Made by a program: the position numbers and the translations under genes. From Acetobacter malorum (GTDB lineage Bacteria; Pseudomonadota; Alphaproteobacteria; Acetobacterales; Acetobacteraceae): a stretch of 64,000 bases of DNA. The number at the start of each line of letters is the position of its first letter. Position 1 is the stretch's first letter. The stretch covers positions 1 to 64,000 of the forward strand of contig NZ_LHZC01000040.1 in assembly GCF_001580615.1 (NCBI RefSeq), written 5' to 3'. The notes under the pieces are model-generated. The model was given only the letters and a program-made list of their open reading frames with translations. It had not been told where the DNA came from and did not search any database. Shown here piece after piece: positions 1 to 64,000 of this stretch.

Positions 1-1519
1 CCCTGCTGAACCTAATGCCAAAGGCCGTCTGGCCTACACGCATCGGGGTGGCCGTCTGATGATTACCAAACCGCTGCATGGTGGAGGGCGTCAGTTGCTT
101 GCGCAGACGGGCGACATTCATCGTGCTGACCGCAGAGGCATCATTCCCCCATGCGTGGCGGATAAAGGTGACGACGGCCGCCACCTGCGCATCACTCAGC
201 CGGTTGCCAAAGCCCGGCATGGTGAAGGAGGAGGGCGCTCCCTGTGTGCCGTGCAGGGTGGCACCCGTCAGCACGATATGGATCAGGGAGTCCGGCGCGG
301 CATTCATCACCACCGGGTTGCCCGCCAGCGGGGGGAAGGCCGGGGCGTAGCCTGCGCCGGTGCTGCGGTGGCAGGCAGCACAGTTATCCAGATAGAGGCG
401 CTGGCCGTTCGTCAGCTTGCCGCCTGCGCGGAGGGCGCGTGTGGCGGCGGGGTCTGTCTGCCAGTTCTGCTCGGCCTTATTGGCAGCGGGCAGGGCCTTC
501 AGGTAGCGGGCCATGGCAGTCAGATCATCATCCGTCAGATACTGCGTGCCGTGATGCACCGCCGTGTCCATGTTGCCAAAGGCGCTGCCCCGCATGTTCC
601 GGCCCGTGCGCAGGAAGGCCGTCAGGTCCGCCACACTCCATGCGCCCAGGCCCGTGCGGGGTTCTCCACGCAGAGAGGGCGGGGTCCAGCCATCCACTGC
701 CGCACCGCCTGCCAGATACTGCGGGCCATCCTCTGCCGTCAGTGCGGTTTCCTGCATGGCGAGGCCGCGTTTGGTGTGGCACGCGCCGCAATGGCCGGGG
801 CCTTCTACCAGATACGCGCCCCGCGCCAGTTCCGGAGTGGGGAAGCTGCGCTCGGCTGATTTTCGGGCTGATTCAGGCGAGGGCGCAAACACCCACCGCC
901 ACACCGTCAGCGGAAAGCGCATGGAGAGCGGCCACGGAATGCCATTGGGCCGCACCGCCTGCGCCACCGGCTGCACGCCGTGCATGAAGTAGGCATACAG
1001 CGCGTGCAGATCCTCATCCGTCATGCGGGCGTAGGAGGGGAAGGGCATGGCCGGGTAAAGCGCTGCCCCATCTGGCCGCACGCCTTCCCGAATGGCGCGG
1101 ACAAACTGCGCTTCCGTCCAGTTGCCAATGCCGTTGGTTTTATCCGGCGTGATGTTGGAGGAATACAGCGTGCCAATAGGCAACTGGAACGCATACCCCC
1201 CGGCAAAAGAGGGGGAGCCGGGCAGGGTATGACACGCTGCGCAGTCTGCTGCTGCGGCGACATAGCGGCCTTTGGCGATCAGATCCTGAGTGTTCGTGCT
1301 CGTGGACGTGCCTGAGCTGGTGTCTGAGCCAGTGTCAGCGCCTGACGGGGTAGACGGTGCTGCCGCAGCGAAAACTGGAGTGGCGAGGAGTGTGGCGAGT
1401 GCCAGACCAGAGAAGAGAGATGCAGAAAAGCTTTTGCTCTTACCCGAGTTTTCCCGAGTGTTAGAACGGACTGCGGACTGTGCGCCAGCATGCATGGGCG
1501 GGTTTGCAAAACGGCTCAT
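1..1519 (-). CDS. Triheme cytochrome c subunit of a membrane-bound dehydrogenase (3' end outside window)
   Basis: Electron-transfer subunit that takes electrons from the flavoprotein encoded just upstream and passes them to ubiquinone in the cytoplasmic membrane. The frame reads open from an ATG at 1519 to the left window edge, about 506 codons with no stop. Three CXXCH heme c sites are visible: CAACH from residue 93 (bases 1229-1243), CGACH from 244 (776-790) and CAACH from 380 (368-382). This is the three-heme layout of gluconate, 2-ketogluconate and sorbitol/fructose dehydrogenase cytochromes in acetic acid bacteria. A long basic N-terminus precedes a hydrophobic signal segment ending near residue 50 (ATPVFA). 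The ATG overlaps the stop of the GMC gene (ATGA), so translation is coupled. The substrate of the complex cannot be told from this subunit. Confidence 0.9.
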   Translation of the reverse strand, partial: MSRFANPPMHAGAQSAVRSNTRENSGKSKSFSASLFSGLALATLLATPVFAAAAPSTPSGADTGSDTSSGTSTSTNTQDLIAKGRYVAAAADCAACHTLPGSPSFAGGYAFQLPIGTLYSSNITPDKTNGIGNWTEAQFVRAIREGVRPDGAALYPAMPFPSYARMTDEDLHALYAYFMHGVQPVAQAVRPNGIPWPLSMRFPLTVWRWVFAPSPESARKSAERSFPTPELARGAYLVEGPGHCGACHTKRGLAMQETALTAEDGPQYLAGGAAVDGWTPPSLRGEPRTGLGAWSVADLTAFLRTGRNMRGSAFGNMDTAVHHGTQYLTDDDLTAMARYLKALPAANKAEQNWQTDPAATRALRAGGKLTNGQRLYLDNCAACHRSTGAGYAPAFPPLAGNPVVMNAAPDSLIHIVLTGATLHGTQGAPSSFTMPGFGNRLSDAQVAAVVTFIRHAWGNDASAVSTMNVARLRKQLTPSTMQRFGNHQTATPMRVGQTAFGIRFSR

Positions 1520-3297
1520 AGCGCCACCAGTGGGCCGCCATTGCCCTTTAGCCATTGGGTGCGGATGTGGTGGGCGGACCAGTAGGCGAGGGCGGCGACC
1601 AGCCCCGTGGGGTTGTAGCCCATCCCCTGCGGGAAGGCGTTAGCACCCACGACAAACACGTTCGGCACGTCCCAGCTTTGCAAATACCGGTTGAGGGCTG
1701 AGGTTTTCGGGTCATCCCCCATCACAGCGCCGCCGCACAGATGGGTTGTCTGATAGTCCCGCACGTCAAACGGTTTGCCCGGCTCCCGCATGCCGTAATG
1801 GGCATCCTGCGCGCCAAGGGCTTTCACCACGTTGGCAAGCTGGCTGATGACGTAGCGGTTCATGCGGATGTCGTTGTCTTTCCAGTCAAACGTCATGCGC
1901 AGCATGGGCTGGCCGTAGCTGGTGCGCCATGTGGGGTCGAGGTCCAGATACACATCGCGGTAGGCCATGTTGGAGCCTTGCGCATTGATGGTGAAGGAGT
2001 GGCGATACGTATCAATCGCCGCCTTTTTCCACGCACTGCCCCAGCGTGGTGCCCCCGGTGTGGCGGCTTTGGCCCCGGCAATGGGTTTCACCCCCGCCTG
2101 ATTAACCCACAACGGCGAGCCACCAATAAAGCCGAGCGGCCCGTGGTCAAAATTGTCGCTGTTGAAATCATCTATCGCAACACCACCAGCGGATCCGATA
2201 AACTGGTCCGTGCTGCGGGTGGGTGGCATCCAGACCGTGCTGTTGGTAATGTTCTGGTAGGTAAAGTTGCGCCCCACCGTGCCCGTATTGCTGGCAGGGT
2301 CATACGCTTTGCCAATACCGGACAGCAGCATGAGGTGGACGTTATGGAACTGGAAAGCTGCCAGAATGACCAGCCCAGCAGGCTGGGTCATGTGGTTGCC
2401 TTCGGCATCCTGATAGACAACGCCTGTGGCTTTCTTGCCTGTGGAATCCAGCAGCACCTTCAGCACATGCGCGTTGCTGCGGAGCGTGAAGTTCTCATGC
2501 CGCCGGAGGGCGGGCATGATGTTCACGTTGGGTGAGGCCTTTGCATACATGTAACAGGCATAATCGCTGCAATAGCCACAGAAGTTACACGGCCCCATCT
2601 GCGCGCCATACGGGTTTGTATAAGGTTGGGACGCATTGGCGGCAGGCATGGCGTAGGGGTGATACCCGGCCTCTGTCGCCGCATGGCGGAACAGGTGCGC
2701 GGTATAAACATCGCGCAGCGGTGGAAGCGGGAAATCATCCGAGCGGTCGGGTGCAAAGACGTTGCCCTTGCCAGTGGCTTTGCCATTGACCGTATAGGCT
2801 TCACCCGACGTGCCGAAGACTTTTTCCGCTTTATCAAAAAACGGTTCCAGCTCCGTATAGGTCACGCCGTAATCCTGAAGGTTCATGCCCTCGGGAATAA
2901 ATTTGCGGCCATAACGTTCTATAATATGGCTGCGCAGGCGGAGGTCCTGCGGGGGTGCGCGGAAATGCACGCCCGTCCAGTGCAGGCCCGCACCACCCAC
3001 ACCAGCACCCGGCAGGAACGCCGCCAGCCGACGATACGGCACGGCTTCCTGATCCGACCGGTTGCGGACTGTCACGGTCGTTTGCGCGGGGTTCTGGAAC
3101 AGCTTGTAACGGACAGCGCCTTCCAGCTCATCCAGTGAGGACGGATACGCTCCATCCCGTGCTGTGGAGCGGCGCTTGCCGCGTTCCAGCATAACGACGG
3201 AGAGGCCGGCCTCACAGAGTTCTTTCGCCATGATGCTGCCAGCCCAGCCGCTGCCAACCACCACAACATCCACGGGGGGAAGAGTTTTTTCAGCCAT
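1516..3297 (-). CDS. GMC-family FAD dehydrogenase large subunit (gluconate/sorbitol/2-ketogluconate dehydrogenase type)
   Basis: Catalytic flavoprotein of a periplasm-facing membrane dehydrogenase that oxidises a sugar, polyol or sugar acid. It is 593 residues long. The FAD-binding motif GSGWAG lies about 12-17 residues from the N-terminus. The GMC C-terminal signature is present near the end (THLCGGAVMG, then GYNPTGLVAALAYW). A Cys-rich stretch, CNFCGYCSDYAC, sits mid-protein. Members of this enzyme group, such as fructose dehydrogenase, carry an Fe-S cluster in the large subunit, so these cysteines are the likely ligands (inference). I chose the ATG at 3297 because it gives a normal Rossmann N-terminus and has GGAG about 10 bases upstream; an in-frame ATG at 3387 lies inside the upstream gene. 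The gene overlaps the small subunit by 8 bases and the cytochrome by 4, so this is a tight SLC-type operon. The exact substrate is unresolved. Confidence 0.9.
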   Translation of the reverse strand: MAEKTLPPVDVVVVGSGWAGSIMAKELCEAGLSVVMLERGKRRSTARDGAYPSSLDELEGAVRYKLFQNPAQTTVTVRNRSDQEAVPYRRLAAFLPGAGVGGAGLHWTGVHFRAPPQDLRLRSHIIERYGRKFIPEGMNLQDYGVTYTELEPFFDKAEKVFGTSGEAYTVNGKATGKGNVFAPDRSDDFPLPPLRDVYTAHLFRHAATEAGYHPYAMPAANASQPYTNPYGAQMGPCNFCGYCSDYACYMYAKASPNVNIMPALRRHENFTLRSNAHVLKVLLDSTGKKATGVVYQDAEGNHMTQPAGLVILAAFQFHNVHLMLLSGIGKAYDPASNTGTVGRNFTYQNITNSTVWMPPTRSTDQFIGSAGGVAIDDFNSDNFDHGPLGFIGGSPLWVNQAGVKPIAGAKAATPGAPRWGSAWKKAAIDTYRHSFTINAQGSNMAYRDVYLDLDPTWRTSYGQPMLRMTFDWKDNDIRMNRYVISQLANVVKALGAQDAHYGMREPGKPFDVRDYQTTHLCGGAVMGDDPKTSALNRYLQSWDVPNVFVVGANAFPQGMGYNPTGLVAALAYWSAHHIRTQWLKGNGGPLVAL

Positions 3298-4171
3298 GCT
3301 CAGCACTCTCCCCGGCAATGGAAACGGGGCCGTAGGGATAGGGGGTGTCATACCGGTCCACCCAGTCCATGTAGTCACCCCGCGCACCGGGGAAGCCCAT
3401 CATCAGCCAGCCCGCCATCTGGCGGTTGCCACCATGGAGGGGGTCCGCAAACGCGCCCTCGATCGTGTCGGACCGGAGTTGTTCAAAAAAGGTCGCGGCG
3501 GGTAGGGTGTCAAACTGCGTGGCGTTTTGTTCCAGCGCGGTCAGAATGCTGTCCTGCACCTCTGGCGCGAGGGTTTCAAACGCGGCCTGATGCGTCTGCT
3601 GCACCCAGGCCATCACGCCAGCCAGACCAACCTTGTAAATCTGCTGCGGGCTGTAGGGGAGCTGATAGCCCAGATTGGCCGGGGCATCTGTGCGGTGCGG
3701 GCCTTGCATGTACCACAGTTCGCCACGACCCCACGGGGTGTCCATCTGCCCATCAATAAAGTGGGGCACGCCCAGCGCGATGGCCCCCGGTCCCTGCGCA
3801 TCCGCCGGGAAAATCCGCTCACAGGCCGCACTCAGCAAGGCAAATTCCGCCGGGTTGAAAAAGCGTGGGGCGTTGGGCTGGGTGGCGGTTGGATGTTTGG
3901 ACGGAGCTGTGCCGGGGGGCGCGTGGTCCGCTGCGGCTTGCGCGGCGGAAGGGGCAGCCACGGCCCCCAATGCCAGTGCGGCGGCACCTGTGCCCAGACC
4001 CTGCACGATATGGCGGCGGGTCGGAGGGTATAGGGTCGCAGCTGGTTCCGGGGGCTCGGCACTCTGCTGTGCGGGCGGGGTCTGGGCAGGGCTGGCCGCA
4101 GCGGCATGCGGGTGGGGCGGCTGCTCGGTCTGCGGGGCTGCGGGATAAGGGCGGTTCGGCATGTCAGGCAT
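3290..4171 (-). CDS. Gluconate 2-dehydrogenase subunit 3 family protein (Tat-exported small subunit)
   Basis: Small subunit that carries the flavoprotein across the membrane by the Tat pathway and stabilises it. It is 293 residues from the ATG at 4171. A twin-arginine signal, TRRHIVQGLG, followed by an Ala-rich hydrophobic run, lies around residues 51-80. The C-terminal part (from about ..NPAEFALLSAACERIFPAD..) is typical of the subunit 3 family. Odd feature: the Tat motif is preceded by about 50 residues of Pro/Ala/Gln-rich sequence, much longer than the usual short n-region. A start further upstream at 4288 is possible but adds an unrelated-looking stretch. First gene of the operon with the GMC and cytochrome genes. 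Confidence 0.85.
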   Translation of the reverse strand: MPDMPNRPYPAAPQTEQPPHPHAAAASPAQTPPAQQSAEPPEPAATLYPPTRRHIVQGLGTGAAALALGAVAAPSAAQAAADHAPPGTAPSKHPTATQPNAPRFFNPAEFALLSAACERIFPADAQGPGAIALGVPHFIDGQMDTPWGRGELWYMQGPHRTDAPANLGYQLPYSPQQIYKVGLAGVMAWVQQTHQAAFETLAPEVQDSILTALEQNATQFDTLPAATFFEQLRSDTIEGAFADPLHGGNRQMAGWLMMGFPGARGDYMDWVDRYDTPYPYGPVSIAGESAEHG

Positions 4172-4342
4172 CGGCGGCTCTTTTCCGTGGACGGGGGATG
4201 ACCTCAGTCGGTCCCCGGCCCCGCTCCAGCAGCTCTGTTGCGCGACCGTTCTTTCTCTATGGTTAGCGGACCGGGGGCGCGGAAACAAGGTTGCGCCCGC
4301 TGTCTGGCGCGCCGGGAGCGGCGGATGTGGGCGGCTCAGCCC

Positions 4343-4375
4343 AAAAAAAGGGCGGCTCCCCGTAAGGTGCCGCCC
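4343..4375 (-). terminator. Rho-independent terminator of the M13 peptidase gene
   Basis: Reading the minus strand, GGGCGGC pairs with GCCGCCC (4350-4356 with 4369-4375, 12-base loop) and is followed by seven T. It lies about 30 bases after the peptidase stop codon. Confidence 0.85.
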
Positions 4376-4405
4376 CCTTTCTGCTCGTGTTTAAAAGCTG
4401 GTTTA

Positions 4406-6508
4406 TTACCAGATTTTCACGCGCTGCTTGGGTGTCAGATACAGGGCCTGACCCGGTTTGACATCCCATGCCTTGTACCAGGCATCGATGTTGTGCATCG
4501 GGATGTTCACACGCGCTTCCGGCGGGGAGTGCGGGTCGGTCACGATCAGGTTTTTGACCGTGTCATCACGCAGCTTCTCGCGCCAGACCTGCGCCCAGCC
4601 GAGGAACACGCGCTGGTCACCCGTCAGGCCATCAATAACCGGAGCAGGCTGACCGCCCAGAGACGCGTGATACGCATCCAGAGCCAGCGTCAGGCCACCA
4701 AGGTCAGCAATGTTTTCACCCATGGTCAGCTTGCCGTTGACGTGCACGCCCGGCAGCACTTCAAACGCATCGTACTGCGCACCGAGGCGATCAGCCAGCT
4801 TCTGGAAGCGGGCGGCATCGGCCTTGGTCCACCAGTCACGCAGGCGGCCATGTTCGTCAAACTGACGGCCTTCATCATCGAAGGAGTGGGTCATTTCATG
4901 ACCAATCACGCCACCAATGGCCCCGTAGTTCACGGCGGCGTCGGCCTGCGGGTTGAAGAACGGCGGCTGCAGGATGGCGGCCGGGAACACAACCTGGTCA
5001 AACAGCGGGTTGTTGTAGGCGTTCACCGTCTGGGGCGTCATGTCCCATTCGTTCCGGTCCACCGGCTTGTCCAGACGGGCCAGCCAGTAATCCCACTCAA
5101 ACGCGATGCCGTTTTTGGCGTTGCCGTAAACATCACCTTTGGTCACGTTCAGGCTGGAATAGTCGCGCCATTCATTGGGGTAGCCGACCTGAACTTCAAA
5201 GTTTTCCAGCTTGCGCAGGGCGGCTTCCCGCGTTTCCTTGCTCATCCAGGTGTTGTGCTGGAGGCGGATGCGGAAGGCGTCTTTCAGGTCCCCCGTCAGC
5301 TTCTGCATGGCGGTGCGGTTTTCTGCGGGGAAGTAGCGCTCTACATAGACCTTGCCCAGAGCCATACCCATGGCGGCACTGGTAGCCTGCACGCCACGTT
5401 TCCAGCGCACGGGCAGAGCCGGCTGGCCGGAAAGGGCTTTGTTGAACGTAAAGCGGGCCTGCACAAAGGCATCCGGCAGGTAGGTGCTGGCGTTTTCTAC
5501 CGTATGGAACGCCTGCCATGCCTGAAGCAGACCGATATCTGCCGTGGCCAGAATGGCGGCTTCACCCGTAATGGCCGTGGGTTCACCCACAATTACGGTG
5601 CGGTTTTCAAGCCCGTCTGCCGGCAGGCCGGCGGCGGTCAGCCAGGCAACCCAGTCAAAGCCCGGAGCGGCTTTGGTCAGAGCGGCCACCGTCATCGGGT
5701 TGTAGGTTTTCTGCGGGTCACGCAGGTCGGTGCGGGCCCAGTGGACTTCGGCCAGCTTGGTTTCAAACGCCACAATGGCGGCTGCGGCGTTGGCCGGTTC
5801 CGGCCATTTGATCAGCGTGAGCGCCTGCGTGATGTACGTCTGATAGGCGGTGCGCTTGGCGGCGAATTCCGGCTTCAGATAATAGTCACGGTCCGGCAGG
5901 CCCAGACCAGCCTGATCCACGTCCAGCGCGTAGCGGGTCGGGTCCTTGGCGTCTGGGTTGATGCCCAGAGAGAACGGGGACGTCATGAAGTTGGTGGACG
6001 CAGAACCGGAAAGCGTTGCGAACGCTTTGGCGTCACGCATCTTCAGGATGCTGTCCAGATCGCCCTTCATGGGCTTGGTGCCCTGCTTCTCGATGGATTT
6101 TTCATCCATGAAGGAGGCGTAGAAGGTGCCCAGCTTTTCCTCAATGCTCTTGGGGTGCTTGACCGGGTGAGCGGAGAGGTCGTTCAGGATGCTCTGCACC
6201 CGTGAGCGGGAGAGTTCAGCCAGCGCGTTGAACGGGCCATAGCTGGTCATGTCTGACGGAATGGTCAGATGGTCCAGATAGGTGCCGTTGGCGTATTTGA
6301 AGAAGTCGTTGCCCGGCTTTTCTGCGGTGTCACGCCCGGCAAGATCCACACCCCATGTGCCAAAGGAGGCCTGAGGCACAGCCGTGGGGGCTGCGGCCTG
6401 CGGGGGGGTGTCTGCACGGGCAACGCCTGCAACGCTGCTCAGGCCGAGGCCGGCAGACAGAAGCAGGGCCACACGACGTGACAATTTGGCATGACGGCGC
6501 ACTGTCAT
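4406..6508 (-). CDS. M13 family (neprilysin/PepO-type) zinc metallopeptidase
   Basis: Exported endopeptidase that cleaves peptides in the periplasm, in the neprilysin/PepO family. It is 700 residues, the normal family length. The N-terminus is a signal peptide (basic MTVRRHAKLSRR, hydrophobic core, cleavage near VARA-DT). The zinc site is complete: HEMTH at residues 537-541 and the third ligand Glu in GENIADLGG (about residue 598). The substrate-binding NAYNN motif is present about 50 residues before HEXXH. It ends with a terminator and stands alone, reading toward the dehydrogenase operon. Role by family: turnover of peptides in the cell envelope; specific substrate unknown. Confidence 0.93.
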   Translation of the reverse strand: MTVRRHAKLSRRVALLLSAGLGLSSVAGVARADTPPQAAAPTAVPQASFGTWGVDLAGRDTAEKPGNDFFKYANGTYLDHLTIPSDMTSYGPFNALAELSRSRVQSILNDLSAHPVKHPKSIEEKLGTFYASFMDEKSIEKQGTKPMKGDLDSILKMRDAKAFATLSGSASTNFMTSPFSLGINPDAKDPTRYALDVDQAGLGLPDRDYYLKPEFAAKRTAYQTYITQALTLIKWPEPANAAAAIVAFETKLAEVHWARTDLRDPQKTYNPMTVAALTKAAPGFDWVAWLTAAGLPADGLENRTVIVGEPTAITGEAAILATADIGLLQAWQAFHTVENASTYLPDAFVQARFTFNKALSGQPALPVRWKRGVQATSAAMGMALGKVYVERYFPAENRTAMQKLTGDLKDAFRIRLQHNTWMSKETREAALRKLENFEVQVGYPNEWRDYSSLNVTKGDVYGNAKNGIAFEWDYWLARLDKPVDRNEWDMTPQTVNAYNNPLFDQVVFPAAILQPPFFNPQADAAVNYGAIGGVIGHEMTHSFDDEGRQFDEHGRLRDWWTKADAARFQKLADRLGAQYDAFEVLPGVHVNGKLTMGENIADLGGLTLALDAYHASLGGQPAPVIDGLTGDQRVFLGWAQVWREKLRDDTVKNLIVTDPHSPPEARVNIPMHNIDAWYKAWDVKPGQALYLTPKQRVKIW

Positions 6509-6690
6509 GAAGTCTTCCTATATTCTGGTCGGGGGCGGGAGCCGGAGCGCCTCCCCCGTCGTTTTGTGGAACAGACTGTTCCGGTGTGGGGATAAAAGCA
6601 TGCCATGCCGGAAATGCCTACCCTGCGGCATGAATTGGGGTGCCGGGTTCTGAGGCGGCCCGGAGGGGCTGTTTCTAAGTGGTTGTGCCC

Positions 6691-6714
6691 GGAGCTGGAG
6701 CTGGAGCTGGAGCC
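6691..6714. repeat. Tandem hexanucleotide repeat (GGAGCT, about 4 units)
   Basis: Three perfect GGAGCT units followed by GGAGCC. It lies in non-coding sequence about 180 bases upstream of the M13 peptidase start. Copy number could vary by slippage; effect unknown. Confidence 0.8.
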
Positions 6715-7078
6715 GAAGTCGGAGGGGAGGAGCGGATGGCCTCCTGTTTCGCGTGGGGTGTGCAGGCGAAAGGGTGCGCGAGTATCGGGTCGGAGCACGG
6801 GAGGGCATGCACTGTCAGTCAGAGCCTGAGCGCCTCAGTGGCGTGGGGAGGGGGGGATGTGGCACCGACGCAGAACATAGTGCAACAGCAGTTGGTGAGG
6901 AAGAGAGACGCGTCGTGCAGAAAAAGCAGGGGGGCGGGGCTTCAGAACAGGCTGCGGGGCAGGGGGAAGGTTAGAGGGCGCGCGGTTTCTTTTCCCTAAG
7001 GCGATTCGATTTCATAAAACATAAACGGTTTCACTCAGGATTTTAAATTCAACATTATTGAACTTTTTGCGGAGAGTG

Positions 7079-7116
7079 AAAAACACTGCGCCTGAATTCT
7101 TTTTTGAAAACAGTGT
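7079..7116 (-). terminator. Possible terminator downstream of the outer-membrane protein gene
   Basis: On the minus strand ACACTG (7111-7116) can pair with CAGTGT (7083-7088) and is followed by five T (7079-7083 as A on plus). The loop is long (22 bases), so this is a weak call. Confidence 0.3.
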
Positions 7117-7164
7117 CTTGCTCTGTGGGGGCTTACGGGAATCTGACGTGATTCTCTTATATTT

Positions 7165-8115
7165 TCACCAGAGATAAACAAATTTCATGTAATACGCGTT
7201 GGTCTCCGGCGTGTTCCGGCCTTCCACGCTGTGGGAATAACGCGTTGTCAGGCTGATATTTTTGGTCAGGGTGAACATGGCCCCAACCCCCATGGCGACC
7301 TCCCGGCTGCTGGAATTATCAATCCAGTTCTGCACGGTGCGGTCACGCGTGCCCGCAGTATTCTGCCAGTCAAAGGCCAGGAAGGGTTCAACCACGCGGT
7401 GGGCTTTCCAGCTAAAGCGCAGGTTGCTGTGGAAAGTTGTGCCGGGTGTGTAACTATGTTGTCCGTCAACGTGTTTTGTCATGTTGACGATGGCGCCCAG
7501 ATCCCCATCAAAGCTGAAATGCTTCCATTCATAGTCAAAAATGAAGCTGGAGAGGTTGGACCAGTAGTGCGTGGCCAATGCGTCTCGCGTGCCGCTGGGG
7601 GTTTGTAAAAAAGTCTGAATACCGAAGGTGCTGTGTTTATTGGGCTTGAACCACACCGCCGGGCCGCTGATGGTGCCGCCCAGGCCGCCATAATTGGTGC
7701 CGTTGGCCAGCGTGTAGGATTCGGTCTGGATGACTTCAAACGCAAAGCCGACATGGGGTAGAGCGTCAAAACTCCTGAAATGCACGTATTTTGTCATGCC
7801 TGCCCAGGTGTGGCTGCCGCCCTGCGGCTTGCGCGCGCCCTGACTGTTATAGGTGGAGCCGGCGGCATTGCCATCCCCATACTGCACCAGAACGTTAAAC
7901 GGCTTGAAATCGACCGGCAGGTCATATTCATGCGGGCCGATAATGGCCAGAGGGATGTCCGCCGCCTGTGCTGTGGAAACCCCCGTAATGCCCCCCAGAA
8001 TTGTCAGGAAAACTGCGGGGAAAATACGGAAAATATCCGTAGGAGACAGGGATTTGCACAGGGGTTTGGGGTTGAAAAAAGAGGATAAAATGGAACAAAT
8101 CATACAGGCAGGCAC
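7165..8115 (-). CDS. Outer-membrane beta-barrel transporter-like protein (SphA / phenol-degradation MetA-like)
   Basis: Predicted exported protein of up to 316 residues. A hydrophobic signal segment (IFRIFPAVFLTILGG, ending STAQA-AD) lies at about residues 28-52, so the true start may be downstream of the first ATG. The mature part is rich in alternating aromatic strands and ends in an aromatic residue (..MKFVYLW), as expected of an outer-membrane barrel. Motifs such as YGDGNAAG and WKHFSFDGDLGAIVN resemble the SphA/Phenol_MetA_deg family of putative channel proteins. It is divergent from gcd with a 280-base shared control region. Substrate unknown; uptake of small organic molecules is the usual guess for the family. 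Confidence 0.65.
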   Translation of the reverse strand: MPACMICSILSSFFNPKPLCKSLSPTDIFRIFPAVFLTILGGITGVSTAQAADIPLAIIGPHEYDLPVDFKPFNVLVQYGDGNAAGSTYNSQGARKPQGGSHTWAGMTKYVHFRSFDALPHVGFAFEVIQTESYTLANGTNYGGLGGTISGPAVWFKPNKHSTFGIQTFLQTPSGTRDALATHYWSNLSSFIFDYEWKHFSFDGDLGAIVNMTKHVDGQHSYTPGTTFHSNLRFSWKAHRVVEPFLAFDWQNTAGTRDRTVQNWIDNSSSREVAMGVGAMFTLTKNISLTTRYSHSVEGRNTPETNAYYMKFVYLW

Positions 8116-8343
8116 TTTTTAGCTGGTAACGGTTTCAAACAGGTCTTACACAGCGCGGCCTGTGCCTCTGGCCAGCGTGGCGGACTAACAACGCCACTAA
8201 TGAAGTTTTTTTGAAGAGACGGTACGTCACAAACAGGTGATGATTTTATAAATCACATAAATGTTATTTAAATATCGCTTGAATGATATGGTCAGTAGCA
8301 AGGGATAGGGAGACGCAGAGAGAGGCAAAAAGACCAGTATATC

Positions 8344-8358
8344 TTACCATTTTGGTAA
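8344..8358. promoter_or_regulatory. Inverted repeat in the gcd upstream region (possible operator)
   Basis: TTACCA and TGGTAA (6-base arms, 3-base spacer) centred about 45 bases before the gcd start and lying between two divergent genes. The size and position suit a regulator site. No regulator is encoded next to it, so the assignment is tentative. Confidence 0.35.
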
Positions 8359-8395
8359 AAGTCTGACGTTAATTCATAAAAACTGTGAGGTTAAA

Positions 8396-10843
8396 ATGAA
8401 GCCGACCTTAACGAGGTCATTAGGGCTTATAACCGGTGTAGCGCTGGCGCTGGTGGGGCTTTACCTCGCCATCGCGGGCGGGCAGCTCGCCTTTCTTGGC
8501 GGTTCGCTGTTCTACCTGTTTGCCGGTCTTGTCCTGATTGTAACGGGCGTTCTTGGTGTTGTACGGCCAAAGGCGGCACCGCTTGTTTATGCCGCCCTTA
8601 TGCTGGTGACCCTCATCTGGGCGCTGGCCGAAACGGGCCTGAACATCTGGGGGCTTGAAGTCCGTCTTATCACCTTTCTGGTGTTTGGCGTGTGGCTGCT
8701 GGTTCCGGCTGTATGGGCAACAGGCCGCGGCTGGATGGCGGATAAAGCAGCGCTTCTGGGCAGCGTTGCCGTAACCGGCGTTGTGCTGCTGGCAAGCTGC
8801 TTTACGTCCTATTCCATCAACGGCACCCTGTCCCCCGAGCGTATGGCTGCGAGTGACCCGACTGCCGAGACGGATAACAACATTGCCAATGCAGACTGGC
8901 ATTATTACGGTCGCACGGCGCATGGGGACCGGTATTCTCCGCTGGGGCAGATCACCCCGCAGAACGTCTCTCACCTCAAGCTGGCCTGGCAGACGCAGAC
9001 GGGTGACACCGCCCGCGCGGGCGAAGCCGAAGTGGCTGGCCCGGATCAGGGGCATGAGTTCAACCTTGAGGTGACGCCCATCAAGGTGGACGACACACTC
9101 TATATGTGTACGCCCCACAGCTGGATTGTGGCTATGGACGCCGCAACCGGTAAGATCAAATGGACGTATGACCCCCGCCCTGACAAAAAGGATGTGGCGG
9201 CAAACGTGTATCTGGCCTGCCGTGGTGTGTCCTATTATCAGGCTCCGGAAGGCGCTCAGACTTCCTGCCCGAAGCGGATTTTCTCCCCCACGGCAGACGT
9301 GCGTCTGGTGGCTGTGAATGCGGAAACCGGCAAGCCGTGTGATGACTTTGGCGATCACGGGTCCATTTCCCTGCGCACCTACCTGGGCAATGTGCCGCTT
9401 GGCTTCCACTTCGTCACCTCTCCGCCGCTGGTGGTCAAAGACCGCGTGGTGCTGGGTGGCTGGGTGATGGATAACCAGGCCAACTTTGAACCCTCTGGCG
9501 CTGTCCGTGCGTTTGACCCGATGACGGGTGAACTGGCATGGGCCTGGGATGCCGGCCACACGCCGGAAAACTGGAAGCCCGGTCCGAATGACGAACTGAC
9601 GCGCAACACCCCCAACGCATGGGGCGTGTATACGGCAGATCCGGAACTCGGCCTGCTCTATATTCCTACGGGTAACTCCCCGCCGGATAACTGGGGTGGC
9701 TCACGCCGTCCGTTTGACGAGGCAACCTCCAGCGCCACCATTGCTCTGGATATTGAAACCGGCGAACGCAAATGGACCTTCCAGACCGTGCATCACGATC
9801 TGTGGGACATGGACATCCCGGCTGGTCCGTCTCTGGTTGATCTGCCCGGCCCGAATGGTGAGAAGATTCCCGCACTGGTGCAGAGCACCAAGCGTGGCGA
9901 GTTCTTCGTGCTCGACCGCCGCACCGGCCAGCCTGTTCCGGGCTACCCGGTTGAAGAAAAGCCGGTTCCCACTGCTGGGATTGCGCCGGATGACCATGTG
10001 TCTCCCACCCAGCCGTACCCGGTTGCCATGCCCTCTCTCACCCCGCCGGATCTGAAAGAAACGGACATGTGGGGGGCAACGCTGCTGGATCAGCTCATCT
10101 GCCGTATCCAGTACAAATCTTCCGCGTATGAAGGGCAGTTTACGCCCCCGCACGTTGGCAAAACCACCATTGTCTACCCGGCCTTTTACGGCGTAGTGGA
10201 CTGGCAGGGTGCAACGGTTGACCCGGTTCGTAAGGTTCTGCTCGCCAACGCCAGCTACCTGCCGTTCCGCATTAAGCTGGACCACCGCACCGGACTGGAA
10301 CAGAGCGGCGCTCTGCCCAAATGGAACGGTGAAGGCAATGAACCCACACCTAAGGGGAACGCTCTGGCGATCTCGCCGAATTATGGCACCCCGTATGTGG
10401 CCTACACCAACCCGTGGCTGAACCCGCTGCAGATCCCCTGTAAGGGGCCTGTCTGGGGCACCATGACGGCGATTGACCTGGTGACGAAGAAGATCATCTG
10501 GCAGCACCCGATTGGCACCACGCGTGACACCGGGCCTTTCCGCACCCACAACAACCTGCCGCTGCCCACGGGCATGTATAATATTGGCGGGAGCGTTGTG
10601 ACCAAGGGCGGCATGGTCTTTATCGGTGCCACGGCAGATGACTATCTGCGCGGGATTGACCTTGCCACGGGTAAGGTGATCTGGCGTGACCGTCTGCCCG
10701 CTGGTGGTCAGGCTACGCCGATGTCCTATTCCGTTAATGGCAAACAGTATGTGCTGATTGCCGCCGGTGGACATGGTGGCCTCGGCACCCGCTCTGGCGA
10801 CTACATCCGCGCTTACGCGCTGGATGATGCCGCTGCAAAATAA
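8396..10843 (+). CDS. gcd: Membrane-bound PQQ-dependent glucose dehydrogenase (mGDH)
   Basis: Oxidises D-glucose (and related aldoses) to gluconolactone in the periplasm and passes electrons to ubiquinone. It is 815 residues, close to the approximately 800 of known mGDH proteins. About five transmembrane helices fill residues 10-140, followed by the eight-bladed PQQ propeller. Family motifs include NADWHYYGRTAHGDRYSPL, the HHDLWDMDIPAGPSL segment that holds the catalytic Asp region, and C-terminal PMSYSVNGKQYVLIAAGGHGG. A weak ribosome site (GAGG) precedes the ATG. The quinate/shikimate branch of the same family is the alternative, but the N-terminal membrane domain and length fit glucose dehydrogenase. 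A terminator follows directly. Confidence 0.92.
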   Translation: MKPTLTRSLGLITGVALALVGLYLAIAGGQLAFLGGSLFYLFAGLVLIVTGVLGVVRPKAAPLVYAALMLVTLIWALAETGLNIWGLEVRLITFLVFGVWLLVPAVWATGRGWMADKAALLGSVAVTGVVLLASCFTSYSINGTLSPERMAASDPTAETDNNIANADWHYYGRTAHGDRYSPLGQITPQNVSHLKLAWQTQTGDTARAGEAEVAGPDQGHEFNLEVTPIKVDDTLYMCTPHSWIVAMDAATGKIKWTYDPRPDKKDVAANVYLACRGVSYYQAPEGAQTSCPKRIFSPTADVRLVAVNAETGKPCDDFGDHGSISLRTYLGNVPLGFHFVTSPPLVVKDRVVLGGWVMDNQANFEPSGAVRAFDPMTGELAWAWDAGHTPENWKPGPNDELTRNTPNAWGVYTADPELGLLYIPTGNSPPDNWGGSRRPFDEATSSATIALDIETGERKWTFQTVHHDLWDMDIPAGPSLVDLPGPNGEKIPALVQSTKRGEFFVLDRRTGQPVPGYPVEEKPVPTAGIAPDDHVSPTQPYPVAMPSLTPPDLKETDMWGATLLDQLICRIQYKSSAYEGQFTPPHVGKTTIVYPAFYGVVDWQGATVDPVRKVLLANASYLPFRIKLDHRTGLEQSGALPKWNGEGNEPTPKGNALAISPNYGTPYVAYTNPWLNPLQIPCKGPVWGTMTAIDLVTKKIIWQHPIGTTRDTGPFRTHNNLPLPTGMYNIGGSVVTKGGMVFIGATADDYLRGIDLATGKVIWRDRLPAGGQATPMSYSVNGKQYVLIAAGGHGGLGTRSGDYIRAYALDDAAAK

Positions 10844-10852
10844 CGTGTCGGG

Positions 10853-10885
10853 ACTGGCAGTGTCCTGAAAGGCGCTGCCAGTTTT
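10853..10885 (+). terminator. Terminator of gcd
   Basis: ACTGGCAG (10853-10860) pairs with CTGCCAGT (10875-10882), loop of 14, followed by a short T run (TTTCC). It begins 10 bases after the gcd stop. Confidence 0.65.
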
Positions 10886-10898
10886 CCTCGAGGGTTCG

Positions 10899-10919
10899 AA
10901 AAGTCGGTTCCGACCTTTT
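10899..10919. terminator. Short palindrome between convergent gcd and gntR, possible bidirectional terminator
   Basis: AAAAGTCGG-TT-CCGACCTTTT is near-symmetrical, with A and T runs on either side, and it touches the stop codon of the GntR gene on the minus strand. The stem is short and the loop tight, so efficiency is uncertain. Confidence 0.4.
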
Positions 10920-11628
10920 ACGAGGTTGGGGCCGGCTTTTTTTTGCGGGGTGTGCGCGGTGCGGCAGAGGTGCGCCCTTGCGGGCGGGACCGGGCACTTA
11001 GCAAAATGGCGCTGCGCAGATGGGTATACATTTCTGCCCGCGCGACACCTGCATCTCTGCGGCGAATAGCATCCAGAATGCGCTGGTGGCCTGCGAGGGT
11101 TTCTTCCACCGAATAGTCCGGCAGGGACACCAGATTACCCACGCGGGAAAACCAGATCTGGTCGTAACTGATTTCAAGCTGACGGCGGAGGAGTTCGTTT
11201 TGCGCGCCCTGTGCAATCAGGACATGGAACTGGGTGTCCAGCCGTTCAAACTCATAAAACTGTTTGGCGTGTCCGGCTTCAGCCTGGTCATTCAGGCAGG
11301 CCTGAATGGTTTCAATCAGGGCTTCATCCGCGCGTTCGCAGCACAGCGCGACGGAGGCGGTTTCAATCGCTTCACGAAATTCGTAAATCTGCCGGATGCT
11401 GTCATGAGACGGGGAGGCGACAACATAAAACCGCCCCTTCCGGCCAATCAGCTTATCCTGATGCAGCCGTTGCAGGGCTTCCCGTACAGGCGTGCGGCTC
11501 ACGCCGTAGCGGCGGCCAATTTCCTCCTCCTGCAGGACGGTGCCGCCCTGCACGCGGCTGTCAATCATATCGCGGCGGAGGGCGGTATACAGCTCTTCAC
11601 CTGTCAGGGAGGGGCGACTGTCAGTCAT
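10918..11628 (-). CDS. GntR-family transcriptional regulator, FadR/FCD subfamily
   Basis: DNA-binding regulator of a nearby catabolic block. From the ATG at 11628 the protein is 236 residues. An N-terminal winged helix-turn-helix (residues 8-75) includes the signature EEEIGRRYGVSRTPVREALQ. It is followed by an all-helical FCD ligand domain with the metal-site type residues in YEFERLDTQFH and GHQRILDAI. The tail is Arg/Lys/Pro-rich. It is transcribed after the FAD oxidase gene (81-base gap), probably in one unit. FCD regulators usually bind palindromes with a GT-N-AC core and respond to small acids or amino acids. Matching palindromes occur at 13050, 13534 and 13588. An in-frame start at 11712 overlaps the oxidase and is less likely. 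Confidence 0.88.
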   Translation of the reverse strand: MTDSRPSLTGEELYTALRRDMIDSRVQGGTVLQEEEIGRRYGVSRTPVREALQRLHQDKLIGRKGRFYVVASPSHDSIRQIYEFREAIETASVALCCERADEALIETIQACLNDQAEAGHAKQFYEFERLDTQFHVLIAQGAQNELLRRQLEISYDQIWFSRVGNLVSLPDYSVEETLAGHQRILDAIRRRDAGVARAEMYTHLRSAILLSARSRPQGRTSAAPRTPRKKKPAPTS

Positions 11629-11708
11629 TGGTCCATCATAGCCGGTTCCGGGAGTGCGAGTATGAGGGCTTCTTATCTGAAAGTCATGCTGTGATGAAAT
11701 GACACACA

Positions 11709-13004
11709 TCACCGGCCCGCAGAGGACTCCCCGTTGCAGCCAAAACGCGCCAGCGTGAAGTGTTCACGCCCGAGTGTATCCTGCTCCCCGGCAATTAGGT
11801 TGGCCATGAGTTTGCCAGCGGCTGGCCCTACGCCAAACCCATGCGCGGAAAAGCCAGTCGCGACAAACAGGCCGGGATATCGGGCGACAGGGGAGAGAAT
11901 GGGCAGAGCGTCGGGCACCACATCAATAACGCCCGCCCACATGGCGGCAACGCGGGTTTTTTCAAAGACCGGCATATCTTCACGCAGGCGTTGCATGGTG
12001 CGGGCGAGTGTTTTGCGGTCCGGGGCCGGGTCACACGCGCGGTACTGCTCAAACGGGTTGAGGCGGTCTTTCCCGAACTGTCGTTCCTGTTTGAGTTCTT
12101 TCACAAAGGAAGAGCCGACACGTACGCTCAACAGTTTTTTCTGCTTTAGGAAATTGGGCATGAACTCCCGCATAAAGCGGAAGGAATCTGGCGTGACGTA
12201 GGTGATGGATGAATTGCGCTGGGCAACCGTATAGCCGCCGTCCATCCGTTTCCGCACGGAAAAGCGGGAGGATGCAATAATCGGGTCCGGCCCACCCTCT
12301 ACAGGCTCCGTGCGCAGAACGGAGGCAATCACTTTGAGCTGCGGCAGGACAATATCAACCGTTTTGCACAACCAGCGGGACCAGATGCCAGCCGCAACCA
12401 CAACGGCGGAGGCGCTGATGCGTCCGGTTTCTGTTTCAAACCCACAGGCGCGGCCGCCCTGAATATCAATGCTTTTGACTGCAGTATCCGGCAGGATAGT
12501 CACGCCTGCGGCTTCGGCCTTGCGGGCCAGAAAGCGCATGGCGAGATCAGGCTCGGCCCGACCATCGCCCGGGCTGTAAAGTGCGCCAGCCCATTGCCCG
12601 CGGCTTTGGGGGAGCAGGGTGTGTATTTCAGGCTGCCCCAGTTCACGCGCATCAAACCCATGCGTGCGTGCGGCGGCCAGCCAGCGTTCCAGCGTGTCCC
12701 ACTCTTCCTTATCCTGCGCGAGGGAGAGCAGGCCGCAGCGCGTATAGCCAAAGTCGCCTTCTTTTGCCCATTGTTGCCAGAGCGGACGGCTGGCAACAGC
12801 CAAAGGCAGTTCCTCCATGGCTTGGCTGATGGTGCGCACCCAGCCCCAGTTGCGGCTGGACTGCTCATAACCGGGGCGACCTTTGTCCAAAACGGCAACA
12901 GAGAGGCCTTTTTCGTGCAGAAACAGCGCAGTGCACAGGCCAATAATGCCACCACCAGCCAGAATAACATCATAATGGAGCGGTGCAGACGACGGCTTTG
13001 TCAT
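11709..13004 (-). CDS. FAD-dependent oxidoreductase of the DAO (D-amino acid/glycine oxidase) family
   Basis: Flavoenzyme that oxidises an amine or amino acid to an imino and then keto acid. It is 431 residues. The FAD dinucleotide motif GGGIIG and the acidic end of strand 2 (AVLDKG) lie in the first 42 residues. The NWGWVR stretch at about residues 52-57 and the C-terminal GLFVATGFSAHGFGVGPAAG are typical of the DAO fold. There is no signal peptide, so it is cytoplasmic or membrane-associated. It is the first gene of a two-gene unit with the GntR regulator, divergent from a TonB receptor-transporter-reductase operon. The substrate is unknown. Glycine, serine or another D-amino acid would fit the 2-ketoacid reductase across the divergent promoter (inference). 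Confidence 0.85.
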   Translation of the reverse strand: MTKPSSAPLHYDVILAGGGIIGLCTALFLHEKGLSVAVLDKGRPGYEQSSRNWGWVRTISQAMEELPLAVASRPLWQQWAKEGDFGYTRCGLLSLAQDKEEWDTLERWLAAARTHGFDARELGQPEIHTLLPQSRGQWAGALYSPGDGRAEPDLAMRFLARKAEAAGVTILPDTAVKSIDIQGGRACGFETETGRISASAVVVAAGIWSRWLCKTVDIVLPQLKVIASVLRTEPVEGGPDPIIASSRFSVRKRMDGGYTVAQRNSSITYVTPDSFRFMREFMPNFLKQKKLLSVRVGSSFVKELKQERQFGKDRLNPFEQYRACDPAPDRKTLARTMQRLREDMPVFEKTRVAAMWAGVIDVVPDALPILSPVARYPGLFVATGFSAHGFGVGPAAGKLMANLIAGEQDTLGREHFTLARFGCNGESSAGR

Positions 13005-13049
13005 GATGACCAGAATCTCCGTTGCAAAGCGTTTAAGAGAGGAACTTTT

Positions 13050-13061
13050 TCGGCATACTGA
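13050..13061. promoter_or_regulatory. Candidate GntR operator, site 1 (upstream of FAD oxidase)
   Basis: TCGGCATACTGA matches the perfect palindrome at 13534 at 10 of 12 positions. It lies 46 bases upstream of the oxidase ATG on the minus strand, a normal repressor position. Confidence 0.5.
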
Positions 13062-13533
13062 AAATAGCGATAAACGCTGACGTGAGTCTTGGGAAGAAGT
13101 TTTTGTATGCTGAATTGCGTGATTCCGGGCAGATGCGTAGACCGGTCGGTGATTTTTAAACGGATATAAAATTCTAAAAATCTACTGATATAAAAACAAT
13201 AAAATTATAAATTATGTGTCAATAACTGAGACTATTTTAGTCTGCAACATACCGGAAAAGAAAAGATTTTCCGAAGCGGGTGGCCAGGCTGAAGAAGTGG
13301 GAGAGAGAATCAGGTTGGCTCTTTTTCCGCAAAGGAATAGGGAGAATCTGCAGGACTGAGACCTTTTTTGGAAATCTGAAAATCCTGTAGGGAAAATATT
13401 ATATTATTCAGACAATGAAGAATAAAATCCTTTTCTCATAAGGGGATGTGTAGATTTGATGTGTTGGGTTGCCGGAAATTAATAGTTCCGTTTTCAAAAC
13501 ATGATTGACAGGCATGTGTTGGGTGAGACTAAT

Positions 13534-13545
13534 CTCGGTATACCG
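13534..13545. promoter_or_regulatory. Candidate GntR operator, site 2 (perfect palindrome)
   Basis: TCGGTATACCGA is a perfect 12-base palindrome with the GT-AT-AC core common to GntR-family operators. It lies about 130 bases upstream of the assigned GTG start of the TonB receptor. Confidence 0.55.
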
Positions 13546-13587
13546 AAATTTGGGATGAAGAATTGCCAGTGTGATGGTGCCGGTTCC

Positions 13588-13599
13588 CCGTATACCGAA
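13588..13599. promoter_or_regulatory. Candidate GntR operator, site 3
   Basis: CCCGTATACCGA matches site 2 at 10 of 12 positions, the right half exactly. Its centre is 54 bases from the centre of site 2, roughly five helical turns. Confidence 0.45.
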
Positions 13600-13674
13600 G
13601 ATCCTGCGGGGGCGGACCGTGGCACACTCTCAGACCAGACAAACAACGCCTTGGCCTGTGACAGGAGACGTAAT

Positions 13675-16101
13675 GTGCGCCGTCTTTCAGCAAATTCTGT
13701 AAGTCTTTTTTGTGTTGCGGTTCTGGCGGCTGGCAATACGGCCTCCGCATTGGCGGAAACCGGCAAGGATACTGTGCGGAAGCGGGCACCCGTTCGGGCA
13801 ACAGGCCGGGCATCCGCCACTCCTGCTTCCGCCCGTCCCGCACGGAAAGCCGGGCCGCTGATGGCGGGAAAAGCTGAAGAAATTACGGTCAGTTCCGGCC
13901 TGACGCCGAATGGTGTTTCAGGTCGTTCCGCTGGTGGCGGCATGATGCCGAAGCAGACAGATCCTTTTGCAAAAAGTGGTGTTACCCGCGATTATATTGC
14001 CGCACAGGCCCCTGCAACCAATGCGCTGACGTTGTTGCGGAATGTGCCGGGCGTTGTAGTGGCCTCGGCTGACCCGACGGGGGCGACAGACCGTATGAGT
14101 GTCTCCATTCGCGGGATGAACCAGAACGAACTGGGCTATGAGCTGGAAGGGATGAACCCGTCGGACGTTCTGTATTACTCCCCGACCTCCTCCGGCTGGG
14201 CGGATACGGAAAATATCGGATCTGTGACGGTAACACCCGGCGCGCCGGATCTGATGGCCCCGACATTCAGCGCCGTGGGTGGGTTGATTAGCGAGAAGCT
14301 GCGGGACCCGTCCCATAAATTTGGCGGTTTGCTCGACCTCACTTATGGCGGCAACAATATGCGGCGTGAGTTCCTCCGGCTGGATAGCGGGGAGTGGGGC
14401 CACACCGGTATTCACAGTTTTGCGTCCTTTTCTGATACGCAGGCGTCCAACTGGCGTGGGCCGGGCGGGCTGCACCGCTGGCATGTGGACTTTAAGGCGA
14501 ACAAGAAGTGGGGAGATGGCAACAGCATTTCCGCCTTCATGTCCTATAATGACGTGCAGGAAAACCTGTATACCTACCCCACCATGGCGCAATGGAACGC
14601 CTATGGCATAAACTATAATTACAGTAAGAATTTTACCGGCAGTAATACGAACTATTACAAATTCCATCAGTATGAATGGAAACATGCGCGCGCCAGCGTG
14701 CAGATGAAGTTCAAGCTGGCGGAAGGGCTGAACCTTTCAGTCACGCCGTATATTTTTGATGTGGATGGCACGGTGCAGGGCGGCAGCACGCTCAACCAGA
14801 ACAAGGCGTTTCTGGGGGCAGACTCTGCCACCCCGCTACAGTTTCCTGATGGCTCGGCGTCCTCTCAGGTGGCGCAGTCCAATGATACGTTCCATGAATC
14901 CACTTTTGGGATCAACAGTGTTCTGGACTGGAAAAAAGGCCATAATGACCTTCAGTTTGGCTACTGGTATTCCTACATCAATTATGCGGAAGACCCGACA
15001 TATTCTCTGCCCGATGCAGCAGGGAACGCCAGCCGGTGGGGGCAGGACCCTGTTCTGACAGCCTCCGGCGCAGCGCTGAAACAGTGGGATGCACATGTTA
15101 TTCAGCAGACCAACACGCTGAGCCTGATGGACACCTATTCCCTGTTGCATGATCGCCTGAAAATTTCAGTAGGTTTCAAGGAGGCCATGATTACCCGCAC
15201 GGCAACCAACCTGATGCCCGGTGCGACTTACGCAACCGGCTTCAGCGATGCGCAGCCTCTGCCGCGTGTGGCGATCAGCTACCAGATTACGCCGCGGGAT
15301 CAGGTGTATATCAACGGCACCACGGCCTTCCGTGAGGCCGCCGCCATTACGCCATCTGTGGACATGTTCAGTTCCTCGACCGGTCAGATGACGTCACGGC
15401 ATGTCACAGGTGGGATCAAGCCGGAATACTCCATTGCGGAAGAGCTGGGGTATCGGCATTACGGCAAGTATTTCAACCTGTCTCTCTCTTTCTTTAACTA
15501 CAATTTTACCAACAGGCAGATTACCAGCAGCTCTCTGGTGGAAGGGACAACCATCACCACGTCCCTCAACGGGGGCGGGCAGACCACACGCGGGATCAGT
15601 GGGGAAATCAGCCTGCCGCGCTGGCATCACTTCACACCGTATTTTTCCGGGCAGTATCTGCACGCCACGACGGATAATAATCTTGCGTCTAATGGGACCT
15701 ACCTGCCAACGGCCGGGAAAGTTGCTGTGCTGAGTCCGAAGTTCAGCGGTGCCATCGGTCTGTCTTATGATGATGGGCATGTGTTCGGAAACTTTGCCTT
15801 TAATTATGTCGGCTCTGAATATTCCACCTTCATGAACGATGAGAAAATTCCCTCTTACGTGACCGCCAATCTCGGCATTGGCTACCGGTTTAACGATGTG
15901 TTCTTCCTCAAACGCCCGCAGTTGCAGCTGAACCTGACCAATCTGGGGAACAACCACTATCTGTCCGGCGCATGGGGGCTGACAACCAATGCCCATAATA
16001 CGCTGGGCACGGACGGACATACTGTTATCAAGGGAGGAGCGCCCACCTACATCACTGGCGGTAACTTTACCGGTCTTGTCAGCTTTACGTCGGGGTTCTG
16101 A
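13675..16101 (+). CDS. TonB-dependent outer-membrane receptor
   Basis: Energised outer-membrane importer. I start it at GTG 13675: AGGAG is 7 bases upstream and the product then begins with a standard signal peptide (VRRLSANSVSLFCVAVLAAG.., cleavage near ALA-ET). From there it is 808 residues. The plug domain starts around DPFAKSGVTRDYIAAQ and contains the LLRNVPGVVV and VSIRGMNQNELGY motifs. The barrel ends ..TGLVSFTSGF with a terminal Phe. The MFS gene starts directly after its stop (TGAATG), so receptor and inner-membrane transporter are co-expressed and probably handle the same substrate. The substrate is not evident; there is no siderophore-specific motif. Two candidate GntR sites lie in the leader. 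Confidence 0.87.
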   Translation: MRRLSANSVSLFCVAVLAAGNTASALAETGKDTVRKRAPVRATGRASATPASARPARKAGPLMAGKAEEITVSSGLTPNGVSGRSAGGGMMPKQTDPFAKSGVTRDYIAAQAPATNALTLLRNVPGVVVASADPTGATDRMSVSIRGMNQNELGYELEGMNPSDVLYYSPTSSGWADTENIGSVTVTPGAPDLMAPTFSAVGGLISEKLRDPSHKFGGLLDLTYGGNNMRREFLRLDSGEWGHTGIHSFASFSDTQASNWRGPGGLHRWHVDFKANKKWGDGNSISAFMSYNDVQENLYTYPTMAQWNAYGINYNYSKNFTGSNTNYYKFHQYEWKHARASVQMKFKLAEGLNLSVTPYIFDVDGTVQGGSTLNQNKAFLGADSATPLQFPDGSASSQVAQSNDTFHESTFGINSVLDWKKGHNDLQFGYWYSYINYAEDPTYSLPDAAGNASRWGQDPVLTASGAALKQWDAHVIQQTNTLSLMDTYSLLHDRLKISVGFKEAMITRTATNLMPGATYATGFSDAQPLPRVAISYQITPRDQVYINGTTAFREAAAITPSVDMFSSSTGQMTSRHVTGGIKPEYSIAEELGYRHYGKYFNLSLSFFNYNFTNRQITSSSLVEGTTITTSLNGGGQTTRGISGEISLPRWHHFTPYFSGQYLHATTDNNLASNGTYLPTAGKVAVLSPKFSGAIGLSYDDGHVFGNFAFNYVGSEYSTFMNDEKIPSYVTANLGIGYRFNDVFFLKRPQLQLNLTNLGNNHYLSGAWGLTTNAHNTLGTDGHTVIKGGAPTYITGGNFTGLVSFTSGF

Positions 16102-17394
16102 ATGACACACACGCCGCACGCCCCCACCAATGCCCGTCTCTGGCTCTCTGTGCTGGCCACAACGCTGGGGGGTGTGCTGGAGTGGTATGACCTTATTCTT
16201 TACGGTCTGTTTGCCGTAGTCCTGTCTCACCTGTTTTTCCCGGCCACAACGGCCGGGTTTTCCCTTCTGCTGAGCCTTGGCAGCTTTGGGGTGGCGTTTG
16301 TCGCACGGCCCATCGGGGCGGCGTGGCTTGGTTCCTATGCAGACCGCAAGGGGCGCAGGCAGGGGCTGGTGCTCTCGTCTTTGCTGATGACAGTCGGGAC
16401 TGGTCTTCTGGCTGTGGTGCCGAGCTATGCCTCCATCGGGCTGGCTGCGCCGTTGATTGTGGTGTTTTCCCGCTTGTTACAAGGGTTTGCGGCAGGCGGG
16501 GAGTTTGGGGGCGCCGCCACCATGCTGGCGGAGCGCAGCCCAAAATATCGTGGGGTGTATTCCAGCTTGCAGTGGTCGGCCGGTGGAGTGGCTGTCACGC
16601 TGGCGTCTGCTGTAGCGTGGCTGGTGCATCAGGCGTTTAGCGAGGCACAAATTCTGGCATGGGCGTGGCGCCTGCCGTTTGCGCTGGGCATGGTGCTGGG
16701 GCCGCTTACGGCCTGGCTGCGGTTGATGAGTGATGAATCTCCGGAGTTCAGGCGGCAGGACAATCATCAGCCCGTGCGAGAGGTTGTCCGGCATGAGCCT
16801 TTGCGCCTGTTGCTGGGAATGGGACTGGTGAGTGCGGGGGCCACGGGGAGTTATCTGAATATCTACATGCCCACGCTGGCAAAAACCCAGCTGCATCTGG
16901 GGGATTCTGTTTCTTTTATGGGAACAATGGTTTCAGGCGTTTTGACCATTATTCTTCCGCCGCTGTTTGCCTTGCTGGGGGATAAAGTGGGGCGTCGGGG
17001 CATGATGGCTGTTATGGCGGCTGCGGGCGGCCTGATGGCGTGGCCGTTGTTCCATTTTCTGGTCACCTTTCCATCCGGACTGCATCTTGTGCTGGTGCAG
17101 GCGTTTCTGGTGACGACAGTCTATTGCGGGTATTATGCGTCCGTCCCCGCGCTGTTTGCCGAAATCTTTCTGCCGCGCAACAGGACAACGGCCATAGCCT
17201 TAAGCTACGCATTGGGGCAGCTGGTTTTTGGTGGGTTTACCCCCATGATTCTTTCTGTTCTGGTCACTTACTTTCAGGATAAGGCAATTCCGGGCCTTTA
17301 TCTTCTGGGCACAGTGGTGCTGAGTCTGGTTTGTCTGGCTTTTACGAGGCAGTATGCAGGCCGTGGGCAATCGTTAAAGAGTGGAGAGCGATAA
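16102..17394 (+). CDS. MFS transporter, metabolite:H+ symporter (MHS) family
   Basis: Inner-membrane proton symporter for an organic acid or related metabolite. It is 430 residues with 12 predicted helices. MHS hallmarks are present: LEWYDLILYG in helix 1, RPIGAAWLGSYADRKGRR after helix 2, and RLLQGFAAGGEFGGAATML in helix 4. It starts immediately after the TonB receptor stop and runs 2 bases before the hydroxyacid reductase start, so the three genes form one operon. Known MHS substrates include shikimate, alpha-ketoglutarate, citrate and betaines; this one cannot be narrowed further from sequence alone. Confidence 0.9.
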   Translation: MTHTPHAPTNARLWLSVLATTLGGVLEWYDLILYGLFAVVLSHLFFPATTAGFSLLLSLGSFGVAFVARPIGAAWLGSYADRKGRRQGLVLSSLLMTVGTGLLAVVPSYASIGLAAPLIVVFSRLLQGFAAGGEFGGAATMLAERSPKYRGVYSSLQWSAGGVAVTLASAVAWLVHQAFSEAQILAWAWRLPFALGMVLGPLTAWLRLMSDESPEFRRQDNHQPVREVVRHEPLRLLLGMGLVSAGATGSYLNIYMPTLAKTQLHLGDSVSFMGTMVSGVLTIILPPLFALLGDKVGRRGMMAVMAAAGGLMAWPLFHFLVTFPSGLHLVLVQAFLVTTVYCGYYASVPALFAEIFLPRNRTTAIALSYALGQLVFGGFTPMILSVLVTYFQDKAIPGLYLLGTVVLSLVCLAFTRQYAGRGQSLKSGER

Positions 17395-17396
17395 TC

Positions 17397-18341
17397 ATGG
17401 TGTGTCTGGTCATCAAACAGGGAGGTTCCGCAGCGCTGCCGGAATGGAAAGCTCTGTTCGCTCGGCTCATGCCGGAGCTTGAGGTGCGCGACTGGAATGA
17501 CCCGACGGTAGACCCCGCCCATGTGGATTATGCCTTGGTGTGGAAGCCCGATCCGGGCCGGCTGGAAAAAATGGTCAATCTGAAAGCCATTTTAAGTGCC
17601 GCCGTGGGCGTGGACCATATTACCTGTGACCCGACATGGCCTAAAAACGTACCGCTGATCCGCATGGGGGGCGAAGAGCCTGTTATGCAGATGGAAGATT
17701 ACGTGCTGTGGGCGGCTTTTTCCATTTTGCGGGACGCGGCCTCCTGGCGAGTAGGCCAGCAGGAAAAGGTCTGGACCCGGCAGGACGCTCCCGCTCGAAC
17801 CTCTGCCGAGATGACAATAGGGGTAATGGGCCTTGGCAGCCTCGGTGCCCCGGTGGCTATGCGGCTGGCGCGTGCGGGCTTTCAGGTGTCTGGCTGGGCA
17901 CGACATGCCAAAACGCTGGAGGGTGTGACCTGTTACGCGGGTGCCGAAGGGCTAAGCGCCTTTCTGCATGCGTGTGACACACTGGTCTGTCTGCTGCCGG
18001 AAACACCCGAGACCACCGGCATGGTGACGTATGATCTGCTGGCCCAGCTCCGCAAACCCGCCGGGCTGATTAATGTGGGGCGCGGCCCGCTGGTGGTGGA
18101 GGCTGATCTGCTGCGGGCTCTGAACGACGGCACGCTGCATACCGCCGTGCTGGATGTGTTTGATAAGGAACCGCTGCCGGCGTCCTCGCCGCTCTGGGCG
18201 CATCCGCGCGTAATCATCACCCCGCACGCCGCGGCGGATGCCTCGCGTCCGGCACGGGCGGCGTATGTGGCGTCCGTTATTGAAGCGCTGGAGCAGGGGA
18301 AGGATGTGCCTCTGCGGTATGACCCTGCAAAAGGCTATTGA
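17397..18341 (+). CDS. D-isomer 2-hydroxyacid dehydrogenase, glyoxylate/hydroxypyruvate reductase A type
   Basis: NAD(P)H-dependent reduction of a 2-keto acid such as glyoxylate or hydroxypyruvate to the hydroxy acid, in the cytoplasm. It is 314 residues from ATG 17397, the usual GhrA length. The NAD(P)-binding GLGSLG motif is near residue 145. The catalytic Arg is in NVGRGPLVVE, the Glu in DKEPLP and the His in ITPHAAADA. An in-frame ATG at 17331 lies inside the MFS gene and is rejected. It is the last gene of the receptor-MFS-reductase operon. Next to the divergent FAD amino-acid oxidase it suggests amino acid to keto acid to hydroxy acid flow (inference). Confidence 0.88.
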   Translation: MVCLVIKQGGSAALPEWKALFARLMPELEVRDWNDPTVDPAHVDYALVWKPDPGRLEKMVNLKAILSAAVGVDHITCDPTWPKNVPLIRMGGEEPVMQMEDYVLWAAFSILRDAASWRVGQQEKVWTRQDAPARTSAEMTIGVMGLGSLGAPVAMRLARAGFQVSGWARHAKTLEGVTCYAGAEGLSAFLHACDTLVCLLPETPETTGMVTYDLLAQLRKPAGLINVGRGPLVVEADLLRALNDGTLHTAVLDVFDKEPLPASSPLWAHPRVIITPHAAADASRPARAAYVASVIEALEQGKDVPLRYDPAKGY

Positions 18342-18619
18342 GGCTTCCACTCTGATGTGACGCCTTTATGTGACTGTTGCGCGAAAAGAGTACGCCAAAG
18401 CCATTCCATGCTTGCAAGAGCGGTGGAGCTGCCTTCATAGGAAGGCTGTTTTCCGGGGTGGCTGAGGTTGGCCATCCGCGTTGCATTCTCTGACTGGCCT
18501 GAGGGGGCGGAGGGCTGTCTCCGCCTCTTTGTGCTGGTTCAGGATCATGAAGGAGTGGTCTTATTTTCTACCATGGTCAAAAAGCTGTCTCCCGCCGTAA
18601 AGCGGGCGTAACCAGACGG

Positions 18620-21076
18620 ATGAGCAGGCTCAGCACGGCGCTGACCATGGTGGGGATGATGCCTGTCTGGTGCGCTGCGGCGCAGGCTGAGGCCGGGGTG
18701 GGCGCTGGGGGTGCGCCGACTGTGCCCGGCAACGTGGCGGTGCGCACTACGGGAACGACTGCGCATGGAGCATCTGTGCCTGTAGGCACTGCGGCGGACA
18801 ATGCGGGCAGGGCAAACACGGCCAGACTGGGCAAAGCAGGGCAGGGCGGAAACGCTGCGTCTCATGGTGGGGCCCATCGTGCAGGACCGGTTCGGCACAC
18901 TAGCCCGGTCAAGCCCGGCCCGGTGATGGCGCGGCAGGCAACGGCGGTGGATGTCAGCGCGCGGCGGCATGATTTTGCGTATCAGGAAGCCCAGCATATC
19001 CCGGACGCCACGACCCGCATTACGGCGGAGCGGCTGACGGAACGGGGCGTGGTCACGCTGCGCGGGCTGGAACGGGTGGCCCCCAACCTGACCATTCAGA
19101 GCATTAACGGCACGGCCTCCACCAATTTCTATCTGCGCGGGGTGGGGTTTAATGACTTCACGCAGAACAACATGGCCCCAGTGCTGACCTACGTGGATGA
19201 CGTCGCTTTCCCATACTCCTCCATGATGAACGGCATGATGTTTGACCTCGCCGGGGCGAGTGTGACCCCGGGCCCGGTAGGCACGGAACACGGCCAGTCC
19301 GACACGGGCGGGGAAGTGCATCTGCACACCAATGACCCAACGGACGCATGGCATTTTGGTGCGACGGAGGACATTGCCTCCTACGCCCGCAGCCGCAGCG
19401 AGGCCTATATTTCCGGCCCGCTGGCGCGTGGGCTGAGCTTCCGTCTGGCCGGGCAGACCCAGCATGGCGGCGGCTGGCAGACCAACCCGCTGAATGGCGA
19501 CCATCTGGGTGATGCGGACCTCTGGGCCTTGCGTGGCAAGCTGCGCTGGAAGCCGGATGCGCACACCACCATTTTGTTGGGCGGCCATTTTACGCAGGAT
19601 AATAGTGAGGTGGTGTCCGCCGTGCCGGTACATCGGCTGATCGGCAAGCAGCCCTTGCCGGATATGGCGTCCTGGCAGCAGGCGGAATGGTCGTCACGCC
19701 CGGAATTTGCACAGCTGATTGGCCGTAAGGCAGGGATCAAGCCGAGTGAACATAACCAGTTCTGGGGCGCGGACCTGCATATCGACCATGATTTCGGGCC
19801 GCTGACCGTCAGTGCCATCAGCGCGTTCGAGACTGAGCGGCAGGGTGAGTATACCGATCAGGACGGCACCGCGCTCTCACAGGCGGATACGTACCGCACC
19901 ATTGACGCCAATACGTTCACGCAGGAACTCCGGCTGCATTCCTCCAACACGCAGGACAAGCTGCAATGGGTGGTGGGTGCGCATTATCAGCGCACGCGGA
20001 TGAACCAGCGGTTCTTCTTTGACTATACGGACTACACGCCAGCCCGCGGGTATATGATGTCCACTACGTTTGGCCTGAATCAGGAAAGTCTCTCGGAATT
20101 CGGCCATGTGAGCTATCGGCTGCCGCATGGCGTGATGATCTGGGGTGGCCTGCTGCATGAGCGGGATGAACGCTCTATCACCGGTCTGCAATCCCAGATT
20201 TTTGGGGGTGTGACTAGAAACTTTCATGGTGAGAGCACCACGTCTGACCAGTTTGCCGGGCAGGTTGGCGTGTCCTGGCAGATGCTCCAGCATGCGCTCG
20301 TCTATTATAAAATGAGCAAGGGCTTCAAACCCGGAGGCTTTACCGCCAACAATACCCAGATTCAGGCGCAGCTTGATCCGTTCAAACCGGAAACCGTGCT
20401 AACGTATGAGGCTGGTTTTAAGTCCGACCCCATTCCGGATAAGCTGCGTATTAATGGTGCTGCGTTTTACAACGATTTTCACAATCAGCAGATTCTTGGC
20501 ACTGTGCTGATCCCCAATTACGGGCCGCTGAGCGAAATTACCAACGCCCCCAAATCCGAAAGCTGGGGGTTTGAAGGCACTATTGAGGCGCATCCGTTCA
20601 GCCATTTGCATCTGACGCAAAATCTTGGCTGGCAGCGCGGGAATTTTCAGGATTTCCCGACCGTAAACCGCGCGAAAACAAACGCCTATTACGCACAGCA
20701 TGGCGTGTGGAAAGCCATTAACGATAATTTTGGAGGCGTGGATAACGGCCAGCCCAAGCTGACGCTAAATGGCTCGGCAGAGTGGCGGCAGCCGCTGGCG
20801 CGAGCCTATACGCTGGAATTCGGGCCGGACTGGCAGTATCGCGGCAGTCAGGCCATTACACCGGGCGGTACCGGGTTTTACCGCCTGCCGCCGTATTTCC
20901 TGCTGGGGGCGCATGTGTCCTTCCGCTCCGCTTCCGGGCGGTGGGAAGCCACGGTTTATGCCCGCAATATCCTTAACCGCCGCTTTGCGGAAAGTGGCGG
21001 GCAGGCGACGACAACCTACTTCTACATCCCCGGCGAACCCCGCTTTATTGGGGGACGGATTTCCTGCGCGTACTAA
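18620..21076 (+). CDS. TonB-dependent outer-membrane receptor
   Basis: Second outer-membrane importer in the catabolic block, 818 residues. The N-terminus (MSRLSTALTMVGMMPVWCAAAQA) is a signal peptide. About 90 Ala/Gly/Thr-rich residues separate it from the plug, which begins near ISARRHDFAY-like sequence and contains FYLRGVGFNDFTQ. The barrel ends ..GGRISCAY. It is not close to the receptor at 13675 by eye. The class with the DDVAFPYSSMMNGMMFDL motif is common in bacteria importing plant-derived and other non-siderophore compounds (family knowledge, not proof). A 278-base gap separates it from the reductase gene, so it probably has its own promoter. Confidence 0.87.
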   Translation: MSRLSTALTMVGMMPVWCAAAQAEAGVGAGGAPTVPGNVAVRTTGTTAHGASVPVGTAADNAGRANTARLGKAGQGGNAASHGGAHRAGPVRHTSPVKPGPVMARQATAVDVSARRHDFAYQEAQHIPDATTRITAERLTERGVVTLRGLERVAPNLTIQSINGTASTNFYLRGVGFNDFTQNNMAPVLTYVDDVAFPYSSMMNGMMFDLAGASVTPGPVGTEHGQSDTGGEVHLHTNDPTDAWHFGATEDIASYARSRSEAYISGPLARGLSFRLAGQTQHGGGWQTNPLNGDHLGDADLWALRGKLRWKPDAHTTILLGGHFTQDNSEVVSAVPVHRLIGKQPLPDMASWQQAEWSSRPEFAQLIGRKAGIKPSEHNQFWGADLHIDHDFGPLTVSAISAFETERQGEYTDQDGTALSQADTYRTIDANTFTQELRLHSSNTQDKLQWVVGAHYQRTRMNQRFFFDYTDYTPARGYMMSTTFGLNQESLSEFGHVSYRLPHGVMIWGGLLHERDERSITGLQSQIFGGVTRNFHGESTTSDQFAGQVGVSWQMLQHALVYYKMSKGFKPGGFTANNTQIQAQLDPFKPETVLTYEAGFKSDPIPDKLRINGAAFYNDFHNQQILGTVLIPNYGPLSEITNAPKSESWGFEGTIEAHPFSHLHLTQNLGWQRGNFQDFPTVNRAKTNAYYAQHGVWKAINDNFGGVDNGQPKLTLNGSAEWRQPLARAYTLEFGPDWQYRGSQAITPGGTGFYRLPPYFLLGAHVSFRSASGRWEATVYARNILNRRFAESGGQATTTYFYIPGEPRFIGGRISCAY

Positions 21077-21214
21077 ATCGCGTTATCCCTTTTTTTCGAC
21101 ATGCCACGCATGGCTGTGTATTCATACGGGCATGACACAGGACGATAGTGACAGATTCACCCTAAAATTCCCTCGCAAACAAGACCTGCAAACAGGCGGA
21201 GGGGTTTGTTTCTC

Positions 21215-22669
21215 ATGAGCGACCAGCACGACTCTCACGCGCATTTCGGCTGGTTTAAACGCCGAAAACACCTGACGACCGACGATATTACGGTTGTCGA
21301 TACCGATATGCTCAAGCGGGCCGTGGGGGCTGCTGCGCTGGGCAACGCCATGGAATGGTTCGACTTTGGTGTGTACGGTTATATTGCCGTCACCCTGGGG
21401 AAGGTGTTCTTCCCCTCGTCAGACCCAACCCTTCAGCTGATTGCCACCTTTGCGACGTTCACGGTGGCCTTTCTGGTCCGCCCCATTGGCGGGGCTGTGT
21501 TCGGCCCGATGGGGGACCGTTACGGGCGGCAGAAGCTGCTGGCTGTCACCATGATTATGATGGCGCTGGGTACGTTCTGCATCGGGCTTATTCCGTCTTA
21601 TGGGCAGATTGGCGTGTGGTCGCCCATCCTGCTGCTGCTGGCGCGTCTGGTGCAGGGTTTTTCCACCGGCGGGGAATATGGCGGGGCGGCGACCTTTATT
21701 GCTGAGTATTCCACGGACCGAAATCGCGGCCTGATGGGCAGCTGGCTCGAATTCGGCACGCTGGCGGGCTACATTGCCGGGGCCGGGGCGGTGATGGCGC
21801 TCCAATTCACGCTGAACGATGCCGATATGGTCAGCTGGGGCTGGCGCATCCCCTTCCTGATTGCCGGACCGCTGGGCTTGATTGGTCTTTATATGCGCAC
21901 CCGGCTGGAAGAAACCCCGGCCTTTCAGGCCTATGCGGCGGAAGCTGAAAAGCGTGAGCATGAAAAGCCGGGCTGGCGGGACCTGCTGACGGTCCACTGG
22001 CGGCAGTTGCTCAAATGTATTGGGCTGGTGCTGGTCTTTAACGTGACCGACTATATGCTGCTGACCTACATCCCCAGCTATATGACGGTCACGCTGAACT
22101 ACCCGGAAAGCAAAGGGCTGCTGCTCATCATTCTGGTGATGGTGCTGATGATGCCGCTGAATATTCTGGGCGGCTATTTCAGTGACCGTCTGGGCCGCCG
22201 CCCGATGGTTATCAGTGCCTGTGTGGCGCTGGTGGTACTGGCTATTCCCAGCCTGCATCTTATCCGCAGCGGGAATGATATCGAGATTTTTGGTGGCCTG
22301 ATGTTGCTGGGGCTGGCGCTGGTCTGTTTTACCAGCTCCATGCCGTCCACACTGCCGGCTCTGTTTTACACGCCGGTGCGTTACACAGCGCTTTCAGTGG
22401 CGTTTAACGTCTCCGTTTCGCTGTTCGGCGGCACCACGCCGCTGGTGACAGCCTGGCTGGTGAAGCGGACCGGCATGCTGGATATGCCCGCATGGTATCT
22501 GATGGGGGCCGCATTGATTGGCGCGCTCACCATGCTGACAGTGCGAGAGACAGCCCGCCTGCCGCTGCGCGGCTCTCCCCCCGCTGTGGGGAGTGATGAT
22601 GAGGCCGAGCGGCTGATGAACGGCAAGCAACGCCTGACAGTAGACCCCACGCCGCCGTCTGTGCCCTGA
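21215..22669 (+). CDS. proP: ProP-like MFS osmolyte/proline transporter (MHS family)
   Basis: Proton symporter resembling ProP, which imports proline and glycine betaine. It is 484 residues from ATG 21215, preceded by GGAGGGG at 21198-21204. Close ProP-type matches by eye: LGNAMEWFDFGVYGYIAVTL, VRPIGGAVFGPMGDRYGRQK, RLVQGFSTGGEYGGAATFIA and the TVRETARLPLRG C-terminal segment. It lacks the long C-terminal coiled coil used for osmosensing in E. coli ProP, so osmotic gating is doubtful. It sits between a TonB receptor and L-serine dehydratase, which favours an amino-acid-like substrate. The gene symbol reflects family resemblance only. Confidence 0.82.
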   Translation: MSDQHDSHAHFGWFKRRKHLTTDDITVVDTDMLKRAVGAAALGNAMEWFDFGVYGYIAVTLGKVFFPSSDPTLQLIATFATFTVAFLVRPIGGAVFGPMGDRYGRQKLLAVTMIMMALGTFCIGLIPSYGQIGVWSPILLLLARLVQGFSTGGEYGGAATFIAEYSTDRNRGLMGSWLEFGTLAGYIAGAGAVMALQFTLNDADMVSWGWRIPFLIAGPLGLIGLYMRTRLEETPAFQAYAAEAEKREHEKPGWRDLLTVHWRQLLKCIGLVLVFNVTDYMLLTYIPSYMTVTLNYPESKGLLLIILVMVLMMPLNILGGYFSDRLGRRPMVISACVALVVLAIPSLHLIRSGNDIEIFGGLMLLGLALVCFTSSMPSTLPALFYTPVRYTALSVAFNVSVSLFGGTTPLVTAWLVKRTGMLDMPAWYLMGAALIGALTMLTVRETARLPLRGSPPAVGSDDEAERLMNGKQRLTVDPTPPSVP

Positions 22670-22704
22670 GGCAGCGTCTGGCAAAAGAAAGAGCAGAGCG
22701 CGGT

Positions 22705-24102
22705 ATGATCAGTCTTTTTGATATTTTCAAAGTTGGTATCGGGCCGTCCTCATCCCACACAGTGGGGCCAATGCGGGCGGCGCTGCGTTTTGTAGAAGCC
22801 TGTGCCGGGCTGGAAGCTGAAGGAGCACCGGACGAGCCTGGCCCAGCGCCGGTGGCGCATATCCGGGTGACGCTCTATGGCTCTCTGGCCTGGACAGCCA
22901 CCGGCCATGCGACTGACAAGGCCGTTATTCTGGGGCTGTGTGGTGAACACCCGGAAACAGTCCGGCCCGACCAGACGGATGCCATGGTGGCCCATGTCCG
23001 GGCGGAGGGCTGCCTGCCCGCGCGGGACGGGGCAGCACCTATCCGGTTTCAGCCCGAGATGGATATCATCCTCGATAAAGAAACCCAGCCGCCCAAGCAC
23101 CCCAATACCCTCCAGTTTGAAGCGTTTGACCAGACGGGAGCGTTGCTGCTCAAGGCGCGGTTCTGCTCGGTAGGGGGCGGCTTTATTACCTCGGAAGAGG
23201 CCGCGGAGAGCAGTTCCTACGCTCTGCCGGATGTGCCGCATGACTTCCGTTCCGGCGCGGACCTTCTGGCCCTGACGCAGAAAACCGGACTGAGCATTGC
23301 GCAACTGGTGTTTGAAAATGAAAGCGCCCTCCGTCACGCCGCTGAGGTGAGGGCGCATCTGGACCATATTGTCCATGTCATGATGCACTGCATTGAGCGG
23401 GGCGTGGCGCAGGCCGGTATCCTGCCCGGTAAGTTGCACGTGCAGCGGCGGGCGCATGCTTTGTACGCGCGGCTGAAAGACAAGGACCGGCGCAACAGCA
23501 GTCTGCCGCATGAAATTATGGATTGGGTCAGCCTGTTCGCCATTGCGGTGAATGAGGAAAATGCCGCCGGAGGGCGCGTGGTGACAGCCCCCACTAACGG
23601 AGCGGCAGGCGTGGTGCCTGCGGTGCTACGCTACTATCGGGATTATTGCCCGGGGGCCTCCGTGGAGGGGATGCGGGACTTCCTGCTGACGGCGTCGGCC
23701 ATGGGTAGCCTGTTCAAGCTGAATGCCTCCATTTCCGGCGCGGAAGTGGGGTGCCAGGGGGAAGTGGGCGTTGCGTCCTCCATGGCGGCGGCGGGGCTGG
23801 CCGCCGTGCTGGGGGCCACGCCCGCGCAGGTGGAAAACGCGGCAGAAATTGCCATGGAACACCATCTGGGCATGACGTGTGACCCGGTGGCCGGGCTGGT
23901 GCAGATCCCGTGTATTGAGCGCAACGCCTTTGGTGCGATCAAGGCGATTAACGCGGCCTCACTCGCCTTGTGCGGTGATGGAGAACACCGCGTCTCGCTC
24001 GATCAGGTCGTGCAGACCATGGCCGAAACCGGCCGGGATATGAACCACCGCTATAAGGAAACCTCACTCGGTGGACTGGCGATGAATTTCCCCGAGTGCT
24101 GA
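22705..24102 (+). CDS. sdaA: L-serine ammonia-lyase (iron-sulfur L-serine dehydratase)
   Basis: Deaminates L-serine to pyruvate and ammonia. It is 465 residues, the single-chain Fe-S form. The N-terminal beta domain begins [21 protein letters not shown], and the alpha domain carries the cluster cysteines in [15 protein letters not shown] and [10 protein letters not shown]. The C-terminus ..[16 protein letters not shown] is also typical. It lies 35 bases after the ProP-like gene and may be co-transcribed, although no strong ribosome site is seen. The position supports a role of the whole block in amino acid use, with serine as one candidate. Confidence 0.93.
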
Positions 24103-24181
24103 GCAAAGTGTGTCCACACGGCCCGCACAATGCAGATGCGGGCGTGTTTGAATAACCGGTATGCCCGGAACCGTCTGGCCG

Positions 24182-25069
24182 CTATGTGCCGGAACCGAGC
24201 TGCGTTTTCTGCACGAGAGCCGGTGCCTCCTCGGCAGAGGCGTGGCGCTGCTGCAAGCGATGATGAAACGCCGGGGCCGGGCGGGGTTGTTGCGCGGCCA
24301 TGGCAGCAACGCGGGCGGGGGCATCGGCCAGCATTTGTGGGATAAGCTGCGTTTCCGGCAGGTTTTTCCAGTATTTGCGCGGCATTTCAGACAGCATGGC
24401 TTTGGTCTTGATACGCGCGGGGTTGAAGGTCGAGACGTAATAGGTCTGCCAGAGCTGGTCGATATCATCTGACAATTTGGGTTTGGCGCAGGGCGTGGGG
24501 CTGAAGGCGCAGGTCTCACCATTCCATGCCAGAGAGCCTTTTGGGGTGAGGATCACCCAGTCCATATCCACAAACCGCTTTGAGAAAAACGGGGCCACAC
24601 TGGGCAGCACGTAATGGTCTGGCTCAAACCATGCGTAAAAGGACCGGCGGCCATTTTGTGCAACGCCATGTTCGCGGAAGCGCACATACGCCGTCATTTT
24701 ATGTGTATCCTGCCGCACCTGTTTGTGCATGTTCAGGGCGCGGGCAATGTCCGGATCTGTGGCGATGCTGGCGAGGGCCGGTTCCGTCTGCGCGCGCCAG
24801 AGAATGCGGTAGGCAAGGGCAAAGCGCGTCTGGTCCGCATGGCGCAGAATGGAGCGCAGCAGAGCAAGGCACTTGCTCCGTAAAACTGGCGGCTCTGCCC
24901 CGTTTTTGGGTGTGGGGGCGACCAGCGGCGTATCAAACAGCGTGGTTTCTGCCGAGGCACAGCGCCATTCAATTTCCTCCGGCGCGCGGTCGGCCAGAAA
25001 GCACTGGCGCGCCAGTGGCCGCCATGCGGAAAAAGAGGTGTGGTCGTCGAGGATAAAACCGTAGGCCAT
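24182..25069 (-). CDS. TIGR03915-type putative DNA metabolism/repair protein
   Basis: Partner of the upstream radical SAM protein; the two are found together in many bacteria and are presumed to act in nucleic-acid modification or repair. It has 295 residues from ATG 25069; a start at 25120 would overlap the upstream gene and adds an unrelated N-terminus. The N-terminal part (residues 1-90) has the family's opening MAYGFILDDHTSFSAW. The central DUF4130-like part contains HKMTAYVRFREHG and WFEPDHYVLPSVAPFFSKRF, which resembles uracil-DNA glycosylase-like folds by family knowledge. The C-terminal 50 residues are Ala/Gln/Pro-rich. The biochemical activity is not established. Confidence 0.83.
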   Translation of the reverse strand: MAYGFILDDHTSFSAWRPLARQCFLADRAPEEIEWRCASAETTLFDTPLVAPTPKNGAEPPVLRSKCLALLRSILRHADQTRFALAYRILWRAQTEPALASIATDPDIARALNMHKQVRQDTHKMTAYVRFREHGVAQNGRRSFYAWFEPDHYVLPSVAPFFSKRFVDMDWVILTPKGSLAWNGETCAFSPTPCAKPKLSDDIDQLWQTYYVSTFNPARIKTKAMLSEMPRKYWKNLPETQLIPQMLADAPARVAAMAAQQPRPAPAFHHRLQQRHASAEEAPALVQKTQLGSGT

Positions 25070-25085
25070 GATCAGAAAACGCGTT

Positions 25086-26324
25086 TCAGAAAAGAGCAAG
25101 TTGCTGAGGCTGCGGCACAAAAAGCTGCCGGAGGTTCTGCTGTTCCGCCAGCCTGCCGGGGGACCAGCCGGTGGCGTAGAGGAAGGGTTTGATCTTGCGG
25201 ATGGAGACTTTCAGCTTTGCGAGGTCTTCCAGCCGCAACTGCCGGTGGCGGCGGGCAGCCACAATGGCCTGCACGGAGCGCACGCCTAAGCCCGGCACCC
25301 GGAGCAACATTTCCTTCGGCGCGCGGTTGAGGTCGATGGGGAACATGGCGCGGTTGGCCAGTGCCCAGGCGAGCTTAGGGTCAAGTTCAAGGTCCAGCAT
25401 CCCATCGGGGCGGCTTGCCGTGATTTCAGAAAACTGGAAGCCGTAGAAGCGGAAAAGCCAGTCAGCCTGATACAGCCGATGCTCACGCAACAGCGGCGGG
25501 GCTTTGACAGGCAGAATGGCCGAGGCATCCGGAATGGGGCTGAACGCCGAGTAGTACACGCGCCGTAATTTGTAGCCGGTGTAAAGCGAGGAACTGCTGG
25601 AGAGAATATCGCGGTCCGTTGCCTGATCGGCCCCGACAATCATCTGTGTGCTCTGGCCGCCGGGGGCAAAACGCGGGGCTTTGCGGCCCGTGAGCGTGCG
25701 GTCTTTTGCGGCGTCGATATGCGTGCGCATCTCGCCCATGGAGTGGCGGATTTCGCCCGCATGTTTTTGCGGGGCGTAGTCGGCCAGCCCGCGCTCGGTC
25801 GGCATTTCCACATTGATGGAGAGCCTGTCCGCATACAGCCCGGCTTCCGCCAGCAAAGCGGGGGAGGCGTTGGGAATGGTCTTGAGGTGGATATAGCCGC
25901 GGAACTTGTGCGTCTGGCGCAATTCCCGCGCCACGCGCACCATCTGGCTCATGGTGTCATCTGACGTGCGGATGATGCCGGAGGAGAGGAACAGCCCCTC
26001 GATATAGTTCCGGCGGTAGAATTCCAGCGTCAGCCAGATGACCTCATCAGGCGTAAACCGCGCGCGCGGCACGTTGGAGGAGGATCGGTTGATGCAATAC
26101 GCGCAGTCATAAATGCAGAAGTTGGTCAGCAGGATTTTCAGCAGGGAAATGCAGCGGCCATCCGGGGTGAAGGCATGGCAGATCCCGTTGCTGACGGACC
26201 CCAGCCCTTTGGTGGCCGCAGAATCCCGTTTGCCTGCGCCGCTGGAGGAGCACGAGGCATCATATTTGGCGGCATCGGAGAGCAGGGCCAGACGGTCAGA
26301 CAAGCTTTGCTTCATGGTGTTCAT
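25086..26324 (-). CDS. Putative DNA modification/repair radical SAM protein
   Basis: Radical S-adenosylmethionine enzyme of the family that pairs with TIGR03915 proteins. It has 412 residues from ATG 26324; a TTG at 26351 and an ATG at 26315 are alternatives. The [4Fe-4S] motif CIYDCAYC (C-x3-C-x2-C) is at about residues 70-77 of this model. A TIM-barrel core follows. The C-terminal region holds a helix-hairpin-helix, LRVPGLGVRSVQAIVAAR, a common DNA-binding element. The downstream partner starts 16 bases after its stop. Substrate and product are unknown; DNA or a nucleotide is inferred from the HhH motif and the partner. Confidence 0.88.
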   Translation of the reverse strand: MNTMKQSLSDRLALLSDAAKYDASCSSSGAGKRDSAATKGLGSVSNGICHAFTPDGRCISLLKILLTNFCIYDCAYCINRSSSNVPRARFTPDEVIWLTLEFYRRNYIEGLFLSSGIIRTSDDTMSQMVRVARELRQTHKFRGYIHLKTIPNASPALLAEAGLYADRLSINVEMPTERGLADYAPQKHAGEIRHSMGEMRTHIDAAKDRTLTGRKAPRFAPGGQSTQMIVGADQATDRDILSSSSSLYTGYKLRRVYYSAFSPIPDASAILPVKAPPLLREHRLYQADWLFRFYGFQFSEITASRPDGMLDLELDPKLAWALANRAMFPIDLNRAPKEMLLRVPGLGVRSVQAIVAARRHRQLRLEDLAKLKVSIRKIKPFLYATGWSPGRLAEQQNLRQLFVPQPQQLALF

Positions 26325-26578
26325 GTTATGTTCTTGTGTGGGGTATTGCAAGAGATCTCTTTAGCTGCACATAAAAAATGTAAGATATTTGTGGTTTGGG
26401 TTTCTCCAAATGACGTAAAGCACTCAGTATTTTCTGAGTATGAGAAATCGTATAGATAGAAATTAAATATATTTTTCAGCATAGTAAAATGAGAGGTGTA
26501 TTTTTTGTATTTTCTTATCAGTATGATAAATTCCCAATGATTGAAATGAATTTTGCGTCAAAAGAAAGTTGCTTAGTT

Positions 26579-28186
26579 ATGAAAAAATCCCAACATATTC
26601 TTTTTTTTCTTATGGTTATGGCAGCATCGCCTGCATGGGCAAAAGGAGAGGGTGAGCTTTTCCCTTCATACGTTAATTTGCAAAATTATGGTATTAAATT
26701 TGATGGTAGTGATAATGATAAAGCAACTCTTGATGCTATATTTTCTTCTATAAATTCAGGGAGTATTTTATCTATCCCATATGTAAGAAACGCTACTCTT
26801 CCATCTGGTTACTCTCCACAGGGAACAAGCGGGAAAACTGATTTGCTGATAAATTTCAATAATGATCTAAAAAATCAATCTGATTTCGATAATATAGATG
26901 GTTATCCAAAAATACAATTTGATAAAAATGGAGTTTTGTCATATAAAAAATCAGTTTCAAATAATGATAAAGCTATAGTTCCAAATGTGTGGTTGGAATA
27001 TTATAATAACCATACCTCTCCTCCAGGGCAAAGACCGGATCATAGAAATCTGGTGTTGATGGGCCATAGCGGTGAATCCTTAGGATATCCCCCCAATAAT
27101 CCACGGGCTTCAGGAGACACGCTTAATTTAGAAAATATTATGCGTTCTATGGGGCGGTCTGGATATGGTGGCTTTGATATTAATAGTTATAATTTTATGA
27201 ATAGGTATGGTACTAATTGGGTATGGAACTCCATTAATCAACTAAATGAATTGGGAAATACGCCCATTCATTCAACTGATAAAGCATTGAATGATGCGTC
27301 AGATACCCGTGAATGGGTGCAGGAGTGGGATCTATCCGGATTCGGACCTGAAGAAAAATGTTCTTATTACAATCCCTCATGCGGATATCGTACCGGGTTG
27401 TTGTTTTCGGCATGGTTGACTGGAGGTGGGGTAAATAGACAATGGCAGCCTGAACATGCCTATAAACTTGGAGAGGCAATTAGTGTTTCTGTAAATGGTA
27501 TAGACTATTCGTTTATCGCAACAAAAGAAGGGATATCTGGTAAGAAAAAGCCAGATTGGGATATAAATTTTGTTGTTGTTGGATGTGACCCGCGCTTTCC
27601 TAACAGCAACACTGCTCATGCGACACTTCTAGATTCTAAAGGAAAATTGTTGGAAAGTTGCGAGGATTATAAAAAAAAGCATGACAAGCCATTGTATGAT
27701 GGAGAAGTTGAGTGGTCTTTTAATTCTCTTATAGGACTTGAAATTAGCAATGTTATAAGGCTCAGTCAGACCGATAACCAGGATATTAAATACGGAACAT
27801 TTTTATCAAGTAATGCTATTTTTTATAATGCTATAATGGATTTTTCAGAAGCTAAATTTTATAAAAATTCAGAATATCAGACTGTCTTAAGAACAAAACC
27901 AGATACATATATCGATTTCACAGCGCATGCTAACCTGGAAACACAAAATTTACATATCCTTGGTTATGACTCTCATGAGAAATCGCTTTCTTATAAAATC
28001 AATAAACAATCTGTCTTAAAGGTAAAAGATGACGGAGGTATTGTTTTGAACAGTGCAACAAGAGAAGAGATAAAAAATATTAAAAATTCTGAAGATGGAG
28101 AAATTATTTTTGATAAAACAGATAAAATTCCTGTTATTTTTACAAAAGGAAAATGGTTAAAAATCGTAGTGAGTGGAGAATTATAA
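26579..28186 (+). CDS. Exported protein with pectate-lyase-like N-terminus and tail-fibre-like C-terminus, A+T-rich
   Basis: Function unknown. From ATG 26579 the product has 535 residues and starts with a signal peptide (MKKSQHILFFLMVMAASPAWA). Residues 30-65 (YVNLQNYGIKFDGSDNDKAT..) look like the opening of the pectate lyase superfamily beta-helix domain. The middle has a W-x-P...YKLGE..SVNGIDYSF element resembling carbohydrate-binding or tail proteins. The C-terminus (TREEIKNIKNSEDGEIIFD.. ending KGKWLKIVV) resembles the end of phage tail fibres and surface fibres. Codon use is strongly A+T-rich, unlike the flanking genes, which points to acquisition. The upstream ATG at 26489 would hide the signal peptide. 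A role in polysaccharide binding or cleavage at the cell surface is an inference. Confidence 0.6.
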   Translation: MKKSQHILFFLMVMAASPAWAKGEGELFPSYVNLQNYGIKFDGSDNDKATLDAIFSSINSGSILSIPYVRNATLPSGYSPQGTSGKTDLLINFNNDLKNQSDFDNIDGYPKIQFDKNGVLSYKKSVSNNDKAIVPNVWLEYYNNHTSPPGQRPDHRNLVLMGHSGESLGYPPNNPRASGDTLNLENIMRSMGRSGYGGFDINSYNFMNRYGTNWVWNSINQLNELGNTPIHSTDKALNDASDTREWVQEWDLSGFGPEEKCSYYNPSCGYRTGLLFSAWLTGGGVNRQWQPEHAYKLGEAISVSVNGIDYSFIATKEGISGKKKPDWDINFVVVGCDPRFPNSNTAHATLLDSKGKLLESCEDYKKKHDKPLYDGEVEWSFNSLIGLEISNVIRLSQTDNQDIKYGTFLSSNAIFYNAIMDFSEAKFYKNSEYQTVLRTKPDTYIDFTAHANLETQNLHILGYDSHEKSLSYKINKQSVLKVKDDGGIVLNSATREEIKNIKNSEDGEIIFDKTDKIPVIFTKGKWLKIVVSGEL

Positions 28187-28208
28187 ATTAATTCTATTAA
28201 AATATTAT

Positions 28209-28226
28209 CCGAAAGATTTCGGTTTT
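28209..28226 (+). terminator. Weak terminator after the exported A+T-rich gene
   Basis: CCGAAA-GA-TTTCGG followed by TTTT, 22 bases after the stop codon. The loop is very small, so the practical stem is five base pairs. Confidence 0.4.
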
Positions 28227-28324
28227 AGGTCCGCTGAAAGAAAATTATGATTTTTTTTGAAGAGGTAGATCCGGTTGTTCGGGCAGTTTTAGGGAGTGAA
28301 TAAGTTATATCCGATGGATGTCAT

Positions 28325-28945
28325 GCCATCATTCTGACGGCATTGCTGCGGGCCAGATGACGTTGGCACGGTATAATAAGTACGCGCTCATCGGGCGTGC
28401 GTCTACCCAGTGCTGTATGCGGACGCTGCCCGCTGTAATGGGCGATCCACTTCGCGAAGCTCGGACTGAGATCTGAACCGGTCTCAAAAGCATACAGGTA
28501 GACGCATCGTATTTCAGTGACCGTTAGAGACGCTCGATGAAAACGTTGCCCCGCCTGCGGCCTCCCATGCGGATGCAGATCTGCCGTAACTCCAATATTT
28601 CGGTGAAGTGAGGCATCGTGAACTGCGAGCTCTGGTTGGTATTGAAGATATCCGGTGAGCGCGTAGCGCATCGATGTAGAACTTGGCATCCATCCCGTTC
28701 GACAGGCGCCAGGCCAGAACTCTGCGCGTTGCCCAGTCCATGATAGCCACGATATTGAAGAAGTCTCACCTCGCGGGGATGTAAGCGATATTAGAACACC
28801 AGATTTGGTTGGGCTGGTCGATTGCTAGATCACCCAGCATATAAGGATATTTCCAATGTTCAGGATACGCACCGTGGTGCGCAGCTTCTGGTAGATTGCC
28901 CGTGGCACCATCTTGGCCATGAGTCTGCGGGTCCGTTTGTCGCGG
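28325..28945 (-). pseudogene. IS3-family transposase (OrfB integrase) remnant, frameshifted
   Basis: Fragments of an IS3-type OrfB appear in order but in different minus-strand frames. About 28770-28850 carries YPYML..LAIDQPNQIWCSNIAYIP. About 28640-28750 carries MAIMDWATRRVLAWRLSNGM and FYIDALR. About 28530-28640 carries IFNTNQSSQFT and GNVFIERL. About 28330-28520 carries CVYLYAFETGS and QRPHTALGRRTPDE. These are the conserved blocks around the DDE catalytic residues, and at least three frameshifts separate them. No start, OrfA or clear terminal inverted repeats were found. It is a dead element. Confidence 0.75.
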
Positions 28946-29153
28946 GTTTCGTGACACAGGCACCCAAGATGCCCCGTAATCGGCCATACAGAGGGGACGC
29001 GTAAAAATCCCCACCATACCCTCGATCAGCTACCATTTTCATGGGGCGGTCATCGTCTGATTCAAGCACTGTTTTGAAGCCAGTACCAGTTTGCCACGGA
29101 TCGCTTCTAGAGCCGCTTGCGATTTGAACTACTTGAACACCATTTTTCCGCAA
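28946..29153 (-). pseudogene. IS4/IS5-type transposase fragment
   Basis: The minus-strand frame contains DDRPMKMVADRGYGGDFYA, resembling the second catalytic Asp block (ADRGY) of DDE transposases of IS4/IS5 families. It is cut off by the IS3 remnant on one side and by A+T-rich sequence on the other. The nested layout suggests one element inserted into another, followed by decay. Confidence 0.5.
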
Positions 29154-29399
29154 TCTTTCAGATCGAATTATAACTTAATCGCTTGTCCAAAATCCTAGGC
29201 AAACTCTTGATGTTAGGCTAGAATATCAAAATGTAATATCCTAGAAAACTATTTTAACTAACCAGTAAACGCTATTTACTCTATTACATAATCTATTTGA
29301 ATTTCTGATATCTATAACTTCCCCATTTTTGTGATATCCTATATATAACAAAAGCGTCTAGAATCCTTTTTTACAATAAAAAGTGGGGTAGTTAGTATT

Positions 29400-30902
29400 A
29401 TGAATATATCTCCAAAGAATGATATGAAAAAAAAAATAGATCGATCAAGAATTATAGAATCTGTATGGCAGTTTGGCTGCTGTGGTGGTGAAGAATTTGC
29501 GAGAGAATTACATTTTAAGGAAGATGGAAGCATAAGAACAGATTCTCTTATAGGAGAAAAATATTGGAACATAGAAGAAGATAAAATTCATCTCAGTGAT
29601 GAAGATGGAAAAATTTTATCATTTACTCTTTCTGGTGATGAGGTTTCAGGTTTTATACTTTATGCCAATCATTGGGCTAATAAGTCAATGAGATTGTATT
29701 TGCTTGAAACACCAAAATTTATTTTTCAAAAATATGAGAATCTTAGGATCAATTATTTAAAAAAAGAACTAAAAATTAAATCTGTTAAAAAAAGTATTAA
29801 TCTGCAAGGAACACTATCACATTTACATTCGTGTCATTTATTAGAGGAAAAGGATCCATTTTTATGTCAGAAACCCCACAAAAGTTTTGCAGATCAATCT
29901 TTTGAGGATTTGGATAAATCATTATCAAAGGAAGGTTTGAGCAAGAATGGCATATATTATTCCAGTAACAAATTAAGAGTACATATGTGTACAATAAAAA
30001 ATGGTTATTTTTTCGTTGGGAATGGGCTTGATGGTGCAATATTTACAGAGGATTTCCATCCTGTAGAATACACAACCTTATTCAATAAACATCCAGGTCT
30101 TGGTGTCAATGAAAACACTCCTGTAGATATTGATGTTCTATCGGAATTAGATGAAGCATTTATTGGGTTTGATTTTTTTTGGGGGAATTATTTTCATTTT
30201 TTAAATTTTTCTCTTGCAAAATCATATATGGCAAAAATTTTTCTTGGAGATAATATTCCTATTGTTTTTCCGGACTGTGATAAACAAAATGAGCATTGGT
30301 CAGCATATAGTAATAAGGTCCGTGACCAAGCTTTTGAATTTAGTGGTTTGAACAAAAACTTAAGATTATTACCAAAAGGAGCTTACAAAGTCAAAAAACT
30401 ACATTTTTTAATGATTGATCCGTCTCATGCATGGGCTATAATGTTTTCAGATGGATTGACATCGCTTTACAATGCAATGGCGCGACATGCACGCCGTTCT
30501 GATAGTATTGGAAAAAAAGTCTACATTGCGAGAGGCAAAAATGTTAATGCCCGTACTTCTGGTATAGCCAATTCTGCTATAGCTGAAGCCGCCGGTTCAC
30601 ATAATTTTGTGCAGACTAGCTTTGAAAATATGGATTTGCAGCAACAAATAAGTATTTCAAAATATGCTGAGCAATTTATTTCACCTCATGGTGCTGGTTT
30701 GACAAATATATTATTTAATCCAGGCTGTTTGAAAGTTCTTGAAATCAATAAAAAGCTGGATGGGGTTGAGAACGGTTATAGACCCTGCTTTTACATGGCT
30801 TCCGCAGCACGGGGGCATGATTATTATATGTTGGATTCTGATACGCTAGATAAGTCTCCTTGGCAGGCAAATTCTGCCTTGCAAGCAATGAAAATGTTAT
30901 AA
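29400..30902 (+). CDS. GT61-type (DUF563) glycosyltransferase, A+T-rich
   Basis: Likely transfers a sugar in surface polysaccharide or glycan synthesis. It has 500 residues. The C-terminal 140 residues carry the GT61 pattern: KVYIARGKNVNAR, then NFVQTSFENMDLQQQISISK, then HGAGLTNILFNPG with the conserved His at residue 430. The N-terminal 110 residues (ESVWQFGCCGGEEFARELHF..) form a small beta-rich domain of unknown role, possibly substrate recognition. There are no membrane segments. Strong A+T bias and adjacent transposase remnants indicate acquisition. An ATG at 29424 is an alternative start. No other polysaccharide gene is nearby, so it acts as an orphan or belongs to a pathway elsewhere. 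Confidence 0.78.
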   Translation: MNISPKNDMKKKIDRSRIIESVWQFGCCGGEEFARELHFKEDGSIRTDSLIGEKYWNIEEDKIHLSDEDGKILSFTLSGDEVSGFILYANHWANKSMRLYLLETPKFIFQKYENLRINYLKKELKIKSVKKSINLQGTLSHLHSCHLLEEKDPFLCQKPHKSFADQSFEDLDKSLSKEGLSKNGIYYSSNKLRVHMCTIKNGYFFVGNGLDGAIFTEDFHPVEYTTLFNKHPGLGVNENTPVDIDVLSELDEAFIGFDFFWGNYFHFLNFSLAKSYMAKIFLGDNIPIVFPDCDKQNEHWSAYSNKVRDQAFEFSGLNKNLRLLPKGAYKVKKLHFLMIDPSHAWAIMFSDGLTSLYNAMARHARRSDSIGKKVYIARGKNVNARTSGIANSAIAEAAGSHNFVQTSFENMDLQQQISISKYAEQFISPHGAGLTNILFNPGCLKVLEINKKLDGVENGYRPCFYMASAARGHDYYMLDSDTLDKSPWQANSALQAMKML

Positions 30903-31174
30903 TATAAATTAAAATTCTATAATGTATCTGCGGTGTATAGGGTATTTATTTAATGTCCCAACACCGCTGATCATCTTCATAAAAACTAGAAATTTGATTA
31001 TTAATCATAAACAAATATTTGTATTTATTTTTATAGTAATAAAATTTTAGATATAAAATATGAGAAATTCACATATTCGTGAATGTCATTAATCAATGCA
31101 ACACACCAAAGGTCTGGGCGTTGTGAGCAGGCTTTCTTCGGTCAGCCACACAAAAAGAAAAAAGGACGTGGTCT

Positions 31175-32140
31175 ATGCAGATTTCCAGAGAGACCCTGCT
31201 GCGGTCCTACCGTGCCATGCGCACCATCCGGGCGTTTGAAGAGCGCCTGCATCGTGAATTTGCAACCGGGGAAATCCCGGGCTTTGTGCATCTCTATTGC
31301 GGGGAGGAAGCCTCCGCCGTTGGGGTCTGCGCTAATCTGACAGAGCAGGACACCATTGCCAGCACCCATCGTGGCCACGGGCATTGCATTGCCAAGGGTG
31401 TGGATGTGGGCGGCATGATGGCTGAAATTTATGGCCGCAAAACCGGCGTGTGCCGGGGCAAGGGCGGCTCCATGCATATTGCCGATCTCTCCAAAGGGAT
31501 GCTGGGCGCAAACGGCATTGTGGGCGGTGGACCGCCGCTGATCTGCGGAGCCGCTCTGTCCCACAAGGTTCTGAAAGATAACGGCGTGGCCGTGGCTTTT
31601 TATGGTGATGGGGCCTCGAATGAAGGCACAACGCTGGAAAGCCTCAACCTGGCCACTGTCTGGCATCTGCCCGCCGTGTTTGTGGTGGAAGATAACGGCT
31701 ACGGCGAAGCCACTGGCGCGTCCTACGCCTGTGCGGGCACCCAGAAGGACCGCGCTGCTGGCTTTGGCATGCCGTATATGGAGTGTGATGGCTCGGACTT
31801 CTTTGCCGTGCATGATGCCGCGCGGGATGCCATTGACCACGCCCGCTCCGGCAAAGGCCCGGTGATGCTGCATGTGCATCTGCAGCGGTGGTATGGGCAT
31901 TTTGAAGGCGATGCCATGAGCTATCGCGCTCCTAATGAAGTGGCCGATGCCAAGAAAGACCATGACTGCCTTGAAAGTTTCCGTGAACGGGCCGGGCAGG
32001 AAAAGCTGCTGGATCTCAGTGCGCTGGATGAGATTGATGCCGCCGTAGCGGATGAGATTGAAAGCGCCGTGCAGGCCGCCAAACAGGCGCCCTGGCCGGA
32101 AGAAGCCGACCTTATGGCGGATGTGTACGTCAAAATCTGA
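31175..32140 (+). CDS. acoA: Acetoin dehydrogenase E1 alpha subunit (TPP-dependent)
   Basis: Thiamine-diphosphate subunit that, with AcoB, cleaves acetoin to acetaldehyde and transfers the acetyl group to the lipoyl subunit. It has 321 residues, the size of AcoA-type E1 alpha rather than the larger pyruvate dehydrogenase E1 alpha. The HRGHGHCIAKG segment and the TPP motif GDGASNEG...VEDNGYG are intact. AAGGA lies upstream of the ATG. Acetoin rather than pyruvate is inferred mainly from the gene order alpha, beta, then a lipoyl/alpha-beta-hydrolase fusion, which is specific to aco operons. Confidence 0.88.
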   Translation: MQISRETLLRSYRAMRTIRAFEERLHREFATGEIPGFVHLYCGEEASAVGVCANLTEQDTIASTHRGHGHCIAKGVDVGGMMAEIYGRKTGVCRGKGGSMHIADLSKGMLGANGIVGGGPPLICGAALSHKVLKDNGVAVAFYGDGASNEGTTLESLNLATVWHLPAVFVVEDNGYGEATGASYACAGTQKDRAAGFGMPYMECDGSDFFAVHDAARDAIDHARSGKGPVMLHVHLQRWYGHFEGDAMSYRAPNEVADAKKDHDCLESFRERAGQEKLLDLSALDEIDAAVADEIESAVQAAKQAPWPEEADLMADVYVKI

Positions 32141-32297
32141 TGAGATTTCGGGCGAGGGCATCCCGCCTGTTGCCCTCAACGTATTTGGGAAAAAACGAGC
32201 CGGTTTGTGCAGGTAAACGAAGGTCAGCGGGCGTTGTGACCGTACTTCTGATCCCACGTTTTGCAGAATGCGCAACAGGCCCGGAGGGGAAAGACCA

Positions 32298-33326
32298 ATG
32301 AGCAAGAAGAGCTTTCGTCAGGCGATTAATGAAGCCCTGCGTCAGGAAATGCGGCGTGACCCTACGGTTGTGCTGATGGGTGAAGATGTGGCCGGTGGCC
32401 AGGGTGGTTCCTCCGGCGTGAAAGATGCCTGGGGCGGCGTGCTGGGTGTGACCAAAGGCCTGCTGACCGAATTTGGGGAAAGCCGTGTGCTGGACACCCC
32501 GATTTCCGAAGCCTCCTATATCGGAGCAGCGGCGGGCGCTGCGGCGACGGGCCTGCGCCCGGTGGCGGAACTGATGTTTGTTGATTTTGTCGGCTGTTGT
32601 CTCGATCAGATCATGAATCAGGCCGCAAAGTTCCGTTATATGTTTGGCGGCAAGGCGCGTACGCCGCTGGTCATCCGCGCCATGTATGGGGCCGGGTTTA
32701 ACGCGGCGGCACAGCATAGTCAGGCGCTGTATCCGCTCTTTACGCATATTCCGGGCCTGAAGGTTGTGGTGCCGTCTTCTCCCTACGAAGCCAAAGGCCT
32801 GCTGATTGAAGCGATCCGTGATGATGACCCGGTGATCTTCCTTGAAAACAAGGTCATGTATGATGACATCGAGGAAGTGCCGGACGAGGCCTATACCATC
32901 CCGTTTGGGGAAGCCAACCTGACGCGGGAAGGCGATGATGTCACCATTGTCGCCATTGGCCGCATGGTGGGCATGGCGAATGAGGCAGCAGACCGTCTGG
33001 CAAAACAGGGTATTTCCTGTACCGTGCTGGACCCGCGTACCACGTTCCCGCTGGATGAGCAGACCATTCTGGAATGTGTGGAAGATACGGGCCGTCTTGT
33101 TATTGTGGATGAATCCAGCCCGCGCTGTAACATGGCATGCGATATTTCCGCCCTTGTAGCCGAGCAGGCTTTTGGCGCGCTGAAAGCCCCCATCCGCCGC
33201 GTGGTGCCGCCGCATACGCCGGTGCCGTTCTCCACCCCGCTGGAAAACCTCTACATGCCCAATGCGGATAAGATTGAAGCGGCGGTCAAAGCCGTCATGA
33301 TGCAGAAAACACGTGAGGTTGCCTGA
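32298..33326 (+). CDS. acoB: Acetoin dehydrogenase E1 beta subunit
   Basis: Forms the E1 heterotetramer with AcoA. It has 342 residues from ATG 32298, which has GGAGGGGA close upstream; an in-frame ATG at 32268 is less well placed. Family motifs include the VLMGEDVAGGQGG opening, DTPISEASYIGAAAGAA, FVDFVGCCLDQIMNQAAKFRYM and the C-terminal transketolase domain LDPRTTFPLDEQTI. A 157-base gap after acoA contains a GAGGGCA/TGCCCTC hairpin (32154-32177) with no T run, possibly an mRNA-stabilising element (inference). AcoC starts 3 bases after its stop. Confidence 0.9.
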   Translation: MSKKSFRQAINEALRQEMRRDPTVVLMGEDVAGGQGGSSGVKDAWGGVLGVTKGLLTEFGESRVLDTPISEASYIGAAAGAAATGLRPVAELMFVDFVGCCLDQIMNQAAKFRYMFGGKARTPLVIRAMYGAGFNAAAQHSQALYPLFTHIPGLKVVVPSSPYEAKGLLIEAIRDDDPVIFLENKVMYDDIEEVPDEAYTIPFGEANLTREGDDVTIVAIGRMVGMANEAADRLAKQGISCTVLDPRTTFPLDEQTILECVEDTGRLVIVDESSPRCNMACDISALVAEQAFGALKAPIRRVVPPHTPVPFSTPLENLYMPNADKIEAAVKAVMMQKTREVA

Positions 33327-33329
33327 ACG

Positions 33330-34469
33330 ATGACAAAGAACCTGACAGCCCTGACGATGCCCAAATTCGGTCTGGCCATGACAGAGGGCAAGCTCGCCTC
33401 CTGGACCCTCTCCCCCGGTGATGCCGTGCGGGAAGGGGATGAAGTGGCGGATATTGAAACCAGCAAAATCACCAGCGGGTATGAAAGCCCGGCCTCTGGT
33501 ATTTTGCGCAAACAGGTTGCACAGGCAGGCGAGACGCTGCCGGTTGGCGCGCTGCTGGGCGTAGTGGCGGATGCGGAGGCCTCAGACGAAGAGATTGACG
33601 CATTTATTGCCAGCTTTACGGCCGACACCGCCGAAGAAGGCGGAGGGGAGGCTGAGGCCGCCAATGCGGACCCGCGTGTGATTACGGTCGGTGAGCATAG
33701 CCTGAATGTGCGTGATGTTGGACGGGGCGCGGGCGCACCTGTCCTGCTGATCCACGGGTTTGGGGGTGACCTGAGCAACTGGATGCTGAATCAGGATGTT
33801 CTGGCCCGCCATCAGCGTGTGATTGCGTTTGACCTGCCGGGGCATGGGGCATCATCCAAGGATGTTGGCGATGGGTCCGTTACGGTTCTGGCCGAGGCTG
33901 CGTATGAGCTGCTGAAGGCGCTGGATATTCCGAAAGCGCACATTCTGGGCCACTCACTGGGCGGGGCGATTGCGCTGGCTCTGCTGCGGGATTATCCGGA
34001 CGCCGTGCTGACGCTCACACTCGTCGCACCAGCCGGGCTGGAGCGGGAGGTTAACGCGGAAAGCCTGCGGGAGATGGTGGAAGCCGACCGCACGCGCGAT
34101 ATGCAAAAAGCCTTGCAGGCTCTGGTGCATGATAAATCTCTGGTTGGCCGCAGAATGGCGGATAACGTGTTGCGTGTCCGCCGTCTGGATGGCGCACGGG
34201 AGGCTCTGCGCACCATCGAAGCCGCCTGTTTTGCCAACGGGCAGCAGTCAATTGACCTGCGCCCGGTGCTGGATGCTGCGCGTATTCCTGTCACACTCTT
34301 CTGGGGTGAAGAGGATGAAGTGCTGCCGGTAGCCGGGGCAAAAAATGCGCCCGACCATGTGGTAAAGCATCTTCTGCCGCAGATAGGCCACATGCCTCAG
34401 CTTGAAAAAACTGTTGAATTCAACAGGCTGGTTGAGGCGTTTTTAGAGAAGGCTCAGGTGACGGCCTGA
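33330..34469 (+). CDS. acoC: Acetoin dehydrogenase E2: lipoyl domain fused to alpha/beta-hydrolase
   Basis: Acetyl-carrying subunit that transfers the acetyl group to CoA. It has 379 residues. The N-terminal lipoyl domain (residues 5-80) has the lipoylation lysine K46 in DIETSKIT. A short linker (Glu/Ala-rich) leads to an alpha/beta-hydrolase fold with nucleophile Ser209 in GHSLGG and a late His in QIGHMPQ. This fusion replaces the normal E2 acyltransferase domain and is the hallmark of AcoC. There is no E3 (dihydrolipoamide dehydrogenase) or AcoR regulator gene nearby, so E3 must come from elsewhere. Its 3' end overlaps the convergent small gene by 16 bases. Confidence 0.9.
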   Translation: MTKNLTALTMPKFGLAMTEGKLASWTLSPGDAVREGDEVADIETSKITSGYESPASGILRKQVAQAGETLPVGALLGVVADAEASDEEIDAFIASFTADTAEEGGGEAEAANADPRVITVGEHSLNVRDVGRGAGAPVLLIHGFGGDLSNWMLNQDVLARHQRVIAFDLPGHGASSKDVGDGSVTVLAEAAYELLKALDIPKAHILGHSLGGAIALALLRDYPDAVLTLTLVAPAGLEREVNAESLREMVEADRTRDMQKALQALVHDKSLVGRRMADNVLRVRRLDGAREALRTIEAACFANGQQSIDLRPVLDAARIPVTLFWGEEDEVLPVAGAKNAPDHVVKHLLPQIGHMPQLEKTVEFNRLVEAFLEKAQVTA

Positions 34470-34793
34470 CCTCTCAGAATACTGACATGTGCGGCATCGT
34501 GCGGGAGCAGGGTGCCGTACTGGTCTGCGTAGTGGGTGGCAAAGGCTTCCCGCTCCAGCCGTTCACAATAATCCAGATACCGGATTAACGCGCGCTGGCC
34601 GCGGAGCGTGTTGCCATAGGTGCGTTTATAGTGCTTCCACAAAATCAGCACGTTGACGGACCACGCATCATACGCGTGTTCCGCCACGCGCTGGCGGACT
34701 AACGTGGGGAGCTGGTCAAACGCCTGCCAGTCATCCCCCGTATAGCGCCGCCACATCTCATCTCGCAGTGTGCGCTCGTTAGAGGTTTCGGCC

Positions 34794-34801
<8 letters not shown>
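34454..34801 (-). CDS. Small uncharacterised protein downstream of ZigA-type GTPase
   Basis: 115 residues from ATG 34801, overlapping the end of the GTPase gene by 8 bases, so it is translationally coupled to it. It is rich in Arg, Tyr, Trp and His ([31 protein letters not shown]), with no signal peptide or membrane segment. It may belong to a DUF6525-like group (weak recall). Co-transcription under the Zur box suggests a part in zinc-limitation response. I do not assign a function. Confidence 0.7.
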
Positions 34802-36023
<1,222 letters not shown>

Positions 36024-36066
36024 GGTGCTCTTTCCTTCGGATTGCGGTTCCGATGTCGTATATGAT

Positions 36067-36083
36067 ACGTTATATCATAACGT
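36067..36083. promoter_or_regulatory. Zur box between divergent zigA and DUF1826 genes
   Basis: ACGTTAT-ATC-ATAACGT is a perfect 7-3-7 inverted repeat and matches the proteobacterial Zur core GTTATA..ATAAC. It lies 20 bases before the DUF1826 ATG and 44 before the zigA ATG, so one site could control both. Zur would repress both genes when zinc is sufficient. Confidence 0.8.
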
Positions 36084-36102
36084 CACGATAAAGCGAAACC
36101 CC

Positions 36103-36741
36103 ATGCCGCACACGCCCTTATCCTTCCATTATCCCACGCCAGACGCTGCGTTTCAGGCCATTGAGCAGTCCACGTGCCATATCGCGGTCGCAGACCGTGC
36201 TCTGGGGCAGGATCTGGAAAACGCGGCGCAGACCTATCTTGAAGAGGGACCTTCCCTGATCCTGACAGCAGGCACCCCGGACGAGCTGGCGCAGGAGCTT
36301 GCGCCGGTTTTTACGCCCGCAACACGGGCCTTGCTGGAGGATGCGCTGGGGCTGGTGGACGGCTATTGCGCGGCGACAGGGATGGACGCCGTGCGCTTCC
36401 GGCTGGAGCGGATTACGCATGATAGTTGTCGCCGTTTCCATGTGGATCATGTCGTGCTGCGCCTGTTGTGCACCTATGTAGGGCCGGGCGTGCAGTGGCG
36501 TGTGGCGGATCTGGGAGAAGAGGCCCCCGTGTATCAGGCGGACGCAGGCGCTGTGGCGTTACTTAAGGGCGGTTGTTATCCGGGCTGGCAGCCGGAGGGG
36601 GCGGTGCAGCATCGTTCGCCGCCGCTTTCTGCGCTGGCAAAACCCGTCACACGCCTGTTGCTGACGCTGGATGCCCCACAGGCCTGCGGGATGTCAGATG
36701 ATCAGCGGCGGATCGTGCGGAAGGAAGTGGCGCACTCTTAG
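36103..36741 (+). CDS. DUF1826 domain-containing protein (zinc-responsive)
   Basis: 212 residues from ATG 36103. The start at 35800 in the same frame runs through the divergent gene and is rejected. The family core is visible: DAVRFRLERITHDSCRRFHVDHV, then RLLCTYVGPGVQWR, and a late SPPLSALAKPVTRLLLTLD. His/Cys/Asp residues in the first block (HDSCRRFHVDH) could bind metal. DUF1826 genes are commonly Zur-regulated beside CobW/ZigA genes, exactly as here. The molecular role is unknown. Confidence 0.85.
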   Translation: MPHTPLSFHYPTPDAAFQAIEQSTCHIAVADRALGQDLENAAQTYLEEGPSLILTAGTPDELAQELAPVFTPATRALLEDALGLVDGYCAATGMDAVRFRLERITHDSCRRFHVDHVVLRLLCTYVGPGVQWRVADLGEEAPVYQADAGAVALLKGGCYPGWQPEGAVQHRSPPLSALAKPVTRLLLTLDAPQACGMSDDQRRIVRKEVAHS

Positions 36742-36835
36742 GCGTGCGCGTGCGGGAAAGGAGTGTGAGAGCTTCCGTTTAACGGCGTGAAAAGGTAGAG
36801 TTTGTTTTTCATCATGAACCCTTGAAGAAACGGCC

Positions 36836-37570
36836 ATGCAGAAATCAAAGCTCTTTTTTCTTGCGGTTCTGGTCATGCACCCTCTAGTTGCCTGGGGTGC
36901 GCAGGAGGACAAGGCTGCGATGGTCTTTCGGATTACGCCGGTTAAACCCCTCGATGTTTTGATGCATGAGGCGCTTGCGGCCTCACCCCCGGCGCAGGAT
37001 AAGATAGTGCGTGCGCCGGATCTGGTTGATCTTGCAACACTCACACCGGATTTCAAATTTGATATCCGCTATGCCACGACAGAGAATTTTCTCAGCACGC
37101 CGGTTTATTCCTCATCCCACGCCTTTTTAGAAAAACCTGCGGCGGAAGCGCTCGCCAGAGCCTCGGAATATTTAAAAACAAAAGGCTATGGTCTTCTGAT
37201 TTTTGATGCCTATCGCCCGTGGTTTATTACCAAACTGTTCTGGGACGCAACGCCTGCGGACAAACACCAGTTTGTCGCCAACCCCGCGCAGGGCTCCAGA
37301 CATAACCGGGGCTGTGCGGTGGATCTGACTTTATATGACCTGAAGACCGGGCAGCAGGTTGTCATGCCAAGCGGGTTTGATGAAATGACGCCCCGCTCCT
37401 ATTCCAACTATCCCGATGCGCCGGAAGAGCAGAAAAAGGCGCGGGATCTGCTGCGGGACGCCATGCAGCAGGAAGGCTTTATACAGCTCCCCGCTGAATG
37501 GTGGCATTTTGATTACAGGGACTGGAACAAATACCCTGTGCAGAACATCAGGTTTGAAGACATTCAATAA
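36836..37570 (+). CDS. ddpX: D-alanyl-D-alanine dipeptidase (VanX/DdpX family)
   Basis: Zinc D,D-dipeptidase that hydrolyses D-Ala-D-Ala, allowing its use as a nutrient. It has 244 residues with an N-terminal signal peptide (MQKSKLFFLAVLVMHPLVAWG), so it is exported, unlike cytoplasmic VanX of resistant enterococci. Family motifs are complete: DIRYATTENFL, DAYRPW, the zinc site SRHNRGCAVD and EWWH. There are no vanH/vanA genes nearby, so a nutritional or wall-turnover role is more likely than glycopeptide resistance. It converges on the ester hydrolase gene with only 17 bases between stops. Confidence 0.9.
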   Translation: MQKSKLFFLAVLVMHPLVAWGAQEDKAAMVFRITPVKPLDVLMHEALAASPPAQDKIVRAPDLVDLATLTPDFKFDIRYATTENFLSTPVYSSSHAFLEKPAAEALARASEYLKTKGYGLLIFDAYRPWFITKLFWDATPADKHQFVANPAQGSRHNRGCAVDLTLYDLKTGQQVVMPSGFDEMTPRSYSNYPDAPEEQKKARDLLRDAMQQEGFIQLPAEWWHFDYRDWNKYPVQNIRFEDIQ

Positions 37571-37587
37571 CCGGGTTGAGCCGTGTG

Positions 37588-39513
37588 TTACGGTGTGGCG
37601 GATGCTGCGGTATGCACCGTAAGCCAGCTTTTTGCCGTATCAATGGTGATGGTGGCAGGTTTGTAGGCTTCCGGCGGTGCGGTGAAAATGGAGCTGACAT
37701 AGGTTTGCGGGTTGCGGTCATACAGCGGGAACCAGCTTGACTGCACCTGCACCATAATGCGGTGGCCGGGCAGGAAGGTGTGGTTCATGATCGGCAGCCG
37801 GAACTGGTAAAGCTGAGACTGATTGGCCGGAATAGCTTCGGGGTGTTCAAAGCTTTTACGGTAACGCCCGCGCAGAATGTCACTGCTGACCATCAGCTGA
37901 TAGCCGCCCAGTTCCCGCTGTTCGGGCACTTCATCCGGGTAGACGTCAATCAGCTTCACAACAAAATCGCCATCCGTGCCGCTTGTTGTGGCAGTCAGAT
38001 GCACAAGCGGCTGTCCGTCGAGTGCCACCGGCTGCGTCAGCACGGGCGTGGTAAAGGTTGCCACATCCGGGCGCGAGGCCGCATTGCGCTGGTCTGTTGA
38101 AAGCCAGTTATCCCATGCGGAATTTGCGGCCCCTCGGGTAATGACCGGACGCTGCACATACGGCACCGGGTGTGCCGGGTCGGACAGATAACTGACAGAG
38201 CCGGAGGTCTCGGCCGCCCCGTTTACAGCCAGCTGATATTTGGCCGTAAGATGCAGGGTTGTGCAGTCTTTTGTGCAATCCCACGCGGGAAGAGCCTCTC
38301 TGGTTTCCCAGTCATCAGAGCCACTGCGGTAGGCGGACACGCGCTTCGGCAGGGCGACGGCATCATCTTTCAGATAATGGGCCAGGAAGGGTTCAAGAAT
38401 TTTTTTGCGGAAATACAGGCCCGTATCGGAAGGAAGTTTGATGGGGCCAAGCGTGCTGGCTTCTTTGATCTCGCCGCCATGGTTCCACGGCCCCATAGCC
38501 AGCCAGAGGTTGGGCTGGTCTGCCTGCTTCTGTTTGAGCGCATAATAAAGGGCAATGGCCCCGTAATTATCTTCCTGATCCCACAGGCTATGCACGAGGA
38601 GCGTTGGCACCTTCAGCGGCAGGTCGGCCAGCACATGGTCCATCGCCTGCTGCTGCCACCAGCTATCATACGCCGGGTGCGCCAGAAGCTGGCGGAAAAA
38701 GCCGATCTGCTCCATGCCCCGTTCTTTCCCCAGAGCGCCTGCGGAAACGGAATTCAGGAAAAGATCGTAATTGTCATACTGGTTCCCCCACCAGATGGCC
38801 GTTTTTTTCGCCGTGGCATCCTGATTGTAGATATAGGACAGCATTTCCTCACGGAAGGCGCCGTTATGGAACCAGTCATCGCCCATCCAGCCATCTACCA
38901 TCGGGTTCATGGGGACGGACACCTTCAGCGCCGGGTGGGGGTTAATCAGGGCAGTGAGGGAAGTATAGCCGTCGTAAGAGACGCCGATAATGCCAACCTT
39001 GCCGTTGCTCTGGGGCAGATTATGGACCAGCCATTCAATGGTGTCCCATGTATCGGTGCTGTGGTCCACCTTTGTGTGGTTCAGCGCCCCGATCAGGGGG
39101 CGGTTCATCACATACTGCCCCTCGGACCCATATTTGCCGCGCACATCCTGAACCACGCGGATATAGCCACCATCCGCAATAACATCTGGCATGTTATCGT
39201 AGCCCTGCAAGACGGAGCGCATGGTGCCGCTTTCTGCCTTGGAGGTCATGAGCGTGGCGTTATAGGGGGTGCGGGTCAGCAGGATAGGGGCGTTATGGGC
39301 GGATTTGGGGATGAGGATGACGGTATGCAGTTTGGCGCCATCACGCATGGGGATCATTACATCCCGGCGGATAAAGTCAAACTTGTCTGTATTCACAGTA
39401 AATTTTGCAGGCATGTCAGGGGCGATGTCAGCATTTTGTGCCGCATGATCCTGCGCGAAGGCGGGTGTTGAAAGTGCCGTCATGCAGAGCAGCAGAAGAA
39501 TATTCTTGAACAT
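37588..39513 (-). CDS. aehA: Alpha-amino acid ester hydrolase (X-Pro dipeptidyl-peptidase S15/CocE family)
   Basis: Periplasmic serine hydrolase acting on esters and amides with a free alpha-amino group; homologues in Acetobacter can hydrolyse and synthesise beta-lactam antibiotics. It has 641 residues from ATG 39513 (AGGGGA upstream), with a signal peptide cleaved near AFA-QD. The nucleophile is Ser179 in GVSYDG. The carboxylate-cluster segments that bind the substrate amino group are present: MVDGWMGDDWFHNGAF and LWDQED. WNHGG near residue 365 carries the His. A jelly-roll C-terminal domain follows. The TonB receptor gene ends 51 bases upstream on the same strand, so uptake and hydrolysis are probably coupled. 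CocE-like esterase is the alternative, but the match to AEH segments is close. Confidence 0.87.
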   Translation of the reverse strand: MFKNILLLLCMTALSTPAFAQDHAAQNADIAPDMPAKFTVNTDKFDFIRRDVMIPMRDGAKLHTVILIPKSAHNAPILLTRTPYNATLMTSKAESGTMRSVLQGYDNMPDVIADGGYIRVVQDVRGKYGSEGQYVMNRPLIGALNHTKVDHSTDTWDTIEWLVHNLPQSNGKVGIIGVSYDGYTSLTALINPHPALKVSVPMNPMVDGWMGDDWFHNGAFREEMLSYIYNQDATAKKTAIWWGNQYDNYDLFLNSVSAGALGKERGMEQIGFFRQLLAHPAYDSWWQQQAMDHVLADLPLKVPTLLVHSLWDQEDNYGAIALYYALKQKQADQPNLWLAMGPWNHGGEIKEASTLGPIKLPSDTGLYFRKKILEPFLAHYLKDDAVALPKRVSAYRSGSDDWETREALPAWDCTKDCTTLHLTAKYQLAVNGAAETSGSVSYLSDPAHPVPYVQRPVITRGAANSAWDNWLSTDQRNAASRPDVATFTTPVLTQPVALDGQPLVHLTATTSGTDGDFVVKLIDVYPDEVPEQRELGGYQLMVSSDILRGRYRKSFEHPEAIPANQSQLYQFRLPIMNHTFLPGHRIMVQVQSSWFPLYDRNPQTYVSSIFTAPPEAYKPATITIDTAKSWLTVHTAASATP

Positions 39514-39564
39514 GGGTCCCCTGACCGTAAACAACTGTGGCTGTGTCCTGTATGGCAGCTGGCG

Positions 39565-42093
39565 TCAGAACTCGGCCGAGACTGTGCCAAAGAACTGCCG
39601 CGGAGCCGCAACAAACAGGTTGGCGTTATCATCCCCTTTAACAGAGGCCGCACCGTAAACGCCGCCAATATAGTTGTTATTGAACAGGTTGGTAATGCCA
39701 AAAGTGGCTTTTAGGTTCTCTGTGAAACCAATTTTTCCAAAATTATACGCAAGGTTCATATTGGCGACCCAGTAGGCGGGAATTTTCTCATCGTTCATAT
39801 AGGTCATCGCGCGGGAGCTGATATAGTTTACGTTAAAGTTAAACATGGCCCGTTTGTAGGTGTAGTTCAGGTTCGCTTTATACATGAACTTCGGGTAATA
39901 AACCTGATGCTTTCCTTTGATGTTGTAGGTCTGGCCGCCGTAATTGATGGAACGACTCTGATATTCTGCATCGTTCCAGCTAAAGCTGTTGGTAATTTCA
40001 AGCCCTTCTATCGGTCGAATGGTGCCCATAACGTCTGCACCATTCATGGTTTCCCGGCCGACGTTCAGGTAGGCATTGTTCGCGTTATTGGCACTGCCCT
40101 CACTGATGGATGCAAGGCGGTTGTAATAATCCGTATGGTAAAAATCCGCAGAGCCTGAGAAAAAGCGGGAGTCATAACGATACCCCACAACGTAGTTCCA
40201 TGTGCGCTCGGGGCGGAGCACTTTCTTGCTTTCATCAAACACTGTCTGCGCGGGCCGGCTGGCATTCCCCAGACCACCCCAGGCTGTATTGCTGCCAATC
40301 TGGGAGTAATAGTCATACGCACGCATGTTTTCTGCAATATCCCAGTAAAATTCATGATGACTGAGGAAGTGGTAATCAAAATTGAAATGCGGCAGAAACG
40401 CAGCAGAGGCCGTGAGGGAGCCGTTAACAGCGTGCCGGTAGTATGTGTTCCAGCCTTCATCCGCCAGTTGCTGCGTATAATCGCCTTTTGTGCCGCCATG
40501 GGTTGTCTGGGTCAGGGATTTAAAGCCGGCAAGAAGGGTCATGCCAGGGGTAATGGTCCAGCGGTCCTGCAGAAAGAACTGGAAGGTGTTGGTGTTAAAT
40601 GTGTTTTCAAACCAGGTATGGCCCGTGCCGTCCTTGAAATCAGAAAGCCAGTTGTGTCCTGATGTCAGGCCGTCTTCATAAAGTCTCTGATTATAAACCC
40701 ACTGGTTGTTTTCATACCAAAGGCCGGTTTCAATTTTGTTGTGGTGGGGGGCTTCAATGGTGAATTTCTGCGTAAAGCCCAGACGACGCATGGCTGCATG
40801 CGCCATGGAGAGCGCCATAGGAACGCCTGACACACTGCCATCCGCATTCAGGCTCGGGACGCCATAACTTGGAGAGGTAATGAAGTTGTTTGTGCCCCCA
40901 TACAGGCCGCTGTTCACGTTGCCATAAGCGACTGTATCAGACTGAACATTTTTAAACAGGTCATAGTGCATGTTGACAGAGGAGACATAGGTTCTCTGCA
41001 ACTGGGAGGCATCCCACGCATAGTTGCCAATTTCATCGTTGGAGAGCACGCCTTCATAACCCGGGGGGACATCAGACGTATATTGGGCGTAATAGGCCCA
41101 CTGTTTTGCTTTTTCGTAGTCGGGTTTGAGATAGGTTGAATTGCGACCCATCTTTTCCCACATGTTTTTGGTCATTGCCAGGTAATTGCCCTGTGCAAAA
41201 TTACCATAACCGAAAAATGCTGAAATTTTGCCGCGGTCGCCAAGGGGCTGTACCAGTTTGGCATCGGCCTGCAATTCGCTTTGGTAGCCCTGACCTTTCC
41301 ACATATCTGTTTTGGTGCGTGCGAACGATGCATAGAATTTTGTGCCGGTGGAATTCAGGATGCCACTATCAACGCGGCCATAGGTGCGGAAAGCGTTGTA
41401 GCTGCCAAATGTCTGGCTGATTTTGCCGCCTGCCTTATCTTTGGGGTCGGACGTGACATAGGTCATGGCCCCGCCAAGATTCTGGGCGGAAAAGGAGTCC
41501 AGCGCGCCAGCACCCTGAGACATGGACATGCTGGCAATGTCATCCTGAATCATGGCCTGCGTAATGGAAACACCATTATAGTTGGCAAAACCCTGCGTAC
41601 CCATGGGGATGCCATCAAGCGTTGCGCCAATTTGCATTTGCGTGAAGCCGCGAACGTAGAAAGTGTTCCCATAGGTATCAAGGCCAAAGGCGTCTGTTGA
41701 GGCAAAGTTTGCGCCCGGGGTGGTCTGAGCAAGGATCTGCATCGGGTTACTGCCCTCAACAAATCGGTCCATGACCTTACGGCTTACAGTGACTTCAGCG
41801 CCATGACTTGCAACGCGGCGCGTGCTGACATTGACTTCTTCACTATCTTTGCTGAGCAGGGGGCCTGTGCTGCGCTTTTTACGTGGCGACGTATGGTCTT
41901 TTCGTGCCGAAACAGAAGAAGACGTTGTGTGCGCCGCAACGGCATGGGATGAGCGCTTTTTGGTGCTTGTGCCTGTTGCGGACGGAGAGGCTGCGCCAGC
42001 GCTTGTATCAAAAAGAAGGCCTGCGAGCGCAGTGCCAAAGAGCAAAAGTGACTTACTATATCGTTCTTTTACAGCTTTGTTACGCTCGCTCAT
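39565..42093 (-). CDS. TonB-dependent outer-membrane receptor, paired with ester hydrolase
   Basis: Outer-membrane importer of 842 residues. A signal peptide (YSKSLLLFGTALAGLLF.., cleavage near AGA-AS) follows a charged N-terminus. About 60 residues of Ser/Thr/Lys-rich linker precede the plug, which contains QMQIGATLDGIPMGTQGF. The barrel includes NDEKIPAYWVANMNLAYNF and ends ..QFFGTVSAEF with a terminal Phe. The NDEKIP segment is also found in the receptor at 13675, so the two may belong to one subfamily. It is first in a two-gene unit with aehA, implying import of peptide- or amino-ester-like compounds (inference). Confidence 0.88.
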   Translation of the reverse strand: MSERNKAVKERYSKSLLLFGTALAGLLFDTSAGAASPSATGTSTKKRSSHAVAAHTTSSSVSARKDHTSPRKKRSTGPLLSKDSEEVNVSTRRVASHGAEVTVSRKVMDRFVEGSNPMQILAQTTPGANFASTDAFGLDTYGNTFYVRGFTQMQIGATLDGIPMGTQGFANYNGVSITQAMIQDDIASMSMSQGAGALDSFSAQNLGGAMTYVTSDPKDKAGGKISQTFGSYNAFRTYGRVDSGILNSTGTKFYASFARTKTDMWKGQGYQSELQADAKLVQPLGDRGKISAFFGYGNFAQGNYLAMTKNMWEKMGRNSTYLKPDYEKAKQWAYYAQYTSDVPPGYEGVLSNDEIGNYAWDASQLQRTYVSSVNMHYDLFKNVQSDTVAYGNVNSGLYGGTNNFITSPSYGVPSLNADGSVSGVPMALSMAHAAMRRLGFTQKFTIEAPHHNKIETGLWYENNQWVYNQRLYEDGLTSGHNWLSDFKDGTGHTWFENTFNTNTFQFFLQDRWTITPGMTLLAGFKSLTQTTHGGTKGDYTQQLADEGWNTYYRHAVNGSLTASAAFLPHFNFDYHFLSHHEFYWDIAENMRAYDYYSQIGSNTAWGGLGNASRPAQTVFDESKKVLRPERTWNYVVGYRYDSRFFSGSADFYHTDYYNRLASISEGSANNANNAYLNVGRETMNGADVMGTIRPIEGLEITNSFSWNDAEYQSRSINYGGQTYNIKGKHQVYYPKFMYKANLNYTYKRAMFNFNVNYISSRAMTYMNDEKIPAYWVANMNLAYNFGKIGFTENLKATFGITNLFNNNYIGGVYGAASVKGDDNANLFVAAPRQFFGTVSAEF

Positions 42094-42335
42094 AGTGAAC
42101 CCCTGCTCCCTGGTATGTTCCTGTTGAGATCAGTGCGCGTTGGATACGGCTTTCTCTGGAGCACCGATTTAGCCCACGATCCTGCGCTAACATGTTGCTG
42201 ATTCGCAACTAAGATTGTCAACAACCGATAATGAACAGGTCTGATAACCCTAGGTTAAGGGGTAAGGGACGGCACTGCTCTGTATGGAGAGGTATTATCT
42301 CGCATATGAACCCTGCCTATGAGGCAGGCTTTTGG

Positions 42336-43241
42336 TCATTTTTTGGGAAGCTGGCAGGGGTTGCTGTTTATCGCGCTTGCCCCGTGAGCGTCGAACCAGA
42401 CGGTGCCATTGGCAACCATGGCCTGCCCGTTATGCACAAACATCTCGTGCGGAATAGCGTCTCGTAGCCTGTTGAGGACGCAGGGCGTGAAAACCCGTGA
42501 CCAGGAGGCGGACAATGCTGCGGGCGTTTTGAGGGTGAAGGAGTGTTCTGCATTCACTCTCAAAGGCCAGGAGATCAGTTTTGCTGTTTCTGCTTTGTTG
42601 CCGCTCAGCACGTTGCGCAGGAAGCGCTGCACCACGGCTTCGAAAACCGCAGGGGGCGCGTCTGTGACGCCCTCATACAGCGCGTTGGGGGTGACGTTAT
42701 CAATGGACTCAAAATTTAGTTTTACGGGATAGGTTTTTGTGCCGTCAGCCCATGTTCCGGCCAGTGCTGTTGAGGTCTGGAAGGTGAGCGGGGCAGGTGC
42801 TTTTTTGTCGCTTGTTTCAAAATGCAGGGTGAAGCGGCCGCCACCGGGTTCGCTCAGTACAATCTGCTCGCCTGATTTTTGAGCGGACAAGGGAATATCG
42901 ACCAGATTTTTTACGTAGAAATAATGCGCGTTTGCCACTGTCTGATCGGGCCGAACGGAGAGTGTCGCCCCGATAGGATACGGGCCAAGCGTGCCGGACA
43001 GGCGGTAATTGTCCGCCGCGGGCTGCGGTATTGGCGCAGCAGAGATGGCTGTGTCCGGCGTGCGCTCGGCTGGGTGGGCTGCTGTGCTTGCGCTTGTGGC
43101 CGATGGTGAAGGCGATGAGGTTTGCGCAGGCGTGGCGGAAGGCGCAGCAGATGTGGCAAGGGGAGCGGTGGCGGCACCTGCCGTGGTGGCTGGCAGGCCG
43201 AGCAGGCTGAAGGCCAGTAGCCCTGTAGTAATCCGCTTCAT
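42336..43241 (-). CDS. Secreted protein of unknown function
   Basis: 301 residues with a signal peptide (MKRITTGLLAFSLLGLPATTAGAA) and AAAGGA upstream. Residues 25-75 are a low-complexity Ala/Ser/Pro/Thr linker. The remainder looks like a globular beta-rich domain (LSGTLGPYPIGATLSV, GGGRFTLHFETSDKK) followed by a helical part with one Cys pair candidate (C in RVFTPCVLNR and SNPCQLPKK), which may form a disulfide in the periplasm. No motif is recognised. It stands alone downstream of nothing obvious on its strand. Confidence 0.75.
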   Translation of the reverse strand: MKRITTGLLAFSLLGLPATTAGAATAPLATSAAPSATPAQTSSPSPSATSASTAAHPAERTPDTAISAAPIPQPAADNYRLSGTLGPYPIGATLSVRPDQTVANAHYFYVKNLVDIPLSAQKSGEQIVLSEPGGGRFTLHFETSDKKAPAPLTFQTSTALAGTWADGTKTYPVKLNFESIDNVTPNALYEGVTDAPPAVFEAVVQRFLRNVLSGNKAETAKLISWPLRVNAEHSFTLKTPAALSASWSRVFTPCVLNRLRDAIPHEMFVHNGQAMVANGTVWFDAHGASAINSNPCQLPKK

Positions 43242-43373
43242 CCCTCTTGGTCCTTTCTAACGTGGCAAAGTCTTGAGTGGTAGCATAGCGGCAAAAGAGC
43301 GACTGTGCAGCGTGCGGAGGCGCATTATGGTATCTTGCGAAAAGATAACGCGGGACGGGGAGCAAAGCTGCGC

Positions 43374-43571
43374 ATGAAATGCGAAGAGTGCGGAACGGAG
43401 TTCCCTTGCACGGCAGATGCCCAATGCTGGTGTATGCAAAGGCCCCATGATGTCCCTCTGCCTGCGGACGCCGCGCCGCGGTGCCTGTGCCCAGCCTGTC
43501 TTGAAAAACGGCTCCGGCAGGCACCGGGCCAGTTTACAAGGGCATCGTCGTCGTCCGCAGGGGTGGCTTAA
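43374..43571 (+). CDS. Cysteine-rich CWC-type small protein
   Basis: 65 residues from ATG 43374, GGGGAG about 10 bases upstream. Eight cysteines in the first 42 residues (C3, C6, C12, C18, C20, C37, C39, C42) in the pattern CxxC..C..CWC..CLCPxC resemble the cysteine-rich CWC family, which probably binds zinc. Function is unknown. It converges on the MerR-type regulator gene. Confidence 0.7.
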   Translation: MKCEECGTEFPCTADAQCWCMQRPHDVPLPADAAPRCLCPACLEKRLRQAPGQFTRASSSSAGVA

Positions 43572-43575
43572 ACTG

Positions 43576-44355
43576 TCAGCCTTCAGGGTTTTTTAAAGCC
43601 TGAGCCGCCTGAGAGATGAACACATAGACTTCCTTGCTGAAGGGTGTGGTGTGGTCTTCTGTTTTCCACTTGTCCATTTCAGAATACATTTTAGCCGCAC
43701 GGCTCCATTGCTCCGGGCCGAGGGCTTCGACCATGGGTGTTTGCAACTTCAGCCATTCCTGAGCCAGAGCCTGAGCCGCCGGAGCTGTTGCTGGCAGGCC
43801 TGCGTCTATCTCTGTTTCAATACGTCTGATCAGACTTTCCCATTGTTTCTGATAGTCTGTTTGTTTTTCAGGTGAGAAAAGGGTTTTGGCGGTGTCTTCC
43901 CATCGTTTCTGGTCAGCCTGCGTGAAATACTGGTCCAGAACGGGTTGCATGGCTTTTTGTGTCATCAGATATTGTCCTTCACGGATAAGGGTGCAAAGCC
44001 CCTCAACATCCAGAGCCTTCTGCTCTCCCAGCAGGGCACGTGCTTCTTTCAGACCGGACAGCAGGCGTGTGATGGCGGTCTTTTGTTGGGTGAGGCAGGT
44101 AATCTGGACATCAAGCAGCGTTTGTGGGTCTAGCACCGGACTGTGAATAATCCGGGCGATGTCACTCAGCGTGTATCCGGCGCGTTTCAGTAGCAGAATT
44201 CTGGAAAGTTGATGCACATGCTTCTCTCCGTAAACACGCCGCCCTGCCTCTGTCCGGGCTGGCTGGATGAGTCCATGTGTTTCCAGATGACGCAGGCTGC
44301 GCACAGATACGCCGCATGCCTTTGCGACGTCCCCGATTGCTAAAAACTGTCCCAT
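43576..44355 (-). CDS. MerR-family regulator with TipAS-like effector domain
   Basis: Transcription factor of 259 residues from ATG 44355, which has AAAGGAG 8 bases upstream; the ATG at 44391 is less well placed. The N-terminal MerR helix-turn-helix reads IGDVAKACGVSVRSLRHLETHGL, with the wing in TEAGRRVYGEKHVHQL. A coiled-coil dimer helix follows. The C-terminal half (MQPVLDQYFTQADQKRWED..) resembles TipAS, which binds antibiotics or other hydrophobic compounds. Targets are unknown; MerR proteins usually control an adjacent gene, and the 235-base region before the small gene at 44591 is the nearest divergent promoter. Confidence 0.83.
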   Translation of the reverse strand: MGQFLAIGDVAKACGVSVRSLRHLETHGLIQPARTEAGRRVYGEKHVHQLSRILLLKRAGYTLSDIARIIHSPVLDPQTLLDVQITCLTQQKTAITRLLSGLKEARALLGEQKALDVEGLCTLIREGQYLMTQKAMQPVLDQYFTQADQKRWEDTAKTLFSPEKQTDYQKQWESLIRRIETEIDAGLPATAPAAQALAQEWLKLQTPMVEALGPEQWSRAAKMYSEMDKWKTEDHTTPFSKEVYVFISQAAQALKNPEG

Positions 44356-44590
44356 GTCTGCTCCTTTAAGACCCTGCATTCCATAAGCCATGCTGACACA
44401 GTGTCAGGAGCAAGCAGAAAATAGACTGGATCTGTACTTTTTTGCATGTGGCGTGCGCATTGCCGTTAAGCGGCAGCAGGGACGAGAGTTTGATTCAGAT
44501 CAAGGGCCAGATCAGCCGTAAGGCAGACACTGTTTTCAACAGAGCCGGATGGGCATTCAGAAACCGTCCGTTGATCTGAAAGGAAAGACC

Positions 44591-44767
44591 ATGACTGCTA
44601 AAACAAACAAAAGCGTTGAAATTGCCGGCACCCGTTATGAAATGCTGGGCACGATGAATGATGGTGACTGCAAGGTGCGTCTGAAAAATACCAAAGGGGA
44701 AGTCGTGGAAATGACGTGTGACTCCTTTATCGACCAGCTGAATAACGGCACAGCCCGCTATCTGTAA
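44591..44767 (+). CDS. Small uncharacterised protein, divergent from the MerR/TipAS regulator
   Basis: 58 residues from ATG 44591, with AGGAAAG 4-10 bases upstream. The sequence (VEIAGTRYEMLGTMNDGDCK.., ending NNGTARYL) is compositionally normal for a small beta-rich cytoplasmic protein. It has one pair of Cys (DCKV and MTCDSF). No family recognised. Because it is divergent from a MerR regulator it is a possible target. Confidence 0.6.
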   Translation: MTAKTNKSVEIAGTRYEMLGTMNDGDCKVRLKNTKGEVVEMTCDSFIDQLNNGTARYL

Positions 44768-45169
44768 GGTCTCTGGTTTGTCTGCCCGGTTATCCTGAGC
44801 AGGCATTTTCAGACCCCTTCAGGTGCTGCAGGCCGGAGGGAATGGGGGACACGGTTTGGGCGCTGCCTAAGGCAGGCCCGGCCCTGTTGGCCCAGAGAGA
44901 GGGCTGCCCGGAAGCGGGAGCCAATATAGGATCATCTGGTCAGAAACCGCCTGCCAACGGGGTTTGTGCCAGAGAGGCCTGAAAACACAAACGTCCCCTG
45001 TGGTGATGGACCACAGGGGACGTTTGCGTCACGGAGAAAGGATATATCACGTGAATAACGCTCACTGGTATTTTATGTTGTTGATGTTTGTGATGGATTT
45101 GCGGTTCTCTTATAAAGAAATGTAAATATTGCGTTTTAAATAAGTAATTTCTATGCGGAGGTAGTGAAA
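44768..45169. other. Intergenic region with a strong hairpin, left border of the A+T-rich ATPase insert
   Basis: About 400 bases without a gene. Base composition changes abruptly near 45045: left of it G+C-rich, right of it A+T-rich. The hairpin at 44988-45026 is described separately. Confidence 0.6.
44988..45026. terminator. 16-bp perfect hairpin, probable terminator
   Basis: CAAACGTCCCCTGTGG (44988-45003) pairs perfectly with 45011-45026 around a 7-base loop. There is no U-tract on the plus strand; on the minus strand TGTTTTC follows. It may end transcription from either side or mark the border of an inserted segment. Confidence 0.55.
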
Positions 45170-46720
45170 ATGAAAGCGTTGCGTGAACTTAAAAAATGGT
45201 TCCCTACTGGAACAGCAGAAGGAGAGCGCGCTATTTTAGAAGAAGCATTTATATATATTGATGAATTTGATGAGGTCATTGAACCTCCTCGTGGTAGCCC
45301 CCATTTGTTAATAGGAAGAAAAGGAAGTGGGAAAACTGCAGTTATTGATTTTTCAGAAACTGTTATTGAAAGGCATGGTATACCCGTTATAAAATTATCT
45401 CCAACTGATATAGATACATCTATAATTACTGACGATTCATCTACGGGTGAAATGAATAAAATTTTTTTAGATGCGTTAATTTTGTCTATATGTAAGAAAT
45501 TATCCGAAAAATCTATTGGTTGGTTTGATTCTGATTTTTATACTATGTATTCCGCCGCTGTTGAAGCAGGGGTGAGATCTCCGGATATATGGGGGCGTGT
45601 AGGAAAATTTTTTTCATCTATAGCGAAGGGACCTACTAAAATTGATCTTAATAGTTCGTTTCCACACTTAACAAGCGCAACACGATCAGAAATAGGCGGA
45701 GCTGTTGAACGTGCACTTCAAGGTGAAACAGTTCATATTTTTATCGATGATACAGATCAAGTTTCAAATCCCGATAAACCCGGACACTTGAATAGAATCT
45801 GGTCTCTATTACTTGCTGTTCGATTGTTGGCAGAAAAAATACCACAAATAAAAGCAGTGATAAGTTTACGTACAGAAGTGTGGGAGCGCTTAAAGCGTGA
45901 TCAAGCGGGACAAAGAGATCAAACGGATCATTTTTCTTCACTCGTAGTGGAGATGCCTGGAGGGAATGAGCACGTAGAAGAAATTATTTTACGCCGTTTG
46001 CAACTGGCGGCTGGGCGTTTGGCAATCGCGGGGGATCCGTATAATCCATTTTTCGAAGGTAGTGCTGCACGGGCACCGGGTAGTAATGAAGCTCGATCAT
46101 GGAAACATCTGTTGTCGGTTCGTTCTAGAGGGAGACCGCGAGATACAATTCAGTTAATAAATGCTCTTGCTAAACGGGCAATTCAAGCAAAAGCGCCGAA
46201 AATTACAGAAAAACATTTCAGAGACGAAATGCCAGGATTTTCTAAAAAGATCGTAGAACAATTTGCAGTTGAGACTTCGGGTGAGTGCCCTACGGCTGTG
46301 GAAATACTTCGTACCTTTACGCGAAATGCTTTCAATGATTCCGGTTATTCCATGACATCGGAACATGCTTTTCAACACTGCTTAACCTTGCTTACGCGGT
46401 TTGGTATTACTTTATATGGGATACCGTTAAAGCATAACGATGTGGCAGCATTCCAAATTTGGAGTTTTCTTTATATTAGTGGAGTACTAAGCGCTCGTGC
46501 GTCAGATAGTAGAACAAAAAATGGCTTTAGACATCTTGATCCAATGCAAGATTTGACTCTTGTATCGAAATCTCGCTGGAATGATTTGCAAAAATTAATG
46601 TGGGAATTAAATACTGTATATAGAGATTATATGACAAATATTAGTGATGATATAGAAGCATCTATAGGTTTGGCTGTTAAAGTAAAAGCTCGAGAATCTA
46701 AGCGTATAAGAAAAAAATGA
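45170..46720 (+). CDS. Orphan P-loop ATPase (Sll1717-like), A+T-rich, candidate defence protein
   Basis: 516 residues from ATG 45170, which has GGAGG 8 bases upstream; the GTG at 45164 is too close to that site. Walker A is GRKGSGKT at residues 49-56 of this model. Walker B is VHIFIDDTDQV near residue 190. A downstream arginine-rich stretch (VRSRGRPRDTIQLINAL) fits a sensor 2 or lid. The C-terminal 200 residues are helical, with a winged-helix-like tail ending in a basic run. There are no membrane segments. It resembles the P-loop ATPase Sll1717 group, whose function is unknown to me. Composition is clearly A+T-rich compared with both neighbours, and strong hairpins bracket it, so it looks like a single-gene insertion. 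ATPases of this sort often sit in phage-defence islands (inference). Confidence 0.75.
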   Translation: MKALRELKKWFPTGTAEGERAILEEAFIYIDEFDEVIEPPRGSPHLLIGRKGSGKTAVIDFSETVIERHGIPVIKLSPTDIDTSIITDDSSTGEMNKIFLDALILSICKKLSEKSIGWFDSDFYTMYSAAVEAGVRSPDIWGRVGKFFSSIAKGPTKIDLNSSFPHLTSATRSEIGGAVERALQGETVHIFIDDTDQVSNPDKPGHLNRIWSLLLAVRLLAEKIPQIKAVISLRTEVWERLKRDQAGQRDQTDHFSSLVVEMPGGNEHVEEIILRRLQLAAGRLAIAGDPYNPFFEGSAARAPGSNEARSWKHLLSVRSRGRPRDTIQLINALAKRAIQAKAPKITEKHFRDEMPGFSKKIVEQFAVETSGECPTAVEILRTFTRNAFNDSGYSMTSEHAFQHCLTLLTRFGITLYGIPLKHNDVAAFQIWSFLYISGVLSARASDSRTKNGFRHLDPMQDLTLVSKSRWNDLQKLMWELNTVYRDYMTNISDDIEASIGLAVKVKARESKRIRKK

Positions 46721-46754
46721 ATTAAATTCTTGCTCACTTTATAATTTAATTGGA

Positions 46755-46796
46755 GAAATAGCGCTTTAAAATTCCAGCGCTATTTCTTTGTTTCTT
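46755..46796 (+). terminator. Rho-independent terminator of the orphan ATPase gene
   Basis: GAAATAGCGCT (46755-46765) pairs perfectly with AGCGCTATTTC (46776-46786), loop of 10, followed by TTTGTTTCTT. It lies 34 bases after the stop. Confidence 0.9.
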
Positions 46797-46829
46797 AAAA
46801 ATCGAGTCGGTTAAAAACTGAGTTTGGTG

Positions 46830-48116
46830 TTAATCCATCCGCACAGACGGGCGGACGAAGCGGTCCAGCCAGTCGGTCAGGCAGGCAATGGTGCCGCGCG
46901 GGACACCGTAGAGTTCAAACTGATGCTGGCGATACAGGGCAGTGTGGCCCAGTCGGGCGCTCAGCCCATGCAGCGCACCGCCGCCAAACGTTTTGCCATC
47001 CGCAAACGCGCCCCAGCCATTGTAATTGCCGAGGGCAACAATCGCGCCTTTGTTGTTGAACTTGAAAGGAGGCACCGGCGTCTGGTTCACAATCCATTGC
47101 GGCAGATATTTTGCCAGATGGTGCGCTTCCTGCCGCGCCACCTGCGCGGTGGGGGGCAGCGGGCTTTCCGCAATAAAGGAGCAGTCACCAACTGCAAAAA
47201 TCCGGTCATCCAGTGTGGTTTGCAGGTTGGGTTTGACCACCAGCTGTCCGCCACGGGAACATTCCAGACCATCCATTTCCCGCGTGACATCCGGGGCTTT
47301 TACGCCCGCCGCCCAGACGCGGAACTGAGCATCCACGCGGGAGCCGTCTTTAAGGATAAAGCCTTTCTCATCCACGCCGCTGACCATGGCACCGGTGCGG
47401 ACGGAAATCTTGAGGGCTTCAAGCTGCTGCCGGGCTTCCTCGGACACTTTTTCAGGGAAGGACGGCAGGATGCGCGGCCCGGCTTCCAGCAGGGTGATGC
47501 GCATTTCCGGTGTGGTGGGCGTAAAGTTGTAGAGGGAGCCGATATCCAGCGCCTTGTGCAGCTCTGCGGCCAACTGCACGCCAGTCGCCCCACCGCCCAC
47601 AATGGCGATATCCAGCGGTGTGCCACGCCCGTAAGCCTGCAGAACGGCATGGCGGAAGCGTTCATTAAAGTTGTTGGCTTCCACCACATTATCCAGAAAA
47701 ATGCAGTGGTCCTTCACGCCCGGCGTGCCAAAATCGTTGGCGCGGCTGCCAATGGCAAAAATCAGGGCGTCATAATCCACATGCCGTTCTTCCAGAATGA
47801 CTTCATCCTCATCCTGCTCTCTCAGCGGGGCGAGGGTCAGCCTGCGGGCGGCGCGGTCCAGATGGGAGATTTCCCCATAGCAGAAGCGGAAGCCATGGCC
47901 TGCGGCATGGGAGACAAAGGTAATGCGGTCATTCTCATTGCGCGCGGTGCCAGCGGCAAAGCAGTGGAGCATAGGCTTCCAGACATGGCTGAACCCTTTA
48001 TCCACCAGGGTGATATCCAGCTTGCCAGAGCGGCCCATGCTGTTTCCCAACCGTGTGGCGAGTGCCAGGCCGGCAATGCCGCCCCCTACAATAACCAACC
48101 GAAACCGATCACTCAT
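46830..48116 (-). CDS. ndh: Type II NADH:quinone oxidoreductase (NDH-2)
   Basis: Single-subunit, non-proton-pumping NADH dehydrogenase feeding electrons to ubiquinone at the inner face of the membrane. It has 428 residues from ATG 48116 (AAAGGAT upstream). Two dinucleotide-binding motifs, GGGIAG (FAD, residue 9 onward) and GGGATG (NADH, about residue 170), are present. The family motif AVGDCSF lies before the quinone-site segment QVARQEAHHLAKYL. C-terminal residues include amphipathic helices for membrane binding. It is the last of three co-directional genes after CobW and WD40 proteins, with a 108-base gap. NDH-2 is central to the short oxidative chain of acetic acid bacteria. Confidence 0.93.
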   Translation of the reverse strand: MSDRFRLVIVGGGIAGLALATRLGNSMGRSGKLDITLVDKGFSHVWKPMLHCFAAGTARNENDRITFVSHAAGHGFRFCYGEISHLDRAARRLTLAPLREQDEDEVILEERHVDYDALIFAIGSRANDFGTPGVKDHCIFLDNVVEANNFNERFRHAVLQAYGRGTPLDIAIVGGGATGVQLAAELHKALDIGSLYNFTPTTPEMRITLLEAGPRILPSFPEKVSEEARQQLEALKISVRTGAMVSGVDEKGFILKDGSRVDAQFRVWAAGVKAPDVTREMDGLECSRGGQLVVKPNLQTTLDDRIFAVGDCSFIAESPLPPTAQVARQEAHHLAKYLPQWIVNQTPVPPFKFNNKGAIVALGNYNGWGAFADGKTFGGGALHGLSARLGHTALYRQHQFELYGVPRGTIACLTDWLDRFVRPSVRMD

Positions 48117-48224
48117 AACGTCACTATCCTTTCGTGTTCCGCAAGTATCGGCGGCGGAACAGAACTGCGCAACACACTGCCTCTTGAGGTCACGCAATTG
48201 TCTCTCATGCAGGCGGGTGCCTGC

Positions 48225-49277
48225 TTAACCTGCGGAAAGGTCCACAAGGCCAATCAGCCCGTCTTCTGTGCCAAATCCCAGCAGGCATCCATCCGAACTG
48301 TAGGACAGCGCGCTGATGGCGCTCCCCCCGTTCAGGCAGACGGGCAGAACCCGTTGCGATTCCGGTTCGATCATAATGACAGACCCATCCGCAAATCCAG
48401 CCGCCAGAATTTCCTGCTCGGGGTTGTACGCCACGCGGGTGCAGAGCGCACCGCCCATTCCCGGCAGTTCCGCAGGCGGTTTGCCCATCGGGCCGCCCCC
48501 AAAAAACGGCCACAGCACCACAACATCCGCACCACTGGTCGCCAGCCATTTCCCCGTGCGGGAGAAGGACATGGACTTCACTTTGGTGGGGTAGCCGCTC
48601 ATGCGGATATTGTGCCCGTCAGACAGCCGCCAGCCGTGCAGGTCGTTATCCTGCATGGAGGTAATCAGCGCCTCGCCAGCCGGATGGATTGCAATGCCGG
48701 TATGGCTGCCCTTCCATTCAAGCGAGCGCACGCTCTCACTTTTAGGCTGCGTGTACCACACGGAGGCCCCGTTATAATGAGACGCCGCAATCCGCTTGCC
48801 CTTGGCGTCAAACACAATGCCGGTCACGGAGGAGGGGTGCTCCAGCGTTTTCAGCACGGTCTCACCCCGGCCATCGCGCAGTTCCACCTGCTTGCCGGAG
48901 GCGCTGGCGATATAGGCGGTCTTGGCGTCCACATGACTTACGACATGCTCTACCCAGCGACGGGTTTTGCCCAGTTCCTCAATTTCCCCGTGCATGTCCA
49001 GACGGCACAGGCGGCCATCGTCACCGCCGGTCAGAAAACCGCCGGGGTCTGTATCCGGGGCCAGAGCAAGGGCTGCGCCATCATGCACGGCGTAGGTGGC
49101 CCAGCTGGCAGGTTCCGCCAGATCAGACCGATGGGCGACAATCACGTCGCCTTCTGCCGTGGTGAAGGCAAAACGCATGTTATCGCGGGAGGCGGCACAG
49201 GCGGTGATATGGCCTTCAACCGTGCGGGATGCCCCACGCTTTTCAATCAGGCCGCGGAGTTCGGTAGGAGTGCTCAT
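48225..49277 (-). CDS. WD40-repeat beta-propeller protein
   Basis: 350 residues forming an apparent seven-bladed propeller with no enzyme motifs. Repeat-like segments include ITACAASRDNMRFAFTTAEG, VTGIVFDAKGKRIAASHYNG, VKSMSFSRTGKWLATSGADV and ISALSYSSDGCLLGFGTEDG. There is no signal peptide, so it is cytoplasmic. It overlaps the CobW gene by 4 bases (ATGA), which indicates translational coupling and probably a shared complex or pathway. Alphaproteobacteria often pair a WD40 protein with a CobW GTPase; the role is unknown. Confidence 0.85.
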   Translation of the reverse strand: MSTPTELRGLIEKRGASRTVEGHITACAASRDNMRFAFTTAEGDVIVAHRSDLAEPASWATYAVHDGAALALAPDTDPGGFLTGGDDGRLCRLDMHGEIEELGKTRRWVEHVVSHVDAKTAYIASASGKQVELRDGRGETVLKTLEHPSSVTGIVFDAKGKRIAASHYNGASVWYTQPKSESVRSLEWKGSHTGIAIHPAGEALITSMQDNDLHGWRLSDGHNIRMSGYPTKVKSMSFSRTGKWLATSGADVVVLWPFFGGGPMGKPPAELPGMGGALCTRVAYNPEQEILAAGFADGSVIMIEPESQRVLPVCLNGGSAISALSYSSDGCLLGFGTEDGLIGLVDLSAG

Positions 49278-50266
49278 GCGACAGCGCAGCTTTCAAACCC
49301 GCGCCGAAGCTGGGGCCGGTTGAGGTTGCGACCAATAAAGACAAGGCGGGATTCCCGCTCTTCGCCCTCTTTCCACGGGCCGATGTCATTGCCATCCGCC
49401 ATCATGTGCACGGCCTGAAACGCAAAACGGTCGGACTGGCCTTCAAAATTCAGGATGCCTTTGGTGCGGAGGATGTCAGCCCCTTTTTCCTGCAGCAGCG
49501 CGCCAATCCACATCTGGAAGCGACCTGCATCCAGCGGCGTTTTGAGGGAGAGGGAGATGCTGTTCACGTCTTCCTCATGATGGTGGTGCGTGTTTTCCAG
49601 AAAGTCCGGCGTGGTGGAGAGTGTGCGCTGGAGGTCAAACCCGCCAACATCCATCACATCCGTCAGCTTCACATTGCCCTTCTGGGCTTTGTGGATGGGT
49701 GCGAAGGCGTTGATCTTGCGGATGGCGTCTTCCACGGCCTTAAGCTGTGCCTCATCCACCAGATCGGTTTTGTTGAGGATGATGACATCCGCAAAGGCGA
49801 TCTGCTGGTGGGCTTCCGGGCTTTCCGTCAGCGTTTGCAGAAAGTTCAGCGCATCCACCACCGTCACCACGGCATCCAGTCGGGTTTTGGCGCGGACGTC
49901 TTCATCCGCAAAAAAGGTCTGCGCGACCGGAGCCGGGTCTGCCAGACCGGTGGTTTCAATAATAATGCCGTCGAACTTGTTCCGGCGCTTCATCAGGCTG
50001 CCGAGAATGCGGATCAGATCCCCGCGCACGGTGCAGCAGATGCAGCCGTTGTTCATTTCGAACACTTCTTCATCCGCATCGACAACAAGGTCGTTATCCA
50101 CGCCCAGTTCACCGAATTCGTTAATCACCACAGCATATTTGCGGCCATGTTCCGCCGTCAGAATGTGGTTGAGCAGCGTGGTTTTTCCGGCACCCAGAAA
50201 GCCCGTCAGCACCGTAACAGGTACCAGCGTATCCGCAGGCTCGGAAGTAAGGGACGCATCAGACAT
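49274..50266 (-). CDS. CobW/COG0523 family GTPase, paired with WD40 protein
   Basis: Putative metal-handling GTPase of 330 residues. G1 motif GFLGAGKTT is at residues 21-29. The CICC metal motif lies in NGCICCTVRGD. G4-like NKTD and a His-rich stretch (NTHHHHEED) near residue 230 suit metal binding. C-terminal domain includes GILNFEGQSDRFAFQAVHMM. It is shorter than, and different from, the Zur-linked GTPase at 34794, and lacks a Zur box upstream. Coupling to the WD40 gene defines a two-gene module. Metal (zinc, cobalt or other) is undetermined. Confidence 0.88.
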   Translation of the reverse strand: MSDASLTSEPADTLVPVTVLTGFLGAGKTTLLNHILTAEHGRKYAVVINEFGELGVDNDLVVDADEEVFEMNNGCICCTVRGDLIRILGSLMKRRNKFDGIIIETTGLADPAPVAQTFFADEDVRAKTRLDAVVTVVDALNFLQTLTESPEAHQQIAFADVIILNKTDLVDEAQLKAVEDAIRKINAFAPIHKAQKGNVKLTDVMDVGGFDLQRTLSTTPDFLENTHHHHEEDVNSISLSLKTPLDAGRFQMWIGALLQEKGADILRTKGILNFEGQSDRFAFQAVHMMADGNDIGPWKEGEERESRLVFIGRNLNRPQLRRGFESCAVA

Positions 50267-50773
50267 GAAGACAGGCCTCCGTTAAAATTACATTCGTGCC
50301 TCTTCATATAAGGGGCCAGAGCGCAGAGGGCCAGAGAGGGTGCTGAGAACGGCTGTTTAGAGGGTGTGGGAAGATGGCGAGAAAGCTTGCATTAAGAAAC
50401 CGTATGAAATGCTTTTTTCTTACCATTTTATGAACGGAAAAAAGATCGGATCTTGTGATTCGTATCACCAGGAATCGGCACCGTTTCAGTCCGAATCGAT
50501 TTTTAGATTGTTGTAAGGTCTTATTTTATAAATGAATATCACCTATATGCCCCTCCATATCATTGATATAACACAAAAAATGAGACTCTCACAAATAGGT
50601 GAAAAAAGTGGATAAAAATTCATAACATTAATTGGGCGCGAGTGATGTTATGAAAAGAGTATCAAAACAGTCCTGATTTGTTCAGCAGTTTTGAAAGATA
50701 AGAGCGCAGCCTTGTTCGACCCGTGAATGAGGCAATTTTTTGTTGTGTTTGAATAAGCATCCGGAGGTCAACT
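50267..50773. other. Divergent control region, CobW operon and first Hint gene
   Basis: About 500 bases without a gene, A+T-rich from 50380. A long-looped inverted repeat, CACCTAT (50540-50546) and ATAGGTG (50595-50601), is the only symmetry noted. A promoter for the Hint gene must lie here, but I cannot place it. Confidence 0.5.
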
Positions 50774-52693
50774 ATGGCTAACTATAGTGGGACGACAGCG
50801 TCAGGCCTCATCTATTCTGCAACGTCTACCAATATCGGGATTCCTCCTCTTCTGGGGACAGTTGTCTATGACGTCACCATTAAAGGAAGTGATGGTTCGA
50901 CAGTCCAAACCCTTGATGGTCTGACGGCAGGTATCCAAATCGCAACGCTTAGCGTTGCGCCCACGGGCAATGTTGTTACCGGTAGCACTGGCATCAGCAC
51001 CCTGCTGAATCTGGTGGGGGCCACTTACGTCACTATGCCCGGCAGTACGGGGGGTATTACCATTGTTGCTAATGCTGCCAGCGGGAATACCTATTATATT
51101 GGTGGCGATACAAATATTAACATTCTTGTTAATGCTATTTCTGGAAACACGATCAATATTTACGGCGGCACGGCGCAGTTCTCCGGTAATCTCGTTGCAG
51201 GACTTTTGACTGGGTCGACCATTAATATTGGTTATGGCGGCACCTATTCTGGCTCTGTCGGGCTGATCAATATCCTCAGCGGGTCCACAGTGAACTTTCA
51301 GACTGGGGGTGGCACGCTGGTTCTGAACGCGGATAATCAGGTGCTCAGCCTGCTGGCCAGTAATGGTGTGCAGGGGGTAACGTTCAATAACTATAATCCC
51401 GTAAGCGATACGATTGAACTCCAGAATACTGTTGATATGATCAGCAGCTACAACATTAGCTCAAATGGATCCCAAAAAGTGGTGACCCTGTATGGGGGAA
51501 CCGATAACAAGACGGTTGTTGCAGAATATGCAGTCACCCCGGCCTCAGATGCTTCGTTGCCGGATGGCACCTATAATAGCATTGGCAGCCAGGACACATC
51601 GCTCAACCCGCTGCAAATTACCTATAATAACGGCAATACTTATATCGGTGCCTGTTTCCTTGCCGGCTCCATGATCCGCACTCCGGAAGGGGAGCGTGCT
51701 GTGGAGGATCTGAGCGTTGGTGAGACTGTCTGCGTTTTTGAAAACGGCCAGTTTATTGAACGCCAGATTGTATGGGCCGGAAAAACAACTGCTCATGTGC
51801 GGGTTGGTCTGCCGGATGACGAGGCCGGTTATCCCGTCCGCCTGCTGAAAGATTCCATCAGCGCCGGCGCGCCGGACCGTGACCTGCTGGTAACACCGGA
51901 ACATTGCCTGTATTTTGAAGGCGGTTTTATTCCGGCACGTATGCTGGTGAATGGCCACTCCATTGTGTTTGACCGCAGTGTGACCTCATATGACTACTAC
52001 CATATCGAGACGGCGCAGCATTCTGTGATTATGGCTAACAACGTGCTGACAGAAAGCTATCTGGATACCGGCAACCGCAGTAGCTTCCTGCCGCATGGAA
52101 CGGTATCGCGGATTAGTGCTGGTCAGGCGCGGAGTTGGGCGGAAGATGCCGCTGCGCCGCTCATGGTAGCACGGGAGCGTGTTGAGCCGATTTTCCACCA
52201 GATTCTGGCGCGCGCGGACGCTATGGGTGTGCCGGCAGTAACGGCTGCCCCGGCGCTGACGGAAGACCCGGACCTTTATCTTGTAACGGACGAAGGACGC
52301 ACGTTGCGGTGCATGCGGACAGTGCGCGGGAAAGCCCTGTTCATGGTGCCGGGGCAGGTGCAGGCGGTCAGGCTTGTCTCTCGCACCAGTCGCCCGTGTG
52401 ATGTGCAGGGGCCTTTTGTGGATGACCGCCGCGCCCTTGGTGTGTGTGTTGGGGAGATGGTGTTGCAGGTTGCAGGAGCAGGCTTACCTGTTACGGCGCA
52501 TCAAACCGAGGCCGATCTTTCTGGCTGGGCGGAAGCGGAAGAGGGTCCTGGTCGCTGGACCATGGGCGATGCGTATCTGCCCTTGCCGTCGCGCGCATCG
52601 GAAAGCTTTGGGATGTTGAGTGTCCAGATCCTGGGTGCTGGCCCTTATCTTGTACCGGATACCACGGAGGCAGACAGTGTTGTGAGCTTCTAA
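50774..52693 (+). CDS. Hint-domain exported protein with beta-solenoid-like repeats (copy 1)
   Basis: 639 residues, GGAGG 7 bases before the ATG. Residues 60-220 are Gly/Asn/Ser/Thr-rich with repeated xSGxTINI-type turns (ISGNTINIYGGTAQF, LTGSTINIGYGG, LSGSTVNFQTGGG), as in secreted beta-solenoids. The Hint (hedgehog/intein) domain starts at Cys294 in GACFLAGSMIRTPEGERAVE and continues through VTPEHCLYFEGG to HIETAQHSVIM. Intein-type block A cysteine and block B TPEH are intact, so self-cleavage is possible. The C-terminal 150 residues (VQAVRLVSRTSRPCDVQGPF..) are shared with copy 2. No classical signal peptide is seen, so type I-like export is one possibility. Such proteins are multi-copy in acetic acid bacteria; function unknown. 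Confidence 0.85.
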   Translation: MANYSGTTASGLIYSATSTNIGIPPLLGTVVYDVTIKGSDGSTVQTLDGLTAGIQIATLSVAPTGNVVTGSTGISTLLNLVGATYVTMPGSTGGITIVANAASGNTYYIGGDTNINILVNAISGNTINIYGGTAQFSGNLVAGLLTGSTINIGYGGTYSGSVGLINILSGSTVNFQTGGGTLVLNADNQVLSLLASNGVQGVTFNNYNPVSDTIELQNTVDMISSYNISSNGSQKVVTLYGGTDNKTVVAEYAVTPASDASLPDGTYNSIGSQDTSLNPLQITYNNGNTYIGACFLAGSMIRTPEGERAVEDLSVGETVCVFENGQFIERQIVWAGKTTAHVRVGLPDDEAGYPVRLLKDSISAGAPDRDLLVTPEHCLYFEGGFIPARMLVNGHSIVFDRSVTSYDYYHIETAQHSVIMANNVLTESYLDTGNRSSFLPHGTVSRISAGQARSWAEDAAAPLMVARERVEPIFHQILARADAMGVPAVTAAPALTEDPDLYLVTDEGRTLRCMRTVRGKALFMVPGQVQAVRLVSRTSRPCDVQGPFVDDRRALGVCVGEMVLQVAGAGLPVTAHQTEADLSGWAEAEEGPGRWTMGDAYLPLPSRASESFGMLSVQILGAGPYLVPDTTEADSVVSF

Positions 52694-52723
52694 ACGCATC
52701 GTCTGGCTCCATTGAGACAGCAG

Positions 52724-52756
52724 AAAAGGCCCGGTGATACAGCCGGGCCTTTTTTT
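52724..52756 (+). terminator. Rho-independent terminator after Hint copy 1
   Basis: AAAAGGCCCGG (52724-52734) pairs with CCGGGCCTTTT (52743-52753), loop of 8, followed by more T. It separates the two Hint genes into independent transcripts. Confidence 0.92.
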
Positions 52757-52852
52757 GTGCCCGCACCAAGGATGTTAACTAGTATTTAAAGGTTTTTATT
52801 TAAATAACAGAGTCGGTTCAGAGTATTGTTCTTATTAAGGAAATATTAAGAC

Positions 52853-54703
52853 ATGGCCGACTATGTAAATGACGCAGGCGTCGTCTACTCGCTCACTCCC
52901 AATAAAATTTTGGGAGTGCTTGCGTCCTATGCCGTTAAGATTACAGACCCTGATGGAGCGGTAACTAATCTGGGGAATGTCAACGCCGGCCATGTTCTCA
53001 CGCAGAATGGCGGCACGCTTTCCATCGCTTCCATTCTGGGGATTGGTGGGGGCCCGTTTGTTATTCCGCCGGGGATCACCGGAACAGTCACTACGCTTAT
53101 TTCCGCGCTGAGTGGTGCGACAATTTATGTGGGCGGCACGGCGACCATTAATACAGGTGTCTCCGCTCTCAGCGGGATGACTGTGAATGTGGATGGCGGT
53201 AAGGCTACGCTGGGTAGTAATGTCGTCGTCGGAGCACTGTCTGGGTCCACGATCAACATGACCAATGGCGGCACGTTCAGTAACGGTAGTGGGCTGATCG
53301 GGCTTTTGAACGGCTCTACCATCAATTTTGGTAAGGGCGGCGGCAAGTTTATCGCCAATGCTGGTGGAACGCTGCTGGATCTTTCCTCCACAACCATCAC
53401 GGGCTTTGATGCTGCCAGAGATTTTATCTCCTTTGAAAATCTTTCAGCTACGCCAGCCACTTATTCCATTGCAAACTCCCTCGGCTCTCAGTCCCTCACA
53501 GTTTACGACGCAAGCGGAGATGCCATTGCGTCTGTGAACGTTTCCGGGCAGCATTTTACGGCCGGTAACTATTCTGCCACCGGTGTTGGCCCGCTGACCG
53601 TGTCCAGCGATGGTGCCTCCCTGAGCATTGAAGCTGTGGGGTCAGTCTGCTTCCTGCCCGGCACTCTGCTGCGCACCCCTGAGGGCGAAGTTGCGGTTGA
53701 AGATGTGCAGATTGGCGATACCGTGCTGACGTTTGAGAACGGCAAGCCTGTTGCGCAGCCGGTTGTGTGGGTTGGCTCCCGTCGGGCAGACGTGCGCCCC
53801 GGTTTGCCGCTGGATGAGGCCGGCTGGCCGGTGCGTGTGCGTCAAAATGCTCTGGCAGACGGCGTGCCCAGCAAGGATCTGCTGATCACCCCGGAACATT
53901 GCCTGTATCTGGATGGTCAGTTTGTGCCTGCGCGTATGCTGGTGAATGGCGAGACCATTGCGTACGACCAGACAATCCGCGCCTACACGTACTACCATGT
54001 GGAAACAGCCCAGCATGCGGTGATTATGGCGGATGGGGCGCTGACGGAAAGCTATCTGGATACAGGTAATCGCCGGGCTTTCCAGCAGGCGGGCACTGTG
54101 GTGCGTATTCCCGGTCTGGCACGGTGCTGGGCGGACGATGCTGCGGCCCCGCTGATGACGGCGCGTGACGCTGTGGAGCCGCTGCATCAGCGCCTTGCTC
54201 AGCGCGCGGAAACGCTGCGGACGGCAGAAGCTGAGGCCCTTCGCCCTGTGGATGCTGCAACGCTGACGACAGAGCCGGACCTGCATCTGGTGACGGAAAG
54301 CGGTGCCATCATCAACAAGGCACGCAGCCATAACGGGCAGAGCATCTTTATCGTGCCGCCGCATGTGCAGGCTGTGCGTCTGGTCTCTCGCGCCAGCCGT
54401 CCGGTTGATACGATTGGCCCGTTTGTGGATGACCGGCGCATGCTGGGCGTTCTGGTTGGGCAGATGATGCTGCAGGAAGGCACGGGGAAAGCCCGGGACC
54501 TCGAACCCGTAACGGGTACGCTGGCAGCAACTGGCTGGCACGCGGCGGAAGCCGGGCAGGCAGGGCGCTGGACCAATGGCGATGCCGCGTTGTCTCTGGG
54601 TGCGCGGAAGCCCGGAGGCTTTGGGATGCTCATGGTTGAGGTGCTGGCCGGTGGGCCGTATCGCCTCGAGCAGGCTGCTGCGCAGGTTCGCGCAGTCTCC
54701 TGA
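52853..54703 (+). CDS. Hint-domain exported protein with beta-solenoid-like repeats (copy 2)
   Basis: 616 residues, paralogue of the preceding gene. AAGGAAA lies 9 bases before the ATG. The N-terminal repeat region again shows the xSGxTI pattern (LSGATIYVGGTATIN, LSGMTVNVDGG, LSGSTINMTNGG, LNGSTINFGKGGG). The Hint domain starts at Cys266 in GSVCFLPGTLLRTPEGEVAV, with ITPEHCLYLDGQFVPARML and HVETAQHAVIMADG. The C-terminal domain (VQAVRLVSRASRPVDTIGPF) closely matches copy 1. Divergence is greatest in the N-terminal repeats, while the Hint and C-terminal parts are conserved, as expected if they share a processing machinery but present different surfaces. Confidence 0.85.
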   Translation: MADYVNDAGVVYSLTPNKILGVLASYAVKITDPDGAVTNLGNVNAGHVLTQNGGTLSIASILGIGGGPFVIPPGITGTVTTLISALSGATIYVGGTATINTGVSALSGMTVNVDGGKATLGSNVVVGALSGSTINMTNGGTFSNGSGLIGLLNGSTINFGKGGGKFIANAGGTLLDLSSTTITGFDAARDFISFENLSATPATYSIANSLGSQSLTVYDASGDAIASVNVSGQHFTAGNYSATGVGPLTVSSDGASLSIEAVGSVCFLPGTLLRTPEGEVAVEDVQIGDTVLTFENGKPVAQPVVWVGSRRADVRPGLPLDEAGWPVRVRQNALADGVPSKDLLITPEHCLYLDGQFVPARMLVNGETIAYDQTIRAYTYYHVETAQHAVIMADGALTESYLDTGNRRAFQQAGTVVRIPGLARCWADDAAAPLMTARDAVEPLHQRLAQRAETLRTAEAEALRPVDAATLTTEPDLHLVTESGAIINKARSHNGQSIFIVPPHVQAVRLVSRASRPVDTIGPFVDDRRMLGVLVGQMMLQEGTGKARDLEPVTGTLAATGWHAAEAGQAGRWTNGDAALSLGARKPGGFGMLMVEVLAGGPYRLEQAAAQVRAVS

Positions 54704-54768
54704 AAAGCGTCTTTTCTCAGCGGTCCGGTGCTAATGTGCCGGACTGCTGATGCCTGATGGAGTTGTCA

Positions 54769-54800
54769 TAAGAGGGCGCACGTGTGTGTGCCCTCTTATT
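54769..54800 (+). terminator. Possible terminator after Hint copy 2
   Basis: TAAGAGGGC (54769-54777) pairs with GCCCTCTTA (54790-54798), then TT. The T run is short, so it is a weak terminator or a simple hairpin. Confidence 0.45.
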
Positions 54801-54920
54801 GCGTTGTGGCACTGCTGTTTGATAGCCTGTCTTTGTCTTGGGAAGGCAGGCGGTGCAGGGCGCAGAGTCATGCTGGTCGTCTCTGTTTTCCTTCCCGTAG
54901 AGAGGGCAGAAGGACTAACC

Positions 54921-55130
54921 ATGCGTAACGTGCCACCCGGCAAAAATCCCCTGAAGCTGGGCGCTTATACCATCCTGAAAATGGGCGCTTGTATTGGCGT
55001 CCTCTTTTTTGCTGCCCTGCAGCTTCTGTACGGATTGGGAGTGCCGCATCTCTCCCTGATGGCGCAGGAAATGCTGGTGGGTCTGATTGCCACCTCGGTT
55101 GTGGGCGGACGCTTCCTGTTGGCGCGGTAA
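54921..55130 (+). CDS. Small membrane protein (69 residues)
   Basis: Starts at ATG 54921 with AGAAGGA just upstream. It has two predicted transmembrane helices (ILKMGACIGVLFFAALQLLY and MLVGLIATSVVGGRFLL) around a short loop (GLGVPHLSLMAQE). No family recognised. It converges on the ClC gene. Confidence 0.6.
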   Translation: MRNVPPGKNPLKLGAYTILKMGACIGVLFFAALQLLYGLGVPHLSLMAQEMLVGLIATSVVGGRFLLAR

Positions 55131-55176
55131 GCCGGTGGGTTCCGCTCAGTCGTCGTTCCGCCGTTGGCCGCGCTGC

Positions 55177-56559
55177 TTACTGTTTGCGGCCCATGGTGTC
55201 GGTTGCCGGGGCGGGTGATGAGGACGAATTGGGGCGCGGATCTGCAGTGCGCAGGAAGCGGACTGCCAGCGCGCCATACAGGGCGTGGCTGCACAGGGCG
55301 CGGGAGACACCAAATGCCAGAAAGGCGCTGGCCAGCAGGGCAAGGGTGATCTGCTGGTTGTCACACATTTCCATGACAATGACGGTCGCGGTCAGGGGAG
55401 CCTGCGTCACAGCGGCAAAGTAGGCCACAGTGCCCAGCAGCACCACCGCACCGGGGGATGTGTGCGGCAGATACTGCGCCACCCAGCCGCCCATGCCAGC
55501 GCCAACGGACAAAGACGGGGCAAACAGGCCGCCCGGAATGCCGGAACAGTAGGACACGATGGTGGCCAGAAATTTCAGCACGAAGAAAGAGGCCGGATAA
55601 TCCCCGGAGCCCATGATGATATCGCGCGCCTGCACATAGCCGGTGCCGTAGGTCATGCCGCCGGACAGCAGGCCGATAATGGCCAGAACCAGCCCGCAAA
55701 GTGCGGAAAATGAAATAGGTCGCCGGGCGATAAACTGGCCCATGCGGCCCGGAATGCCGCGAGAGATACGAATGAGCAGGGCGGAAAAAGACCCGCCACT
55801 CAGCCCGCCCAGCACGCCACAAATCAGCACCGCCAGCCAGCTAACACCCACCGGCACCACGGAATTGGTATGGCCGAAGTAGGTGTAGTTCCCCACCATG
55901 GCGATGGCCGTGACACCGGCAATCACCACACAGGTGAGCATGGTGCCGCTGGTGCGTTGCTCGTAGGAATGCGCCAGTTCTTCAATGCCGAACACAATAC
56001 CCGCCAGCGGGGTGTTAAACGCGGCGGCCACCCCGGCAGCACCGCCTGCTTTAATCAGCGCGCGCTGTTTGATGGGGTCATGCACCCCGATAAAGCGCCC
56101 GACGGTGTGCATGATGGACGCACCAACCTGCACGGTGGGGCCTTCTCGCCCGATAGACCCGCCGGAGAGCAGCCCGAGGCAGGTCAGGAAAATTTTGGCC
56201 AGCGCGATTCTCAGCGCCAGAACTCTGTCAACAATGCGGGAATCATTGAGATGCATGCAGGCAATGGCCTGTGGAATGCCGCTGCCCTGCGCGCCCCGGA
56301 ACCATGTGCGCGTCAGCCAGGTGGAGAGCGCCAGGCCGCCGGGGGTGACAATCAGCATGAGCCAGGGGCTGATGGCGATGATCTGGTTGCGCAGCCCCGC
56401 CGCCTTGTCCGCCAGAAAGGCGAAGGTGACGGCCACCACGCCCACCATGATCGCACCGGACCAGTAGATCAGCTTGCGCCGCCAGTTAACCGTGCCGGCC
56501 TTCGCCTGGTCCCGTAAATGGCGAAGCTGAGCGGACGTGACGGGCACGCTGGCAGACAT
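55177..56559 (-). CDS. clcA: ClC-family H+/Cl- transporter
   Basis: Chloride/proton exchange across the inner membrane, usually linked to acid resistance, which suits an acid-producing organism. It has 460 residues. Selectivity motifs GSGIPQ, GREGPTVQVG (gating Glu) and GGLFAPSLSVGAG are intact. The internal proton-relay Glu position is matched in NTPLAGIVFGIEEL, so it is likely an antiporter rather than a passive channel. There are no C-terminal CBS domains. It is co-directional with the CDF genes but separated by 185 bases. Confidence 0.88.
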   Translation of the reverse strand: MSASVPVTSAQLRHLRDQAKAGTVNWRRKLIYWSGAIMVGVVAVTFAFLADKAAGLRNQIIAISPWLMLIVTPGGLALSTWLTRTWFRGAQGSGIPQAIACMHLNDSRIVDRVLALRIALAKIFLTCLGLLSGGSIGREGPTVQVGASIMHTVGRFIGVHDPIKQRALIKAGGAAGVAAAFNTPLAGIVFGIEELAHSYEQRTSGTMLTCVVIAGVTAIAMVGNYTYFGHTNSVVPVGVSWLAVLICGVLGGLSGGSFSALLIRISRGIPGRMGQFIARRPISFSALCGLVLAIIGLLSGGMTYGTGYVQARDIIMGSGDYPASFFVLKFLATIVSYCSGIPGGLFAPSLSVGAGMGGWVAQYLPHTSPGAVVLLGTVAYFAAVTQAPLTATVIVMEMCDNQQITLALLASAFLAFGVSRALCSHALYGALAVRFLRTADPRPNSSSSPAPATDTMGRKQ

Positions 56560-56744
56560 GGATAATCCTGATTGGCTGAGAAGACGTAAGGCCTTCTAAC
56601 ACGTCTTTACAACGAGGAAAGTGTTGTCTGGTTTTATACGCGCTCTGTATTAATAAAATGCATGTCAGCCCCGAGTAATATGCGCAAAGCGGGACGCTGA
56701 ACGCCCATGCGGCGGCCAAAACCTATCGTAAAACTGAAAACGCG

Positions 56745-57689
56745 TTACACAGATTTTCCCGGCGCGGCGGACTCGGTTGCCGGGCGGGGCCAGAACACAA
56801 TGCCTTCATGCTTGGCCATGTTGTCCGGCTCCACATGGATGTGCACCAGTGTGTCACCCATTTTGGTGCGCAGGCCGGCTTCAATCCGGTCACAGATTTC
56901 GTGCGCTTCCTCCACCGTCATGCTGCCGGGCACGACCAGATGGAATTCCAGAAAAGTAATCGCGCCGACAATGCGGGTGCGGATGTCATGCGCCTCAATC
57001 GCGCCACGTCCGTTGGTGGCGATAATATCGCGGATATCATCCAGTGTTTCCGGGGCCGGGGCCTCGTCCATCAGGCCCGCGATGGACTCCCGCATCATCT
57101 CCCAGCCTACGCGCAAGACGTTGAGGGCAATCAGCCCGGCCAGCACGGCATCCAGCCAGATCCAGCCCGTCAGCGGAATAAGCAGCAAGCCGACGACAAG
57201 CCCCACCCCGGTCCAGACATCGGACAGCACATGCTGCCCACCAGCCTGCAGGGCCGGGGAGCGGCGGCTGCGCCCGACCTGTACAAGTGTCAGCCCCCAC
57301 ACCAGATTGACTGCTGTGGCTGCTGCGTTGAGCAGAATACCCACGTAAGGCGCGCTGGTGGGGTGGGGGTGCAGGAAGCCTTCCACGGCCTCGCGCCCGA
57401 TGACAAAAGCCGTCACCAGCACCAGCGTGCCTTCCGCCACGGCGGAGAGATATTCCGCCTTGTAATGCCCGTAGGTGTGGTTGTGGTCTGCCGGGCGTTC
57501 TGCAACGCTCAGCGCCCACAGCCCACCTAAGGCTGAGACAACATTGATGATGGTCTCCACCGCATCGGAATACAGCGCCACGCTGCCACTGGTGGCGTAG
57601 GCGGCATATTTCAGCCCCAGTGCAACCAGACTGACAGCCAGACTCCACAGAGCAATGCTCTTGTTACTTTCGGGGAGGGGAAGTCGCAT
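56745..57689 (-). CDS. Cation diffusion facilitator (CDF) family transporter, DxxE type
   Basis: Proton-driven divalent metal exporter of 314 residues with six predicted helices and a cytoplasmic C-terminal domain (IVGAITFLEFHLVVPGSMTV). The transport-site pair is SDAVETIIN in helix 2 and HVLSDVWTG in helix 5. The HxxxD half is standard; the other half is D-x2-E with Thr at the usual second Asp position, a variant seen in some Fe/Mn-type CDFs (inference for specificity). It follows the second CDF gene by 9 bases on the same strand, so the two are co-transcribed. Confidence 0.88.
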   Translation of the reverse strand: MRLPLPESNKSIALWSLAVSLVALGLKYAAYATSGSVALYSDAVETIINVVSALGGLWALSVAERPADHNHTYGHYKAEYLSAVAEGTLVLVTAFVIGREAVEGFLHPHPTSAPYVGILLNAAATAVNLVWGLTLVQVGRSRRSPALQAGGQHVLSDVWTGVGLVVGLLLIPLTGWIWLDAVLAGLIALNVLRVGWEMMRESIAGLMDEAPAPETLDDIRDIIATNGRGAIEAHDIRTRIVGAITFLEFHLVVPGSMTVEEAHEICDRIEAGLRTKMGDTLVHIHVEPDNMAKHEGIVFWPRPATESAAPGKSV

Positions 57690-57698
57690 GGGGTAAGA

Positions 57699-58892
57699 TC
57701 AGACCGTGTGCGGGTCGGTCAGGTGGCAGGCGGGGTGATAGTCCGCACTTTCAATCTGCACTGTGGGGTGCACAATGCCAAAACGGGTGCGCAGGGCTTC
57801 CACCGTGTTTTGCAGCAACACCGTTTCCGTCTGCCCGGCAGGCTGGGTGGTGGCGCGGACCAGATGCACCGTAAGGGCGGTTTCCGTCGTGCTCATGGGC
57901 CAGATGTGCAGGTCATGCAGGCCCTCAACGCCGGGCTGGGTGCGCAGAAAGGTCTCCACACTGTCCCGGTCCACGGAGCGGGGCACGCCATCGAGCGCCA
58001 TATCCAGTGAATCCCGCAGCAGGGACCATGTGGCCAGCACAACGATAATGGAAATGGCAATACTGATGGCAGGGTCGATCCATGTCAGGCCGGTGAGCAG
58101 CACCAGACCGCCCGCAATCACCACGGCCAGCGAGGTCACGGCATCAGACACCATATGCAGGAAGGCCCCGCGAATATTGATGTCGTTCTTCTGGCCGGAG
58201 GCAAAGAGCAGGGCAGTGCCGCCATTCACCAGAATGCCGATACCCGCCACAATCATCATGGTCTTGCCGGCTACCGGGGCTGGCTGGAACAGCCGCTCGA
58301 TGGACTCCCAGACGACGCCGCCCGTCACCAGCATGAGGATGACGGCATTGGCCAGTGCCGCGATAATGGAAGAACGCCGTAACCCGTAGGTAAAGCGCGC
58401 GGAGGGGGATTTAGCGGAGAGATGTTGCGCCAGCCATGCCGCTGCCAGTGCCAGCACGTCAGACAGGTTGTGCCCCGCATCCGCCAGCAGGGAGAGCGAG
58501 TTGGACAGGATGCCCCACAGGGCTTCCGCGCCCAGATAGACCGTGTTTAGCACAATCCCGATGGCAAACGCCTTCCCGAACGAGGCCGGGGTATGAACAT
58601 GCGCGTGCCCGAACCCGTGGTGATGATGGTCGTGCCCGTCATGACTGTGGTCATGGGAGTGGTCGTCATGCGCATGGTCTGCGGGGGCGTGATTATCGTG
58701 CGTATGGTGGGCTGTGCCGTGATCGGCATGGTCGTGGCCGCAGGAAGAGGGGGCCGCACTCTGTTCCGGGTTTACCGCAGCGCTATCGCCAGCTTCACCG
58801 TGCGCGGCATCCTGCGCATGCGTGTGGTCATGCGTCGTGCAGGCGGAATGGTCCGTGTGCGGGTCTGATGAGGCGGACGGCGGCTGAGACAT
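57699..58892 (-). CDS. Cation diffusion facilitator, CzcD/ZitB type, with long His/Asp-rich N-terminus
   Basis: Zinc (or cobalt/cadmium) efflux transporter of 397 residues. The first 100 residues contain more than twenty His mixed with Asp (for example HDDHSHDHSHDGHDHHHHG), a metal-sensing or buffering tail. The transport sites are of the classical Zn type: HNLSD in helix 2 and HMVSDAVTS in helix 5. The C-terminal domain has LHDLHIWPMSTTETALTVHL. Paired with the other CDF, the two likely export different metals. No Zur box or MerR-type gene is adjacent, so regulation is not visible. Confidence 0.9.
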   Translation of the reverse strand: MSQPPSASSDPHTDHSACTTHDHTHAQDAAHGEAGDSAAVNPEQSAAPSSCGHDHADHGTAHHTHDNHAPADHAHDDHSHDHSHDGHDHHHHGFGHAHVHTPASFGKAFAIGIVLNTVYLGAEALWGILSNSLSLLADAGHNLSDVLALAAAWLAQHLSAKSPSARFTYGLRRSSIIAALANAVILMLVTGGVVWESIERLFQPAPVAGKTMMIVAGIGILVNGGTALLFASGQKNDINIRGAFLHMVSDAVTSLAVVIAGGLVLLTGLTWIDPAISIAISIIVVLATWSLLRDSLDMALDGVPRSVDRDSVETFLRTQPGVEGLHDLHIWPMSTTETALTVHLVRATTQPAGQTETVLLQNTVEALRTRFGIVHPTVQIESADYHPACHLTDPHTV

Positions 58893-58995
58893 GTCGTGTC
58901 CTTGCAGGTTAGCGGAGGCGTGCCCGTTGCGTCAGAACGCTGTCCGGCATAGGGAAGCCCCTTAACTGTCTATCACATGTGATAAAGGTCGCGCC

Positions 58996-60654
58996 ATGCT
59001 CAGACTGACCGAACTGCGGCTTCCGCTGGACCATCCCCCCGAAGCGCTGGAAGACGCCATCCGTGCGCGGCTTGCCATTGCGCCGGATGCGCTGGAGCGT
59101 TTTACCGTGTTCCGCCGTGGGCATGATGCACGGCGGCGCAGCGCGATCATGCTGGTCTACACGGTGGATTGCGCCGTGAAGGATGAGGCCGCCGTGCTGG
59201 CGCGCTACCGGGCCGAACACCCCAAAGACCCGCATGTGAATATCGCACCCGAGATGGCCTGGCGTCCGCCGGTGACGGATGGCGCGGCACTGGCCAGCAA
59301 GCCGGGCTATCTGCGCCCCATCGTGATTGGGGCAGGCCCGTGCGGCTTTATGGCCGCTCTCACGCTGGCGCAGATGGGCCTGCGTCCGTTGATTCTGGAA
59401 CGCGGCAAGGTGGTGCGGGAACGCACGGTGGATACGTTCGCCCTGTGGCGGAAGGGTGTGCTGACGCCGGAGAGCAACGTGCAGTTTGGCGAGGGCGGGG
59501 CCGGGACGTTCTCGGACGGCAAGCTCTATAGTCAGGTGCGCGACCCGCGCTTTCTGGGCCGCCGGGTGCTGGAAGAGTTTGTGAAAGCCGGTGCGCCGGA
59601 AGAAATCCTGTATCTGGCACACCCGCATATCGGCACGTTCCGGCTGGTGTCCATGGTGGAGCATATCCGCGCGGAAATTGAGGCGGCGGGCGGTGAATAT
59701 CGCTTTGGCACCCGTGTTGACGGACTGGTGCAGGACGAAGGCACGGGCCGCATTAAAGGCGTGCGCACGGCAGACGGTGAGGTGATTGCCGCGGACCATG
59801 TGGTGATGGCCGTGGGCCACAGTGCGCGTGACACCTTTACCATGTTGCAGCAGGCGGGCGTGCAGATGCAGGCCAAGCCGTTTTCCATTGGCGTGCGGAT
59901 TGAACACCCGCAATCCGTGATTGATACGGCGCAGTTTGGCACCAGCGCGGGCAACCCGCTGCTGGGCGCTGCGGAATACCGGCTGGTGCATCACGCCAGC
60001 AACGGGCGCGGGGTGTATTCCTTCTGCATGTGTCCGGGTGGCACCGTGGTCGCTGCGACGTCCGAAGAAGGGCAGGTGGTCACCAACGGCATGAGCCAGT
60101 ATTCCCGCGCTGAGCGGAATGCCAATTCCGGCATGGTGGTGGATCTGCGCCCCGGTGAGGATTATCCGGATGACCCGCTGGCGGGCATGGCCTTCCAGCG
60201 GCACTGGGAACGCAAGGCGTTTGAAGCCGGTGGCCGGTCTTACAAAGCTCCGGCCCAGCGCGTGGGGGATTTTCTGGCGGGTCGCCCGTCCACCACACTC
60301 GGCGCGGTGGTGCCATCCTATAAGCCGGGCGTGACGCCTGCGGATCTGTCCACTTGTTTGCCGGACTTTGCCGTCGCCGCCCTACGGGAAGCCCTGCCGT
60401 TGTTTGACCGCAAGCTGAAAGGCTTTGCGATGGAAGACGCGGTGATGACAGGTGTTGAAACCCGCACCTCTTCCCCGCTGCGCATCCCGCGTGGGGAGGA
60501 TGGTCAGTCTCTCAGCACTCCCGGCCTGTATCCGGCGGGTGAGGGGGCTGGTTATGCTGGCGGTATTCTCTCAGCCGGAATTGATGGCATCCGTATCGCG
60601 GAAGCGGTGGCGATGGCTATTGCCGGAAAAACTGTAGACGGGCTGGGGCTTTAA
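58996..60654 (+). CDS. NAD(P)/FAD-dependent oxidoreductase (COG2509 family)
   Basis: Uncharacterised FAD dehydrogenase of 552 residues. An N-terminal domain of about 100 residues (LRLTELRLPLDHPPEALEDA..FRRGHDARRR) precedes the FAD motif GAGPCGFMAAL at about residue 113. Family landmarks include FGEGGAGTFSDGKLYSQ, FSIGVRIEHPQSVID and the C-terminal PAGEGAGYAGGILSAGIDGI. It is cytoplasmic, with no signal peptide. Transcribed alone, with a weak hairpin after the stop. The substrate of the family is unknown to me. Confidence 0.87.
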   Translation: MLRLTELRLPLDHPPEALEDAIRARLAIAPDALERFTVFRRGHDARRRSAIMLVYTVDCAVKDEAAVLARYRAEHPKDPHVNIAPEMAWRPPVTDGAALASKPGYLRPIVIGAGPCGFMAALTLAQMGLRPLILERGKVVRERTVDTFALWRKGVLTPESNVQFGEGGAGTFSDGKLYSQVRDPRFLGRRVLEEFVKAGAPEEILYLAHPHIGTFRLVSMVEHIRAEIEAAGGEYRFGTRVDGLVQDEGTGRIKGVRTADGEVIAADHVVMAVGHSARDTFTMLQQAGVQMQAKPFSIGVRIEHPQSVIDTAQFGTSAGNPLLGAAEYRLVHHASNGRGVYSFCMCPGGTVVAATSEEGQVVTNGMSQYSRAERNANSGMVVDLRPGEDYPDDPLAGMAFQRHWERKAFEAGGRSYKAPAQRVGDFLAGRPSTTLGAVVPSYKPGVTPADLSTCLPDFAVAALREALPLFDRKLKGFAMEDAVMTGVETRTSSPLRIPRGEDGQSLSTPGLYPAGEGAGYAGGILSAGIDGIRIAEAVAMAIAGKTVDGLGL

Positions 60655-60669
60655 CGGCAGGTGAGGTTC

Positions 60670-60694
60670 AGGGGCGCGGCTTTTTAGCGCCCCT
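60670..60694 (+). terminator. Hairpin after the COG2509 gene, possible terminator
   Basis: AGGGGCGC (60670-60677) pairs with GCGCCCCT (60687-60694), loop of 9. It lacks a 3' T run. Confidence 0.4.
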
Positions 60695-60743
60695 AAATCC
60701 GCAGTGCAGGGCTGGCCTGCCATATTATTGCCAAATCGTATGT

Positions 60744-60758
60744 TGCAAATAATTCGCA
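60744..60758. promoter_or_regulatory. Candidate Fur box upstream of the siderophore receptor
   Basis: TGCAAAT-A-ATTCGCA is a 7-1-7 inverted repeat with one mismatch and fits the Fur pattern TGxnAATxATTnxCA. It is 42 bases before the receptor GTG start, consistent with iron repression. Confidence 0.6.
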
Positions 60759-60800
60759 TCTTCATGTAAGCGGCTCCTACTTTGTGGGAGAAAGAACGCC

Positions 60801-63002
60801 GTGTCTCGTACTGCCTGTCTTTTCGTCGTGTTGGGGGTGACCTGCGCCAGCCAGCCTCTTCTGGCCGCTGAGCCTGAGAAAAAGGATGCGGCAGGAAAGC
60901 CGTCTTCCGTTAAAACAGCCTCGCAAAAAGCTGCGGCCCAGTCGGCTGCTCATGCGGCGGCTGTCGAGGCCATTAGTGTGCAGGGGCGGCGGCTTTCCAC
61001 GTCCGCCTCCTCCGCCACCAAAAGCGATACGCCGCTGATTGAAACGGCTCAGTCCGTCTCCGTCATCACCCGTAATGAGATGAACGTGCGCGGCGTGCTG
61101 AGTCTCAATCAGGCGGTGCGTTATACGGCAGGCGTCACGCCGGATCTGCGTGGCGGGATTGGCACGCGGTATGACCAGTTCCTTCTCCGTGGCTTTAGTG
61201 TTCCCACGTTCCTTGACGGCCTGAAGATGCAGGACAGCCCGACGGGCTATGCGGTGGGCCAGACCGATACGTTCCGGCTTGACCGCGTTGAAATGCTGAA
61301 AGGCCCGGCGTCCGCGCTTTACGGCCAGTCCAGCCCCGGTGGCCTTGCAGCTCTTTCCAGCAAACTGCCGACCGCACAAAGGTCTTATGGGGATGTCACC
61401 ACGACGGGCGGCATGTTTGACCTGTACCGTGTGGATGCGGATGTGGGGGGATACGCGACCGATAATGGCTCGGTGCGCTACCGCCTGTATGGCACGGTGA
61501 ATGGCCAGCACACGCAGTTGTCCAAAACAGGCAGCCGGCGTTTTTCAATCAGCCCGTCTTTCAGCTTTGGGGGTGATGGCCCGACCACGCTGACAATTCT
61601 GGGCAATTACCAGTATGATCCGGAAAGCGGGACGTATGGCGGTGTGCCGCTGGAAGGCTCCCTCAGACGGGCCTCCTTCGGCTACCTGCCGCGTAACTTC
61701 TATGATGGAGACGTGGGGGTTGAGAAATTCAACCGGAAACACGGCTCTTTTACCTATATCTTCTCGCATCGCTTCAATAACGACTGGAGCTTCAATTCCC
61801 GCGGGCGTTACGACGATATCAAGGTTGACCAGAGAAGCACCTATGATGCGGGCTATTACAGCAGCCCGGATACGGTGCCGCGTTATGCCTACGGCACCAA
61901 CGAGCACGTGCACAATCTGGCGTTTGACAGCCAGTTTAAAGGACACGTGAACACCGGCCCCCTGCGGCATACACTGATGTTTGGCTACGATTACATGTGG
62001 CAGCAGGCAGGAGAACTCTACAGCGAGGGAAGTGCCCCGGACCTGAACGTGCTGCACCCCAACTACCACATGACATTTCCCGACATGACTGCGGCGGCCC
62101 GGTATAAAGCGGACTCCCACCAGATTGGTGCCTACGGGCAGGACGAAATCCACTGGGGTGGACTGGTGCTGAACGGCAGCCTGCGGAATGACTGGTATCG
62201 CTCCCATCAGATCGAGCGTTTTAGCGGGTCCGATACGCGGCAGCGCTCCAGCCAGATTACATGGCGTGCGTCTGGCCTGTATCATTTTGACTTCGGGCTT
62301 GCGCCTTACATCAGCTATTCGACCTCCTTCCAGCCGCAGTCCGGGCTTGTTTCTGACAATGGCGGCAAGACAATGCGGCAAGCTGATCCCTCAATCGGGA
62401 AACAGCTTGAAGGTGGCTTGAAGTATCTGATTCCGGGAACGCCGGTTCTGCTGACTGCCGCAGGTTTCCATATTGAGCAAACCAATGTTCTCGTCTCTGT
62501 CGGCAGCCTGCCTTACAGTGTGCAGAGCGGTAAGGTGCATTCTGATGGATTTGAGTTTGAGGCCCATGCGGATGTTTACAAAGGGCTGATGGTCACAGCA
62601 GCAGTCAGTGTTCAGAAAGTGCGTGACGATTCCACCGGTAAACCGCTGATCCAGTCCGGAAAAGGCAATGCCTCACTGTTTGCCTTCTACACCATGCCCT
62701 CCGGCCCCATGAAAGGCTTCGGGTTTGGCGGCGGTATGCGCTACACTGCCAAAGCCTATGGCGGCGAGGGCGATACTGGCAGCGTGTGGGTGCCGAACTA
62801 TGCGCTGTTTGATGGCTCCATCCGGTATGATCTGTCCAACCTCTCCCCCGCGCTACATGGGTGGACGGCTTCGGCCAGTGTCCGTAACCTGTTTGACAAG
62901 CACTTCGTTTCCAACTGTATGGCGTATGCGTCCTACGGTCAGGCCTTCTGCTATTACGGGGAACGACGCAACGCACAGGGTAGTATAGGCTTTTCCTGGT
63001 GA
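60801..63002 (+). CDS. TonB-dependent siderophore receptor
   Basis: Imports ferric siderophores across the outer membrane. It has 733 residues from GTG 60801, with GGGAG about 10 bases upstream. The signal peptide is short and Ala-rich (TACLFVVLGVTCASQPLLAA). The plug carries the siderophore-receptor pattern ETAQSVSVITRNEM, YDQFLLRGFSVPTFLDGLK and VEMLKGPASALYGQSSPGGL. The barrel contains a late Cys pair (SNCMAYASYGQAFCYYGERR) seen in FhuA/FhuE-type receptors, and ends ..NAQGSIGFSW with a terminal Trp. The next gene starts within its stop codon. A Fur-type box precedes it. Ligand, likely a hydroxamate, is inferred from family only. Confidence 0.93.
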   Translation: MSRTACLFVVLGVTCASQPLLAAEPEKKDAAGKPSSVKTASQKAAAQSAAHAAAVEAISVQGRRLSTSASSATKSDTPLIETAQSVSVITRNEMNVRGVLSLNQAVRYTAGVTPDLRGGIGTRYDQFLLRGFSVPTFLDGLKMQDSPTGYAVGQTDTFRLDRVEMLKGPASALYGQSSPGGLAALSSKLPTAQRSYGDVTTTGGMFDLYRVDADVGGYATDNGSVRYRLYGTVNGQHTQLSKTGSRRFSISPSFSFGGDGPTTLTILGNYQYDPESGTYGGVPLEGSLRRASFGYLPRNFYDGDVGVEKFNRKHGSFTYIFSHRFNNDWSFNSRGRYDDIKVDQRSTYDAGYYSSPDTVPRYAYGTNEHVHNLAFDSQFKGHVNTGPLRHTLMFGYDYMWQQAGELYSEGSAPDLNVLHPNYHMTFPDMTAAARYKADSHQIGAYGQDEIHWGGLVLNGSLRNDWYRSHQIERFSGSDTRQRSSQITWRASGLYHFDFGLAPYISYSTSFQPQSGLVSDNGGKTMRQADPSIGKQLEGGLKYLIPGTPVLLTAAGFHIEQTNVLVSVGSLPYSVQSGKVHSDGFEFEAHADVYKGLMVTAAVSVQKVRDDSTGKPLIQSGKGNASLFAFYTMPSGPMKGFGFGGGMRYTAKAYGGEGDTGSVWVPNYALFDGSIRYDLSNLSPALHGWTASASVRNLFDKHFVSNCMAYASYGQAFCYYGERRNAQGSIGFSW

Positions 63003-64000
63003 AATCTGCCGCGGTCATCTTTCTTGCATACGTCGTTGCGGCGCTTCTGAGTTTTTTGACCGCGTATTGTCTGCCGTTATCGCCGGTCAATGCTGTGTTG
63101 ACCGGTATTTTTGTAGCCCTTGTGGGCTGGCCGCTGCTCGCCATGGTCGGCTTTTCTCGCGTGCGTAACGGCTTTCGGGCCGCCATGACGCAAGTGCACG
63201 ATATGGCGGGCATTTTTACCGGATGGCTGATTTACGTCATCACGCTCTCCGGCACGCTGAGCGTGTTTCGGCCTGAAATCAGCCTCTGGGCACGCCCGGA
63301 ACTGGGAGCGCGCCCGGTAGACCCGGTCAAGGCGACCGAGGCCGCTATCGGCTGGCTCAGCCGCCATGCCCCGCAATCCTCCGCATGGTACATCACCCCG
63401 GCAAGAGACCGCGCGCCGTTCAGCTGGGCGGCATGGGACCAGAACGGCGCATTTCTCCAGCGCGCGCTGGATCCTGTGACCGGCTCCCCCGACACTATTC
63501 GGGATACGCTGGGGGGAGACTTTTTCTATCGGTTCCATTTTGAGCTTCAGTTGCCCTACCCGTGGGGGCGTCTGCTTGCCGCGATTGCAGCCCTTGCGCT
63601 GGTGTTTGTGCTGCTGACAGGAATTGTTGCGCACAGGCGGATCTTTCTGGATTTCTTCACCTTCAGACCCAAAAAAGGACAGCGCAGCTGGCTGGATGCG
63701 CATAATCTGGCCGGGGTTGCAGCGCTCCCCTTCCACCTCACCATTGCGCTGACCGGTGCTGTCACGCTCGGCACGCTTTTGATGCCGTGGGCCGGGCTGG
63801 CGCATTACCGGGATGCCTCTGCGTTTGAGGCTGCTCTGGCTCCATCCCTGTCCGCACCGGCACCGACCGGCACTCCAAGCGCACTGGCCCCCATTGGCCC
63901 GGTTCTTGCGGAAGCCGCCGAGCGTTTGAAAACGGAGGGGATGAATCAGGTCTATGTTTACAACCCGTCCGACAGTGCTGCGACCATTGTCATTATGGGG
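62999..64000 (+). CDS. PepSY-domain transmembrane protein (partial, iron-uptake associated)
   Basis: Inner-membrane protein, likely an iron(III)-siderophore reductase-like or piericidin/PiuB-type PepSY_TM protein. It starts at GTG 62999, overlapping the receptor stop by two bases beyond the shared TGA, and is open to the right edge (about 334 codons). Helices are seen at about residues 4-24, 33-50, 72-90 (MAGIFTGWLIYVITLSGTLS) and 195-215 (LLAAIAALALVFVLLTGIVA). The HDMAGIF and HRRIFLDFFTFRPKKG motifs are typical of the PepSY-associated membrane family. Its coupling to a siderophore receptor supports a role in ferric-siderophore processing. The C-terminal end lies outside the window. Confidence 0.88.
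   Translation, partial: MKSAAVIFLAYVVAALLSFLTAYCLPLSPVNAVLTGIFVALVGWPLLAMVGFSRVRNGFRAAMTQVHDMAGIFTGWLIYVITLSGTLSVFRPEISLWARPELGARPVDPVKATEAAIGWLSRHAPQSSAWYITPARDRAPFSWAAWDQNGAFLQRALDPVTGSPDTIRDTLGGDFFYRFHFELQLPYPWGRLLAAIAALALVFVLLTGIVAHRRIFLDFFTFRPKKGQRSWLDAHNLAGVAALPFHLTIALTGAVTLGTLLMPWAGLAHYRDASAFEAALAPSLSAPAPTGTPSALAPIGPVLAEAAERLKTEGMNQVYVYNPSDSAATIVIMG

Follow-up and report, generated by a model that had tools for sequence, protein, structure and literature searches.

The DNA analysed here, referred to as the window, is a 64,000-nucleotide stretch of Acetobacter malorum (assembly GCF_001580615.1, contig NZ_LHZC01000040.1, positions 1-64,000, forward strand). Within it about 1.8 kb has been added beside a host hairpin, so that a single foreign gene lies between that hairpin and a convergent oxidoreductase gene. 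The features of the site are as follows.

44591-44767, + strand: host gene to the left of the site, encoding 58 amino acids; no Pfam match, DNA aligns in several relatives
44988-45026, no strand: host hairpin of 17 bp with a 5-nt loop at the left junction; outside the insert, probably a terminator
45027-46829, no strand: insert of about 1.8 kb with no counterpart at the gene-less sites of related species; limits approximate
45170-46720, + strand: Sll1717-family P-loop ATPase gene, 516 amino acids from ATG, reading frame open from GTG 45164; assigned by NF047389 match and predicted fold
46754-46787, + strand: hairpin in the insert, stem 12 bp and loop 10 nt, with a T-rich run after it; probably terminates the ATPase gene
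46830-48197, - strand: host gene for a pyridine nucleotide-disulphide oxidoreductase, to the right of the site and convergent; matches, together with the next gene, in 47 of 49 genomes

The open reading frame at 45164-46720 (+ strand) would encode 518 amino acids if started at GTG. The likely start is ATG 45170, preferred because the spacing of a Shine-Dalgarno-like GGAGG suits it better. Both ATPase motifs are intact, Walker A as GRKGSGKT and Walker B as HIFIDDTD, and the insert holds one such gene. The stretch 45027-46833 has a G+C content of 0.380; the 5-kb flanks have 0.538 and 0.557, and the window as a whole 0.562. The initial annotation, which had described a lone ATPase with clean Walker motifs in DNA of sharply changed composition, is borne out on both points. 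A promoter scan gave two sigma-70 sites against 5.1 expected and a consensus terminator scan two sites against 2.3 expected; the window holds no tRNA. A 24-residue GTG reading frame is possible at 45051-45122, between the junction and the ATPase gene and preceded by a purine-rich stretch; it was dropped since, by reading, it has no counterpart upstream of the homologues in L100 or L101.

Each hairpin is real and one base pair longer than first described (17 rather than 16 bp on the left, 12 rather than 11 bp on the right). The left hairpin is the longest perfect one in the window; of five mononucleotide shuffles of the window, one gave a single hairpin of at least 11 bp and the others none. 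Neither is listed by the consensus terminator scan, which allows loops of 3-8 nt and requires a T run, the right-hand hairpin being missed because its 10-nt loop exceeds that limit. Their assignment as probable terminators is an interpretive reading. The initial annotation had the two bracketing the module, and this stands for the right-hand hairpin, which is in the insert. The left one is host sequence, because homology to gene-less loci of related species (L003, L004 and L006) passes through it, stops at 45024-45026 and restarts at 46832-46834. It lies in host DNA between two convergent genes, probably as the terminator of both, and its presence at gene-less sites rules out a module with both hairpins as its ends.

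Recognisably the same left hairpin, with the T-A pair of the window swapped for C-G, occurs in L003, L004, L006 and L007. The hairpins in L005 and L008 share its AACGCC core and the stem-loops in L009-L012 differ in sequence. Eleven gene-less loci were scanned, L013 giving no placeable site; in the 10 of these 11 with a placeable gene end the stem-loop lies 2-81 nt from the end of the right-hand gene, a distance to be read knowing that the script returns the best stem-loop in 120 nt regardless of quality and that only sequence likeness counts.

By protein search the ATPase has a match in one of 49 same-genus genomes, its own, and no relative in the other 48. The right-hand DNA (46830-49277) matches in 47 of the 49, own genome included; the match is near full length in 20 others and in separate pieces in more distant genomes. 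From its sequence the oxidoreductase may be NDH-2-like. The gene is therefore not core and syntenic throughout the genus, the circumstance named at the outset as contrary to a mobile gene. A comparison of the site in relatives, which had been proposed for related strains and was made here with L003, L004 and L006 of related species, agrees with the idea of a portable one-gene cargo, given the empty sites, the absence from all 48 congeners, and a homologue carried as an integron cassette (see below).

With respect to the means of entry, no exact direct repeats of at least 6 bp and no inverted repeats longer than 6 bp occur within 40-60 nt of the insert ends, where only two 6-bp inverted matches were found. 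By reading, no transposase, tniQ or target selector was recognised among the open reading frames beside the gene. An insertion sequence or transposon was rejected on the lack of a recognised transposase beside the gene and of exact terminal repeats near the ends, an integron cassette in the window on the lack of an attC-like site by our custom criteria, and a tRNA-site island on the lack of a tRNA in the window. Entry by recombination between the flanks is a possibility.

Two other regions of the window are recorded here. A second A+T-rich island at 26300-31000, with 1-kb windows at G+C 0.31-0.47, holds a 565-residue open reading frame without a Pfam match, a glycosyltransferase-61 protein at 29400-30902 and transposase remnants, comprising an integrase-core match at 28324-28689 and more, by reading, to 29.15 kb; a comparison with plasmids gave no near match. 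At 50774-52693 and 52853-54703 two paralogous genes lie side by side, both encoding a Hint_2 domain.

On the NCBIfam model NF047389 (ATPase_Sll1717) the window protein scores 154.2 bits over residues 16-473 of 518, where the cut-off is 75; this confirms the resemblance to the Sll1717 group that had been suspected. It scores 33.2 bits against NF053860 (DS41_1_antiphage), below the cut-off of 370 and over model positions 7-110 of 448 only. A Pfam scan gave five weak AAA matches and none over cut-off, and neither PADLOC-DB 2023 nor a PDB sequence search gave a match. Of the clade, 13 members were scanned; every one matches NF047389 and, weakly, DS41_1_antiphage too (best 5.4e-13).

Among 299 genomes sampled from the same taxonomic family, 14 pass the Sll1717 cut-off, own genome included, and one of these (G142) passes the DS41 cut-off also, with 404.5 bits (cut-off 370) in addition to 136.6 bits for Sll1717. 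The same holds for a protein encoded on an E. coli IncF plasmid, with 414.7 bits for DS41 and 96.4 bits for Sll1717. Because they pass both cut-offs, these two DS41 proteins fall inside the Sll1717 family as the NCBI models draw it. The DS41_1_antiphage model is tied by name to system DS-41 of the DefensePredictor study, which reports that 42 systems protected E. coli MG1655, with DS-41 among the validated ones, and that DS-41 is one of three systems with homologues in Halobacteria (PMC13092281). A literature search combining DS-41 with 'anti-phage' gave no other paper, a full-text search for 'Sll1717' gave no paper, and a search for a phage assay of the window clade found none. Defence within the Sll1717 family is thus not without precedent. 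The initial annotation, which held that such an activity would be new, was right only in part, because two Sll1717-family proteins pass the DS41 cut-off and DS-41 is among the validated systems; in the window clade itself the activity is a prediction.

In a tree of 26 rows the window clade forms its own well-supported group (100/100), and the clade and the DS41 proteins sit on separate long branches. An hhalign comparison of the clade with the G142 protein covers 83 columns (probability 75, E 2.5e-5). Inside the DS41-type gene of G142, a DNA search of 14 other genomes of its genus found only G142 itself, save one 39-bp match; the flank on the side of a gene read from sequence as efp matches in all 15 genomes of that genus and the other flank is mostly without match. 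By this DNA search, with one flank mostly unmatched, the gene seems variable in its genus. A DNA search of E. coli genomes for the DS41-type plasmid gene gave no match. As a separate observation, Sll1717-family genes in L078, L080 and L084 (genomes G188, G283 and G100) have G+C contents of 34-42% against 63-73% in their flanks and look broken: one has an internal stop, one is in two adjacent pieces and one is a fragment. This suggests rapid gain and loss.

Two PHROG families, 13260 (2.6e-12) and 22717 (5.2e-7), viral families with no function assigned, match the window protein. Viruses therefore encode distant relatives as well, and a role on the virus side is possible. A tblastn search of 50,697 phage records with the window protein gave no match, nor did family pattern scans of IMG/VR viral contigs or a comparison of the G142 protein with the phage records. 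Carriage by phage was rejected on the tblastn and pattern results, although the significant PHROG matches stand against that rejection.

The window clade is rare. A search with the single protein found only its own genome among 385 of its class and 9 of 398 genomes of its phylum, own included. In the contig collection the same kind of search gave no relative and an alignment profile scan then gave 17, the nearest from Azospirillum (54%), Komagataeibacter intermedius (50%) and Caulobacter (44%). A protein on a Roseobacter plasmid has 44%. Five of the 17 were omitted from the alignment (A2), the structure models and the tree, namely L108 (in two frames), L109 (ends early) and L113, L114 and L116 (partial), and were retained in the G+C count. 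The 12 full-length homologues come from varied bacteria. In L108 the homologue of Pseudomonas fuscovaginae, at 9998-11535, is split over two frames, which may reflect gene decay or wrong assembly.

Low G+C content is general among relatives. In 29 of 32, from all branches, the gene lies more than 5 points under its flanks, and in 13 of these by at least 20 points, figures that stand without a control gene set; the exceptions are G231, L102 and L109. Any acquired gene could show such low G+C and patchiness. The surroundings vary, the homologue lying between dnaN and mfd in Caulobacter, between a MurU-like gene and transketolase in Leptothrix, between a peptidase-like gene and cytosine deaminase in a Burkholderiales MAG, and behind the ribonucleotide reductase beta gene in Solimonas. 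Elsewhere the neighbours are GmrSD and HipA (L103), an Eco57I-type restriction-modification enzyme (L105), a RelE-type toxin gene (L107), and BrnTA with recombinases (L062). These readings come from a crude custom open reading frame caller, with chosen neighbours checked by Pfam or NCBIfam in L100-L107, L109, L111, L112 and L115, and in the loci so read no constant neighbour gene was seen. When the 143 proteins encoded up to 6 kb from the 17 loci were scanned with PADLOC, 104 families matched at E <= 1e-10, a count with no control set; the 25 of these that were listed include type IIG and type IV restriction enzymes and many generic families such as UvrD and methyltransferase.

One homologue is an integron cassette. 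Its locus, L106, belongs to an uncultured Comamonas and carries an integron integrase (TIGR02249, 474 bits), after which come four attC-like sites, all on the same strand: two immediately around the ATPase gene and two further downstream. The attC-like criteria are custom; applied to 20 shuffled versions of L106 (+ strand), they gave 0-2 sites. Matches occur also in L100 (some 250 nt ahead of the gene), L114 (at the gene edge), L102, L105 and L115, whereas four same-strand sites with an integrase are found in L106 only. The region at 7642-12614 of L106 holds the integrase and apparently at least three cassettes, two of which follow the ATPase (about 11617-12608).

The AlphaFold2 model, built from 13 sequences, has a mean pLDDT of 80.7 and a pTM of 0.78 and is weak at residues 110-180 and beyond 500. 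Its best structural matches include Cdc6 (Z 14.9, 3.8 Å over 249 residues), TnsC (Z 14.3, 4.2 Å, 260 residues), SSO1545 (Z 14.0, 5.2 Å, 329 residues), ORC2 (Z 13.5, 5.1 Å, 349 residues), the NRC4 resistosome (Z 13.0, 5.4 Å, 336 residues, over residues 15-503) and CED-4 (Z 12.6, 5.5 Å, 313 residues); many of these ranks are near-tied and a common fold does not reveal function. MuB and TnsC chains score high on the core, and Foldseek matches include BrxC and RdrA, which we take to be defence ATPases. The structure prediction suggested earlier for the C-terminal domain was carried out: the last 165 residues folded alone (pLDDT 81.5) resemble a winged helix, for which plant-receptor NB-ARC domains are the closest match (Z 8.3, 3.5-3.6 Å, 107-108 residues), and Foldseek with this part alone gave nothing at E <= 0.001. 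We infer from these models an AAA+ core of the ORC/Cdc6-STAND type with a C-terminal winged helix. The STAND NTPase class is taken here to include Avs, bNACHT, plant NB-ARC receptors, CED-4 and archaeal SSO1545. No effector domain was recognised in the window protein, with residues 110-180 too poorly predicted to exclude one.

The 13 full-length members share an invariant Walker A core, DDTDQ, HLNR-W, QRDQ-DH, RPRD and, near the C-terminus, W-E. At least eight of the last 20 residues are lysine or arginine in seven of 14 clade members, these being the window protein and its six nearest relatives; the other seven have 3-7, and the two DS41 proteins four and two.

Several explanations may be considered for what this gene does. 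We favour a portable antiphage ATPase that acts by ATP-driven assembly on nucleic acid, with a probability of roughly 0.6. Kinship with DS-41, patchiness, low G+C and the neighbours lead us to regard an antiphage function of any kind as probable; the specific nucleic-acid mechanism is put forward tentatively and could well be wrong. Oligomerisation is suggested by the fold class and contact with nucleic acid by the winged helix and basic tail. The ATPase would be idle with ADP bound, and a phage product or phage DNA intermediate would switch it to ATP, whereupon it would assemble into an oligomer. The winged helix and basic C-terminal tail would hold this oligomer on nucleic acid, where it would either block phage DNA metabolism directly or recruit a host enzyme. 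One protein would suffice and the gene could travel alone.

The protein could instead be a STAND/NLR-type sensor that detects a phage protein, forms an oligomer and switches on a host effector whose gene lies elsewhere, in a split two-part system. Alignment over the whole length with NB-ARC resistosomes and CED-4 is what such a sensor would show, as is a winged helix closest to NB-ARC; moreover STAND proteins are tripartite, the NTPase being the central part (PMC12169576), and effector and sensor parts are unrecognised here. Yet no constant neighbour was seen with the crude open reading frame calls, which means that any dedicated partner must be encoded at a distance, the ORC and TnsC folds score equally well, and the nearest relatives carry the basic tail. 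We consider this unlikely, although it is the strongest of the alternatives.

Explanations outside defence are less probable still. That this is an ATPase of metabolism or stress response which arrived by chance, is neutral to its host and takes no part in conflict, is improbable: patchiness alone is no proof of defence and the function of the clade is only predicted, but the ATPase and C-terminal motifs are conserved in 13 full-length members from several bacterial groups, implying a selected function, and repeated solitary acquisition with low G+C resembles the behaviour of defence genes. More improbable again is an AAA+ protein of the TnsC/MuB or Orc kind, associated with a mobile element or virus, left by an element since lost and serving target choice or replication. 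The high scores of TnsC and MuB chains on the same core, the integron cassette and plasmid carriers, and the two PHROG families would fit such an origin; against it, no transposase, tniQ or terminal repeat is recognised at the site, the reading frame is intact with 12 full-length homologues in varied bacteria, and the DS41 branch of the family is reported as defensive.

A wider proposal is possible, to which we give somewhat less than even odds. The whole Sll1717 family may form a large group of antiphage ATPases, each encoded by one gene and apparently lacking an effector, with the architecture of the ATPase core of NLR immune receptors. They would spread as bare single genes, some of them in integron cassettes, and settle among housekeeping genes and outside defence islands. 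The window clade would be one part of it, marked by invariant motifs of its own: GT-E close to the N-terminus, QRDQ-DH, RPRD, and W-E close to the C-terminus. A link is now drawn between a family without a stated function and a validated defence system, and the window clade is offered for testing. A puzzle is raised in that a single ATPase resembling the NLR core would stop phage with no visible effector, and the empty sites and integron copy show genes moving singly, which island-based searches would miss.

The NF047389 model names no function, and within that family the window clade is a separate, supported group. ORC/Cdc6 and TnsC give the top Z scores for the predicted core (14.9 and 14.3), but the window gene is solitary, bacterial and without recognised replication or transposition partner genes. 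A review describes integron cassettes that act against phages (PMC12409362); the clade homologue in L106 lies in an integron cassette, whereas the window copy has no attC-like site. The window protein differs from STAND NTPases in having no recognised effector or sensor domain, the likeness being one of predicted fold only; in that fold the AAA+ core and winged helix align near the whole length (Z 12.6-14.0). From DS-41 it differs in score (33 against 370 bits, the match confined to model positions 7-110), and neither DS41 protein contains the DD-D or the RPR pattern in the form written for the window clade. It shares with DS-41 the N-terminal Walker A region, which matches the DS41_1_antiphage model, and the DS41-type gene of G142 is A+T-rich, as is the window gene (G+C 0.424 against 0.719).
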